From assembly GCA_015488615.1 (NCBI GenBank), contig WFNM01000046.1, positions 1 to 49,021 of the forward strand: a stretch of 49,021 nt of DNA, written 5' to 3'. The stretch comes from Sulfurimonas sp. GTDB taxonomy: Bacteria > Campylobacterota > Campylobacteria > Campylobacterales > Sulfurimonadaceae. Below the pieces are notes generated by a model, which had not been told where the DNA came from, searched no databases, and saw nothing but the letters and a program-made list of their open reading frames with translations. Below, piece by piece: positions 1-49,021 of the stretch (positions within the stretch are counted from its first letter, which is position 1; each line of letters starts with the position of its first letter). Both the position numbers and the translations under genes were made by a program.

Positions 1-676
1 CTCCTGTGCTAAAGACTTAGAAGAGTATAACAAACCAGCAGTGTACTGGTATGCAAAGATCGTTGAGTCTATCTCTGAGGGAAGTATTGACAAAGCTGAT
101 AACTATTACTCTTCTCTTCAAGGTGAACATATAGGTTCTCCTCTCTTACCAGAAGCTACGATGATTTTGGCTATTGCGCATATGCACTATGAAGAGTATC
201 TTTTATGTGAACACTTTTTAAATGAATACATTAAACGCTATGCAAATAGTAATGAAAAAGAGTTTGCAGAGTTCTTGAAGATAAAAGCAAAGTATATGGC
301 AGTGCCAAATCCTAGAAGGGATCAAGTCTTAATAAATGAAGCAATAGTAGAAGCAAAAAAGTTTAAGACTACTTATCCAAACTCAATGTACTATAGTCTT
401 GTTGATACAATGGCTACAAATCTTTATATGGCAGATGCTGCATTCAATGAATCTATTGCAGGTCTCTATGATAGAATAGATAAGCCAAAAGCAGCAGCTT
501 ACTATAGAGTAAAACAACAAGAGCCATGGATAGTTTGGAGTGAAGTTGATCGTGCAAAATTACCTTGGTACAAAGAGTGGTTTGAAGGTGATGGGCGTGG
601 GAGTTGGTATGGCTATCTTATCCCCGATACACAGAGTGTCGTTTCACGTAACTCTGTTGTTGACACAAATAAATAA
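1..676 (+). CDS. bamD: Outer membrane assembly lipoprotein BamD, 5'-truncated by window edge
   Basis: BamD is the essential lipoprotein of the BAM complex that inserts beta-barrel proteins into the outer membrane. The open frame enters at base 2 and reads Ser-Cys-Ala-Lys at once. That Cys is probably the lipidated residue of the lipobox, so only the signal peptide lies outside the window. About 224 residues are visible. They are helical and TPR-like, with patterns such as the LLPEATMILAIAHMHYEEY stretch, as expected for a YfiO/BamD fold. The acidic-aromatic C-terminus (WYKEWFEGDGRGSWYGYL) is characteristic of the epsilonproteobacterial form as I recall it. lon starts 26 bp downstream on the same strand, so the two genes are probably co-transcribed. 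Family assignment is by recognition, not search. Confidence 0.82.
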   Translation, partial: SCAKDLEEYNKPAVYWYAKIVESISEGSIDKADNYYSSLQGEHIGSPLLPEATMILAIAHMHYEEYLLCEHFLNEYIKRYANSNEKEFAEFLKIKAKYMAVPNPRRDQVLINEAIVEAKKFKTTYPNSMYYSLVDTMATNLYMADAAFNESIAGLYDRIDKPKAAAYYRVKQQEPWIVWSEVDRAKLPWYKEWFEGDGRGSWYGYLIPDTQSVVSRNSVVDTNK

Positions 677-702
677 CTGAACAATTTAAAGGAATACAAA
701 TT

Positions 703-3120
703 ATGAAATTAAGTAACTATGGAGATTTTCCAGCAGATATTCCAGTTATCGCTGAAGATGAACTCTTTTTATACCCGTTTATGATAAGTCCGCTTTTTTT
801 AAGTGATGCAAAAAATATTGCAGCTGCTACAAAAGCTATAGAAGAAGACTCTTTAGTGATAGTCTGTACGACAAGGTCAGGTCATGAGGGTGAACGCGAC
901 TTTGACTCTCTTTATGATGCTGGTGTTGTAGGAAGTATTATGCGTAAGGTAGCACTTCCTGATGGTCGAGTGAAGGTACTTTTTCAAGGACTTGCTCGTG
1001 CGAAGAGTATAAGTGAGGTAAGCAAGGATCCACTTATTGCTCATGTTGACATCATTGAAGCGACAGAAGTGCATACGGCTAAGATAGATGCTATCATAGA
1101 AGTTGTACGTGAAAAGGTGAGGGCACTCTCTAGTATTAGTACATATTTTCCACCTGATTTACTTCGTACTATAGAAGAGAACCATGATCATAACCGTATT
1201 ATAGATCTTATCTGCTCAAGTGTGAAGCTTAAAAAAGAGCAGGCATATAAACTTTTTGTGGAATTAGATACAGAGAAAAGATTTTTAGATCTTATAGATT
1301 TTCTTATAGATGAGATTGAGGCAAATAAACTTCAAAAAGAGATCCGTACAAAAGTTCATACTCACATTGAGAAGGTAAATAAAGAGTACTTCTTAAAAGA
1401 ACAACTTAAACAGATTCAAAAAGAGCTAGGGACTGATAACTCTCGTGATGAAGAGATAGAAGAGTATCGTAAAAAGCTTGAAGTAAAAAAAGAGAAGATG
1501 AGTGAAGATGCTTATAAAGAAGTGGACAAGCAGTTAGAACGTTATGCTCGCATGCATCCTGACTCTTCAGATGCTTCTATGACGCAGACATATCTTGACT
1601 GGGTTTTAGATATTCCTTTCGGTGATATGGCGAAAAAGTCTCTACATATTGAGAATGTAGAAGCACAGCTAGACAAAGATCACTTCTCTTTAGAAAAGCC
1701 TAAAAAGCGTATAGTAGAGTACTTTGCGGTAAAAGAACTTTTAGAGCTTCGTGGCATTTCTAACAAAAAGAGTGCAGGGGCTATCCTCTGTTTTAGTGGA
1801 CCTCCTGGAGTTGGTAAAACTTCACTAGCAAACTCTATAGCGACAGCACTTAAACGCCCACTAGTGCGTATCGCTCTTGGTGGACTAGAAGATGTAAATG
1901 AACTTAGAGGGCATAGACGTACTTATGTAGGGGCAATGCCTGGGCGCATTACTCAGGGACTCATAGATGCAAAGAAGATGAACCCTGTTATCGTACTTGA
2001 TGAGATAGATAAAGTTTCTCGTTCTCAACATGGGGATCCTACAGCCGCACTTTTAGAGATACTCGACCCAGAACAAAATAGTGAGTTTCGTGATTACTAT
2101 TTAAACTTCAACCTTGATCTTTCAAATGCTATTTTTATAGCAACAGCAAATGATGTTGGGCGTATTCCTGCTCCTCTTCGAGATCGTATGGAGTTTATCT
2201 CTGTAAGTTCATATACTCCTCAAGAAAAATTTGAGATCGCATCGCGTTATCTTCTCCCTCAAGAGATTAAAAAACATGGTCTTAAAAAGAGTGAGTTAAG
2301 TGTGACTAAACCAGCTATGAGAGAACTTATTCATAGTTATACTCGTGAAGCTGGTGTTCGTAATCTTCGCCGCCGAATAGCAGATCTTTGCCGTAAGGTT
2401 GCCAAAGAGATTCTTCAGCACCCAGAGACAAATAAGGTAATGGTAAATATGAAAAATCTCAAGAGTTTCTTTGACAAGAGTGTTTTTGAGATAGAAAAGA
2501 CGGATAAGGTTCCTGTTGTTGGTGTGGTTAATGGTCTTGCTTGGACTGCTGTTGGTGGTGATGTTCTTAAAATAGAATCTATTCGTATCAAGGGTAAGGG
2601 CACTATGCAACTCACTGGTAGTCTTGGTGATGTTATGAAAGAGTCAGCACGAATAGCTATGAGTGTTGTAAAAACTCTTATAGATACGAAAAAACTCAAA
2701 ATTAGCGATGAAAATATTCCTCTTACAGTAAAAGAAAAAGAAGAGGGTATTAATCCTGATGCTAGTGAGGTATATAAACGCTATGATCTTCATGTCCATG
2801 TTCCAGATGGTGCAACAAAGAAGGATGGTCCTAGTGCTGGTATAGCTATGGTAAGTGTTATCGCTTCTATACTTAGCAGTAAAAAGATTCGTTCTGAGAT
2901 TGCTATGACTGGTGAGGTTTCACTAAGTGGGGATGTTCTGCCTATCGGTGGGCTTAAAGAGAAACTTATAGCGGCACATAAGGCTGGTATGACTAAGGTT
3001 CTTATCCCTGCGAAAAATTATGAGCGTGATTTGGAAGATATTCCCGATGAAGTACAAAAGGCTATGGAAATAGTTGGGGTCACTCGTGTGGAAGAGGTCT
3101 TAAATCATATTCTAGTGTAA
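703..3120 (+). CDS. lon: ATP-dependent protease La (Lon)
   Basis: Lon is a cytoplasmic AAA+ serine protease that degrades misfolded and regulatory proteins. The 805 residues match the usual length. The N-terminal LON substrate-binding domain covers about 10-200 and is followed by a coiled-coil region (about 200-280, rich in Lys/Glu). The AAA+ module has Walker A GPPGVGKT near 366-373 and a Walker B-like VIVLDEIDK. The C-terminal protease domain carries the Ser-Lys dyad, which I place at Ser711 (KDGPSAG) and Lys754 (GGLKEK), 43 residues apart as in E. coli Lon. The ATG follows an AAAGGA Shine-Dalgarno-like stretch. It probably shares a transcript with bamD and ends just before a hairpin at 3142-3162. 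Confidence 0.98.
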   Translation: MKLSNYGDFPADIPVIAEDELFLYPFMISPLFLSDAKNIAAATKAIEEDSLVIVCTTRSGHEGERDFDSLYDAGVVGSIMRKVALPDGRVKVLFQGLARAKSISEVSKDPLIAHVDIIEATEVHTAKIDAIIEVVREKVRALSSISTYFPPDLLRTIEENHDHNRIIDLICSSVKLKKEQAYKLFVELDTEKRFLDLIDFLIDEIEANKLQKEIRTKVHTHIEKVNKEYFLKEQLKQIQKELGTDNSRDEEIEEYRKKLEVKKEKMSEDAYKEVDKQLERYARMHPDSSDASMTQTYLDWVLDIPFGDMAKKSLHIENVEAQLDKDHFSLEKPKKRIVEYFAVKELLELRGISNKKSAGAILCFSGPPGVGKTSLANSIATALKRPLVRIALGGLEDVNELRGHRRTYVGAMPGRITQGLIDAKKMNPVIVLDEIDKVSRSQHGDPTAALLEILDPEQNSEFRDYYLNFNLDLSNAIFIATANDVGRIPAPLRDRMEFISVSSYTPQEKFEIASRYLLPQEIKKHGLKKSELSVTKPAMRELIHSYTREAGVRNLRRRIADLCRKVAKEILQHPETNKVMVNMKNLKSFFDKSVFEIEKTDKVPVVGVVNGLAWTAVGGDVLKIESIRIKGKGTMQLTGSLGDVMKESARIAMSVVKTLIDTKKLKISDENIPLTVKEKEEGINPDASEVYKRYDLHVHVPDGATKKDGPSAGIAMVSVIASILSSKKIRSEIAMTGEVSLSGDVLPIGGLKEKLIAAHKAGMTKVLIPAKNYERDLEDIPDEVQKAMEIVGVTRVEEVLNHILV

Positions 3121-3141
3121 AACTTTTCAAGAATACTTTGG

Positions 3142-3162
3142 CAGTTATCTAAAGGATAACTG
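3142..3162. terminator. Hairpin between convergent lon and receiver gene, probable bidirectional terminator
   Basis: A perfect 8-bp stem (CAGTTATC / GATAACTG) with a 5-base loop lies between the two convergent genes. It overlaps the last codons of the minus-strand receiver gene. On the plus strand it is followed, after a few bases, by a T-rich stretch. The position fits a terminator for lon. A role on the minus strand is weaker because the T-tract there is poor. Confidence 0.55.
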
Positions 3163-3526
3163 TCGCAATTTTCTTTAGTAAATCATCTTTTTTAATAGGC
3201 TTCATTAAAAAACCATTTGCACCACACTCTAGTGCTTCTACTTTCTTTGTTTCATCTGTTGTTAAAACGATGATAGGAAGTTGACGTATGTTATCATCAG
3301 CCCGTACAACTTTGAGCATATCTATCCCACCCATTATAGGCATAATAATATCAAGTAGAATAAGGTCAATATCATCACGACCTTTAAGCTCTCCAATAGC
3401 ATCAGAGCCATTTTTAGCCTCTACAACCTCTTTTACATTGCCGCTCTTCATTAGCATTGATTTGAGTAGTTTGAGGTTGATCATATCATCATCAACAGCT
3501 AAAACCACTAAGTCAGTTTTTATCAT
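3149..3526 (-). CDS. Single-domain response regulator (CheY-like receiver)
   Basis: This 125-residue protein is a stand-alone receiver domain with no output domain. All catalytic positions are present: the acidic pocket Asp12-Asp13-Asp14, the phospho-acceptor Asp59 in LLDIIMP, Thr89 in VLTTDE and Lys109 in FLMKPIKK. It should therefore be phosphorylatable. The gene is last in a minus-strand run PAS, Hpt protein, hybrid kinase, receiver, and lies 12 bp after the kinase stop. The simplest role is the terminal or diffusible receiver of that phosphorelay, signalling by protein contact as CheY does. Whether it targets the flagellar motor cannot be told from the sequence. Confidence 0.93.
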   Translation of the reverse strand: MIKTDLVVLAVDDDMINLKLLKSMLMKSGNVKEVVEAKNGSDAIGELKGRDDIDLILLDIIMPIMGGIDMLKVVRADDNIRQLPIIVLTTDETKKVEALECGANGFLMKPIKKDDLLKKIATVIL

Positions 3527-3538
3527 ATTGTTTTTTCC

Positions 3539-6500
3539 TTATATATATTTTTGTATGAGAGCATCTAAGATATACCTATCCACTCTATTTGGAATGATCT
3601 CGTCAACAAATACTCTATCTGATTCATTAATTGTTAATAGTGCATCGTTAATGAGTATAAGTGCGGAACTAAGTCCTCTAATATCATTCAATTCTTTCAC
3701 ATGTTGGCTAAAGGTACTTATATTTAACTCCCTGCAACCACTATCAAAAAGTATGATTTTATAGCTATTTACTTCTATCATATCTAAAAGAGTTTTAGTG
3801 GAGTCTGCAAGATCATATTCATAGCCAAGAGAGTCAAGGATCTTTGTGAAAAATTTTGTTTCAAAAGAGCTCTTTTTTACAAGTAAGATATCTTTTTTAT
3901 AAGAAAATATTTCTTTTTCTGCTGTTTCTTCTTCTGTCTTTAACTCTAGCTCGTCTGGCTCAGTAATTTCTAAGTCACTTTCTTCTTTTATTTGTGGAGG
4001 TAAGATCTCTTCTGCTTTGATAGCTTCTTTGCTTTGACTAGCCTCCTCAACTATATAGTCTGTTAGAAAGTGGTTTAGAAGTGAAACAATCTCTGCACGA
4101 ACTAAAGGTTTTGTCGTGTACTCATCAAGACCAGCTGCTAAAAAACGTTCTTTGTCACCCTTAAGTGCATTTGCAGTAAGTGCTAAGATAGGAACATGTG
4201 GTTGATTGAAATCTTCTTCATACTCAAGTATCGCTTGAGTTGCTTCCATACCATCTAAGAAAGGCATTTGAATATCCATGAAGATAAGATCAAAGTTGCC
4301 ATCTTTACGCTTTTGGAAAGCTTCAAGCCCATTAGAAGCGATACTAATTGTAAGACCTAAATCCTCAAGTGTACGTTTAATAAGCTTCTGGTTGATAATA
4401 TTATCTTCAGCAACAAGTACATTAGCATTAAACTTTGATGTCTCAGCATTAAAGTTTTTGCGGTTTACTTTTTTTGCTCTTTTAGCACTAAAATTATCAC
4501 TATGGTAGTTATCTAATACGAGACGGAGTTTAGAATTATTTAAAGGCTCGTAAAGAGTTTTAAAGATATCTAAGTCCATAGAGTCTATTTTCTTCATAAA
4601 ATAAGATTTAGTAAGAAGAATAAACTCTTGAGGGAGATTACTATAGGCTTTTAATGATTTTTCATCTGCATAATCGTAATCAATAATGATTAAATCATAG
4701 TTGACTTGGCGTTGAAGTGTTTCAAGTTCTTGTAAATCTTTAAATGATGTATAACTAACAGCATAAAAGTCAAGATATTCACGAAGGTAAGTCTCTTGGC
4801 GTTTTATTTTATGGGTAGATTCTAATATGAGGGCATTAATACTAGAGAATGTTCCTTTTGTAGACTCGTTAAGTGTCTCAATCTCTTCAAAATCGATAGT
4901 GAAGAAAAATGTAGTTCCTTCACCAGGCTCAGAGTTAAGGTCAAGCTGACCACCCATAAGCTCAATAAAACGTGAAGAAATAGTAAGTCCAAGACCTGTT
5001 CCACCATACTTACGAGTAATAGATGTATCAGCTTGAGAGAAGGCATCAAAGATTCTTGCTTTTTGCTCACTAGTAACACCGATACCACTATCTTGCACCT
5101 CAAAACGGATACGAGTGATACCCTCTTGTCCAGAGTCAAGTTTTCTAATGTCAACATTGATAGCACCAGCACTACTTGTGAACTTAACAGCATTTGAAAG
5201 AAGGTTAATGATAACCTCTTTAATCTTAGTAGGATCACCTTTAATAGGAGACTCAAGCTCAGGATCTATAAAGAAGCCAAGGTCAATATGTTTTTCACTT
5301 GCGCGTACTGCATATACATCAACAGCAGACTCAAATTCTTCTGCAGGATTAAATGCGATATCTTCAATCTCGAGTTTATTTGATTCGATTTTAGAGAGGT
5401 CAAGAATATTGTTGATAATCTCAAGAAGGTTCTCCGAACTCTTTTCAATGATTTCAACGAATTCAGTTTGTTCTTCTCCTAGTCCAGTATCTTTAAGAAG
5501 TTCTGTAAATCCAACAATACCATTAAGTGGTGTACGAATTTCATGGGACATATTTGCAAGGAACATTGATTTAGCTTCACTTGCATCTTGTGCTGATTCT
5601 TTATCATGTCGAGTTTGCTCAATAATCTTTTCTAAAAGTGCATAAGCTTCAGCAGTTCCTTGTGCGGTGTGAAGGTTGATATCTATATGCTCTGCATTAT
5701 CATCTGTATCTTCGGCAACACGCTTAAGTACCTCTTCAAGGTTTTTGATATTTCTAGCAATTTCATTAGAGAGTAAAAAACCAAGAATAGCGAGAATAAC
5801 AGAAACTAGCCAAATCGCAAGAGTGATTGCAAGAGCTTCAAGTGCATCTGCTTTTACTATAATCGCACGTTTATCCATAGCATTTAAAATAATATCTTCT
5901 GCTTGAGAAATAGCATCTATTTTTTCTGAAAGCATAGTAAACCAGATACCAGAAGTGATATCATAGTCTCCATTTTCTGCCTTAGCAATAATATCTGTTC
6001 TCTCTGTGTTAATATCATCAAATAATTCTAAAGTATCTTCATTTTTAAAGATAGTATCGAGTTTTGATACAAGAAGTTTATTTTTTAGTGTTGAGTATGT
6101 TAAAGCATCAGATTGAGAGATAAGTTTTATCCACTCATTTACCTCTTCCTCTCCAAGTGAGGTTGATCTTGCGATAACAAAAGAGATAAAATCACGTTCA
6201 TCTGATGTATATTCTGAAGCACGTACAAGTGCAATATATTCGGCAGCATAAGAATTAATTTTTGGATCAAGCTGATTAGATGTAATCTCTTCGAGTTGTT
6301 TTATTGCCTGATGCTGTAGTGAACCATATACATCTTTATAAACTTCTTTGAAATTAGTTTGATGTGAATCTACAAGTGTACGTGTTTTTTTGAGTTTTTG
6401 AAATGTATTTTTAAGAGTTTGCACATTTCTGCATGTTGGACAATTTTGTATACCATTTGAATGATCATGTAAAACTTTTTTATTTCTAACATTGTTAACA

Positions 6501-6781
6501 TATGAGTTTTCTTGTTTATCAACGACTAGACGCTGTTTTTTTAGGGAACGAAGAGTATTTGGAGATGAATTCCCAAGGTACATAACTGTCATACCACGTT
6601 CACGAGATATATTATTTACAAGGATGTTAAGCTCTCTATTTTCAGAGAGTTTATCTTGTAGAATCTGTGCTGCTTTATAGTTGTCGTAAGAGTGAAATAC
6701 AAAATAACTAGTAATGACGAATAATAGTACAATTGGAAAAAGACTGATTAGTCTTAGTCTATTTTTGAGTCCGATTTGCAT
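3539..6781 (-). CDS. Membrane hybrid sensor histidine kinase with NIT-type sensor and three receiver-like domains
   Basis: The protein has 1080 residues. One membrane segment lies at about 11-30, then a periplasmic region to about 314 with an N-terminal NIT-like signature ([13 protein letters not shown], 58-70), then a second membrane segment at about 315-337 and a short HAMP-like linker. The kinase core follows: HisKA with His413 (MSHEIRTP) and a HATPase domain with N-box near 527-531, DSGIGV at 564-569 and [10 protein letters not shown] at 593-602. Three receiver-like modules come next. The first (about 648-760) and third (about 962-1080) lack the acidic pair and look degenerate. The middle one (about 787-905) is canonical, with Glu792-Asp793, Asp836, Thr869 and Lys891. 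The sensor region contains His105, His107 and a Cys114-Pro-Thr-Cys117 pair. An AAGGAG ribosome site precedes the start. NIT domains are linked to nitrate/nitrite sensing; the ligand here is unknown. Confidence 0.93.
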
Positions 6782-6797
6782 AAGCTAAAGTCTCCTT

Positions 6798-8387
6798 TTA
6801 TAGTGCTGCAAGAGCAGTTTTAATAGAATCTAGAGTATCTCTTAATTCTTGTGTATCTGAAGAGTTAATAAGTGTTTCTAATGCTTCACTAAAAGAGCTT
6901 ATCCTCATATTGTCACTCATACCTTTAAGTTTGAGGGCTTCGCTTTTACAAGTGCTGAACTCTTGAGTATTTATTGCTGTGCTGAGTGATTCTGTAAGCT
7001 CCTTAGCTTCTGCAAGATAATCTTTAAAGAGTTCATTAAAGCTTTCTATGTCTAAACCTATATCATTTGCTACTTGTTCTTTATCGTAAGACTCTACAGG
7101 AGGTGCATTATTTTCAATTACCTCTTCTTGAATGTCTTCAGTTATATCCTCAAGCTCAAGTTCTACATCAGAAGCTAATGTAAATTCATCTTCTTTAAAT
7201 GTATCATCAGCGAGTTCTGCAATCTCTATCTTTTCTGGTACTGCCGAATCATCTACTTCTATTGGGTCTGAGTAAAGATCATCTTCTTTGAAATCTAAAT
7301 TCAAAGTCTCTTCATCAACTTCTATTGGTTTTACATCAAGGAGTACTTCTTCTTCTATGCTAATCTCTTCACCTGCGAGTTTCGCTATAATATTGTAAAA
7401 TGTATCAAGGTTTTCTTTGATTATGTTGATGTCAGAAGATGTATTTACTGTAGTAAGTGCTTCAAGTGCATCTTCTATTCGAAGGTTTGCTGCAACACCT
7501 TTAAGTTTATGAGAAAGGATTTTTAAGTTGTCAAGGTCACCGTTGTCCACTGCCGTGTATAAACCTTCTTTGAAGTCTTTTGCTTGAATGATAAAGTCCT
7601 GAATAAATTCTTCTATGAGATCTAGAGGAAGTCCAAGCTCATCAGAGGCTACTGAAGGATCATATGTGTAGCCATTATCCAAGTTCACCTGTACTGTTTG
7701 TATTTTTACTTCTTGAAGTGTATCATTCTCTTTGGTATCTATAAATTTAAGATCATCTTCAAGATTTGAAGTTATTAACTCTTCATTGAAATCTTCAACT
7801 ACAATCTGCTCTTGCGGAGTTTTTTCTTGTTCTACTGTAAGAAACTCTTCTTCATCTAGTGTAATATCTAATGGTGTTTCATATGGGTCTATAGTGAGAT
7901 TAGGATTAGTAAGCCCTGTGTCAAAAGTATCAACATTTACTTCTTCTTCTTGTTGAAGAGTTTTATTTGGTGTAGTCGTTAGAGTAGGTGTTTGTACTAT
8001 TGCTACTGGTGCTTGTCTTTCAATGATATCACCGGAGATACCTTCACTTTCCTTTATAGTAAGCTCACGTAAGTGACTTAAATAAACTATATAAGCTTTA
8101 AAAGTTGGGTTATCTACAAGGTAAGTAGTGCTTATCTGTACTATTGCCCTGTAGTTTTTATTATTAACATTAATAATAACTTTTGATTCTTCGTTTGATT
8201 CTGCACATGTAATAAAGTCTATCCAGTGTACATGTTTAAAATTATGAATATAACCAGGGGTTTTTACAAAGAGATCTGCAAAGTCATTTACTTCTTTTTG
8301 TAATCCTTGTAGATTTTGAAACCCTAAGGCTCGCAAATCTTTTTCATCAATACCTAAAAACTCTTTTTTATAATTATAAATTAGCAT
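6798..8387 (-). CDS. Hpt-domain phosphotransfer protein with two Hpt modules, the second lacking the acceptor His
   Basis: The N-terminal 110 residues form a compact domain of unclear family, perhaps PAS-like (aromatic-rich, with a HNFKHVHWIDFI stretch). Acidic low-complexity linkers separate this from two similar helical modules. The first (about 241-340) contains SHKLKG, with His293 as the expected phospho-acceptor of an Hpt domain. The second (about 434-529) aligns well with the first, but the same position reads ALKLKG, so His is replaced by Leu485. The second module therefore probably binds receivers or helps dimerise without being phosphorylated. The gene sits 14 bp downstream of the PAS gene and 16 bp upstream of the hybrid kinase, so it is the natural phosphotransfer partner of that kinase and the following receiver. 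An AAAGGGG ribosome site precedes the ATG. Confidence 0.85.
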   Translation of the reverse strand: MLIYNYKKEFLGIDEKDLRALGFQNLQGLQKEVNDFADLFVKTPGYIHNFKHVHWIDFITCAESNEESKVIINVNNKNYRAIVQISTTYLVDNPTFKAYIVYLSHLRELTIKESEGISGDIIERQAPVAIVQTPTLTTTPNKTLQQEEEVNVDTFDTGLTNPNLTIDPYETPLDITLDEEEFLTVEQEKTPQEQIVVEDFNEELITSNLEDDLKFIDTKENDTLQEVKIQTVQVNLDNGYTYDPSVASDELGLPLDLIEEFIQDFIIQAKDFKEGLYTAVDNGDLDNLKILSHKLKGVAANLRIEDALEALTTVNTSSDINIIKENLDTFYNIIAKLAGEEISIEEEVLLDVKPIEVDEETLNLDFKEDDLYSDPIEVDDSAVPEKIEIAELADDTFKEDEFTLASDVELELEDITEDIQEEVIENNAPPVESYDKEQVANDIGLDIESFNELFKDYLAEAKELTESLSTAINTQEFSTCKSEALKLKGMSDNMRISSFSEALETLINSSDTQELRDTLDSIKTALAAL

Positions 8388-8401
8388 CTATGTAAACCCC
8401 T

Positions 8402-8815
8402 TTATTCTTGTGTTTGTAACATTTTTTGGTATATCTTTGCAGTTTCATTAATATTTTTACGTGATGCTTCTTTGTGTGCTGCGATAAAACCAGTTATTTC
8501 ATCATTATCATCTTTAATAGGTAATATCTCTATGTCTACCCAGTAAAATTTGCCATCTTTTCGAAGATTTTTTACAAGACCATTCCATACTTGTCCATCA
8601 GAAATAGTTTCCCACATCTTTGCAAATACATCTTTGGGCATATCTGGATGTCTTACAATATTATGCTGTTGACCTATAAGCTCCTCTTTTGAGTAAGCTG
8701 AGATAGTGCAAAATGCACGATTAGCATAAGTAATAGTACTTTTTATATTAGTTTGAGAGATGATTACATCGCCTTCAAAAAGATACTCTTCATCAATTGG
8801 TGTTATTTTGCTCAT
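8402..8815 (-). CDS. Stand-alone Aer-type PAS domain protein (CetB-like)
   Basis: The 137 residues are essentially one PAS domain. The motifs QHNIVRHPDMPKDVF, MWETISDGQVWNG and KNLRKDGKFYWV match the PAS domain of the aerotaxis receptor Aer, where this fold binds FAD and reports redox state. No transmembrane, HAMP or signalling segment follows. In Campylobacter jejuni a separate PAS protein of this sort, CetB, works with the membrane partner CetA in energy taxis; no CetA-like gene is visible here. The gene is first in the signalling run PAS-Hpt-kinase-receiver, with a promoter-like box upstream (8850-8855). It may feed redox information to the neighbouring kinase or act with a chemoreceptor elsewhere. 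FAD binding is inferred. Confidence 0.88.
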   Translation of the reverse strand: MSKITPIDEEYLFEGDVIISQTNIKSTITYANRAFCTISAYSKEELIGQQHNIVRHPDMPKDVFAKMWETISDGQVWNGLVKNLRKDGKFYWVDIEILPIKDDNDEITGFIAAHKEASRKNINETAKIYQKMLQTQE

Positions 8816-8849
8816 TAAAAAACCTTAAAACTAGAATCACCACAAATAT

Positions 8850-8855
8850 ATCATA
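8850..8855 (-). promoter_or_regulatory. Possible -10 box for the PAS-Hpt-kinase-receiver operon
   Basis: On the minus strand this reads TATGAT inside a T-rich stretch, about 35 bp before the PAS start codon. It lies in the 58-bp gap after uvrC. Campylobacterota sigma-70 promoters rely mainly on the -10 box and an upstream T-rich stretch, and both are present here. A short AT-only hairpin just upstream may help end uvrC transcription. The evidence is sequence similarity only. Confidence 0.4.
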
Positions 8856-8873
8856 AACAAAGATAAATAAAAC

Positions 8874-10679
8874 TTATTTATAAAACATTTTTATAATATT
8901 TGCATCTTTTGTACTTAAAACAGTACTTATTTCCTCAAGCGAAATTTTTTTGAGCTCTTCAAATGTTCCAAAGTACTGAAGAAGTTTTACTATTTTGGCT
9001 TGTGAAATACCTTTGATTGCGAGCAATTTACTCTCTTGATCAAGTTTAAGTTTTGTTTTCTTATGAAAAGTGATAGCTGCACGATGAGCTTCATCGCGTA
9101 GATTTTGTGTCCATTGAAGTCTTTTGTCACTATTTTTCAGACGAAGTATTTTATCCTTTGTGTAAAGAATATCGTTTGCTTTTCCTTTTGCACGGTGTGT
9201 TTTAGTATCTATTTTTTCTTTAGAAATAGCGATGACTTCTAGGTTGATGGCATTTGAGCCTAGTATCTCTAGAGCGAGTTTGAGTAGAGTTGCTCCTCCA
9301 TCGAGTACCCAAAGATCTGGTGGAGAACTTTTTTTAAAACTATTGACTCTTCTGGTGAGTGTCTCTCTCATTTGTCCATATTCATCTTTTGCTTCAAGGT
9401 GATAGGTGCGGTAGGATTTTTTATCAAACTTTCCATCTTCATAAACTATCATCGCTCCAACAGTAGCAACTCCTGAGATGTGAGAGTTATCAAAACATTC
9501 TACTCGTGAGGGAAGTTTCTCTAGTTTGCAGAGTTCTTGAATCTGAAGTGGTATGACTCTATGATCGGTTTTCTTATCTTTTTTTAGTAGTTCTTCTGCA
9601 TTTAAGAGTGCTAAGTCTATTAAATCCTTGCGTTTACCTCTCTGTGGTGTAGAGATATTTGCCTTTTTCTCAAAGACTTTACAGAGGTGAGTCTCTAAAC
9701 TTTCTTGAGATTCTATGGTTTTAGCGATAAGAATAGGAGCGACTATAGGAGGTTTTTCCTCTTTATAGTAATCAAGTATAGCTCTTAAGTAGAGTTCATC
9801 CTCAAAAAACTCTTCCTCTTTGATATTTATGTAGTCATGAGAGGAAGAGATAATCTTTCCATTTCGCATAAAAATACGAACGATGACTGCACGAGTCGTC
9901 GAGTTTCTTACAGCAAAAATATCATAGTTTTCATTAGTAGCAAAATCTATTTTACTTTTTATCTCTGAGCGACCTATTCGCTCACAGCGATCACGAAGTT
10001 CTGCCGCTTCTTCAAAACGCATCTCCTCAGCATAAAAGCTCATCTTAGATTCAAGCTCTTTAAGGAGAAGTTTTTTGTTCTTTATGAGTGATGTGGCAAG
10101 GTCAAGCTCTTTTTGATAACGCTCTTTTGAGATAGGAAGTTCACAGGGTCCAAGGCATTTATCTATTTGATAATAAAGACAAAGCTTATGCGACTTTAAG
10201 CAGGACTTCTTCTGTACGAGTTTACAAAGTTCATACACAGAGTCTAGAATATCTCTTGCTCCTATAGAGTAAGGACCATAGTATGTAATACTTTTACTTT
10301 TTAATATTTTGCGAGTAATGTCAAAACGCGGGTACTTTTCATCCGTGTCTAAATATATGTAAGGGTAAGTTTTATCGTCTCGAAGTAAAATATTATACTT
10401 AGGGTTGAGCTGTTTGATGAGTGAGTTCTCAAGTATAAGGGCATCATGCTCACTATTTACTACAATATAGTTTAGTGAATGTGTTTGTTCTATCATCTTA
10501 GTGATACGAACAGAGAGTTTTGTACTTGGACCTAAAATAGGGGTAAACTGCCAGTAACTCTTGACACGATTACTAAGATTTTTCGCTTTTCCAATGTAGA
10601 GGAGATGCCCCTCTTTGTCAAAGTACTGATAAACACCAGCGGATGAAGGAAGTTGTGTAATAGTCTCTTTAAGTGTCAT
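8874..10679 (-). CDS. uvrC: Excinuclease ABC subunit C (UvrC)
   Basis: UvrC makes both incisions in nucleotide excision repair after recruitment by UvrB. The 601 residues carry the GIY-YIG nuclease domain (GVY at 15-17, YIG at 28-30). Cysteines 160, 167, 175 and 179 match the spacing of the four ligands of the UvrC iron-sulfur cluster. The UvrB-binding UVR motif lies at about 205-240. The RNase H-like nuclease domain has Asp397 (CFDNSHISG), Asp460 (VLDGG) and His532 (AHRAA). A C-terminal helix-hairpin-helix pair begins near 550. The start overlaps the end of the upstream DUF721-like gene by 11 bp, which suggests translational coupling. No damage to the gene is seen. Confidence 0.98.
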
Positions 10680-11148
10680 TTTCTTCTTGCTTCTCTTTTT
10701 TAATAATATCTTGAATACTTTGCATAAGCTCTTTTAGTTTTTCATCGTGTACTTTTATCTCTATATCTCCAGAAGCACGCTCAAAATATTTGAGCTTGTG
10801 TGTTTGTGTCTTATGTAAGTTCAGTGGAACCTTTGGTTTATGGTCAACATAGACTATTACATCTTCTATCTCTATGTCGTTACACTCCATAAAACGCTCA
10901 GATTGTAAAATCATTGGGGAGTTTAAAACCATTTTAATCGTATTTATAATATTATCTTTATCATATTTATTGAGTGCAGCTGTAATGGTGATAAAAAGTA
11001 TCTTTTTATGTATATAGCCATGTTTCACACTGCGTTTAAGTGCCGGCAAAATAGTCGACATAAGTTTATCGATACATTTATTGTGTAATAATTTTTTAAA
11101 TTGAGGTTTATATTGAATAGTAGTAATAATATCTTGCACATTTTTCAT
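10669..11148 (-). CDS. Small conserved protein, possibly DUF721/DciA-like
   Basis: This 159-residue basic protein begins with a helical stretch, then has [22 protein letters not shown] followed by a segment that resembles the DUF721 pattern, in which a strand-rich core follows Leu-Pro. DUF721 includes DciA, the helicase operator that loads DnaB in bacteria lacking DnaC. The similarity is weak and by eye. The C-terminal third is highly charged, with a coiled-coil-like Lys/Glu end. The gene is divergent from the LptM-like gene and its first 36 bp overlap that gene's 5' end. It overlaps uvrC by 11 bp. If it is not DciA-like, it is an uncharacterised uvrC-linked gene. Confidence 0.6.
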
Positions 11149-11307
11149 GCTCTTATTATAGCAAGCTTTCTCTTTAGTTTGAGTGGGTGTGGCTATAAGG
11201 CCCCTCCATATTATGAGAAGAGTGCTCCTTCCGAAGATGAAAATGTGAAGTTTATCTTAGAAAAGAAAAAGTTTCCAGTACAAGAAAATAACGAGACCTG
11301 TGAATAA
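11113..11307 (+). CDS. Small lipoprotein, LptM-like
   Basis: The predicted 64-residue protein has a hydrophobic signal segment and the lipobox Leu23-Ser-Gly-Cys26, followed at once by GYKAPPYY. That Cys-Gly-x-Lys-x-Pro pattern resembles LptM (YifL), the small lipoprotein that helps LptD reach its oxidised mature form. I chose the TTG at 11113 because a GAGG Shine-Dalgarno lies 6 bases upstream; TTG codons at 11101 and 11134 are alternatives. The 5' end overlaps the divergent DUF721-like gene. The stop overlaps the nadB start in TAATG, so the two are probably translationally coupled. lptD is also in this window, at 19503. The rest of the protein is polar and not recognised. Confidence 0.65.
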   Translation: MNSSNNILHIFHALIIASFLFSLSGCGYKAPPYYEKSAPSEDENVKFILEKKKFPVQENNETCE

Positions 11308-12755
11308 TGTTTAGATACGATGTAATAATAATCGGTGCAGGAGTGGCTGGTCTTTATGCTGCGATGAAGCTTCCTAAGAGTAAAAATGTACTTATCATCA
11401 ACAAGCGCGAGACCTTTAAGTGTAACACTTTTTATGCACAAGGTGGTGTTGCCTTAGCTCGTGATAAAGATGATATTGAACCTCACATTCAGGATACTCT
11501 TAATGCAGGTGCTGGACTTTGTGATGCAAAAGCAGTTTCAATCCTCTCTGAGTATTCGCGTGAAGCTATTGATAATTTAGTAGAGAAAGGTTTTGAGTTT
11601 GATAGCGATGCAAATGGTGAACTTCTTTACACAAAAGAAGCTGCACACTCATGTAAGAGAATACTTCATGCTGGTGGGGATGCAACTGGGCGCTATCTTC
11701 ACCACTTCTTACTCTCACAAAACCCTCATGCCATGCTCGCAAACGCGAGAGTAGTTGACCTTCTCATCAAGGACGGAGAGTGTTATGGTGTGACGGTACT
11801 TGATCATAGAACCAGTAAAAACATTTATGCAAAAGAGGTCATCATTGCAAGTGGTGGGGTAGGTTCACTTTATGAGTACCATACGAATGCACCTTGTATC
11901 AGTGCGGATATGCAAGGGCTTTGTGAGATGAAAGGCATCGAGCTTGATAGAATGGAGATGCTACAGTTTCACCCAACGGTTTTTGTAGATAGTAACAATG
12001 CTCAAAAGATGCTTTTAACTGAAGCACTCAGAGGTGAGGGTGCTACTATAGAAGATGAAAATGGTAAAAGATTTCTTTTTGAGTATGATGAACGTGGAGA
12101 ACTAGCTTCTCGTGATATTGTTAGTAAGTCTATTTATCTGCATAAGAAAAAGACAGGGATGAATGTTTATCTCTGTTTTGAAAACTTCGAAACAGAGTAT
12201 TTTGAGAAGCGTTTTCCAAATATCTGTACAACACTGAGAGGTTTAGGATTCAATGTCCCTATGCAAAAAGTGCCAATTTCTCCAGCATTTCATTATGCCA
12301 TTGGCGGTATACGAAGTGATTTAAGCGGGAGAGTACCAAGTGTGAAAAACCTTTATGCCATAGGTGAAGTTGCTTCAACTCGTGTACACGGTGCTAATCG
12401 CCTTGCATCAAACTCTCTCCTTGAAGGATTGGTTTTTGCAGCACGAGCAGTTGAAAATATACTCAAAAACAAGGAAAATAAAGAATTTGTAGAATTTGAA
12501 GTATCACAAAGTCTTATGAGTTTGAAGGGTGACAAGGCGAAAAAGAACCAACTTAGACGAATAATGTGGGAAAATGTCTCAATCATACGAACAAAACACG
12601 GATTAAATGATGCATTAGAGTCAATTAATGCTCTTTTAAAAGAAAATATTGGTACACTACTGAAATTTCGTTTACTAACAGCTAAAGCGATAGTCTCAGG
12701 GGCACTTTCTAGGGACAAATCTATAGGTGTACATACGATGCAAGAGGAGAAATAA
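11307..12755 (+). CDS. nadB: L-aspartate oxidase (NadB)
   Basis: NadB oxidises L-aspartate to iminoaspartate, the first step of de novo NAD synthesis, with NadA using the product. The 482-residue flavoprotein has an N-terminal FAD dinucleotide fold (IIIGAGVAGLYAA, glycines 10, 12 and 15). It also has the conserved FYAQGGVALA loop, FHPTVF, the active-site stretch LTEALRGEGA and the C-terminal HGANRLASNSLLEGL flavin motif. It is somewhat shorter than E. coli NadB (about 540) because the C-terminal helical domain is reduced. The start overlaps the upstream lipoprotein stop by one base, and nhaD begins immediately after its stop. nadA and nadC are not in the window. Confidence 0.96.
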   Translation: MFRYDVIIIGAGVAGLYAAMKLPKSKNVLIINKRETFKCNTFYAQGGVALARDKDDIEPHIQDTLNAGAGLCDAKAVSILSEYSREAIDNLVEKGFEFDSDANGELLYTKEAAHSCKRILHAGGDATGRYLHHFLLSQNPHAMLANARVVDLLIKDGECYGVTVLDHRTSKNIYAKEVIIASGGVGSLYEYHTNAPCISADMQGLCEMKGIELDRMEMLQFHPTVFVDSNNAQKMLLTEALRGEGATIEDENGKRFLFEYDERGELASRDIVSKSIYLHKKKTGMNVYLCFENFETEYFEKRFPNICTTLRGLGFNVPMQKVPISPAFHYAIGGIRSDLSGRVPSVKNLYAIGEVASTRVHGANRLASNSLLEGLVFAARAVENILKNKENKEFVEFEVSQSLMSLKGDKAKKNQLRRIMWENVSIIRTKHGLNDALESINALLKENIGTLLKFRLLTAKAIVSGALSRDKSIGVHTMQEEK

Positions 12756-14114
12756 ATGGAACATAGTTCAGTAGTTGGCGAGGCATTAAAAGCCGGTCAT
12801 GTATTAATAGAAGGGCAGGCGGTAAACCTTGCTACAAGTTGGGTGGGTTGGTTAAGTTTAGCTGTATTTGTATTAGCATATTACTTTATTGCCACTGAAG
12901 ATAGGTACGAGGTAAATAAGGCAAAACCAGCCCTTTTTGCAGGTACTTTTATGTTTATGCTTATAGGTATTTTTTATGCCATAAATGGACTTGATCCAGA
13001 TCCTTTACATGATGAACTAGAACACCTTATCCTTGAGATTGCAGAGATTTTCTTCTTCTTACTTGTGGCAATGACTTACATCGAAACACTTATAGAACGC
13101 GGTGTTTTTGATCTTATGAAGTTTAAACTTGTTTCAAAAGGCTATACATATAAAAAGCTTTTTTGGCTAACAGGTCTTTTAGCATTTTTTATCTCTCCCG
13201 TTGCGGATAACCTAACAACTGCACTTATCCTATCAACTGTACTTTTTACAATTGATAAGAAAAATCTAGCGTTTTTAGTTCCAGGTGCGATAAATATTGT
13301 AGTTGCGGCAAATGCTGGTGGTGCTTGGTCTCCATTTGGTGATATTACAACACTTATGGCTTGGACTGCAAATAAGGGTGAGTTTGTTGACTTCCTTTAT
13401 TTATTCCCAGCCTCTGTTCTTGGTTGGTTTGTTACGGCATTTTTACTCTCTCTTTCAGTACCTAGTGGACAGCCTCCATTTGATGCAGCTAGCGAGAAAA
13501 AACCAAAAGTTTTAGATGGTGGTATGGGTGTAGCTTACTTAGGTGTGGCTACAATTGTTATGGCTGTTTTAGGACATCAGTTTTTCCACTTCCCAGCTAT
13601 GTGGGGTATGATGTTTGGTATGGCTGTACTTAAGCTTTACTCTATTTTCCTTACAAAAAGTGGGGCGAACTCATTTAATATTTATGTAAATATGCAAAAA
13701 GTAGAGAATGATACACTTCTTTTCTTTTTTGGTATTCTCTCTGCTGTTGGTGCACTTCACTATTTAGGTTTCTTAGAGTATATTCACCATATGTATGAGT
13801 TAGTTGGACCAACTGCTGCGAATGTTGGTGTAGGTTTCCTCTCAGCTATCGTTGATAATGTACCTGTTATGTCGGCGATACTTAAATCATCTCCAACTAT
13901 GGATATCTCACAATGGATGCTTGTTACAATGACAGCCGGTGTTGGGGGATCTCTTATCTCTTTTGGATCAGCTGCAGGTGTTGGTGTCATGGGTAGACTT
14001 CATGGTATTTATACTTTTGGTTCGCACATGAAACATGCATGGACTATCTTAGTAGGTTACATAGTATCTGTATCTATATGGTACTTTCAGTTTGAGGTTT
14101 TAGGACTTTACTAA
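12756..14114 (+). CDS. nhaD: NhaD-family sodium/proton antiporter
   Basis: This is a 452-residue polytopic inner-membrane protein with about 11-12 hydrophobic segments. The motifs SPVADNLTTALI and ANAGGAWSPFGDITT match the NhaD family of Na+/H+ antiporters, which export sodium and are common in marine and halophilic bacteria. A second half-motif, AIVDNVPVMSAIL, mirrors the first and fits the internal repeat of this ion transporter superfamily. The ATG begins directly after the nadB stop, so it is read from the same message. It is followed by a 73-bp repeat at 14121. A second antiporter, of the NhaC type, lies at 32.6 kb. Confidence 0.93.
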   Translation: MEHSSVVGEALKAGHVLIEGQAVNLATSWVGWLSLAVFVLAYYFIATEDRYEVNKAKPALFAGTFMFMLIGIFYAINGLDPDPLHDELEHLILEIAEIFFFLLVAMTYIETLIERGVFDLMKFKLVSKGYTYKKLFWLTGLLAFFISPVADNLTTALILSTVLFTIDKKNLAFLVPGAINIVVAANAGGAWSPFGDITTLMAWTANKGEFVDFLYLFPASVLGWFVTAFLLSLSVPSGQPPFDAASEKKPKVLDGGMGVAYLGVATIVMAVLGHQFFHFPAMWGMMFGMAVLKLYSIFLTKSGANSFNIYVNMQKVENDTLLFFFGILSAVGALHYLGFLEYIHHMYELVGPTAANVGVGFLSAIVDNVPVMSAILKSSPTMDISQWMLVTMTAGVGGSLISFGSAAGVGVMGRLHGIYTFGSHMKHAWTILVGYIVSVSIWYFQFEVLGLY

Positions 14115-14120
14115 AACTAG

Positions 14121-14193
14121 CTCTTGTTCCCATTTTATAAATGGGGATGCCTCTTAGAGTATCAATTCCCATACATAATATGGGAACTAGACA
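14121..14193. repeat. REPIN-like 73-bp element, copy A
   Basis: Two hairpins lie in tandem. The first is TTCCCATTT-TAT-AAATGGGGA (14127-14147) and the second TTCCCATA-CATAA-TATGGGAA (14166-14186). The outer ends, CTTGTTCCC and GGGAACTAG, are inverted relative to each other, giving the paired-palindrome layout of REPIN elements. A second copy of exactly the same length, about 74% identical by my hand alignment (54 of 73), lies at 30385-30457. Both copies begin within 20 bp of a stop codon. The rest of the 183-bp gap before guaA is AT-rich and should hold the guaA promoter, but no box stands out. Confidence 0.75.
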
Positions 14194-14297
14194 TTGCAGA
14201 GATATCCTTCTTTCTTTTATTTCTTATAAACCAAATATTAATCTTTATTATTGTATCCTTTCATAATTAATAATTCCATTTTTTTAAAGGCATATAT

Positions 14298-15836
14298 ATG
14301 ACAAATGTTAGCATAATCGTTTTAGATTTTGGTTCTCAATATACTCAACTTATCGCTCGTCGTCTTCGTGAAGACAAGATTTACTGCGAAATCCTTCCTT
14401 ATCATACTTCTGTTGAAGAGATTAAAAGTAAAAACCCTAAGGGTATTATACTTAGTGGTGGTCCATCTTCTGTATATAATGAAGATGCTTATGAAGTAGA
14501 TCAGGGTGTTTACTCAATGGGTATTCCCGTTTTAGGTATCTGTTATGGTATGCAACGTATTGCAGTTGATTTTGGTGGAAGCGTTATTCGTTCCGATCAC
14601 CATGAGTATGGTAAAGCTGAGTTAAAACTAGAGACTAAGTCTCCACTTTTAGCTGATTGTGATGATGACCGCATCGTATGGATGTCCCACTCTGATAAGG
14701 TAGATACTCTTCCAGAAGGTTTTGCTCCTATTGCTACATCTGCAAACTCTCCTTATGCGGCTATTGCCAATGAAGAGAAACGTGTTTATGCAATGCAGTT
14801 TCACCCAGAAGTACAGCACTCAGAAGAGGGTTACCTTATGCTTCGTAACTTTGCAAAGAATATTTGTGGAGTAACTGAAAAATGGAAAATGGAACACTTC
14901 TTAAAACAACAAATAGAATCTATTCGTGAAAAAGTAGGGACAGGTAAAGTTCTTTGTGGTCTTAGCGGTGGAGTTGATAGCTCTGTTGTAGCAGCTATGC
15001 TTTATGAGGCAATTGGTGATCAGCTTATTCCAGTATTTGTTGATAATGGTCTTTTACGTAAGGGCGAAAGAGAACAAGTTCAAGAAGTTTTCAAAATCAA
15101 TTTAAAAGCACCACTTGTTACAGTTGATGCTGTAGATAATTTTCTTGGAAAACTTGAAGGTATTTCTGATCCTGAGCAAAAGCGTAAAATCATTGGACAT
15201 ACTTTTATAGAAGAGTTTGAAAAAGAGGCTAAAAAGCACGACGGTATTAAGTTTCTTGCACAAGGAACACTCTATCCCGATGTTATTGAGTCAATAAGCG
15301 TAAATGGTCCATCCGAAGTTATTAAGTCTCACCACAATGTTGGTGGTCTTCCTGATTGGATGGACTTTGAGTTAATTGAGCCACTTCGTGAACTCTTTAA
15401 AGATGAGGTTCGCAAAATTGGTTTAGAGCTTGGACTTCCAGCTGATATGATTAATCGTCACCCATTCCCTGGGCCTGGTTTAGCTATTAGAATTATGGGT
15501 GATGTTAATGTTCCTGACTTAACAATCCTTCGTGAAGCTGATGTTATCTTACTTGATGAACTTAAAGCGAGTGGATATTATACGAAAACTTGGCAAGCAT
15601 TTGCAGTTTTACTTAATGTGAAATCAGTTGGTGTTATGGGCGATAACCGCACTTACGATAACACTGTGTGTGTTCGTGTTGTTGAGGCTGTTGATGGTAT
15701 GACAGCTACATTTGCACACTTACCTCATGATTTACTAGAAAGAATTTCTCGTCGAATCATTAATGAAGTTGATGGTATAAATCGTGTTGTTTACGATATT
15801 TCAAGTAAACCACCAGCAACTATTGAGTGGGAATAA
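14298..15836 (+). CDS. guaA: GMP synthase (glutamine-hydrolysing)
   Basis: GuaA converts XMP to GMP using ATP and glutamine. The 512-residue protein has the class I glutamine amidotransferase domain with its nucleophile Cys82 (GICYGMQ) and His169 and Glu171 (QFHPEVQ). The ATP pyrophosphatase domain follows, with the P-loop-like GLSGGVDSS at about 221-229. The C-terminal dimerisation domain carries [10 protein letters not shown]. The length is typical and the gene intact. An AAAGG ribosome site lies 7 bases before the ATG. hemD follows after 15 bp on the same strand. With purD at 17.8 kb, this stretch is a purine-rich neighbourhood. Confidence 0.98.
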
Positions 15837-15851
15837 GCGAAAGCTTTTCCC

Positions 15852-16481
15852 ATGCCAAAACAGATTTACCTTTTTTCTATCTCCTCGCATCCTGATGCAA
15901 TTAGTGTTAACTCCTTAGATATTAGTTTCTTTAAACCCTTCATTAACTTTTTGAATTATGATTATCTCATACTTACTTCAAAACAGGCTGTAAAAGCACT
16001 AAAGCAGTATAAAAAAGAGGAATATATAGAAAAAAAAGCTCTCTGTATTTCTACTCAGACAGCAAAATCTTATGAGCAGCTTAATGGTCAAGTTTTAGAA
16101 CTTGGTTCTGGCTATGGAGATAACTTGAAAGATATTATTAAAAAGTATCCAAAAGAGATAAAATGGCTCTATCTTCGTGCAGAGACAATAGCCTCTAGTT
16201 TTGCTTCAGAGTTACAAGAAGAACACTACAAGATAGAAGAGAGAGTTGTTTATAGGAGTGAGTGTTCAGATGCTATTCAAAATGTATATGTGCATAAAAA
16301 TGCAGTTTTTATTTTTACCTCTCCCTCAAGTGTGAAATGTTTTTTAAAAACACATACAATTGAGAAGGATAAAGAAGTTATTGTCATAGGCAAAACAACG
16401 GCAAAAGCACTCCCAAAGCAAATAAAGTATAAGATAGCAAAAGAAAAAACTATACAGAGCTGTTTTGAGGAGATAGAATGA
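15852..16481 (+). CDS. hemD: Uroporphyrinogen-III synthase (HemD)
   Basis: HemD cyclises hydroxymethylbilane to uroporphyrinogen III, the branch point to haem, sirohaem and cobalamin. The 209 residues fit the family's usual length and its two-lobed fold. Recognisable pieces are YLILTSKQAVKAL near the N-terminus, WLYLRAETIAS in the middle, and IFTSPSSVKCFL plus VIVIGKTTAKAL in the second lobe, which correspond to the 'TS..av' and 'IG..TA..l' patterns. Sequence conservation in this family is always low, so recognition rests on these patterns. Its stop overlaps the start of the next gene in ATGA. Confidence 0.85.
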   Translation: MPKQIYLFSISSHPDAISVNSLDISFFKPFINFLNYDYLILTSKQAVKALKQYKKEEYIEKKALCISTQTAKSYEQLNGQVLELGSGYGDNLKDIIKKYPKEIKWLYLRAETIASSFASELQEEHYKIEERVVYRSECSDAIQNVYVHKNAVFIFTSPSSVKCFLKTHTIEKDKEVIVIGKTTAKALPKQIKYKIAKEKTIQSCFEEIE

Positions 16482-17467
16482 AAAAAATCATTGTAATATT
16501 TATACTACTATATGTTTCCTCCTCTATGGCTGATGAGTATGTGCGAAGTATTAGAGTTGCAAGTTTTTACACTCAATCGAGGGCTCAGAAAGCTATTCCT
16601 ACCATAGAAGAACTCTCTTTAGATTTTCATCCTTGTAGAGAAAATATAGTTTATAGGGTTAGAAGAATAGGCAAATATTATGTTCTTTTAGTCGAGCCTT
16701 TTAGAAATAAACTACTTCTGCAAGGTACTTTAGATAAGATACGAATTCTTTATCCAGATGCTTATGTGAGTAAGTATAAAAAAAGTGATGAAAATCTCCC
16801 TTTTAAACTCGCTTCTTATGAAAAGAAAAGCAGACTAGAGACTTCCAAAAAAGTAGAAAAAGTAAATCCTCCCGCAGTGATGATAAAAGAGCCGAAAAAG
16901 ATTAAGACTGTGACGAAAGTTGTAATAAAAAAAGAGTATATTGAAAGTCAATATAAAGTACTATTTTATTTTATTTTTGCTCTTCTTATTGGAACAGTAC
17001 TCTTTTTTGGAATGAAAATAAATCAAAAAAAAGAGAAAAAACTTCTTAAACAAGAGAGTGAAGATTCTTCTCTGGAAGCAGAAAAAGAAGGTATACTTGA
17101 AGATGAATTTGATGATCTAGATCTAGATGATGATATTGATTTTGAAGAGAGTATAGATGCACTTGATCTTTTAGGAGAAACTAGAGAAAATTTACAGGAG
17201 GCTGTAACTTCTGAAAAACCCCTATCCTTAGAGGTGAAAAAACTTATAGAAGACTCAAAGGTTTCTATAAAGAAGATTCAAGAGTATTCAGTACACAATA
17301 GAGAAAAAGAGATGCTTCAAGAGATCTTACTTTTGAAGGCTTTAAGTGAGAGTCTTGCACTTTATCTTAATGAAACTTTAGTCGAAAGTGTAAAAAGTGA
17401 ATCGCTTGAGAGAGAAGTCTCTAAAATAACAAAACTTCTTGAAAATGTTTCAAGCACTAAAGAGTAA
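16478..17467 (+). CDS. SPOR-like membrane protein with acidic cytoplasmic tail, function unknown
   Basis: The 329-residue protein starts with a signal-like segment (1-18). Residues 22-100 look like a divergent SPOR domain (SIRVASFYTQSRAQKAI and YYVLLVEPFRN); SPOR domains bind denuded peptidoglycan. A Lys-rich stretch leads to one membrane segment at about 160-179. The rest is a cytoplasmic tail with a very acidic Asp/Glu/Leu patch (near 207-235) and a helical C-terminus. The topology suggests a periplasmic wall-sensing domain tethered to a cytoplasmic interaction tail. It overlaps hemD by 4 bp (ATGA). No enzymatic motif is seen. The name rests on the weak SPOR resemblance. Confidence 0.6.
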   Translation: MKKIIVIFILLYVSSSMADEYVRSIRVASFYTQSRAQKAIPTIEELSLDFHPCRENIVYRVRRIGKYYVLLVEPFRNKLLLQGTLDKIRILYPDAYVSKYKKSDENLPFKLASYEKKSRLETSKKVEKVNPPAVMIKEPKKIKTVTKVVIKKEYIESQYKVLFYFIFALLIGTVLFFGMKINQKKEKKLLKQESEDSSLEAEKEGILEDEFDDLDLDDDIDFEESIDALDLLGETRENLQEAVTSEKPLSLEVKKLIEDSKVSIKKIQEYSVHNREKEMLQEILLLKALSESLALYLNETLVESVKSESLEREVSKITKLLENVSSTKE

Positions 17468-17496
17468 CTCTCAAAGTAAATCAAGTTAGATTTTTG

Positions 17497-17502
17497 TATA
17501 AT
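17497..17502 (+). promoter_or_regulatory. -10 box for the 6S-like RNA
   Basis: A consensus TATAAT follows a T-run. It lies 8 bases before the A at 17510, where the long closing stem of the downstream RNA begins, so the predicted start and the structure agree. No clear -35 box is seen, as is usual for Campylobacterota. Confidence 0.65.
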
Positions 17503-17509
17503 TATACAT

Positions 17510-17710
17510 AGATAGTCTGAGTGGTTCGATTAATCGTACCAATGAGGGTTCTACATATTCAATTAGAGGACATGTAGAGCTTTTGAGTGCAGTGGTATCG
17601 TCTGAGGTATGTTCACTCTGCCGAGATATTGTCGCCATAGAAAGTTCTCTCTTCTCCCAAATTCGGCTTTTAGAACCGAACCAATTACGAGGCGGCCATT
17701 TGGGCTATCT
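17510..17710 (+). ncRNA. ssrS: 6S RNA-like regulatory RNA upstream of purD
   Basis: About 200 nt without a protein gene. The first 15 bases (AGATAGTCTGAGTGG) pair over their full length with the last 15 (17696-17710) if G-U pairs are allowed, giving one long rod. Inner helices include TCTACAT with ATGTAGA (about 17550-17579) and TTCGG with CCGAA (about 17663-17680). A TATAAT box precedes it and a strong hairpin with a T-run follows. 6S RNA binds sigma-70 RNA polymerase and is a closed rod with a central bubble. In other epsilonproteobacteria it lies upstream of purD, to my recollection. I exclude tmRNA, RNase P and SRP RNA on size and missing signature motifs. The identity is inferred from context and fold. 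Confidence 0.72.
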
Positions 17711-17716
17711 ATTTAT

Positions 17717-17765
17717 AAAAGTATTTATTAATGAGACATTTGTCTTTTAAATAAATACTTTTTTT
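17717..17765 (+). terminator. Rho-independent terminator after the 6S-like RNA
   Basis: A 13-bp perfect stem (AAAAGTATTTATT paired with 17750-17762) closes a loop that holds a smaller AGACA/TGTCT hairpin. The right arm runs into seven consecutive Ts (17759-17765). It ends the small RNA just before the purD ribosome site at 17773. Since no separate purD promoter is obvious, some read-through may supply purD. Confidence 0.75.
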
Positions 17766-17783
17766 ATTTTATGGAGCAATTAT

Positions 17784-19049
17784 ATGAAGATTTTGATTTT
17801 AGGTAGTGGTGGTCGTGAGTATTCAATAGCAAGAGCTATGAAAAATGAGAAAGAAGTGCATGAACTCTTTTTCCAACCTGGAAATGGGGCTACAAGTGAC
17901 TTAGGTACAAATCTTAATATCAAAGATTATAATGAACTTGCTGCATTCGCAAAAGAGAATGAGATAGAACTTACTATAGTAGGACCGGAAGCTCCATTGG
18001 TAGATGGTGTTGTCGATATCTTCAAAGCAGAGGGACTTACTATTTTTGGTCCTAGTAAAGAAGCTGCACAACTTGAGGGTTCAAAAGTTTATATGAAAAA
18101 CTTTTTAGCAAAGTACAATATCCCAACTGCTGCTTACATAGAGTCTGATTCTATTGAGGAGCTTTATAAATTTACAGAAAGTTTAACTGCTCCTATAGTA
18201 GTAAAAGCAGATGGACTTTGTGGTGGTAAGGGTGTTATTATTGCTATGAGCCATGATGAAGCGAAAAAAGCTATAGGTGAGATGCTCAGTGGTAAGAGCT
18301 TTGGCGATGCTGGAAAAAAAGTCATCGTTGAGGAGTTCCTTGATGGTTTTGAACTCTCTATGTTCGCTATCTGCGATGGTGATGACTACATTTTACTCCA
18401 AGCTGCACAAGATCACAAACGTCTACTAGATGGAGATCAAGGTCCAAACACTGGTGGTATGGGTGCATATGCTCCAACACCACTTGTAGATGAAGAACTG
18501 TATCAAAAAGTACGTGATCGTGTTATCCGACCTACTTTAAATGGTATGAAAGAGGAGGGTGCTCCTTTTGAAGGTGTTCTTTTTATCGGTATTATGGTCG
18601 TAAATGGTGAGCCGATAACATTGGAGTTTAATGTGCGTTTTGGAGATCCTGAATGTGAGATTTTAATGCCACTGATGACATCATCTGTTTCTGATATGTT
18701 TTACAAAGCTGCGACAAAGAGACTCTCAGATATTAATGTAGAGTTCTCCAATCAGTATGCAGTAGGTGTAGTGATGGCAAGTGCAAACTATCCATACTCA
18801 AGCTCAACTCCTGCTGAGATTATAGTAGATGAAGTACATCATGAAGAGATAGCAAAAAACACTCATATATCTTATGCAGGTGTGAGTAGAGAAGATAATA
18901 AACTTTATGCTGATGGTGGTCGTGTATTAGTATGTGTTGGTTTAGGCGATAGTATTAAAGAAGCTCGTAATCGTGCATATCTTCGCTGTGGTCAAGTTCA
19001 TTTTGCAGGTAAAAAGATCCGCACTGATATCGCTTATCAAGCACTTTAG
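17784..19049 (+). CDS. purD: Phosphoribosylamine-glycine ligase (PurD)
   Basis: PurD joins phosphoribosylamine and glycine with ATP to make GAR, the second step of purine synthesis. The 421 residues form a standard ATP-grasp enzyme. It has an N-terminal Rossmann-like part ([13 protein letters not shown], with Tyr where many homologues have His) and the conserved [15 protein letters not shown]. The ATP-grasp signatures include [13 protein letters not shown], and the substrate loop is [20 protein letters not shown]. The metal-binding [11 protein letters not shown] is also present. The length is normal and the gene intact. A GGAG ribosome site precedes the ATG. It follows the 6S-like RNA and precedes an RDD gene by 11 bp. 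Confidence 0.98.
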
Positions 19050-19060
19050 GAAGTCGTGTT

Positions 19061-19510
19061 TTGAATGAAAAGATAGAAGAGATACTCAATAGAGAAGGTC
19101 TAGTTTTGGCAGATATTAAAAAGCGTGCAGCAGCTTTTGTTATCGATGAATTTTTACTCTCTTTTATACTTATATTTGCACTTTGGAACTCTTTTTCTCA
19201 AGCTGAAAATACAGAAGCTGTTATAGCTCTTACAAATAGTTTTGTTTTAGAATATATAATGATGAAAATTATTTATCAAGCATTCTTTGTGATGCAGTAT
19301 GGTGCTACTATTGGAAAATTAGCAATGAAAATTCGTGTTATAGAGATAAAGACACTTGCTAATCCAAATGTTCTTGTTTCACTAAATCGGGCTATATTTA
19401 GGATTATTAGTGAGATGCTTTTTTATCTCGGATTTTTATGGGGAATGCTTAATCCAAATCGTCAGACATGGCATGACCTTACAGCCAAAACTTTGGTTGT
19501 AAATGCTTAA
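19061..19510 (+). CDS. RDD-family membrane protein
   Basis: The 149-residue protein has the RDD pattern: a charged N-terminus with KKRAAAFVIDEFLLS, where Arg and Asp sit in the first membrane segment, then two more hydrophobic segments and the C-terminal RQTWHDLTAKTLVV. RDD proteins are small inner-membrane proteins, some proposed to transport small compounds or ions; the substrate is unknown here. The start is a TTG 7 bases after an AGGAAG ribosome site that overlaps the purD stop. Its last 8 bases overlap lptD, so the two genes are probably expressed together. Confidence 0.88.
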   Translation: MNEKIEEILNREGLVLADIKKRAAAFVIDEFLLSFILIFALWNSFSQAENTEAVIALTNSFVLEYIMMKIIYQAFFVMQYGATIGKLAMKIRVIEIKTLANPNVLVSLNRAIFRIISEMLFYLGFLWGMLNPNRQTWHDLTAKTLVVNA

Positions 19511-21659
19511 ACTACTACTTTTTCTTTTCATATTTATATGCTCCCTTTACGGGGCAGATAAGGTGGAGATTTACTCAGAAAATTTACAAACACAAGATCA
19601 AATAGTGACTGCCACCGGTGGGGTGACAGTTGTCTATAAAGAGTACTTTCTTACAGCTAATCATGCTGTATATAACAGGGAAAGTGGGGACTTAGAACTG
19701 TATGGTAATATTCGTGTATATAATGGTCTTGAGTATAAAATACTAGGAGAGTATGCGAAGTTAAATATTGCAAAAAAAGAGCGCTCTTTTGAGCCATTTT
19801 ATATGACAGATGAAAAAACAGATTTATGGATGAGTGCTAATAAGGGTGAGACTAAAGATGCTCTTATTACTATAAATTCAGGAACACTCAGCGGTTGTGA
19901 TCCTTTTCATCCTAAATGGAAGATGGAATTTTCTTCATTAAATCATGATACTGTTAAAAAATGGACAAATATTTATAATGCAAGATTTTATTTAGGGGAT
20001 ATTCCCATTTTTTATACTCCTTATTTTGGTTATTCGACAGATACAACAAGAAAAACAGGATTATTGATACCCACTTTTGGACTATCTTCAAGTGAGGGTG
20101 TTTACTTTGCGCAACCTATCTATATTGCTGAGCAGAACTGGTGGGATATGGAGATTACTCCTCAAGTACGTACTGCTCGTGGAAAGGGAGTTTATCAAAC
20201 TTTTCGTTTTGTAGATTCTGCTGTTTCCCATGGTGAGTTTACTACTGGGTATTTTAAAGAGAATGATGCTTATTTCAAAAAGTACAACTTAAAAAATCAA
20301 ACACATTATGGATTGAACTTTAAGTATAACAACGGTGATTTTATAAATAACTGGTTCGGTACAAATTTTGAAGGCCAGTCTGTTATTTATGCTGATATAA
20401 GCTATATGAATGATGTTGAATATATTAACCTTGCAAAAAGTGATACACTTAGTACTCTAACAGCAACACAGATACTCTCGCGTCTAAATATGTTTTACAA
20501 CAGTGAAAATCACTATACTGGTGCTTACTTTAAAAACTATCAAAATCTTACATATACACCACAGCAGCAAAGTGAATTACTGCAGAAATTACCTACACTA
20601 CAATATCATTATTACTTAAAGACCTTCTTAGCTGATCATTTACTCTATAACTTGGATATGCAAGTCAATAACAACATTCGTAAAAAAGGTAAAACTGCTG
20701 TACAAACAGATATAAAATTACCTATTACACTGCAAACATCACTACTTGACGAGTATCTCAATCTCTCTTATACCACATATTTATATGCACAGTATTCCCA
20801 GTTTGGAGGTTCGGATTCGAAAACTGCGATACAAGCAACTGATCTAAAAAATGGGTATTATGCTAGATACACTAATACTGTTTCTCTTTCAACACAACTT
20901 ACAAAAGCTTATAAAAAAGGATCGCATGTAATCTCTTTTGCTCTAAGGTACAATAAACCTGGGCAGGAAAAACGTGATGGTTTCTATGTAAAGAATGAAG
21001 GTTGCCAATTCTCATCAAATAGTGCAGAGTGTGAATTTTATAATATCACTTCAGTACACGAAGAAACGCAGTTTGAATTTATTCAGTATGTATATGGCCA
21101 AAAAAGTTCGCAAATACTGTATCAGCGTCTCTCTCAGTCTGTAGCATTTACTGATAATAATCAGTCTTATAGTGAGTTAGAAAATGAACTAGACTACAAA
21201 GTAACAAGTTATTTAAGTTTTTACAACAATATGTTTTATAATTATCATGAAAAACTACTTTCCAAAGCACTTAATCGGATAAAATTAAATACACATGGAT
21301 TTTCTACGACCATATCACATCTCTATCAAAATAATTTTAAAAAAAACCTTACGATAAAAGAGCGCAAAACAAGTTATATTACATCCTCTTTTTCTTATAA
21401 ATATAAAGAGCATTATTCTTTTAATGCTCTTTATAATTACGATACAGTAAAAAGGGAGTTAAAATCTCGAGGTATAGGCTTTTTATATAAAAGTAAATGC
21501 CTTGATTTTGGACTGAAGTATCAAGAAAATAGACGTCCCGTTACTATAAATAGTGGAAATTCTTTTATTGACGATAGATTCGTATTTTTATCTATTGTTT
21601 TAAAACCAGTAATGCAAAATAGCGGAGACTCACTACTCGCATATCAGTTACCAAATTAA
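19503..21659 (+). CDS. lptD: LPS-assembly protein LptD
   Basis: LptD forms the outer-membrane channel that, with LptE, places lipopolysaccharide in the outer leaflet. The 718-residue protein has a signal peptide (about 1-17). A periplasmic OstA/jellyroll domain follows (about 20-150: TGGVTVVYKEYFLTANHAVY, LYGNIRVYNGLEY). The long C-terminal beta-barrel has alternating aromatic/polar strands (PIFYTPYFGYSTD, RKTGLLIPTFG). Cysteines occur in the N-domain (SGCDPFHP) and as a close pair in the barrel (GCQFSSNSAECEF), so disulfide-assisted maturation is possible but does not follow the E. coli spacing. It is shorter than E. coli LptD (784), as usual in this phylum. It overlaps the RDD gene by 8 bp. 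Confidence 0.93.
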   Translation: MLKLLLFLFIFICSLYGADKVEIYSENLQTQDQIVTATGGVTVVYKEYFLTANHAVYNRESGDLELYGNIRVYNGLEYKILGEYAKLNIAKKERSFEPFYMTDEKTDLWMSANKGETKDALITINSGTLSGCDPFHPKWKMEFSSLNHDTVKKWTNIYNARFYLGDIPIFYTPYFGYSTDTTRKTGLLIPTFGLSSSEGVYFAQPIYIAEQNWWDMEITPQVRTARGKGVYQTFRFVDSAVSHGEFTTGYFKENDAYFKKYNLKNQTHYGLNFKYNNGDFINNWFGTNFEGQSVIYADISYMNDVEYINLAKSDTLSTLTATQILSRLNMFYNSENHYTGAYFKNYQNLTYTPQQQSELLQKLPTLQYHYYLKTFLADHLLYNLDMQVNNNIRKKGKTAVQTDIKLPITLQTSLLDEYLNLSYTTYLYAQYSQFGGSDSKTAIQATDLKNGYYARYTNTVSLSTQLTKAYKKGSHVISFALRYNKPGQEKRDGFYVKNEGCQFSSNSAECEFYNITSVHEETQFEFIQYVYGQKSSQILYQRLSQSVAFTDNNQSYSELENELDYKVTSYLSFYNNMFYNYHEKLLSKALNRIKLNTHGFSTTISHLYQNNFKKNLTIKERKTSYITSSFSYKYKEHYSFNALYNYDTVKRELKSRGIGFLYKSKCLDFGLKYQENRRPVTINSGNSFIDDRFVFLSIVLKPVMQNSGDSLLAYQLPN

Positions 21660-21680
21660 AATAAGTAAAAGGATAGGAGC

Positions 21681-22337
21681 ATGAAACAGTATAAAAATAT
21701 ACTTGAGAATAGAGAAGATGCTGCAAGACAACTCTTAGATATTATTCCAGTCAATAAGGTTAAAGATGAGCAGTGGCAGATAGTTGCTACCTCTAAAGGG
21801 GGCCTCTCCTTAGGTTCATTGATTACAAAAAAATTTCATAACCCTTTAGAAGCACTTTTTATGGCACCTATCATGGCACCTAACAATCCAGAGTGTGAAG
21901 TAGCACGTGTAAGTGAGACTGAAGAGATAGTAATAAATGAAAAATTAGTAGCCGCTTTTGATATTCAGTATGATTATATTTATGGTGAAGCGCATAGAAA
22001 GCATGAAGAGGATATACTTAGCTATATTTATCAGTACAGAAAAGGACGACCTTTTTCCTCTATGAGTGACAAGATAGTGATGCTTGTTGATGATGGAAGT
22101 GAGACAGGAAGTCGTTTTTTAACAGCACTAAAAACTGTACTTGCTCAGAAGCCAAAGGCTATCTATATAGCAGTACCTGTTTTACCTACGGATGTTTTAG
22201 AATTATTAGAACCGTTTGTAGATGAGATATTTTTTCTTTATGATATAGATGACTTTGTGGAAACAAGTCTTTACTATACAAATCTAGAAAAAGTTGAAGA
22301 TGAAGAGATAGAAAAATTATTAGAGGAAAACAGATGA
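21681..22337 (+). CDS. Phosphoribosyltransferase-like protein
   Basis: The 218 residues contain a type I phosphoribosyltransferase core. The PRPP-binding loop is IVMLVDDGSETGSRF at about 132-145, and a conserved N-terminal loop reads ATSKGGLSLGSLI. The 40-residue hood and C-terminus do not match the hypoxanthine or adenine enzymes I know, so the base specificity is unclear. Similar stand-alone proteins are annotated only as phosphoribosyltransferases and may be regulatory. Its stop overlaps the pnp start (ATGA), which suggests coupling to RNA turnover, where nucleotides are released. Confidence 0.82.
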   Translation: MKQYKNILENREDAARQLLDIIPVNKVKDEQWQIVATSKGGLSLGSLITKKFHNPLEALFMAPIMAPNNPECEVARVSETEEIVINEKLVAAFDIQYDYIYGEAHRKHEEDILSYIYQYRKGRPFSSMSDKIVMLVDDGSETGSRFLTALKTVLAQKPKAIYIAVPVLPTDVLELLEPFVDEIFFLYDIDDFVETSLYYTNLEKVEDEEIEKLLEENR

Positions 22338-24520
22338 AATACGATGTAAGTTTAGAATTAGAAAATAGAGAAGAGTCATACTCTTTTGGAGATGTTGCAA
22401 AGCAGGCAAATGGTGCTTGTTGGATTAAGTCTGGAAAGACAGTTATACTCGCAACGGTAGTAATCGATGAAACAGAGATAGTAAAAGACGATTTTCTTCC
22501 TCTTACAGTTCAGTATATCGAGAAAACATATGCAGCAGGAAAGATTCCTGGTGGATTCTTTAAGCGCGAAACTAAGCCGAGTGATTTTGAGACACTTACT
22601 TCTCGTATAGTAGATCGTTCACTTCGTCCACTTTTTCCAGCTGGTTTTGGACATCCAACACAGGTAACTATCATGGTCTTTTCTGCTGATGATGAGTCCG
22701 ATCTTCAAGTGCTTGCATTAAATGCAGCTTCAGCTGCACTTTTTACTTCAGATATAGATATAAATACTTCTGTATCTGCTGTTCGTGCGGCAAAGGTTGA
22801 TGGAGAGTTAGTACTTAACCCAACTCTTTCACAGCTTCAAAACTCTACACTAGATCTTTATCTATCGGGAACAAAAGATGATCTTCTTATGATAGAAATG
22901 CGTGCCTTTGGTGGTGAGCATGTAGAGATGAATGAGATGATAGTTGACCCAATGCTTGACCCTACAATGACAGGAGCAGTGATAGCAACTCATGTATCAA
23001 ATGCAATGAGTGAAGATGAACTTATAGCAGTATTTGAAAAAACAGAAACTGAGCTTTTTGCTGCAAATACAAAGTATGAAGCTGCATTTACTTCACTAAG
23101 AAAAGAGCAAGTTGCACTTGATCTCAAAGCTCATTCTTTAAATGAAGAGATGGTCTCTTATGTAAGAGATAACTGTATGAAAGAGATAAAAGACGCGATG
23201 AAGCAGATGGCAAAGTCTGAGCGTTCAACTGCACTTAGAACACTTCGTAAGTCTATTCTTACTACAAAAGAAGAGTGGGCAACTGTAGAACTAGAAGTAC
23301 AACTTAAAGATGCAGTAAATTCAGTGAAAAAAGAAGAGGTTCGTGCACAAATCTTAAATGAAAATACACGTGCTGATGGTCGTGCCTTAACTGAAGTAAG
23401 ACCTATTACGATAGATACAAATGTACTTCCAAACGCGCACTCATCATGTCTCTTTACTCGTGGACAAACGCAGGCTCTTGTAGTACTTACTATGGGTGGA
23501 CCAAAAGACGCTCAGATGTTTGAATCTTTAACAGATAGCCAAACACAAAATGAAAACTTTATGGTGCACTATAACTTCCCTGGTTTTTCAGTTGGCGAAG
23601 CAAGTCCAGTTATGGGAACAAAGCGTCGTGAACTCGGTCATGGTAACCTTGCAAAACGAGCCTTAGCACCAGCAGTTAATTTAGAGGGGCAAACAGTGCG
23701 TTTAGTTTCAGAGATTTTAGAGTCAAATGGTTCTTCATCTATGGCAACTGTATGTGGTGGTTATATGGCTCTTCGTGCAGCAGACATCGAAACTAGTGAC
23801 ACTATTGCTGGAATCGCTATGGGTATGGTAAGTGAGGGCGATAAGTATGCTATCCTCTCTGACATTATGGGTCTTGAAGATCATGATGGAGATATGGACT
23901 TTAAAGTAACGGGTTCAAAAGAAGGTATCACTGCTATGCAGATGGATATCAAACTCGGTGGAATCTCTTTATCTGTACTAAAAGAGGCACTTTATCAGGC
24001 AAAAGAGGGTCGTGCACATATCATCGACATCATGCTTGAAGCTGAATCAAAGATAGAATTTAACGATGGTGTTTTACCAAGTGTTGACTTTTTTCACATC
24101 CATCCATCTTTCATAGGTGAGGTTATCGGTCAAGCAGGTAAAACTATTCGCGAGATGATTGAGAAGTTTGAAGTTGCTATTGACATTGACAAAAAAGATG
24201 GAAAAGTAAAGATTACTGGTAAAAACAAAACTGGTGTTGCTGGTGCTCGTGGGCATATAGAGAGTATAGTAAATGCTCCTAAAAAAGAGAAAGTAAAGTA
24301 TGAAGTTGGTCAGCAGTATGAGGGAACTATCAAACGCATAGTAGACTTTGGTGCGTTTGTAGAGCTTCCTGATGGTACGGATGGACTTCTTCATATCTCT
24401 AAGATCTCTAAAGACCGTGTGCAAAATATCTCTGATATCTTCTCTGAAGGTGATAAAGTAAAAGTAGAAATCCTTGAGTTCAAAGGAAACAAGATATCTT
24501 TAGGTAGAGTTTACGAATAG
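22334..24520 (+). CDS. pnp: Polyribonucleotide nucleotidyltransferase (PNPase)
   Basis: PNPase degrades RNA 3' to 5' by phosphorolysis and can add tails. The 728-residue protein shows the first RNase PH domain (FFKRETKPSDFE, RIVDRSLRPLFP), the helical linker (about 225-330) and the second, catalytic RNase PH domain (FTRGQTQALVV, NFPGFSVGE, SSSMATVCGG, DIMGLEDHDGDMDFKV). The KH domain follows (IGEVIGQAGKTIRE), then the S1 domain (YEGTIKRIVDFGAFVEL). All parts are intact. It overlaps the upstream phosphoribosyltransferase gene by 4 bp. No terminator stands out before the atpE promoter at 24549. Confidence 0.98.
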   Translation: MKYDVSLELENREESYSFGDVAKQANGACWIKSGKTVILATVVIDETEIVKDDFLPLTVQYIEKTYAAGKIPGGFFKRETKPSDFETLTSRIVDRSLRPLFPAGFGHPTQVTIMVFSADDESDLQVLALNAASAALFTSDIDINTSVSAVRAAKVDGELVLNPTLSQLQNSTLDLYLSGTKDDLLMIEMRAFGGEHVEMNEMIVDPMLDPTMTGAVIATHVSNAMSEDELIAVFEKTETELFAANTKYEAAFTSLRKEQVALDLKAHSLNEEMVSYVRDNCMKEIKDAMKQMAKSERSTALRTLRKSILTTKEEWATVELEVQLKDAVNSVKKEEVRAQILNENTRADGRALTEVRPITIDTNVLPNAHSSCLFTRGQTQALVVLTMGGPKDAQMFESLTDSQTQNENFMVHYNFPGFSVGEASPVMGTKRRELGHGNLAKRALAPAVNLEGQTVRLVSEILESNGSSSMATVCGGYMALRAADIETSDTIAGIAMGMVSEGDKYAILSDIMGLEDHDGDMDFKVTGSKEGITAMQMDIKLGGISLSVLKEALYQAKEGRAHIIDIMLEAESKIEFNDGVLPSVDFFHIHPSFIGEVIGQAGKTIREMIEKFEVAIDIDKKDGKVKITGKNKTGVAGARGHIESIVNAPKKEKVKYEVGQQYEGTIKRIVDFGAFVELPDGTDGLLHISKISKDRVQNISDIFSEGDKVKVEILEFKGNKISLGRVYE

Positions 24521-24548
24521 TTTAAACTCTTCTTTAGAACTGTTTGAT

Positions 24549-24554
24549 TATAAT
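24549..24554 (+). promoter_or_regulatory. -10 box and long leader of atpE
   Basis: A consensus TATAAT lies 111 bp before the atpE start, implying a leader of about 105 nt. The leader can form small hairpins: TAGG-GAAA-TCCTA near 24572 and TTGC-TTTATC-GCAA near 24601-24614. I do not recognise a known riboswitch. A strong independent promoter would fit the need for many c-subunits per ATP synthase. Confidence 0.55.
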
Positions 24555-24665
24555 TCGCATATCAATTTTTAGTAGGGAAATCCTAGCATTTATGTGTGGG
24601 TTGCTTTATCGCAAGATGAGGTTACGCTATCCGAACACTATTGTAATAATATTAAGGACAATTTT

Positions 24666-24980
24666 ATGAAAAAAATTCTTTTTCTTTTAGTAGCATTTTC
24701 AGCTGCTGCATTCGCTAATGATGGTGAAGTTGCAAACCAAACACTTAAAGCTTACTCTATGATCGCTGCTGGTCTTGGTCTAGGTCTTGCTGCATTAGGT
24801 GGAGCTATCGGTATGGGTCATACTGCTGCTGCAACTATCGCTGGTACTGCACGTAACCCAGGTCTTGGTGCTAAACTTATGACTACAATGTTCATCGCTC
24901 TTGCAATGATCGAAGCACAAGTTATCTATGCACTAGTAATTGCGTTAATCGCACTTTACGCTAACCCTTACTTAGGTTAA
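24666..24980 (+). CDS. atpE: F-type ATP synthase subunit c with N-terminal signal peptide
   Basis: Subunit c forms the rotor ring of F1Fo ATP synthase. The 104-residue protein has a signal peptide (1-17, ending AFA). A helical hairpin follows: glycine-rich helix 1 (Gly36, 38, 40, 45, 49), the polar loop Arg63-Asn-Pro65 and helix 2 with the ion-carrying Glu83 (LAMIEAQVIYAL). The signal peptide is a trait of epsilonproteobacterial c-subunits. The ATG at 24666 follows an AAGGA ribosome site; an in-frame upstream codon at 24594 would add 24 residues and is rejected. As usual in this group, atpE stands apart from the other atp genes, none of which are in the window. Confidence 0.95.
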   Translation: MKKILFLLVAFSAAAFANDGEVANQTLKAYSMIAAGLGLGLAALGGAIGMGHTAAATIAGTARNPGLGAKLMTTMFIALAMIEAQVIYALVIALIALYANPYLG

Positions 24981-25010
24981 TCGTTTAACGATACAATTAA
25001 GTAAACCTCA

Positions 25011-25032
25011 GTTCAACTCTTAGGAGTTGGAC
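25011..25032 (+). terminator. Hairpin between atpE and tRNA-Leu
   Basis: A 9-bp stem (GTTCAACTC / GAGTTGGAC, one G-T pair) with a TTAG loop lies 30 bp after the atpE stop. The following bases are only moderately T-rich. It could be an atpE terminator or 3' stabiliser, or a processing point for the tRNA that starts 24 bp later. Confidence 0.45.
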
Positions 25033-25055
25033 AAACTTTATACCGCTTTTTATAT

Positions 25056-25139
25056 GCGCAGGTGGTGGAACGGTAGACACGCAACGTTGAGGTCGTTGTG
25101 CCTTCGGGTGTGGGGGTTCAAATCCCCCTCTGCGCACCA
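25056..25139 (+). tRNA. tRNA-Leu (anticodon GAG)
   Basis: The acceptor stem GCGCAGG pairs with the 3' arm TCTGCGC, followed by A and an encoded CCA. The D arm reads GGTGGAACGGTAGACAC. The anticodon stem CAACG/CGTTG encloses the loop TTGAGGT, giving anticodon GAG. A long variable arm (TGCCTTCGGGTGT) and a T arm with GGTTCAAATCC complete a class II leucine tRNA. It reads CUC and CUU codons. It is in the same direction as atpE and may be cut from its transcript or use the weak TACAAT box near 24992. Confidence 0.97.
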
Positions 25140-25181
25140 TTATTCAATCCTTTTTAATCCACTCTCTGATATAATTCTTTT

Positions 25182-25826
25182 ATGAACTTACTATCTGTAA
25201 ATAACTTATCACATACTTTTGAATATAAACTTTTTTCTGATGTTAACTTAGAGCTTAACTCTGGTGAAACCATTGCTATTATTGGGATGAGTGGAAGTGG
25301 AAAATCCACACTCTTACATATACTTTCTACACTACTAACTCAAGATGAGGGTAGTGTTTCTCTCTTTGGTGAAGAGATCTCAAGTATGAGCAAAAAAAAG
25401 CTTACTGAGATAAAACGCTATGACTTAGGCCTTATTTTTCAATCTCATTATCTTTTTAATGGTTTTACCGCATATGAGAATCTTGAAGTATCAGAGATAC
25501 TTTCTCAAAATAAGATAGATGAAATACTATTAGAGCGGCTTAACATAAAAAAAGTCATTGAAAATAAGGTAACGAAGCTTTCAGGTGGGCAGCAACAACG
25601 TGTATCAATTGCTCGCGTATTGACAAAACAGCCTCGTATTATCTTCGCTGATGAGCCAACAGGTAATCTTGACACCAAAACAGCAGATAATGTGATGCAA
25701 CTCTTTTTTGAGTATTGTAAAGATAAAAATGCGGGAATGATTCTCGTTACACATGATGAAAACTTAGCACACAAATGTCAAAAGGTTTATCAGCTCGAAG
25801 ATAAAAAATTACAGCAGATTAAGTAG
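25182..25826 (+). CDS. ABC transporter ATP-binding protein, LolD/MacB-like
   Basis: The 214-residue ATPase has Walker [10 protein letters not shown] (35-43), a Q-loop ([12 protein letters not shown]), the signature LSGGQ (133-137), Walker B IIFADEPT (153-160) and a switch His in LVTHDE. The overall pattern is that of LolD, which powers release of lipoproteins from the inner membrane, and of MacB-type exporters. No permease gene is adjacent, so the partner must be encoded elsewhere. fliR begins 9 bp downstream. The same gene pair occurs in C. jejuni to my recollection, so the link is an old one of the phylum. Confidence 0.9.
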
Positions 25827-25835
25827 AAAACTTAA

Positions 25836-26600
25836 ATGGAATGGGCACAGATATTTAATGAAGATTTTATAGTTGGTTTTGTCCTTCTTTTCTTCCGTAT
25901 GGCTGCACTTTTTTTAGCAGTACCTATCTTTTCTCATAAAAATATTCCAATGACTATTAAAGCTGCAATGGCTTTTTTCTTCACAGTTGTCTTTTATCCC
26001 TCTATGCCTCCACTTGATATGCCTATAAATGCAGCGGCAATAATCTTGGCCATTTTAAGTGAGTTTATGCTTGGGTTGGTAGTAGGGATAGTGCTGCTTT
26101 TAGCTTATAATGTTATAACATTTGCAGGTGGTTTAATATCTTTTATGATGGGTTTTTCAATGGCAAGTGCGATAGATCCCCAAACTGGTGTTTCAATGCC
26201 AATTATTTCACAGTTTCTTTCTCTTATGGGGCTCATGGTACTTCTTTCTCTAAATCTACATCACTGGGTGCTACTTTTTATAGATAAATCACTGAAAAGT
26301 GTACCTTTAGGTGGTTTTATGATGAGTGAAAATATCTTTCATTATGTGATTCATGCCGCTTCAAATATGTTTATTGTAGGATTTATGATTGCATTTCCTA
26401 TTATTGCACTCTCGTGGCTGGCAGATGTTATCTTTGGTATGCTGATGAAAACAATGCCTCAGTTTAACTTGCTAGTAATAGGATTTCCTATTAAAATTAT
26501 GGTGGCGTTTGTGGTACTTATTGCTACATTTGCATCGAGTATGTTGATACTAAAAGAGCAAATGATAGAAGCTTTTAATGCATTAACGATGCTTTTTTAG
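25836..26600 (+). CDS. fliR: Flagellar export apparatus protein FliR
   Basis: FliR joins FliP and FliQ to form the export gate of the flagellar type III secretion system in the inner membrane. The 254-residue protein has about six hydrophobic segments. Family patterns include FFRMAALFLAVPIFSHKNIP, GFSMASAIDPQTG and the C-terminal PQFNLLVIGFPIKI. The length is typical. It is the only recognised structural flagellar gene in the window. A weak GCAT/ATGC hairpin with a T-run overlaps its last codons (26580-26598) and could end the message. A promoter-like TACAAT lies just after it, at 26611. Confidence 0.95.
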   Translation: MEWAQIFNEDFIVGFVLLFFRMAALFLAVPIFSHKNIPMTIKAAMAFFFTVVFYPSMPPLDMPINAAAIILAILSEFMLGLVVGIVLLLAYNVITFAGGLISFMMGFSMASAIDPQTGVSMPIISQFLSLMGLMVLLSLNLHHWVLLFIDKSLKSVPLGGFMMSENIFHYVIHAASNMFIVGFMIAFPIIALSWLADVIFGMLMKTMPQFNLLVIGFPIKIMVAFVVLIATFASSMLILKEQMIEAFNALTMLF

Positions 26601-26672
26601 TTTTTTTGGATACAATAATATGATTGTTGTTTTATAAAAATAATCACTAACTCTCTTCTTTAAGGATAAGGT

Positions 26673-27851
26673 ATGAAAATACTACTGGTAAATGATAATC
26701 CCGTTGTAAATAAACTTGTAACACTTAGTGCTCAAAAAACTTCAGATGAACTAGAAGTTGTCAACTCGCTTGATGAAATAAGTCAAAATAGTTATGACCT
26801 TTTAGTGATAGATGATACACTTTATAGTGATGAACTTTACTCTGAACTTAATGCAAAAATTAAATATACAAAATCACTTTTTATCTGTTCACGAGATACG
26901 GAAGAGCAAGTAGATTTTACCCAAACACTTAAAAAACCTTTTCTTCCAACTGACTTAGTAGAGATATTTTCTATGCTTGGTCGTAAGGTTGCTGAGATTG
27001 ATTTAGAAGAGGAAATTGACCTCGGAGAAGATCTTAATCTTAGTGAAGAGAGTGAAGATGAGTTCGATTTTGAAGAGCTTGGTAATCTTGAAGGGATAGA
27101 TGAATTAGGTGATTTAGAAGATCTTGATACTCTTTCTGATGATGAGGAACTTACTTCGTTAGAAGATTTAGAAGAGCTCGAAGAGCTGGAAGATTTTGAA
27201 GAGCAATCCGAACTTGGAGAGCCTGTTTTAGATACAGAAGAAGCACAAAAAGTAAAAGATCTTTTAGAAGAGACAGAAGTAGAAATCGATGATTCTATAG
27301 AAGATGCTATTATATTAGATGAAGAGGACCTTCCTAATAAATCTGAAGATCTTACTTTGGATCTTGAACCTGATGAAAATGATATTGAATTAGAAGAAGA
27401 AGTAGTCGTGCCAGAAGAATTAGATGAACTTAGTCTTGAAGAGGAAGAAATTCTTGAAGAAAGCAGTGATGAAGTTTTAGAACTTAACTCTCAAGAACTT
27501 GATTTAGAGTCTCAGATAGAGAGTGCTGTAGAAGAGTTAAGTCAAGAAGAGTTAGATAGTGAGGTGGATGAAGAGACACTTTTAGATATTGTAGCTAGTG
27601 ATATTGACTCTCTTGATGGTTTGACAACTAGAGATCTTAAAATCGCTGTAGGTGAAGAGGTAGAAGATGAAGTTTCTGCTCCAATACTTGAAGAAGTAGA
27701 AGAAATAGCTCAGACAAATGAGCCAGAAGAAAATAGTAATGGTGTAGAAGCTCTTAAAAATCTTCTAGCAGCTCTTAGTGATAAAAATGTAGCAGCTTCT
27801 ATGAAGGGAATGAAAATAAGTATTAACATTACTCTAGGAGATAATGCATGA
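26673..27851 (+). CDS. Highly acidic protein with degenerate receiver-like N-terminus
   Basis: The first 115 or so residues resemble a receiver fold: KILLVNDNPVVNKLV in place of the acidic pocket, LLVIDDTLY at the phospho-site strand and LKKPFLPTDL as the conserved Lys-Pro. Asp55/56 are present but the pocket has a single Asp, so phosphorylation is doubtful. Residues 116-350 are dominated by Glu, Asp and Leu in irregular repeats (for example LEDLEELEELEDFEE). A conserved-looking hydrophobic tail closes the protein (VEALKNLLAAL, KGMKISINITLG). C. jejuni has a 'highly acidic protein' between fliR and gmk at the equivalent place, as I recall. Its function is not known. It overlaps gmk by 4 bp. 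Confidence 0.75.
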   Translation: MKILLVNDNPVVNKLVTLSAQKTSDELEVVNSLDEISQNSYDLLVIDDTLYSDELYSELNAKIKYTKSLFICSRDTEEQVDFTQTLKKPFLPTDLVEIFSMLGRKVAEIDLEEEIDLGEDLNLSEESEDEFDFEELGNLEGIDELGDLEDLDTLSDDEELTSLEDLEELEELEDFEEQSELGEPVLDTEEAQKVKDLLEETEVEIDDSIEDAIILDEEDLPNKSEDLTLDLEPDENDIELEEEVVVPEELDELSLEEEEILEESSDEVLELNSQELDLESQIESAVEELSQEELDSEVDEETLLDIVASDIDSLDGLTTRDLKIAVGEEVEDEVSAPILEEVEEIAQTNEPEENSNGVEALKNLLAALSDKNVAASMKGMKISINITLGDNA

Positions 27852-28471
27852 TAGAGAAAAATGGTGTAGTTTTAGTTCTTTCTGGACCAAGTGGAGCCGG
27901 AAAAAGTTCTCTTATCAAAAAAATAGATAAGGATATTGGAGATTATTATTTTTCCATATCCACTACTACTCGCGCTCCTCGCGAGGGTGAAGTTGAAGGT
28001 GTTCATTATCATTTTGTAAGTAAAGAATCTTTTATTAAAGATATAGAAAATGATAATTTTTTGGAGTATGCACTAGTACATGGAAATTATTATGGAACAT
28101 CTCTTCGCCCTGTTCGCGATGCACTTTCTCTCGGAAAACTAGTGATTTTCGACATAGATGTGCAGGGAAATATGGCAGTAAAAAATCGCTTAGGTGACAT
28201 TACAACTTCTGTTTTTATAACACCTCCAACACTATCAGAACTCAAACACAGACTAGAAAACCGCTCAACTGATAGTAAAGAAGTGATAGATGGTCGCATA
28301 AAAATGGCAACTCGTGAGATTCAAAGAACTTCGGAGTATGACTTTGTCGTTGTAAATGATGATCTTGACACAGCAGCAAATGTACTACGTCAAATCGCTA
28401 TAACAGCAAGACTCAAAATACCAAATGATAGGATAAACGAATTTGTTCAGCAGTGGGAAGATATAGAATAA
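27848..28471 (+). CDS. gmk: Guanylate kinase
   Basis: Gmk phosphorylates GMP to GDP, downstream of the guaA product. The 207 residues are of standard length. The P-loop is GPSGAGKSS (13-21). The GMP-binding segment is STTTRAPREGEVEGVHYHFV, and EYALVHGNYYGTSLRPV and VIFDIDVQGN also match the family. The ATG overlaps the end of the acidic protein gene (ATGA), so the two are probably translated together. tatA follows after 60 bp, where a TATACT box (28495-28500) may act as an extra promoter. Confidence 0.97.
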   Translation: MIEKNGVVLVLSGPSGAGKSSLIKKIDKDIGDYYFSISTTTRAPREGEVEGVHYHFVSKESFIKDIENDNFLEYALVHGNYYGTSLRPVRDALSLGKLVIFDIDVQGNMAVKNRLGDITTSVFITPPTLSELKHRLENRSTDSKEVIDGRIKMATREIQRTSEYDFVVVNDDLDTAANVLRQIAITARLKIPNDRINEFVQQWEDIE

Positions 28472-28531
28472 GAGAAGTTACAGCAATTTTGAGATATACT
28501 CACGAAATTAATTTTAAACAAGGAAATAACT

Positions 28532-28762
28532 ATGGGCATGCCTAGTGGAACAGAACTATTAATAATATTTGGAATTATCGTTTTACTTTTTGGAGCGAAA
28601 AAAATACCTGACTTAGCAAAAGGTCTTGGAAAAGGTATCAAAAACTTTAAAGCAGAAATGAAAGAAGTTGATGAGGAAATAGCACAAGATACTACTAAAA
28701 AAGTTGAAGGTAGCGAAGAAGTAGCATCTACTGAAGCTCCAAAAACAACAACAAAAGCATAG
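28532..28762 (+). CDS. tatA: Sec-independent translocase subunit TatA
   Basis: TatA oligomerises to let folded proteins cross the inner membrane. The 76 residues show the family plan: a short N-terminus, one membrane helix (about 7-21, [17 protein letters not shown]), the hinge FGAKKIPDL, an amphipathic helix with [14 protein letters not shown] and a charged, disordered tail. The ATG follows an AAGGA ribosome site. tatB and tatC are not present, so this is the separate tatA locus. argS follows after 4 bp with a TTG start. Confidence 0.95.
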
Positions 28763-28766
28763 TAGT

Positions 28767-30368
28767 TTGAAACAACATGTATCGGCGCTTTTGCGCGAAA
28801 AACTGGGTCGTGAGGTTGTTTTAGAAAAACCACGTGACCGCTCTTTTGGTCACTTTGCGACTCCTATCGCATTTTCCCTAGCTAAAGAACTTAGAAAATC
28901 TCCGATGATTATTGCCGAAGAACTTGCATCATCTTTTGGTGAAGTAGAAGAGTTCTCAAGTGTAGAGTCTGTAAAAGGTTACTTGAACTTCCGTTTGAGT
29001 GAAAATTTTTTAGCAGAGTATGCTTCATGGGCATTGGATAACCCTTCAGAATTTGCAAAAGCGGATAAAAAAGAGAAGATTCTCTTAGAATTTGTTTCAG
29101 CAAATCCTACAGGACCTCTTCATATTGGTCATGCACGTGGTGCTGTTTATGGAGATACTCTTTACCGTTTAGCAAAGCACTTAGGCTATGATATCACAGC
29201 TGAATACTATGTAAATGATGCTGGAAATCAGATAGACCTTTTAGGGCTTTCTATCCAACTCTATGCTCGTGAAAATATCCTTAAAGAAGAGGATGTTGCA
29301 TTCCCTGAGTCTTACTATCGTGGAGAGTACTTAGAGTCTTTAGCTGCAGGTGCACAGAAGCATTTCGGTATAGAGATTTTATCTGATGAGTCTCGCCAAA
29401 AAGAGCTTGCAATGTGGGCAAAAGATAAGGTCATGGAGATAGTCGTTGACTCTTTAGCTGAGACAAACATCCACTTTGATACTTTTGTAAATGAGTCTGG
29501 TCTTTACAGTGACTGGGATCGTGTAATGGCAAAGATGGGGGATAATGTCTATAAAGCAGAGGGGAAACTCTTTATTAAGTCAGAGTCTAAAGGCGATGAT
29601 CATGATAGAGTAGTCGTTCGTGATGATGGACGTCCTACTTATCTAGCGGGTGATATAGTGTATCATAACCAAAAGTTTGAACGCGGATATGATCATTATA
29701 TAAATATCTGGGGTGCTGATCACCATGGTTACATCACTCGTGTAAAGGCAGCGATAGACTTCCTTGGATATGACTCAAACAAGCTTGAAGTATTACTAGC
29801 TCAAATGGTAAGTCTTCTCAAAGATGGTGAGCCATACAAGATGAGTAAACGTGCTGGTAATGTTATACTTATGAGTGATATTGTTGAAGAGATAGGAAGT
29901 GATGCCCTGCGTTTCATCTTCGCTTCTAAGAAGTCTGACACTGCATTAGAGTTTGACCTTGCTGAGTTTAAAAAGCAAGACAGTTCAAATCCTATCTTTT
30001 ACATTCAGTATGCTCATGCTAGGATTCAAACGCTACTAAGTAAAGCTACTGTATCTATGGAAGATATAAACGCAGCATCTCTTAAAAACTTAGGAGAAAA
30101 TGCAGATACATTACTGTTTGATGCACTATTACTTCCTGAGATTGTTGAAGATGCATTTAGCTCTCGCCAAGTGCAGAAGCTACCTGACTACCTAAAGTCA
30201 CTAGCAGCATCTCTTCATAAGTTCTACTATGATGTTCGTATGATAGGTACAGAAGATGAAGCTAAACTACTTAAACTTCTTTTAGTCGTAGCTCTTAGCA
30301 TCAAAACTGGTCTCTCTCTTATGGGGATAGAGGCTAAGGATAGAATGGAAAGAGAAGAAGAAGTTTAG
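28767..30368 (+). CDS. argS: Arginyl-tRNA synthetase
   Basis: ArgS charges tRNA-Arg. The 533 residues are typical of the family in this phylum. The N-terminal domain recognises the tRNA D-loop (about 1-100). The HIGH motif is His119-Ile-Gly-His122 in NPTGPLHIGHARGA. The class I KMSKS loop reads Lys358-Met-Ser-Lys-Arg362. The C-terminal DALR anticodon-binding domain begins with NPIFYIQYAHARIQ. Translation starts at TTG, 4 bp after tatA. The gene is followed within 17 bp by repeat copy B. Confidence 0.97.
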   Translation: MKQHVSALLREKLGREVVLEKPRDRSFGHFATPIAFSLAKELRKSPMIIAEELASSFGEVEEFSSVESVKGYLNFRLSENFLAEYASWALDNPSEFAKADKKEKILLEFVSANPTGPLHIGHARGAVYGDTLYRLAKHLGYDITAEYYVNDAGNQIDLLGLSIQLYARENILKEEDVAFPESYYRGEYLESLAAGAQKHFGIEILSDESRQKELAMWAKDKVMEIVVDSLAETNIHFDTFVNESGLYSDWDRVMAKMGDNVYKAEGKLFIKSESKGDDHDRVVVRDDGRPTYLAGDIVYHNQKFERGYDHYINIWGADHHGYITRVKAAIDFLGYDSNKLEVLLAQMVSLLKDGEPYKMSKRAGNVILMSDIVEEIGSDALRFIFASKKSDTALEFDLAEFKKQDSSNPIFYIQYAHARIQTLLSKATVSMEDINAASLKNLGENADTLLFDALLLPEIVEDAFSSRQVQKLPDYLKSLAASLHKFYYDVRMIGTEDEAKLLKLLLVVALSIKTGLSLMGIEAKDRMEREEEV

Positions 30369-30384
30369 AACTTTTGAGTTTATT

Positions 30385-30457
30385 CTCTCGTTCCCCTTTT
30401 GCAAAGGGGAATGTCTATCCTAGTGTTGGTTCCCATATATAATATAGGGACTAGGCA
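30385..30457. repeat. REPIN-like 73-bp element, copy B
   Basis: This copy has the same two-hairpin plan and exact length as copy A at 14121. The first stem is perfect, TTCCCCTTT-TGC-AAAGGGGAA (30391-30411). The second (30431-30450) pairs with one bulged A. The outer ends, CTCGTTCCC and AGGGACTAG, are again inverted. It lies between the argS stop and the 3' end of a truncated cytidylyltransferase gene, and may also serve as a terminator for argS. Changes in one arm of the first stem relative to copy A are matched in the other arm, so pairing is kept. Confidence 0.75.
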
Positions 30458-30478
30458 AAGCTCTCATAATTTTCTATC

Positions 30479-30709
30479 CTACTCACCAATAACAAATACA
30501 TCAACATCATCTACACATTTTAATGCTTTTAACATTTGCATTCTCTGTTCTAGTGGAATTATAGGTACATTTCTTTTGTAAGAATCTACTACTTCATCTG
30601 AGGCTACCCCTACTATAAACTTATCACCCAAGGTTGCACAGTGCTCTAAGAGGTCTAAATGACCAAGATGAACCATATCAAATGTACCAACTGTATATAC
30701 TATTTTCAT
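30479..30709 (-). CDS. Truncated cytidylyltransferase (TagD-like), probable gene remnant
   Basis: The 76 residues begin like a glycerol-3-phosphate-type cytidylyltransferase: YTVGTFDMVHLGHLDLLE has the GTFDxxHxGH nucleotide-binding motif, and LEQRMQMLKALKCVDDV follows. Family members are about 125-140 residues and end with an RTxGISTT CTP-binding motif, absent here. The text jumps from CVDDV to DVFVIGE and stops; in full-length homologues about 20 residues lie between these points. After the TAG stop the frame reads Asp-Arg-Lys-Leu and stops again, 22 bp from repeat copy B. I read this as an internally deleted, 3'-decayed gene. It diverges from a truncated CDP-alcohol phosphatidyltransferase gene. 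Confidence 0.7.
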   Translation of the reverse strand: MKIVYTVGTFDMVHLGHLDLLEHCATLGDKFIVGVASDEVVDSYKRNVPIIPLEQRMQMLKALKCVDDVDVFVIGE

Positions 30710-30816
30710 TGTAACTTCTATAGTCCATAATACCCATACAAACTTAAAGAAAATCTCTACTAAAATTAATTTAATATTTGTTTAAATTGTAAATTATACT
30801 AAAATAAGATATAGAA

Positions 30817-31203
30817 ATGAAACAGCCGACTATCCTCTCTTATGTAAAAGACATCCCTAATCTCTTGTCGCTCTCAGGTCTAGCCTGTACTCTTCTTGCT
30901 ATATATTTTAGTATAACAGGTCTTTACGAGGCAGCTATGATTGGAATGGTTTGGGCGGTTGGCTTTGACTGGGCTGATGGACTTGTCGCTAGAAAGTTAA
31001 AGGGTAGAACATCTACAGATGCTAAATTTGGTGGACAACTTGATGTACTCATAGATATAGTAAGTTATGGGGTAACTCCTGCAATCTTACTTCTCTCTTA
31101 TGGAAATTTCGAGCCACTATTTTTAATAGGAGCTTTTATTATGGTAGCTGCCGCTGCAATAAGACTTAGCTATTTTAGTACTTATGGTTTGCAATTAATG
31201 TAG
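30817..31203 (+). CDS. CDP-alcohol phosphatidyltransferase, C-terminally truncated
   Basis: The complete family signature is visible, with four Asp and the Ala-Arg pair: FDWADGLVARKL, then GGQLDVLIDIVSYG. It is flanked by hydrophobic helices. These enzymes transfer a phosphatidyl or phospho-alcohol group from CDP-activated donors to make phospholipids. Relatives such as PssA are about 180-250 residues with six or more helices; this one ends at 128 residues after LSYFSTYGLQLM, where homologues continue. The stop overlaps the convergent L,D-transpeptidase gene by 9 bp. A TATACT box lies at 30795-30800. The active-site motif is intact, but loss of the last helices makes a working enzyme doubtful. 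Confidence 0.75.
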   Translation: MKQPTILSYVKDIPNLLSLSGLACTLLAIYFSITGLYEAAMIGMVWAVGFDWADGLVARKLKGRTSTDAKFGGQLDVLIDIVSYGVTPAILLLSYGNFEPLFLIGAFIMVAAAAIRLSYFSTYGLQLM

Positions 31204-31902
31204 AAATAAATTAGCCCTAAGTAAAGCAGAGTCTTGAAGCTTTGGATAGAGTTTTTTTATCTCATTAGCTCGACTCTTCGGTATTTGTATCAAAAGGGGA
31301 TGCTTGTTTTTATTTAAAAAACTAATCAGCTTTTTAAGGTCTTCTTCTCTCATAGAAGTACACCCTGCTGTTCCTGCACCTGCTTCTCTTTGGATATGTA
31401 AAAAGATACAAGAACCTCTCTGCTCTATGCCTGCATCATTATGAGCAACTGTAACTCCATACTTGTACTGATGATCTTTTCTGTGCATATATTCAAAACT
31501 TTTCTCATCTCCATGCGATTGAATGATACGGTTGTAAAATCTGTCTTTTGAGTCATCTACACAGATTAATTCATTTGAAGTGTGTAGATATGGAAGATTT
31601 GACTTAGTACTATATCCGTAGCCAAATACATTTCTAAGTGCAAAAATTCCAGCCGGTGCTTTATTATCACCTTCATATTTCAAGGGTTCATTCTTCTTGT
31701 GGCGAAACTTTTTTTCGCCTATTCCCCATGCTAAGCCATTTTTTCCTATGTTTACTTCTGTCTTTAGTAGGAGAGTATGCCCATCATAAAACTCTAGTTT
31801 TGCATGAGATGTGTTAAAGTCATCAGCGACAACAAGAACTATTTGCTCAGAGGATAAGAGCAAAATTGAGAAATTTATTAAAATTAAGAAACTTTTTATC
31901 AT
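31195..31902 (-). CDS. L,D-transpeptidase family protein (YkuD domain)
   Basis: The 235-residue protein has an N-terminal signal segment (MIKSFLILINFSILLLSS). The YkuD-type catalytic region has His169 (CIFLHIQRE) and the nucleophile Cys181 (GTAGCTSM). Such periplasmic enzymes make 3-3 peptidoglycan cross-links or attach or trim wall peptides. In the related Csd6 of Helicobacter pylori, the domain acts in cell shape. I set the start at 31902: an upstream in-frame ATG at 31977 adds 25 residues before the signal segment and would overlap the divergent acetyltransferase gene. No clear Shine-Dalgarno marks either start. The 3' end overlaps the truncated phosphatidyltransferase gene by 9 bp. Confidence 0.85.
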   Translation of the reverse strand: MIKSFLILINFSILLLSSEQIVLVVADDFNTSHAKLEFYDGHTLLLKTEVNIGKNGLAWGIGEKKFRHKKNEPLKYEGDNKAPAGIFALRNVFGYGYSTKSNLPYLHTSNELICVDDSKDRFYNRIIQSHGDEKSFEYMHRKDHQYKYGVTVAHNDAGIEQRGSCIFLHIQREAGAGTAGCTSMREEDLKKLISFLNKNKHPLLIQIPKSRANEIKKLYPKLQDSALLRANLFLH

Positions 31903-31956
31903 AAAGTATGGTACTATTACTCTTATATGATTTAAATTAATTTTTGGAAAAATATT

Positions 31957-32577
31957 ATGAGTATTCAAATAAAACAAGCAACTGTTGAAGATAGTGTATT
32001 TTTAGCAGAAATGATTCTACAAAGTTCTCGAGCAGGAAAGAAAGATGGTCTCTTTGATCTTCTTTTTGAAACTAATGATGATACAGTGATTTTAGAAAAG
32101 CTTGAAAAGCTCACTCAAACTACTGCAAAGAGCCATTGCCATTATAGCAATTTTTTAATTGGAAAAATGGATGGTATAAATGTAGGGACTCTCTGTAGTT
32201 ATGAGCCTCGGATTGCAACAAAAGAGACATTTATAAATGCTCTCGCTGAGATAGACTGCATAGAGCAAGAAGAGCACTTGGAAGTACTGTTTGCATGTGA
32301 TTTTAAGCTTAATAATAGAACTTTAATGTTTGACTTTATGGAAGAGTTAGAAGGCTTTATAGATGTCGGTGTTCTTAAAGCACTTATGCAGAAGTCACTT
32401 CTAACAGCTCGACTCAAAGGCTATAGAATAGCACAAACTATAATTGAAATAGGCTCACTAGAGTCACAACTTCTTTATAAAAAACTTGGCTTTAGTGAAG
32501 TTAATCAATTAAAGTGTGAACTTTATAAAGAGAAGTTCGGACGTTTAGGACTTTCGCTTATGGCAATAGAGTTTTAG
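31957..32577 (+). CDS. GNAT-family N-acetyltransferase
   Basis: This 206-residue protein opens with IQIKQATVEDSVFLAEMIL, the usual first strand and helix of GNAT enzymes. It later has LLTARLKGYRIAQTIIEIGSL, corresponding to the acetyl-CoA-binding region, and LLYKKLGFSEV, the typical end of the domain. The central part is longer and more acidic than in minimal GNATs. The substrate cannot be told. The gene is divergent from the L,D-transpeptidase. Its stop overlaps the ribosome site of the NhaC-type gene, so these two are probably co-transcribed. Confidence 0.85.
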   Translation: MSIQIKQATVEDSVFLAEMILQSSRAGKKDGLFDLLFETNDDTVILEKLEKLTQTTAKSHCHYSNFLIGKMDGINVGTLCSYEPRIATKETFINALAEIDCIEQEEHLEVLFACDFKLNNRTLMFDFMEELEGFIDVGVLKALMQKSLLTARLKGYRIAQTIIEIGSLESQLLYKKLGFSEVNQLKCELYKEKFGRLGLSLMAIEF

Positions 32578-32586
32578 GAAGTTTTT

Positions 32587-33957
32587 ATAGAACTCTCAGT
32601 ATTTTCTCTTTTTCCCTCCCTCTTAGCTATATTTTTAGCACTATTCACTCGTAATGTTATACTCTCTCTTTTGAGTGGGGTAGTTCTTGGTGAACTTATT
32701 TTACATAGTTTTTCTTTGTATGATTCTTCTTTAGCAATAGTGACTCTTTTCTCTTCTTTAGCACATGAAGAATGGATTTTAAAAACATTAGCATTTGTGA
32801 TTTTAGCAGGTGCAATTATGGCTCTTATAGAACAGAGCGGTGGTGTCGGTGGTTTTGTTCATTATGTTTTGGATGAAAAGTCCTTTGTGAAGTCTGAGCG
32901 CTCTGCTTTGATGTTAAGTTATATGCTTGGTGTGATAATATTTATAGAGACCTCTATTACAGCACTTATCTCAGGTGCTGTAGGTAAACCACTCTGTGAT
33001 AGATATAAAATTCCTCATGCAAAGCTTGCAATGGTTTGTGATTCAACTGCTGCTCCAATAGGCTCACTCATAGTACTTAATGGATATGGGGCTCTTCTTT
33101 TAGGACTTATTTCGACACAGATATCTTTAGGTTATATCCACTCAAATGCAACTGAGATGCTTATAAGTGCTCTGAAGTTTAACTTTTATGCAATTTTTGC
33201 ACTATTAGTGACTTTCATATTTATTTATTTTGGATTGAGCTTTGGTCCTATGAAAAAGAGTCTCTATCAAGAGAATAAAATACAAATTAGACTTAATAAT
33301 ATTAAAAGTATGAATTATATGCTTCTCCCTGTACTTTTAATGATTATTTTAGTATTTGTTTTTCTCTACATTACTGGTAATGGAGATATACTTAAAGGGA
33401 GTGGTTCTAGTGCTATCTTTTATACGATGTTTACTACTCTTCTTTTTACACTAGCTTACTTCGTTGGTACTAGTAATATGTCATTAAGTGTTTGGTTGGG
33501 AACTGCGTTTAAAGGAGCTAGAGAGTTCACTCCTATCTCATTCATACTTATCTTTGCCTTTGCTATTGGAAATGTCACAGGAGAGTTGAAAACAGGTCTC
33601 TATCTTTCCTCTTTAGCGAGTGCAAATGTAAGTGTCTACTTTTTGGCAGGTATTATTTTTCTTCTCTCAAGTCTTATCTCTTTTTCTACGGGAACTTCAT
33701 GGGGTACTTTTAGTATTATGGTGCCTATAGCTGTTCCAATGGCTGTTGGTATGGATGCAAATATCGCATTATGTATAGGTGCAGTTATTAGTGGGGGTAT
33801 CTTTGGGGACCACTGTTCCCCTATTTCAGATACGACTATTATATCTTCGATGGCAAGCAATTGTGAGGTTATTGAGCATGTAAAAACACAACTTCCTTAT
33901 GCACTTATAAGTGCAGGTGCTGCATTTAGTATGTTTGTGCTTTTCTCATTTATTTAG
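32587..33957 (+). CDS. NhaC-family sodium/proton antiporter, apparent ATA start
   Basis: The protein is polytopic, with about 11 membrane segments and NhaC-family motifs: SGAVGKPLCDRYKIPHAKLA, DSTAAPIGSLI, FSTGTSWGTFSIM and GGIFGDHCSPISDTTIISS. It should exchange Na+ for H+ or carry a related solute. The first ATG/GTG/TTG in frame is the TTG at 32671, in the middle of an N-terminal helix. The frame is open back to 32578 and encodes a fitting N-terminus (FSLFPSLLAIFLALFTRNVIL). An AGGAAG ribosome site at 32576-32581 lies 5 bases before an ATA at 32587, so I place the start there (456 residues). If ATA is not used, the gene lacks its N-terminal helix. Confidence 0.85.
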   Translation: MELSVFSLFPSLLAIFLALFTRNVILSLLSGVVLGELILHSFSLYDSSLAIVTLFSSLAHEEWILKTLAFVILAGAIMALIEQSGGVGGFVHYVLDEKSFVKSERSALMLSYMLGVIIFIETSITALISGAVGKPLCDRYKIPHAKLAMVCDSTAAPIGSLIVLNGYGALLLGLISTQISLGYIHSNATEMLISALKFNFYAIFALLVTFIFIYFGLSFGPMKKSLYQENKIQIRLNNIKSMNYMLLPVLLMIILVFVFLYITGNGDILKGSGSSAIFYTMFTTLLFTLAYFVGTSNMSLSVWLGTAFKGAREFTPISFILIFAFAIGNVTGELKTGLYLSSLASANVSVYFLAGIIFLLSSLISFSTGTSWGTFSIMVPIAVPMAVGMDANIALCIGAVISGGIFGDHCSPISDTTIISSMASNCEVIEHVKTQLPYALISAGAAFSMFVLFSFI

Positions 33958-33959
33958 CT

Positions 33960-36900
33960 CTATTTCCTTTCAAGAACACAGCTATTCTGGTAGATAAATT
34001 TATAATCTCTAGGGTAACGAACATTAAAGACTATTGAGTATAAGAGAGGAAGTACTCCAAGTGTGAGTACAGTCGCAAAACTTAGACCAAATATTATAGC
34101 AATAGCCATAGGCTCCCACATAGGTCCACCACTGATCCAAAGTGGAATAAGACCACCAATGGTAGTTGCAGTTGTCAAGAGAATAGGGCGTATACGTCTT
34201 TGTGCAGCTTCTATAATGGCATCTTGAGGGGAGAGTCCTGTTACCTCAAGCTCATAGTCTATTCTTTCTATGAGAATGATTGCATTATTAATAACGATTC
34301 CAATAAGTGAGATTATTCCAAGGTATGTCATAAACCCAAAGTAAGAGTTTGTGAGAAAAATACCGAAAATAACTCCGATAATTCCAAGTGGAATAGTCAT
34401 AAGAATAAGTCCAACTTTTTTAAACGAGTTAAACTGCATGACAAGGAGTACAATAATAATCATAGCTGCAATAGGAAGTTTAGCTGAAACTGCACCCTGT
34501 GCTTCATTAGAACTTTCAACTTCTCCGCCAAATTCATAACGATAGCCCATTGGCCATTTTTGTTTTTTTAGCCACGGTTCAACGGCTTCTTTTACATCAA
34601 ATGCAGTAAAACCTTTTTTAAGTTGTGCTGTTACAGTCATTGCATGTATTCCATTATAACGAACTATTTTAGGTGGCTTCCACACAACATCTATATTTGC
34701 TACTTGTGTAAGTGGTACTGACTGACTTGTAGTCGGGATAAAAACGAGTGTTCCTTCAAGGGTTTCTAATGAAGATTTAAGTGCATGGTTTGACCGCATG
34801 GTGATAGGGATAGTTTTTGTATCTGTCCTAAACTGAGTAATATCTCTACCATTAAGTGCTGTCTGGAGCGAGGAAGCAATATCATTATAGCTTACACCTG
34901 CATGATAGGCTAGTGCTGGATTAATATCAACTACTAGTTTTGGTGTCCAGACTCCCCAGTTATCACTAAGATGATACACCATTTTTGTATCAGCAAGTGC
35001 ATGTTTAAGTGCTTTAGCTTTCTCTCTGATAATGTGAATATCCTTACCAATTATTCTTATTTGCACAGGATTTTTTACAGGAGGACCATTATCAAGTTTT
35101 TTAACACTTATCTCTGCATTAGCGAAATGATTATAACCAAAAAGCTCTATCTGTGGTTGTATTTTTTCATATGCTTTAAGGGATACTGCATTTACGAGGA
35201 TTTCTGCATACTCATCTGCATTTGGAAGAGGTGTATTGTTGATCCAAAAACGTGGAGCACCTTTTCCTACAAAGCTTGTATAGTTTTTTATAAACTCTGG
35301 ACGTTTGGACTCTAAGTAATGCTCCATCTCTTTTACTGTTTTGAGTGTTTGATCTATTGAGGTACCAACTGGAAGTGAGATTCTAACAACCATAGAAGGT
35401 TGATCAGAAGGTGGAAAAAATATTTTCGGTATACCTAAGGAGAGGATGAGTGCAAAAATAAATAAAGCAATAACAGCGAAAAGTGAAACTGCTCTGTATT
35501 TAAGTGAATCGACAAGTATAGTTTTAAAGGCATTACAGTATTTGTTTGTATAAGAAAATTTTGCCGTCTGTCTCGGTCTTAAAAATTTATAAGTAAGCAT
35601 TGGAACGATTGTAAGACCTAAGAACCATGAACTCATAAGTGTAATAAAAACAACTTCAAAGAGTGAAGAGGTATAATCACTTGCAGTAGATTCTGCAAGG
35701 TAGATAGGTAAGAATGCAGCTGCTGTTGTAAGCGATGAAGTTAAAAGCGAAACATGTAACTCTTTTACTGCATTCGAAGCAGCTTTTATTGGACTTTGGC
35801 CTTCATCCATCTTGACAATTATAGACTCACTAATAACAATAGAATTATCGACCAATAAACCAAGCGATATAATGAGTGCGGCAAGAGAAACCTGATTGAG
35901 TCCAATATCTAACTGCCACATTATAAAGAGAGAGGTTAAGATAGTGCTTGGAATAAGCGAAGTAACAATGAGACCTGTTCTCCATCCTAAAGTAGCAAGC
36001 ATAACAGCCATAATAATGATAATTGCAATGATAATTGAACTTGTAAAGTTATGGACTATGTGTTCAACAAGATTTGGTTCATCAAATGCAATACTAAATT
36101 CAACTCCAATAGGATATTGATTTTCAAGATAGTCAATTTTCTTTTTTACATTTTTACCAAGTGCAATAATATTTCCCCCATTTGCTACGGAGACAGCAAG
36201 TATAAGACTCTGCTCAGAGTTTGATCTTGTCATTGGGTCTTTTGGTTCACTATACCCTTCTCGAATAGAAGTTATATCCTCTAAATAAACAACATCTTGA
36301 CGACCAGGTAAAGGAATAATAGTCTTTCCTAGCTCTTTTATACTTTTGAGGTTTCCAGTAGGTTCTAGTGTTAAACACTGGGGACCGATAATGATAGATC
36401 CACCTGGAGTAATAATATTTCTAGCACGAATGATATTACTTAGAGCATCAGGAGAAAGACCTAATTCAGCTAGTTTTGAGTTTGAAAATTCTACATAAAT
36501 GTGCTGTTCTTGTAGACCAACTATCTTTACACTCCCTGCATTAGGGAGTGTGATGATTTCATTTTTAACATCATTTGCTATTTTTTCGAGTTGAGAGTAG
36601 GAAAATCCTTCTCCCACAATATTTATAAGTGTTCCGTAAACTTTGTTGAAATTTTCATTGAGTTTTGGCTTGCTTACTTCTTGTGGAAGGTCAGTGTTTT
36701 CTATCTTTTTACGAATTTTATTCCAGATAGGCTCTAAGTCCTTATACTTCTGTTTTACATCAATATAAATAGTAGAAATACCATTTTTTGAGGTTGAATC
36801 TATGGTATTTATTTCGTTTATTTGCTTAAGTTGACGCTCTAGTGGAATAGTAACAAGTGACTCTATTCGACTAGGTGTTGCTCCTGCAAAAACAGTAGTG

Positions 36901-37043
36901 ACCACGGCGGAATGAATAGCGAAGCTAGGATCTTTAGCACGAGGCATACTAAAGTAAGCGACTACCCCACCTATAAGAAAAAAGAGCAGTAAAACAAGGG
37001 TTACCCGATCTTTTTCAACGACTAGTTCTGTATAAGACTTCAA
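33960..37043 (-). CDS. RND-family efflux pump inner-membrane transporter (AcrB-like)
   Basis: The 1027-residue transporter has the RND plan: one N-terminal helix, a large periplasmic porter region, helices 2-6, a second porter region (about 540-830) and helices 8-12. Helix 4 carries LGLLVDNSIVIS with Asp399-Asn400, where AcrB has Asp407-Asp408. The helix 10 region reads IVINNAIILIE, lacking the AcrB Lys940. Proton coupling thus uses the single-Asp version seen in part of the family. The start overlaps the adaptor gene by 4 bp, and the outer-membrane gene overlaps the adaptor. The three genes form one tripartite operon in the order outer membrane factor, adaptor, pump. The substrate is unknown; a drug or organic solute is likely rather than metal, since no CusA-type methionine set is seen. 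Confidence 0.95.
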   Translation of the reverse strand: MKSYTELVVEKDRVTLVLLLFFLIGGVVAYFSMPRAKDPSFAIHSAVVTTVFAGATPSRIESLVTIPLERQLKQINEINTIDSTSKNGISTIYIDVKQKYKDLEPIWNKIRKKIENTDLPQEVSKPKLNENFNKVYGTLINIVGEGFSYSQLEKIANDVKNEIITLPNAGSVKIVGLQEQHIYVEFSNSKLAELGLSPDALSNIIRARNIITPGGSIIIGPQCLTLEPTGNLKSIKELGKTIIPLPGRQDVVYLEDITSIREGYSEPKDPMTRSNSEQSLILAVSVANGGNIIALGKNVKKKIDYLENQYPIGVEFSIAFDEPNLVEHIVHNFTSSIIIAIIIIMAVMLATLGWRTGLIVTSLIPSTILTSLFIMWQLDIGLNQVSLAALIISLGLLVDNSIVISESIIVKMDEGQSPIKAASNAVKELHVSLLTSSLTTAAAFLPIYLAESTASDYTSSLFEVVFITLMSSWFLGLTIVPMLTYKFLRPRQTAKFSYTNKYCNAFKTILVDSLKYRAVSLFAVIALFIFALILSLGIPKIFFPPSDQPSMVVRISLPVGTSIDQTLKTVKEMEHYLESKRPEFIKNYTSFVGKGAPRFWINNTPLPNADEYAEILVNAVSLKAYEKIQPQIELFGYNHFANAEISVKKLDNGPPVKNPVQIRIIGKDIHIIREKAKALKHALADTKMVYHLSDNWGVWTPKLVVDINPALAYHAGVSYNDIASSLQTALNGRDITQFRTDTKTIPITMRSNHALKSSLETLEGTLVFIPTTSQSVPLTQVANIDVVWKPPKIVRYNGIHAMTVTAQLKKGFTAFDVKEAVEPWLKKQKWPMGYRYEFGGEVESSNEAQGAVSAKLPIAAMIIIVLLVMQFNSFKKVGLILMTIPLGIIGVIFGIFLTNSYFGFMTYLGIISLIGIVINNAIILIERIDYELEVTGLSPQDAIIEAAQRRIRPILLTTATTIGGLIPLWISGGPMWEPMAIAIIFGLSFATVLTLGVLPLLYSIVFNVRYPRDYKFIYQNSCVLERK

Positions 37044-38110
37044 TTTTTTACTCGTACATGTTGGCCTTCATGAACACGACTCATCCCAGCAGTTAAGACA
37101 TGAAGATTATTTCTAACACCACTTCTAATAATAATACCATCCGTTGTCAGTTCTCCTCGTTTTACATCACGTCGCTCAATAGTTCCAACACCTTCAACGA
37201 TATCGACAATAATATAAAGATAGTAACCCTTTTCATCTTCCATAAGTGCATAAACAGGGACAACAAAACTATTTTTATTGAGTTTATTATGGAAATCGAA
37301 ACGCACTGATGCTGACATTCCTGGGTGAATCTTTTTAGAGTGTTTTATAAGGCGTACAACAACAGGGAAAGTTGTTGTTCTTTTACTAGAAGCATGACTT
37401 ACTTCTGTGACTATTGCATCAAATTTTTTATTAGGGAGTGCATCGAAAGTAACCTTACACTTCTGTCCTTCTTTTGCATAATCAATAAGGGAACCTGGGA
37501 CACTTATTGGTACCTCAATATTCTTTGTTGAAGAAATGGAAGCAATTTTTACAGCTGGTGTTACATTTTCGCCCTTATGGATTGTAAGATCGGAAATAGA
37601 TCCATTCATAGGTGCACGAAGTTTTGTATAACTGAGTTTTAGTTCTGCTTGTTCGAGACGATTTTTCATGGCACGGTAGTTTGCATTTGCAGAGTCTTTT
37701 GTTGTTCGAGCATTATCAAGATCACTTTGTGAACTACTTCTGTTGACATAGAGTTGCTTGATACGCTTGTATCTGCTCTTAGTATTTTCTAGTTTTACAC
37801 GTGCTTGTTTAAGAGAAGCTCTTACTTCCGCAACTTTAAGTTTGAAAAATGAGTCATTAAGTATTGCTATGATATTTCCCTCTTTCACTCTTTGTCCATC
37901 ACGAATATAAACACGTTTAATTGTACCATTTACATTGAAACTCAAGCGTGCAGCAACATCTGAACGTGCAATTCCATTAAAACTATGTGTAAAAGTTGCT
38001 TGTGATGCGACTAACTTCATCGTTCTTACAAGGCGAATCTTCTCTTCAGGTTTCTTATTATTGCAACCAGCTATAAATAGTATTAAAACTATTAGTATAA
38101 GTTTTTTCAT
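37040..38110 (-). CDS. RND efflux periplasmic adaptor (membrane fusion protein), lipoprotein
   Basis: The 356-residue protein begins with a lipoprotein signal (LFIAGC, Cys16), so it is anchored in the inner membrane. Standard adaptor domains follow: lipoyl halves (FNVNGTIKRVYIRDGQRVKEGNIIA and LSYTKLRAPMNGSISDLTIHKGENV), a helical hairpin between them (about 80-155), a beta-barrel and a membrane-proximal domain ending GMSRVHEGQHVRV. It should link the AcrB-like pump to the TolC-like channel. Its start codon overlaps the stop of the channel gene by one base and its stop overlaps the pump start by 4 bp. Confidence 0.94.
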   Translation of the reverse strand: MKKLILIVLILFIAGCNNKKPEEKIRLVRTMKLVASQATFTHSFNGIARSDVAARLSFNVNGTIKRVYIRDGQRVKEGNIIAILNDSFFKLKVAEVRASLKQARVKLENTKSRYKRIKQLYVNRSSSQSDLDNARTTKDSANANYRAMKNRLEQAELKLSYTKLRAPMNGSISDLTIHKGENVTPAVKIASISSTKNIEVPISVPGSLIDYAKEGQKCKVTFDALPNKKFDAIVTEVSHASSKRTTTFPVVVRLIKHSKKIHPGMSASVRFDFHNKLNKNSFVVPVYALMEDEKGYYLYIIVDIVEGVGTIERRDVKRGELTTDGIIIRSGVRNNLHVLTAGMSRVHEGQHVRVKN

Positions 38111-40491
38111 TACTTTTCCTCATCTTCGTTATCATCATCATTCTCATTGTGTGTTGTTAGTGCTGTTATAAATTTTTTCCAAGTATTTTTATCTAAGTTA
38201 AAGTTTACCTGTCCTATATTATGTTGTAAAATAAGTAAATCACCCATAAAAGAGTAGCGAGTATTGTTTTCAACAAGTGCTGCTCTAAGTGCAACATTTT
38301 GGGCATCAAGTAGATCAACTATTCCTATACTTCCTTGAGCATAAGCACTTTTTATAAGTTGGAGGTTTTTCTTTGAACTTGCAGAAGCACTCTGGGCTAA
38401 TTTTATAGAGAGATAAGATGCTTTTGCTTGGTAAAGTGCATTTCGTACATCTTTTTCCACCTTGTTTGTGAGTGCTTTCCTTTGTGCTTTTGCTATGAGA
38501 AGTGCTGCTCGAGATGCTTGAAGTACTGCAGTTTTAGCTCCACCTTCATAGAGAGGAAAACGTAAAAATATTCCTATTTTCCAGTCTGTATTATCCGCAT
38601 AGGGAGGAAGGCTAGCTTCTAGGTTAGGATGAGTCTCTCTAAAAGTGTTCACAGGATTTAAAAAGTGTTTTTTTATTCCACCTTCTACTGTGATTGTTGG
38701 CATATAAAAAGCATCATCGTTTGAGGCTACAATAAGACCTCTGGCTGTTTCGAGTGCATCGTATTGCTTTAGAGACGGCATTTGTATCTTTGCTGTTTTA
38801 ATTAAAAAAGATTCAAATTTCGAAAATTTTGTTTGGTCTAAAAAATATGTTTTCATTATTTCATGGTGTGTCATAAAGACTTTATTGGACATATCAATAT
38901 GTTCAAAGTTAAGAGGAAGACCTTGCGGTAAATCAAGTAGTGCATTGAGACTGTGCTTTGATTGTTCTATTGTTGCATGTGTAAAGAGAACACTTTTCTT
39001 CTCTCCAGCTATTTGTGTTTGCCATCTATAAATATCACTAGAATTTCCTATACCAATTCTTTGTTTCGTGATTGCAGAACGCATATTTGTCTTGGAAAGT
39101 TCTAAGTTGTTTTTTTCAATTGCAAGTTTTGTGCGTAGTTGTAAAATACGAAGATAATTAAGAGAAGCGGCAAGTCCAATATCTAATTTTACGAAGTCAG
39201 TAGCATTTTGTTGTGCTTTGAGAAAATTTTCATTGACACTGATTTGTGCTAAAAGTTTTTGATTCCATATCTGTTGGGAAAATTTTATATAAGCATTAGC
39301 ATCAACTTCATTACGGGATCCTAAGCTTGCAATTGCTCTATCTTGATCAATTTTCACAGATTCAGCACCTACATGAACTTGAGGTAAGTAAAAACTATCT
39401 GCTTTGTCTAAGTCTGCCTTTGAAAGATCAACTTGATATGTGCTTGCAAGTACTGAGAGATTGTGTTGCACAGCACGATCCATTATATCATTAATATTAA
39501 AAAAGTGAGAATCACTCTCTTCTCCTTGAATAATAGTTGCTTTACTAAGTAGATCCCAACTTGGTGTAAAATTGATTGCTTTAGCTGTATTCATATTTAT
39601 AGATAGTGCTGGGTTAGGTGTAAAGTTTACTAACTGTTCAGAAGCATTTGAACCAAGTGCAATCTGCTGTGCATCAAGAGCAATTTGGCGAATAAATCGT
39701 TTTATATCTGTAGGAGGTGAGTCGGCAAAAAGGGCACCTAACTCTACATCATCTTGACCAGCAGCTGCATAACTAGGAAGTTCACGAATAATTAATCGTT
39801 CATATATTTTAGCTCTTTGTGCTGCGGTTTGCTGAAAAAGTGGTGTGACATAAACGATATCAGTATCATCTGTTATTTTGTCTAAATCTTTATTTATATT
39901 TTTTCCAATAGGGATAAGCTCAACTTTTATATGTTTTTTCTTAAAGCGTCTATTGATGTAGCGACCAACTTCTGGTGTATTTTTAAGTAAAACAGCATCT
40001 ATTAAAACTGCAATTTTTTTAATAGGCATAAGTGAAGTGATGACATTAATATCATCATTAAGCGTTTGGTTTGCACTTACATAAGTTAAGTTCCATTTTC
40101 CAGACATTCCATTTTTGTAAGGTATTTTCTGCATTTTAGGATCTATAATTTCAGTTGCAATAACTGGTTTTGGAAATCTGTGCTTGCGTGCGATATAGTG
40201 TGAAGAGAGGACACCTAAGGTGATGATCATATTTGAACGAGGATTTTTAAGCGACTTATTAATATTTGCAGCTATTTTCGTATAGTTCCAGTTTCCATTT
40301 TTATAAAGTTTTTTTGGAAATTTTACATTATAGTCTGCAGAGAGTAGTTGAATAATCTCTGTTTTTAGTGCACTATCAAGAGCCTGACTGTATTCTGTAT
40401 TACCATCTGTTAGGATAGCGATATTGTAAGTAGGTTTAGCAAAGAGCGAAGAGAGTAGAATGAGAAAAAGAAAAAATATTTTCATATACAA
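38110..40491 (-). CDS. TolC-family outer membrane factor with N-terminal ABC-substrate-binding-like domain
   Basis: The protein has 793 residues, against about 420-490 for ordinary TolC proteins. After a signal peptide (1-18), residues 22-322 look like an ABC-type substrate-binding domain of the ABC_sub_bind class: NIAILTDGNTEYSQAL, MIITLGVLSSHYIA, PVIATEII, KKIAVLIDAVLL, DTDIVYVTPLF, LPSYAAAGQDDVELGALFA. From about 330 to 780 it is an outer membrane efflux protein with two long coiled-coil repeats (for example LKAQQNATDFVKLDIGLAASLNYLRI and ALYQAKASYLSIKLAQSA). The tail is acidic. The reading frame is continuous with no sign of assembly error. The fused domain may bind the exported compound in the periplasm. 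A TATAGT box lies upstream (40521-40526). Confidence 0.88.
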   Translation of the reverse strand: MYMKIFFLFLILLSSLFAKPTYNIAILTDGNTEYSQALDSALKTEIIQLLSADYNVKFPKKLYKNGNWNYTKIAANINKSLKNPRSNMIITLGVLSSHYIARKHRFPKPVIATEIIDPKMQKIPYKNGMSGKWNLTYVSANQTLNDDINVITSLMPIKKIAVLIDAVLLKNTPEVGRYINRRFKKKHIKVELIPIGKNINKDLDKITDDTDIVYVTPLFQQTAAQRAKIYERLIIRELPSYAAAGQDDVELGALFADSPPTDIKRFIRQIALDAQQIALGSNASEQLVNFTPNPALSINMNTAKAINFTPSWDLLSKATIIQGEESDSHFFNINDIMDRAVQHNLSVLASTYQVDLSKADLDKADSFYLPQVHVGAESVKIDQDRAIASLGSRNEVDANAYIKFSQQIWNQKLLAQISVNENFLKAQQNATDFVKLDIGLAASLNYLRILQLRTKLAIEKNNLELSKTNMRSAITKQRIGIGNSSDIYRWQTQIAGEKKSVLFTHATIEQSKHSLNALLDLPQGLPLNFEHIDMSNKVFMTHHEIMKTYFLDQTKFSKFESFLIKTAKIQMPSLKQYDALETARGLIVASNDDAFYMPTITVEGGIKKHFLNPVNTFRETHPNLEASLPPYADNTDWKIGIFLRFPLYEGGAKTAVLQASRAALLIAKAQRKALTNKVEKDVRNALYQAKASYLSIKLAQSASASSKKNLQLIKSAYAQGSIGIVDLLDAQNVALRAALVENNTRYSFMGDLLILQHNIGQVNFNLDKNTWKKFITALTTHNENDDDNEDEEK

Positions 40492-40520
40492 GCCTTAAGT
40501 AGAAAAGTTCTTAGTGTAAT

Positions 40521-40526
40521 ACTATA
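40521..40526 (-). promoter_or_regulatory. Possible -10 box of the efflux operon
   Basis: On the minus strand this reads TATAGT, about 30 bp before the start of the TolC-like gene, inside an AT-rich 150-bp gap. A TATAAT on the plus strand at 40533 faces away and has no gene to serve. No repressor gene is adjacent. Confidence 0.35.
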
Positions 40527-40587
40527 GTTATTTATAATAATACAAGAAGGCTTATTTTAAGATGATATTGTGATAGTTTTATCAAAA

Positions 40588-40621
40588 TACTATGTAAAGT
40601 GTGTAACTTCTTTACATAGTA
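40588..40621 (-). terminator. Rho-independent terminator of the lipoprotein-FadL cluster
   Basis: A perfect 12-bp stem (TACTATGTAAAG / CTTTACATAGTA) encloses a 10-base loop. It lies 22 bp after the stop of the minus-strand lipoprotein gene. On the minus strand the right arm continues as TATTTTG, a fair T-tract. It separates the cluster from the efflux operon. Confidence 0.7.
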
Positions 40622-40643
40622 AAATTAAAGTGTTTTTTTCAGT

Positions 40644-41990
40644 TTAGTTATGAGGTTGGAGTTGGCAACCTACACCAGCGATGTAACCATATTTAGTAGT
40701 TCCATTCGCATCAAACCAATCGAGGTTTACCGTCCCATCAAAGACAAGTGTTCCTTTTATAAGGAATGTTCCTCCATTGTTTGGATATGTTAAACTCATT
40801 GTAATATTGTCAACTGATGCATTGAAGTCTACTTCTCCTTTAATAGCTGGTTCGAGATTGTTTCTTGCATCATGTATAAGTCCTACTACTGTACCATTTT
40901 TCTCTATATCAAATGTAAATAGTCCTAAAATAGGGTCTGATGATGTATTTTCATCACTGCCATTGTTGTCATATCCAAAACCAGTATATCGGTAAGAAGA
41001 ATTATCTGCATTACCAACGCGAGATGCTTTATATGAACCAACCTCTATTTTATTTGTATTAGGATTTTTTTGCTCAAAAGAGCCAACTACATTGTTATAA
41101 TCTAGTGATCTTCCATCACCTTTGATAACCTGAGTACTTGGGACAATACTTCCACTAGTTGTGTTAAACTCTCCTGTTTCATTAAATATATAAGAACCAG
41201 TATCCATATTATGTGTTCCGCGTGCAAAAAGGTACTCTTTTGCTATACCATCGCCATTAAGATCCTGCCCATCACCAAGTGCAACTATTGTTCCTAAAGA
41301 ACTATGAGGGTCAACTGTATTAGAAGATTGGATCATAACTCCAACGAAGCCACTTTTGGCCCCATTTTGTAGTATATACTGTCCGCTATATGCACCAGAG
41401 TATATACATCGAAGCTCATCTGCAAATTGTTTTTTTGCTTCAGCTTTAGTCGTAATGAGTTTAGTATCAAAATAGTGGCCTGTTGAGCTTTTTAACTCAT
41501 TTGTGAAAGCTGATTCAGCTAAATTATAATCTGGTGTTGACCATTTCTTCGCTGCTACTCTGGTAGCATAATTTATTTGGATACCATTCGCAGTATTGTT
41601 GTCATCGTCTAGGGACATTAAAACTCTGACACGATTATTTACTTCGTTGGAATTGATGGAAGTATTCAACTCTAGGTTTTTATAAGATACAATCTCTTTT
41701 GGAGTAAGGATAGCAAGTCCAAGAGCTTCACCAAGCTCTAAGTTTCCTATATGAAACATGATAGGTTCGCCAGTTCTATAGTCATAAGTTGAATCTTTAG
41801 TGGTGAGTTGTGCTACTGGAGCGAATGTACGAGTATATTCTAAACCATCTACTCTATTTATAAAAACACCTTTGTTTGGTGCTCCCATTATAGGTTCCGA
41901 ATGAAGGCTTAAATCTTCTACACTTGAACCACAACCATTTAGGAGAGTGAGAGTTGAGAGAACAAGTGAACTCAGTAAAGTAAATTTCAT
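40644..41990 (-). CDS. Surface or periplasmic lipoprotein, function unknown
   Basis: The 448-residue protein has a lipoprotein signal with Leu-Asn-Gly-Cys (Cys20). Residues 40-140 match a domain I know from assorted bacterial lipoproteins and adhesins: GVFINRVDGLEYTR, YDYRTGEPIMFHIGNLELG, LTPKEIV, then RVRVLMSLDDDNNTANGIQI. Later parts are beta-rich and Asn/Gly/Ser-rich, with an EF-hand-like DLNGDGIAKEY that could bind calcium. No enzyme motif is seen. The start lies 8 bp after the FadL-type gene stop, so the two share a message. A terminator follows at 40588-40621. Confidence 0.75.
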   Translation of the reverse strand: MKFTLLSSLVLSTLTLLNGCGSSVEDLSLHSEPIMGAPNKGVFINRVDGLEYTRTFAPVAQLTTKDSTYDYRTGEPIMFHIGNLELGEALGLAILTPKEIVSYKNLELNTSINSNEVNNRVRVLMSLDDDNNTANGIQINYATRVAAKKWSTPDYNLAESAFTNELKSSTGHYFDTKLITTKAEAKKQFADELRCIYSGAYSGQYILQNGAKSGFVGVMIQSSNTVDPHSSLGTIVALGDGQDLNGDGIAKEYLFARGTHNMDTGSYIFNETGEFNTTSGSIVPSTQVIKGDGRSLDYNNVVGSFEQKNPNTNKIEVGSYKASRVGNADNSSYRYTGFGYDNNGSDENTSSDPILGLFTFDIEKNGTVVGLIHDARNNLEPAIKGEVDFNASVDNITMSLTYPNNGGTFLIKGTLVFDGTVNLDWFDANGTTKYGYIAGVGCQLQPHN

Positions 41991-41998
41991 AATAACTC

Positions 41999-43534
41999 CT
42001 AAAATCTATAGTTTATGCCACCTGAGAGACTCAGCTGTTGCATTTTTGTTTCATAGTTGTAGTCAAATGCAGACAAGCCACTATAAACAAAATCAAGAGG
42101 AAGGAGTGTACCACTACGTGAGACAGTAGACTCTGGTGAGAATACTATAGCAAAATCAAAGTCCATATCCTTGCTAAATGCATAGCCTAAACCAGCTGTG
42201 AAGTGAGTAGTAGAAATAGCTGGAAAACCTACTAGGTTCAACATAGAGAGTGCTTGATCAAAGACATAGTGTCCTTGCACATTGGTAAGGAGTGAACCAA
42301 ACTCTCCAGTAGCATCTTTAATAGGAGAATTTGCATAGTTATAACCAGCTCTTACGATAAAGTGTTTTGCTTTGTACTGCATACCTAGTGCAAAAACATG
42401 CTGATTTTCCCAACCAAAGTCTCCATACCCTTCACTCTGCCCCCATGCAATATATCGATAGTCAGCTGTAAATGTCATTTTTTTAGTTACATCATAAGAG
42501 AATCCAAGAGCTATTTCAAAAGGCTGTTCTAGCGTTAAATCATCTAGATTTGCTGGATTAGTCGCATCTATGGCAGCACCGATTGTACTATCTGGCATGA
42601 GTGAGAGCAGTGCACTAGATGTGGCATCTGCAACAGATTGACTAACACCAGATGCTTGGAGTTTTGTTGAGAGGTCTGACTGTAAACTACCACCTTGAAT
42701 ACTTTGATTTGGTGTATTTTTAAGTGTGCCACCAAGAAACTCATCTGCCATATAAACCATTCCATTTGGACCGAACTGTGAGAAGTTAGCTACATCACTG
42801 TATGTATACTTGAGTGAAGAGTTATAGCTTGCACCGATACGGAGTTTTTCAGTTACTTTGATGTCTATACCAGCGGTAAATCCTAGAGCAGGAACCAAAG
42901 TATCTCCACCTATATTTGTTCCAAAGAGTCCTTTTCTATTTGATTGAGGTTTTGTGCCAGTTGGGTACATATTGCCATTAACATCCCTATAGGCTTCATC
43001 GTAGTTGAGGCTCATAGAACCAAGACCAAGAACAGGGGCTACACCAAAGGTTACATTCCCTTGTCTATAAGAGATAGCAGGAATGATTTTCATAAGCATC
43101 ATGGAAGATTTGAGTTGGCGTTGTGGATAATCGCCTTTATAGTTTGCCGCCATCCCCGCTGCTCCAATCATAGCCATACCAAAAACCATCTTATCATCTA
43201 CACGGCTAACATATGCCATAGAAGGTATGAAGTTTGTATCGAGCATATTTTGGCTACTAGCACTACCATTTCCAGCAGTACTAATGGGGTTACCATCTAC
43301 TACAGAGTTTGAGAGAGTTGCTTTAAAGTATGTCATGTCAAACTGAAACTCGTCTTTTTTAACATCACCTATCAAAGCGACATTTTTATGCATAGCATCT
43401 GCAGCATGAGTAAAAAATGCAACACCCGTTCCACCCATAGAACGAGAGACGGTAGATGTACCTATAAGGTTTACACCATTAGTTGCGAGAAGTGCTGAAG
43501 CTGCAAGAGAGAGTAGAAAAGTTTTTTTTAACAT
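41999..43534 (-). CDS. OmpP1/FadL-family outer membrane channel
   Basis: The 511-residue protein has a signal peptide (about 1-17) and a mature N-terminus, GVNLIGTSTVSRSMGGTGVAF, that matches the hatch region of FadL-type channels, although the usual Asn-Pro-Ala is not evident. The remainder alternates in barrel strands (TFTADYRYIAWGQS, KHFIVRAGYNYANSP, HFTAGLGYAFSKD) and ends in Phe (SGGINYRF), as barrels do. FadL channels admit fatty acids, hydrocarbons or other hydrophobic compounds. It lies between two lipoprotein genes, 126 bp from the upstream one. The substrate here is unknown. Confidence 0.9.
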   Translation of the reverse strand: MLKKTFLLSLAASALLATNGVNLIGTSTVSRSMGGTGVAFFTHAADAMHKNVALIGDVKKDEFQFDMTYFKATLSNSVVDGNPISTAGNGSASSQNMLDTNFIPSMAYVSRVDDKMVFGMAMIGAAGMAANYKGDYPQRQLKSSMMLMKIIPAISYRQGNVTFGVAPVLGLGSMSLNYDEAYRDVNGNMYPTGTKPQSNRKGLFGTNIGGDTLVPALGFTAGIDIKVTEKLRIGASYNSSLKYTYSDVANFSQFGPNGMVYMADEFLGGTLKNTPNQSIQGGSLQSDLSTKLQASGVSQSVADATSSALLSLMPDSTIGAAIDATNPANLDDLTLEQPFEIALGFSYDVTKKMTFTADYRYIAWGQSEGYGDFGWENQHVFALGMQYKAKHFIVRAGYNYANSPIKDATGEFGSLLTNVQGHYVFDQALSMLNLVGFPAISTTHFTAGLGYAFSKDMDFDFAIVFSPESTVSRSGTLLPLDFVYSGLSAFDYNYETKMQQLSLSGGINYRF

Positions 43535-43617
43535 TTGTTAGCCTATAAAATAAATTTTTGTATTAAGGTTCTAGTGAACATTAAAAGAAAGATTTATGTG
43601 ATTGCACGATTAAGAGT

Positions 43618-43645
43618 GACAAGAGAGCTAAAAAGCTTTCTTGTC
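43618..43645 (-). terminator. Hairpin between large lipoprotein gene and FadL-type gene
   Basis: A 12-bp stem (GACAAGAGAGCT / AGCTTTCTTGTC, one mismatch) with an AAAA loop lies 16 bp past the lipoprotein stop. On the minus strand the following T-tract is weak, so it may only attenuate transcription or protect the 3' end. That would lower expression of the FadL-type and second lipoprotein genes relative to the first. Confidence 0.55.
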
Positions 43646-43660
43646 ATAAAAACTGACTGC

Positions 43661-46129
43661 TTAGTTAGCAGCTGTTGTGTTTGTGTCTGTATTTACATTT
43701 GCAGCATTTGAAGAGTCAAGACCGATAGCAGTAAGCGCATCGTTTCCATATCCTGTTAATGCATTCATAACAGCTTGTGTATCTTCTGGAGTGATAGCAC
43801 GAACTTTGTAGATATAAAGACCATCTAGTGTAGTTCCATTAGCATCTACAGCAATGATAGAGTCACTACCCATATCTACTTTTGATACTTGAATGTCTTT
43901 AACAAGACCAGCAATAGCTGCTAAATCAATATCAGCTGTTTGATTTGTTGCATTGTCATCAGTTAATAAGTGATTATTAGTTGAAGCAACATAGATATCA
44001 AAGTATCCAGCATTAAAGTTAAAGTCTGTTGTTGCAATATTTGAGTTTGAATAGGCAGCAGGTACACTTAACCAATCAACCGCAAGTAACCAGTTTGGAA
44101 TATAAACATTGTCCGCACTTGGATAGAAATAATCACGAATATAAGTATTTGTACTAAGGTTTGCTAACCAGTCTGCATTTACATTCTTGTTATAGTAAGC
44201 CATAGCACCCTCAGTTGCAGTGTTGTAAGCAAAAGACATAGTTAAGTCAGCAAAAGGTGGTAAAGTAAATGCAGCTTTTGCATCAGCCATAGTGTAAGAA
44301 GCATTGTTCTCACATGTAACATCTAATCCATCAATATAGTCAGTACTTGCATTACCACAAGTTACTTTATAAATATCTTCTTGCATTGCAAGTTCGATAA
44401 GACCATGCATACCGTACACTTTGTCATTATTTACTAGACCATTTGAAATAATTGTAGGATAAACTGAAGCATTAGCATCGTTACGTCCATCTAAGAATGT
44501 GTCATAAGCAATATTAGCATTATCTTGTAATGTAGATAAAATAGACTTGTTACTATCTAAAGCAGCTGCTGAGATGTCTGAAAGACTAACATTTGACCAT
44601 GACTTAGCCAGAATATCTAAAGTGTCAATATACCAGCTTGAACCTAGAACACCTTTTCCAGCTGAACGTGAAGGAGCATTTGAAGCAGTTGTTGCATTTG
44701 CATCAGTTGCTGTATAGTTGTCCCATGCAGTTTGTGCAGCTGTACTAACACCAGACCATACATCTATACCATGGAAGTCAGCATAAGTATAACCAGCATC
44801 AACAAATGCTCTACCGTATGTCATAAAACGATCAGTTGGAATTAAACTAGCAAAACCAATAAATGCACCAGCATAAGAACCAAAACCATAGCCATTAGTA
44901 CGACCACTCTCTTTATCACCATAGATACCATCATACATTGCTGAACCGATAGCGATGATGTTTAGTTGCCCCTGAAGTGTGTCTGGATTTGCTGCACCAA
45001 CTTTACCACCTAAAAAGATATTGTCCATAAGCATTGTACGAGTTGTTGGATTAACTTGATCCATAGCTGCAACAAAGTCATTTGTTGTAACAGGTGTTTT
45101 AAATAGTGAGTAGAAGAATTTTTCATTCGTTAACTCATTACCGTCACCATGATTTTCAAAAGTGATAGTACCATTTGCATCTTTTTTATAAGTTGCATTT
45201 TTACCTGTATTTAAAAGAAGAGATACGAAGTTATCGTTAAGGCGTCGGTTACGATTAGTTATATTTTTGTCAGGAGTGATGAAATAGTCTTTAGCATATT
45301 CTTTCATAAGAAGACCCATATAAGCATTTGTAGAGTGCTCAACTGAACCAATAGTATAGCTTGTAGCTTTATCTTTGTTTGAAAGAAGCATAGCATCAGT
45401 TAAGCAGCCATACATTCTAGCATCGATACGTTCAAAGAAGAACTTAGCAATAATTGGTCTCTCATATGCAAGTGCAGTGAACTTCTCACCAAACTCAGCA
45501 TTGTCACGAAGCATAGGACACATTTTAGCAGTTAATCCCCAGTTAGCTTCAAGAGCATCAACCATAACTTGAGAAATAGTTTGGCTTTTACGTGCCGCAT
45601 CAAGCATAACTACTGTTACACCATCAGAGTTAAGTACTACATCAAAAGCAGCACCAGTAATCTTGTTACCAACACTTGTATCTAGTGCACTTACAACAGT
45701 ACTTTTCACCGCATTTACAAGAGGATTATCTGTAAGAATACTTCTTTGAGGTGCGTTTGCTGTCGTCGAAGTAGAAGTATTAGATGAAATCATCATGGCA
45801 GCTGCCATATTCTGTGCAGCCTCAGCAACTGTAGTGATAGAACTATTTTCTGCAATGATTTTATCCATAAGAGCTTTGATGTCAGTATCTGTTGCATAAA
45901 GGCTAAGAAATTTCATTGTAAGATCTGAAGTAGCTTGTGCTTGGTCTGCTTGAGTAGCACCTGCAAATGCATTTGTACTTGCATTATAGCTAGCAACTCT
46001 TTGTGCTTTGGCATTTTGAGCCGCAGCATCTACACCAGAAGGTGTTGTATCGCTAGAAGAGCTTCCACAACCTTGAAGTAAAAGACCCGCTAAAACTACA
46101 GAACCTAAATATGATTTTAAATTTGACAT
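43661..46129 (-). CDS. Large lipoprotein of unknown function
   Basis: The predicted 822-residue protein starts at 46129, where an AAGGA ribosome site sits 5 bases upstream; an in-frame ATG at 46186 would add 19 residues before the signal peptide and overlap the promoter, and is rejected. The signal ends in LLLQGC, followed by a Ser-rich linker, so it is a lipoprotein. The N-terminal third is Ala/Thr/Ser-rich and helical. The middle has conserved-looking aromatic stretches (AYERPIIAKFFFERIDARMYGCL, GYGFGSYAGAFIGFASLIPTDRF). The C-terminal part is Asn- and Asp-rich. No domain is recognised. It precedes the FadL-type gene, suggesting a role in the outer envelope, perhaps with a hydrophobic substrate. 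Confidence 0.72.
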   Translation of the reverse strand: MSNLKSYLGSVVLAGLLLQGCGSSSSDTTPSGVDAAAQNAKAQRVASYNASTNAFAGATQADQAQATSDLTMKFLSLYATDTDIKALMDKIIAENSSITTVAEAAQNMAAAMMISSNTSTSTTANAPQRSILTDNPLVNAVKSTVVSALDTSVGNKITGAAFDVVLNSDGVTVVMLDAARKSQTISQVMVDALEANWGLTAKMCPMLRDNAEFGEKFTALAYERPIIAKFFFERIDARMYGCLTDAMLLSNKDKATSYTIGSVEHSTNAYMGLLMKEYAKDYFITPDKNITNRNRRLNDNFVSLLLNTGKNATYKKDANGTITFENHGDGNELTNEKFFYSLFKTPVTTNDFVAAMDQVNPTTRTMLMDNIFLGGKVGAANPDTLQGQLNIIAIGSAMYDGIYGDKESGRTNGYGFGSYAGAFIGFASLIPTDRFMTYGRAFVDAGYTYADFHGIDVWSGVSTAAQTAWDNYTATDANATTASNAPSRSAGKGVLGSSWYIDTLDILAKSWSNVSLSDISAAALDSNKSILSTLQDNANIAYDTFLDGRNDANASVYPTIISNGLVNNDKVYGMHGLIELAMQEDIYKVTCGNASTDYIDGLDVTCENNASYTMADAKAAFTLPPFADLTMSFAYNTATEGAMAYYNKNVNADWLANLSTNTYIRDYFYPSADNVYIPNWLLAVDWLSVPAAYSNSNIATTDFNFNAGYFDIYVASTNNHLLTDDNATNQTADIDLAAIAGLVKDIQVSKVDMGSDSIIAVDANGTTLDGLYIYKVRAITPEDTQAVMNALTGYGNDALTAIGLDSSNAANVNTDTNTTAAN

Positions 46130-46188
46130 ATAATTCCTTTTTGTATTTTGGTTATTAAAAACGCAAATACATATGTTTGATTTCACAT

Positions 46189-46194
46189 ATTATA
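46189..46194 (-). promoter_or_regulatory. -10 box for the large lipoprotein gene
   Basis: On the minus strand this reads TATAAT directly after a run of seven Ts, 60 bp before the start codon at 46129. The T-run with a perfect -10 is the usual strong promoter form in this phylum. The predicted leader is about 50 nt. A phased repeat array lies 30-90 bp upstream of it. Confidence 0.65.
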
Positions 46195-46225
46195 AAAAAA
46201 AGTAATGGTGAAGAAGCTTAAAGAT

Positions 46226-46283
46226 GTGACGGATTTGTGAAAAAAAGAGAGGAAAAAGTGATAATAATGTGAATTTAATGTGA
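46226..46283 (-). promoter_or_regulatory. Phased GTGA (TCAC) repeat array, candidate response-regulator operator
   Basis: GTGA starts at 46226, 46237, 46258, 46269 and 46280. The steps are 11, 21, 11 and 11 bp, so all copies face nearly the same side of the helix. The last two share eight bases (TAATGTGA). OmpR/PhoB-type regulators bind direct repeats at 11-bp spacing. The array lies just upstream of the TATAAT box of the large lipoprotein gene. The other flank is the 3' end of the exonuclease gene on the same strand. The regulator is unknown, and no OmpR-type gene is in the window. Confidence 0.5.
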
Positions 46284-46367
46284 GAATGAGCGGATATTAG
46301 GGGCTTTATTTGTGAACATTTAGTAAATAAACTGACTGTTACAAATATACCCAACTATTATAATTTT

Positions 46368-47105
46368 TTATGCGAGATAGTGATTTATAGAGTATCTCAT
46401 GTCATCATCTAGGTTTTCCATACTACTAAGCATCCATCGTAGGTATCCTGCATCCTCACGGGCTACTTCAGCTAACTCTTTGCCCTTGTGTTTCCCAAAG
46501 CGAAAGGTTTTTACGAGGATAGGAGTGTTTGTGAGATCGACCATTTTTTCTACTGGATTTTCTCTTGGGTATGCTTCTTGAACTGCCACTCGAAGTTTAG
46601 AAAGAAGAAGTTTGAGAACAAGTACATCACCTATAGCATCATGTGCTTTTACTACTATGCCAAGAGCAGCTGCTTCTTTCTCCTCTTCTTTATAGAGTTC
46701 CATTTTGTAACGGAAGTACTGCAAGCGGTGTGCCTCTTCATCTGGAAGTATATGCTTTGCTACGCGAAGAGTATCTATCACTTTCATCTGTGTTTGGAAA
46801 CCCTCTTTTTCTAACATCTTTATGTCAAAAGGAGCATTATGGATGATGAGATAGTTCTCGTTTGTGTTGAGTTCTAAGAGCCTTTTGTAAGCAGAAGTTT
46901 CTGCACAAGCTGGTTTACCTTCTAAAAGCTCAGGTGTGATGCCGTGTACTTCCATAGCACCGAAACTGATGGGAACATCAGTGGCATTAAACTCATTGTG
47001 TACCTCTACTGGATTTACTCCTAGAACTATATATCCGAGTTGGATTACTCTGTCATTATCTGCTGTGCCTGTTGTTTCTGTATCTAGGATGATATATTTT
47101 GCCAT
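46368..47105 (-). CDS. DnaQ-like 3'-5' exonuclease with C-terminal DUF3820-like domain
   Basis: The 245-residue protein is a DEDDh exonuclease. Its catalytic set is Asp8 and Glu10 (ILDTETTG), Asp94 (NAPFDIKM), His155 and Asp160 (AHDAIGDV). After about residue 195 comes a short domain, FRFGKHKGKELAEVAREDAGYLRWM, like DUF3820, often found with such nucleases. Polymerase III epsilon lacks this domain and has a polymerase-binding tail instead, so this is more likely an auxiliary DNA or RNA exonuclease. The start overlaps the DUF4139 gene stop by one base (TAATG). Confidence 0.88.
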   Translation of the reverse strand: MAKYIILDTETTGTADNDRVIQLGYIVLGVNPVEVHNEFNATDVPISFGAMEVHGITPELLEGKPACAETSAYKRLLELNTNENYLIIHNAPFDIKMLEKEGFQTQMKVIDTLRVAKHILPDEEAHRLQYFRYKMELYKEEEKEAAALGIVVKAHDAIGDVLVLKLLLSKLRVAVQEAYPRENPVEKMVDLTNTPILVKTFRFGKHKGKELAEVAREDAGYLRWMLSSMENLDDDMRYSINHYLA

Positions 47106-48460
47106 TATTTTGTACTCTCATAATTTACTGTGAACTCTTTGGTGCTGTTGGCGTTTACTTCTATTGTAAACGCGACTAGGTTGCCTTTTGTAAAGATATA
47201 GCTCTCATCTGCTTTGATTTTTGAACTCTCATTTCTATTAAAAGGGATAAGTAGTGTGATTTTTTTTGCCTCATCTGAACTGTTTTGTATACTATAGATA
47301 ACATTCACATTGTAAAACTTCTCATTGTCCTCGCGTTTAAAGAGGGACTCTTTGACTTTGAGATCGAAGTTTTTACCGAGTTGGAGTTGTATAGCTGTGC
47401 TTTTTGGAGTATGCTCGATGGTGTTCTCACCAAGAAGTACAGTTTGCCCTTCAAGTTTTGCATAAGTTCTTACAGCTCCTTTTGGGAGAGGCTTGTCTAA
47501 GCCTTGCAGTTTTACAGACTGTGTCACTGAAGATTTGTGCTCACCTGTAAGGTAAAGAGGGTTAGAAAGAGTCGCACGGTAGACTCTCTCTGTGCTAATG
47601 TTTCTCTCCTCTAGGAATTTTATCTGCGTCTTTTCATTGTTCGCTAAAGTTACTTTAAAAGGGATAGTGTAGAAGTGATAACCCTCAAAGGCTTGCTGTT
47701 TTACACTTGGAGCATCTTGCATCACACTAGCTACTCTTTGGAGATGTCGGCGTTTCACTTGTCTGTTGGTGTTGATATCTCCAGCAAGTAAAGAGAGTTT
47801 AGTCTCCTCAAACCTTTTACCTGAACGATTGTTCACTGTGATCCAGCCTGTGAGGTTTGAGCTATTGGCATCAATGTTAAGTATATAGTTACTCGTAAAG
47901 CTGATGTTTGAGATAAGGTAGTCGAGTTGCATCTGAGTTTTTTGCTTTTTTGCGACCTTGACATTCCAAACAAGTGAAGGTTTTGTGATGAGCTCTTTAG
48001 GAATTTCACTAAAGAGAATATCACTACTTTTTACGGTGATTATTTTATAATCAAGAGTTTTTACGATGGCACTCTGTCCACTAAAAGAGAGCAAAGTCGC
48101 TGTGATAATCTTAAACTCATTACGATTACGAAGCATACGAACTTCTACTTTTTTGTTGATGTGTGCTTCGAGGAGTTTAGACAGAGTAAGTTTGTCGTAT
48201 CTGTACTGCTGAGAGTTTATCTCTATATCTTGTGGAAGGGTGACATTGACTGAGTCGATGTTAATACTTTTTGCTACACCCTCATAAGTGATGCTCGTGT
48301 CAGCAGGGGAGACCTCCAAGCTTCTCTGCTCATGGACCAAACCGATGTTGGTGTTATAGACTATGAGTGAGTTGTTTTGTATCTTGGGGCTAAGTGTGGC
48401 TGCTGATGCAAGTGTGCTGAGTGCAAGTGTCGCTAGTAATGTTAGAGAGAGTTTGTGCAT
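47105..48460 (-). CDS. DUF4139-domain secreted protein
   Basis: The 451-residue protein has a signal peptide (1-20, ALSTLASA). The mature part is beta-rich, with stretches typical of DUF4139 proteins: LDYLISNISFTSNYILNID, LTGWITVNNRSGKRFEETKLSLLAGDIN, and a C-terminal region of immunoglobulin-like strands. Such proteins are secreted and of unknown function. I chose the ATG at 48460, which has an AGGAG ribosome site 5 bases upstream and begins the signal peptide; an upstream in-frame ATG at 48511 would add 17 residues. It is divergent from the DUF819 gene and shares the 77-bp gap with it. Confidence 0.85.
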   Translation of the reverse strand: MHKLSLTLLATLALSTLASAATLSPKIQNNSLIVYNTNIGLVHEQRSLEVSPADTSITYEGVAKSINIDSVNVTLPQDIEINSQQYRYDKLTLSKLLEAHINKKVEVRMLRNRNEFKIITATLLSFSGQSAIVKTLDYKIITVKSSDILFSEIPKELITKPSLVWNVKVAKKQKTQMQLDYLISNISFTSNYILNIDANSSNLTGWITVNNRSGKRFEETKLSLLAGDINTNRQVKRRHLQRVASVMQDAPSVKQQAFEGYHFYTIPFKVTLANNEKTQIKFLEERNISTERVYRATLSNPLYLTGEHKSSVTQSVKLQGLDKPLPKGAVRTYAKLEGQTVLLGENTIEHTPKSTAIQLQLGKNFDLKVKESLFKREDNEKFYNVNVIYSIQNSSDEAKKITLLIPFNRNESSKIKADESYIFTKGNLVAFTIEVNANSTKEFTVNYESTK

Positions 48461-48498
48461 AAGTACTCCTAAAGATTCTATTCTTTTGAAAAAATAGT

Positions 48499-48504
48499 TA
48501 TAAT
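48499..48504 (+). promoter_or_regulatory. -10 box for the DUF819 gene
   Basis: A consensus TATAAT lies 34 bp before the GTG start, in the gap between divergent genes. The distance to an AGAGGG ribosome site (48525-48530) is suitable. No -35 is evident. Confidence 0.5.
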
Positions 48505-48537
48505 GATACACTTATAAAAAAAACAGAGGGCTTAATA

Positions 48538-49021
48538 GTGATAACAAATCCAATACTTTACCTTTTTACCCTCGCGTTTATAGCGACTTTTTTCTTTCTT
48601 CTCGAGTCGAAAACCTCTCTCAAAATCTTTAAGTTCATTCCCTCTGTAGTCTTTATCTATGCTGCTAGTATGCTCGTAGCTTCTCTTGGACTCTTTGACA
48701 CAAACGCAGAGATAAACGCCATCTACAAACAAACAAAATCAAATCTCCTCCCTGCTATGCTTTTTTTGATGCTCTTGCAAGTTGACCTCAGGCACTTCTT
48801 GAAGCTTGGTAAGTCTCTGCTCATCGCTTATGTTCTAGCCGTTCTCTCCATCGGGGTGAGCTTTGTGCTAGTGGCGTTTAGCTTTAGTTTCTCTCCTGAA
48901 ATGTCTGGAGCATTTGGGGCTTTAGCTGGTTCGTGGATGGGTGGCACGGCAAATATGATAGCCGTCGGTGAGGCTCTGCATGTGGGCGAGGATGCCTTTG
49001 CTTATGCCCTTGTAGTCGATA
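48538..49021 (+). CDS. DUF819-family membrane protein, 3'-truncated by window edge
   Basis: The frame opens with GTG, 7 bases after an AGAGGG ribosome site, and stays open to the window end (161 residues). It has several membrane segments (YLFTLAFIATFFFLLE, FKFIPSVVFIYAASMLVAS, LLPAMLFLMLLQVDL, LLIAYVLAVLSIGVSFVLVAF). The glycine-rich ALAGSWMGGTANMIAVGEAL is characteristic of the DUF819 (YjcL) family of predicted permeases. In full length these have about 390 residues. The substrate is unknown. Confidence 0.85.
   Translation, partial: MITNPILYLFTLAFIATFFFLLESKTSLKIFKFIPSVVFIYAASMLVASLGLFDTNAEINAIYKQTKSNLLPAMLFLMLLQVDLRHFLKLGKSLLIAYVLAVLSIGVSFVLVAFSFSFSPEMSGAFGALAGSWMGGTANMIAVGEALHVGEDAFAYALVVD

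Follow-up and report, generated by a model that had tools for sequence, protein, structure and literature searches.

The window analysed here, by which we mean the whole 49,021-nucleotide stretch of DNA from Sulfurimonas sp., contains a minus-strand gene cluster in which a TolC-type outer-membrane factor (OMF) is preceded, within one reading frame, by a domain with the fold of substrate-binding proteins. In the direction of transcription, the features are as follows:

43661..46186, minus strand: large lipoprotein-like gene of no recognised family, possibly the first gene of the cluster
41999..43534, minus strand: FadL/Toluene_X outer-membrane protein (PF03349)
40644..41990, minus strand: lipoprotein-like gene of no recognised family, just upstream of the fusion
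38110..40491, minus strand: fusion gene encoding a signal peptide, an ABC_sub_bind domain and a TolC/OEP domain; 793 aa when read from TTG
38110-40485, minus strand: the fusion gene from an alternative start, the ATG at codon 3, 791 aa
39523..40437, minus strand: mature N-terminal ABC_sub_bind-fold domain (N-domain), protein residues 19-323, from Pfam, model and profile matches
38113..39504, minus strand: TolC/OEP channel domain, protein residues 330 to the end, from two OEP matches and a model match to TolC
37040..38110, minus strand: RND periplasmic adaptor (TIGR01730, 223.5 bits against a cut-off of 94.9), with a lipobox-like signal (..FIAGC) on reading of the sequence
33960..37043, minus strand: RND pump of the AcrB/AcrD/AcrF family (PF00873, 550 bits)

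A first-pass annotation of this DNA had described a single open frame of 793 codons joining a substrate-binding-like domain to a complete TolC-like domain, and this is borne out on the minus strand by both Pfam and predicted folds; the plus strand of 38110-40491 has many stops. The ATG at codon 3 is the start position in relatives. In the Pfam search that had been suggested, both domains of the window protein score above the curated cut-offs, ABC_sub_bind (PF04392) at residues 54-318 (E 5e-8, 33.0 bits against 25.9) and OEP (PF02321) in two stretches (E 3.5e-30, 105.7 bits against 22). These two families are the only Pfam matches in the protein, DUF3828, the family of YbjP, being absent, and no lipidation signal is seen on the fused module when its sequence is read. 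The genome of the window has about ten OMF frames, of which the only long one is the fusion.

The gene content is that of a tripartite RND system, with an ACR_tran pump, an RND_mfp adaptor and an OMF in a single operon, and the overlap with the adaptor and pump genes reported at first pass amounts to 1 base between fusion and adaptor and 4 bases between adaptor and pump. The earlier picture of an unusual OMF architecture within an efflux operon, in which both folds had been correctly named, thus stands. No importer permease or ATPase genes lie beside the fusion, whose neighbours are the adaptor, the RND pump, the FadL gene and the lipoprotein-like genes. A lipoprotein-like gene similar to that at 40644-41990 recurs upstream of the fusion in L002-L004, and a FadL/Toluene_X gene is also found upstream of it in L042. 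Searches of Pfam and NCBIfam returned zero matches for the lipoprotein-like genes at 40644-41990 and 43661-46186, which flank the FadL gene; a promoter scan gave a site count not above that of shuffled sequences, and a repeat scan returned short imperfect pairs only. As a separate observation, the sequence of the window pump (33960-37043) reads VDN and INNAI at positions that we take to be those of the AcrB proton-relay motifs VDD and AKNAI, and by that comparison the pump has one of the paired Asp residues and is without the equivalent of Lys940.

An AlphaFold2 model of a single fusion chain, built from a 10-sequence alignment, contains both folds, a two-lobed class I binding-protein fold and a channel of beta-barrel and alpha-barrel, with a mean pLDDT of 83.8 and a pTM of 0.55, the angle between the domains being uncertain. 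By both Foldseek and VIA, model residues 312-750 align with TolC, CusC, OprM and CmeC; the counterparts of residues 2-305 are the ABC_sub_bind structures 3lkv, 3lft and 6hni. Target-normalised Foldseek TM scores run from about 0.66 to 0.79 for the best OMF matches and from 0.74 to 0.79 for these three binding proteins, and the VIA Z scores are 29-31 against the best-scoring TolC entries, aligned over some 400 residues, and 26-27.5 against the binding proteins. In a sequence search, a profile of the N-domain alone reached 3lkv (E 8.6e-11) and 3lft (E 3.3e-7). That the N-terminal part might have no substrate-binding fold, a possibility raised with the first description, is contradicted by the significant PF04392 match and by the fold matches to 3lft, 6hni and 3lkv.

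In the VIA alignment the TolC domain begins at model residue 313, which corresponds to residue 1 of mature TolC, so the extra domain is joined directly to the N-terminus of the channel. This attachment point lies at the equatorial belt, outside the channel wall, and substrate enters at the tip from the pump and adaptor. The fused domain should, by prediction, lie at belt level and away from the tip to which the adaptor delivers substrate, and a channel trimer should bear three N-domains around its belt. This is a site at which other attachments are known: according to PMC8277102 and PMC4790312, the N-terminal lipid anchor of OprM arises from the equatorial domain belt, and YbjP binds the TolC belt 3:3, with its lipid reaching the outer membrane (PMC13095208, PMC13082787).

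The fusion is present at full length in seven genomes, the window's own included, among 60 relatives. Across 397 Campylobacterota, the N-domain profile matched 11 long frames (782-884 aa) and five frames of standalone size (314-342 aa), and a scan of named genomes gave matches in Sulfurimonas MAGs, in one MAG each of Helicobacteraceae and Myxococcales, in Microscilla (Bacteroidota) and in one unplaced bacterium. Within sets that include the positive genomes used as set centres, matches occur in 22 of 345 genomes from the phylum of Microscilla (16 of the 22 with long frames, E below 1e-37), in 11 of 189 from that of the Myxococcales genome and in 3 of 28 from a further small phylum. Plasmids add two cases. 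A Cetobacterium plasmid carries a shortened fusion together with an adaptor and an RND pump (L114 5464-7644; hhalign probability 97%), its N-domain being about 50 residues shorter, and plasmid pSULKU01 of Sulfuricurvum kujiense encodes the fusion as WP_041667226.1, whose sole annotation is 'ABC transporter substrate binding protein'. Pseudomonadota, which were covered through plasmids, yielded no fusion in the plasmid search. A fusion restricted to Campylobacterota is ruled out by the cases in Bacteroidota, Myxococcota and the further small phylum and by the Cetobacterium plasmid.

OEP domains are present in every fusion that was run through Pfam. PF04392 is poor for counting: it is above its cut-off also in L042, L043 and L072 and below it in several other fusions, so that the N-domain of several true fusions was missed, and one genome (G000) was matched in one scan and missed in another. 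The fusion counts rely instead on two profiles specific to the family, A2 and A4.

That two genes were falsely joined during assembly has a negligible probability: the window does come from a fragmented MAG of 150 contigs, and yet full-length fusions of 67-88% identity occur in independent MAGs, the nearest copy being 84-88% identical, and distant ones lie on single-contig genomes and on a complete plasmid, which rules out the misassembled junction that the first-pass annotation had named as its own possible undoing.

The usual gene order is fusion, adaptor and pump, often with a TetR gene in front, and most of the fusions checked directly precede genes of adaptor size and RND size; Pfam confirms both the adaptor and the RND pump for the window, L043 and L047, the adaptor for L042, L044 and L066, and the RND pump for L115, the others being assigned by gene size. 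A second engine is found in Sulfurimonas (L035, L037, L064), in L067 and in S. kujiense, where a TetR gene stands in front and the partners of the fusion are a HlyD adaptor, an RbbA-type ATPase-permease and an ABC permease. These ABC-coupled fusions exclude a tie to the RND pump of the window, and the distribution is wider than the first-pass annotation had supposed, the fusion being neither confined to Campylobacterota nor always found with this pump. The ABC-coupled operon of L035 is followed by a gene for the outer-membrane protein LpxR (lipid A deacylase; 2678-3670), confirmed by Pfam, and similar ORFs lie at L064 2947-3939 and L067 3945-4955; their presence beside ABC-coupled fusion operons is possibly a hint of lipid cargo, and the FadL, LpxR and Phenol_MetA_deg genes found nearby hint weakly at a hydrophobic one. 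Two further fusions, L124 2242-5334 and L121 7293-10085, have an amino-acid permease and PhoX as neighbours, with no recognisable adaptor or pump adjoining.

In a maximum-likelihood tree of channel domains from 20 fusions and 15 standalone OMFs, all 20 fusions fall on one side of one branch with support of 100/100, a distribution that takes 1 change, against an average of 11.7 when labels are shuffled. Channel sequences thus support a single fusion event for this limited sample. The ABC-coupled fusions of Sulfurimonas and Sulfuricurvum form one clade nested within the RND-coupled fusions, from which it follows that the N-domain was retained through an exchange of engine; it would accordingly serve the channel, the adaptor or some cargo that the two engines share. 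Over 45 pairs, the identities of N-domain and channel run in parallel (means of 38.3% and 39.6%, r 0.988), which argues that the N-domain is under a constraint like that on the channel. The fusion is, then, real and conserved, has a single origin within the sample, and is undescribed in the open-access literature searched; the function of its N-domain is putative.

The solved relatives of the N-domain bind Trp, Phe or Tyr (PMC6816091), and in TrpX the ligand contacts are T108, A127, T129, D152 and N233 (PMC9382623). At the positions of T108, T129, D152 and N233, the window protein has V, I, A and Q. Strict retention among 12 fusions is 2/12 for T108, 0/12 for T129, 0/12 for D152 and 1/12 for N233; in the standalone relative L093 these positions read T, S, D and N, and the standalone L059 has T and S only. 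These replacements, at ligand contacts of TrpX and CD0873, exclude the known amino-acid binding mode in the fusions, though not the binding of a ligand by other contacts. Pocket positions differ between fusion subfamilies; within that of the window the pocket is fairly uniform, with I at the T129 position and Q at the N233 position in 5/5 members each. Elsewhere in Campylobacterota, PF04392 supplies the sensor module in PAS-histidine kinases and in a PAS-HD protein, whose conserved loops differ from those of the fusions. Most long PF04392 frames in that phylum fall outside the window's fusion family, and the three that were tested (L159 484-2691, L160 656-2848 and L161 251-2734) comprise two PAS-histidine kinases and one PAS-HD protein.

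Taken together, the fusion would serve a dedicated tripartite exporter as its outer-membrane channel, with a two-lobed binding-protein-fold domain as its mature N-terminus, and we infer that this domain acts on the channel itself, because it stays with the channel whichever engine is used. Our preferred reading, which is tentative, is that of a periplasmic collar that would position the channel and aid adaptor docking or channel opening, much as the N-terminal lipid of OprM and CusC and the lipoprotein YbjP do around TolC-type channels; the collar may also be tuned by a ligand bound otherwise than in the known amino-acid binders. Several points speak against it. Nearly all members have preserved the two lobes across 300 residues, which goes beyond the needs of a spacer and speaks for retained binding or a hinge motion, and the uniform pocket of the window's subfamily is what a subfamily-specific ligand would predict. 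The predicted placement of the N-domain is not fixed by a single-chain model with a pTM of 0.55, L121 and L124 have neighbours that cannot be recognised as adaptor or pump, and YbjP itself is dispensable, efflux still working without it under standard laboratory conditions (PMC13082787).

After the collar we rank ligand sensing and then substrate capture. The N-domain might bind a periplasmic compound or cue, close upon it and thereby alter the readiness of the channel to dock or open, which would make it a built-in regulator of export. The complete two-lobed fold, the fairly uniform pocket of the window's subfamily and the use of PF04392 as a sensor in the kinases and PAS-HD protein are all consistent with such a role, which we nonetheless consider unlikely, given that the known ligand contacts are replaced and vary between subfamilies, that the Cetobacterium form is about 50 residues short and that a TetR regulator is already present in several operons. 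The Cetobacterium fusion (L114 5464-7644) is in itself a natural test of which parts of the N-domain are needed. Likewise improbable is the broader proposition of an ancient, multi-phylum class of OMF whose channel would be gated or licensed by a built-in ligand-responsive periplasmic domain and which could run on an RND pump or on an ABC exporter alike. We know of no other OMF with a ligand-binding regulatory domain of its own, and the fusion would be the first if the ligand-gated reading were true.

The first-pass annotation had itself proposed that the N-domain catches the exported compound in the periplasm and passes it to the pump or channel. This too is doubtful, even if the fold is that of substrate-binding proteins and the operon is, by gene content, an exporter. 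A position at belt level, outside the wall and away from the tip, makes direct loading of the channel unlikely; by the VIA alignment taken with PMC8277102, the attachment is at the belt and not at the pump intake. The contact residues of the solved relatives are lost, and the N-domain persists with two engines, RND and ABC exporter, so the catching or loading of substrate is not supported. Least probable among the functional readings is that of a passive relic, a domain merely tolerated since one fusion event, which the variable pocket and the shortened Cetobacterium form would fit: a free passenger would decay, yet both lobes persist across phyla at the evolutionary rate of the channel.

With TolC, OprM and CusC (PF02321) the fusion shares two OEP repeats, the channel fold and an operon with adaptor and pump, but these known OMFs start with a short or lipidated N-terminus, whereas the fusion has a 300-residue binding-protein domain before TolC residue 1. 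It shares a common fold over about 290 residues with TrpX (3lft), VC_1101 (3lkv) and CD0873 (6hni), which bind Trp, Phe or Tyr and, in those cases that have been studied, are parts of import systems (PMC6816091, PMC9382623); in the fusion the contacts are replaced and no importer genes are adjacent. As with YbjP on TolC (PMC13082787, PMC13095208), an accessory periplasmic module would be placed at the equatorial belt with three per trimer, which for the fusion is a prediction, but YbjP is a protein in its own right, lipidated and from a different family, and the module here is covalent and apparently not lipidated. The proteins at L159-L161 likewise have an N-terminal module from the same Pfam family, followed by C-terminal signalling domains where the fusion has a channel. 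No description of a fusion of ABC_sub_bind and OEP (PF04392 with PF02321) was found in the open-access literature searched, and term searches of the OMF review PMC8277102 and of the TolC-like phylogeny PMC8809574 returned none in the text they covered.

The way in which OMFs are positioned, retained and opened remains a matter of debate, and YbjP, a partner of TolC, has been on record only since 2026. In the fusion, the same site of the channel carries a large domain that was retained through a change of pump engine and is found in several phyla, which opens the question of whether a periplasmic ligand can regulate an outer-membrane factor. The database names 'ABC transporter substrate binding protein' and 'TolC family protein' each hide half of the fusion. 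In Myxococcota, two fusion genes lie close together on one contig in three genomes (L122, and also G956 and G966); in L122 they stand in tandem (2497-4857 and 4907-7351), followed by one gene of adaptor size and one of pump size, and it is possible that the products of such paired genes form a mixed trimer.
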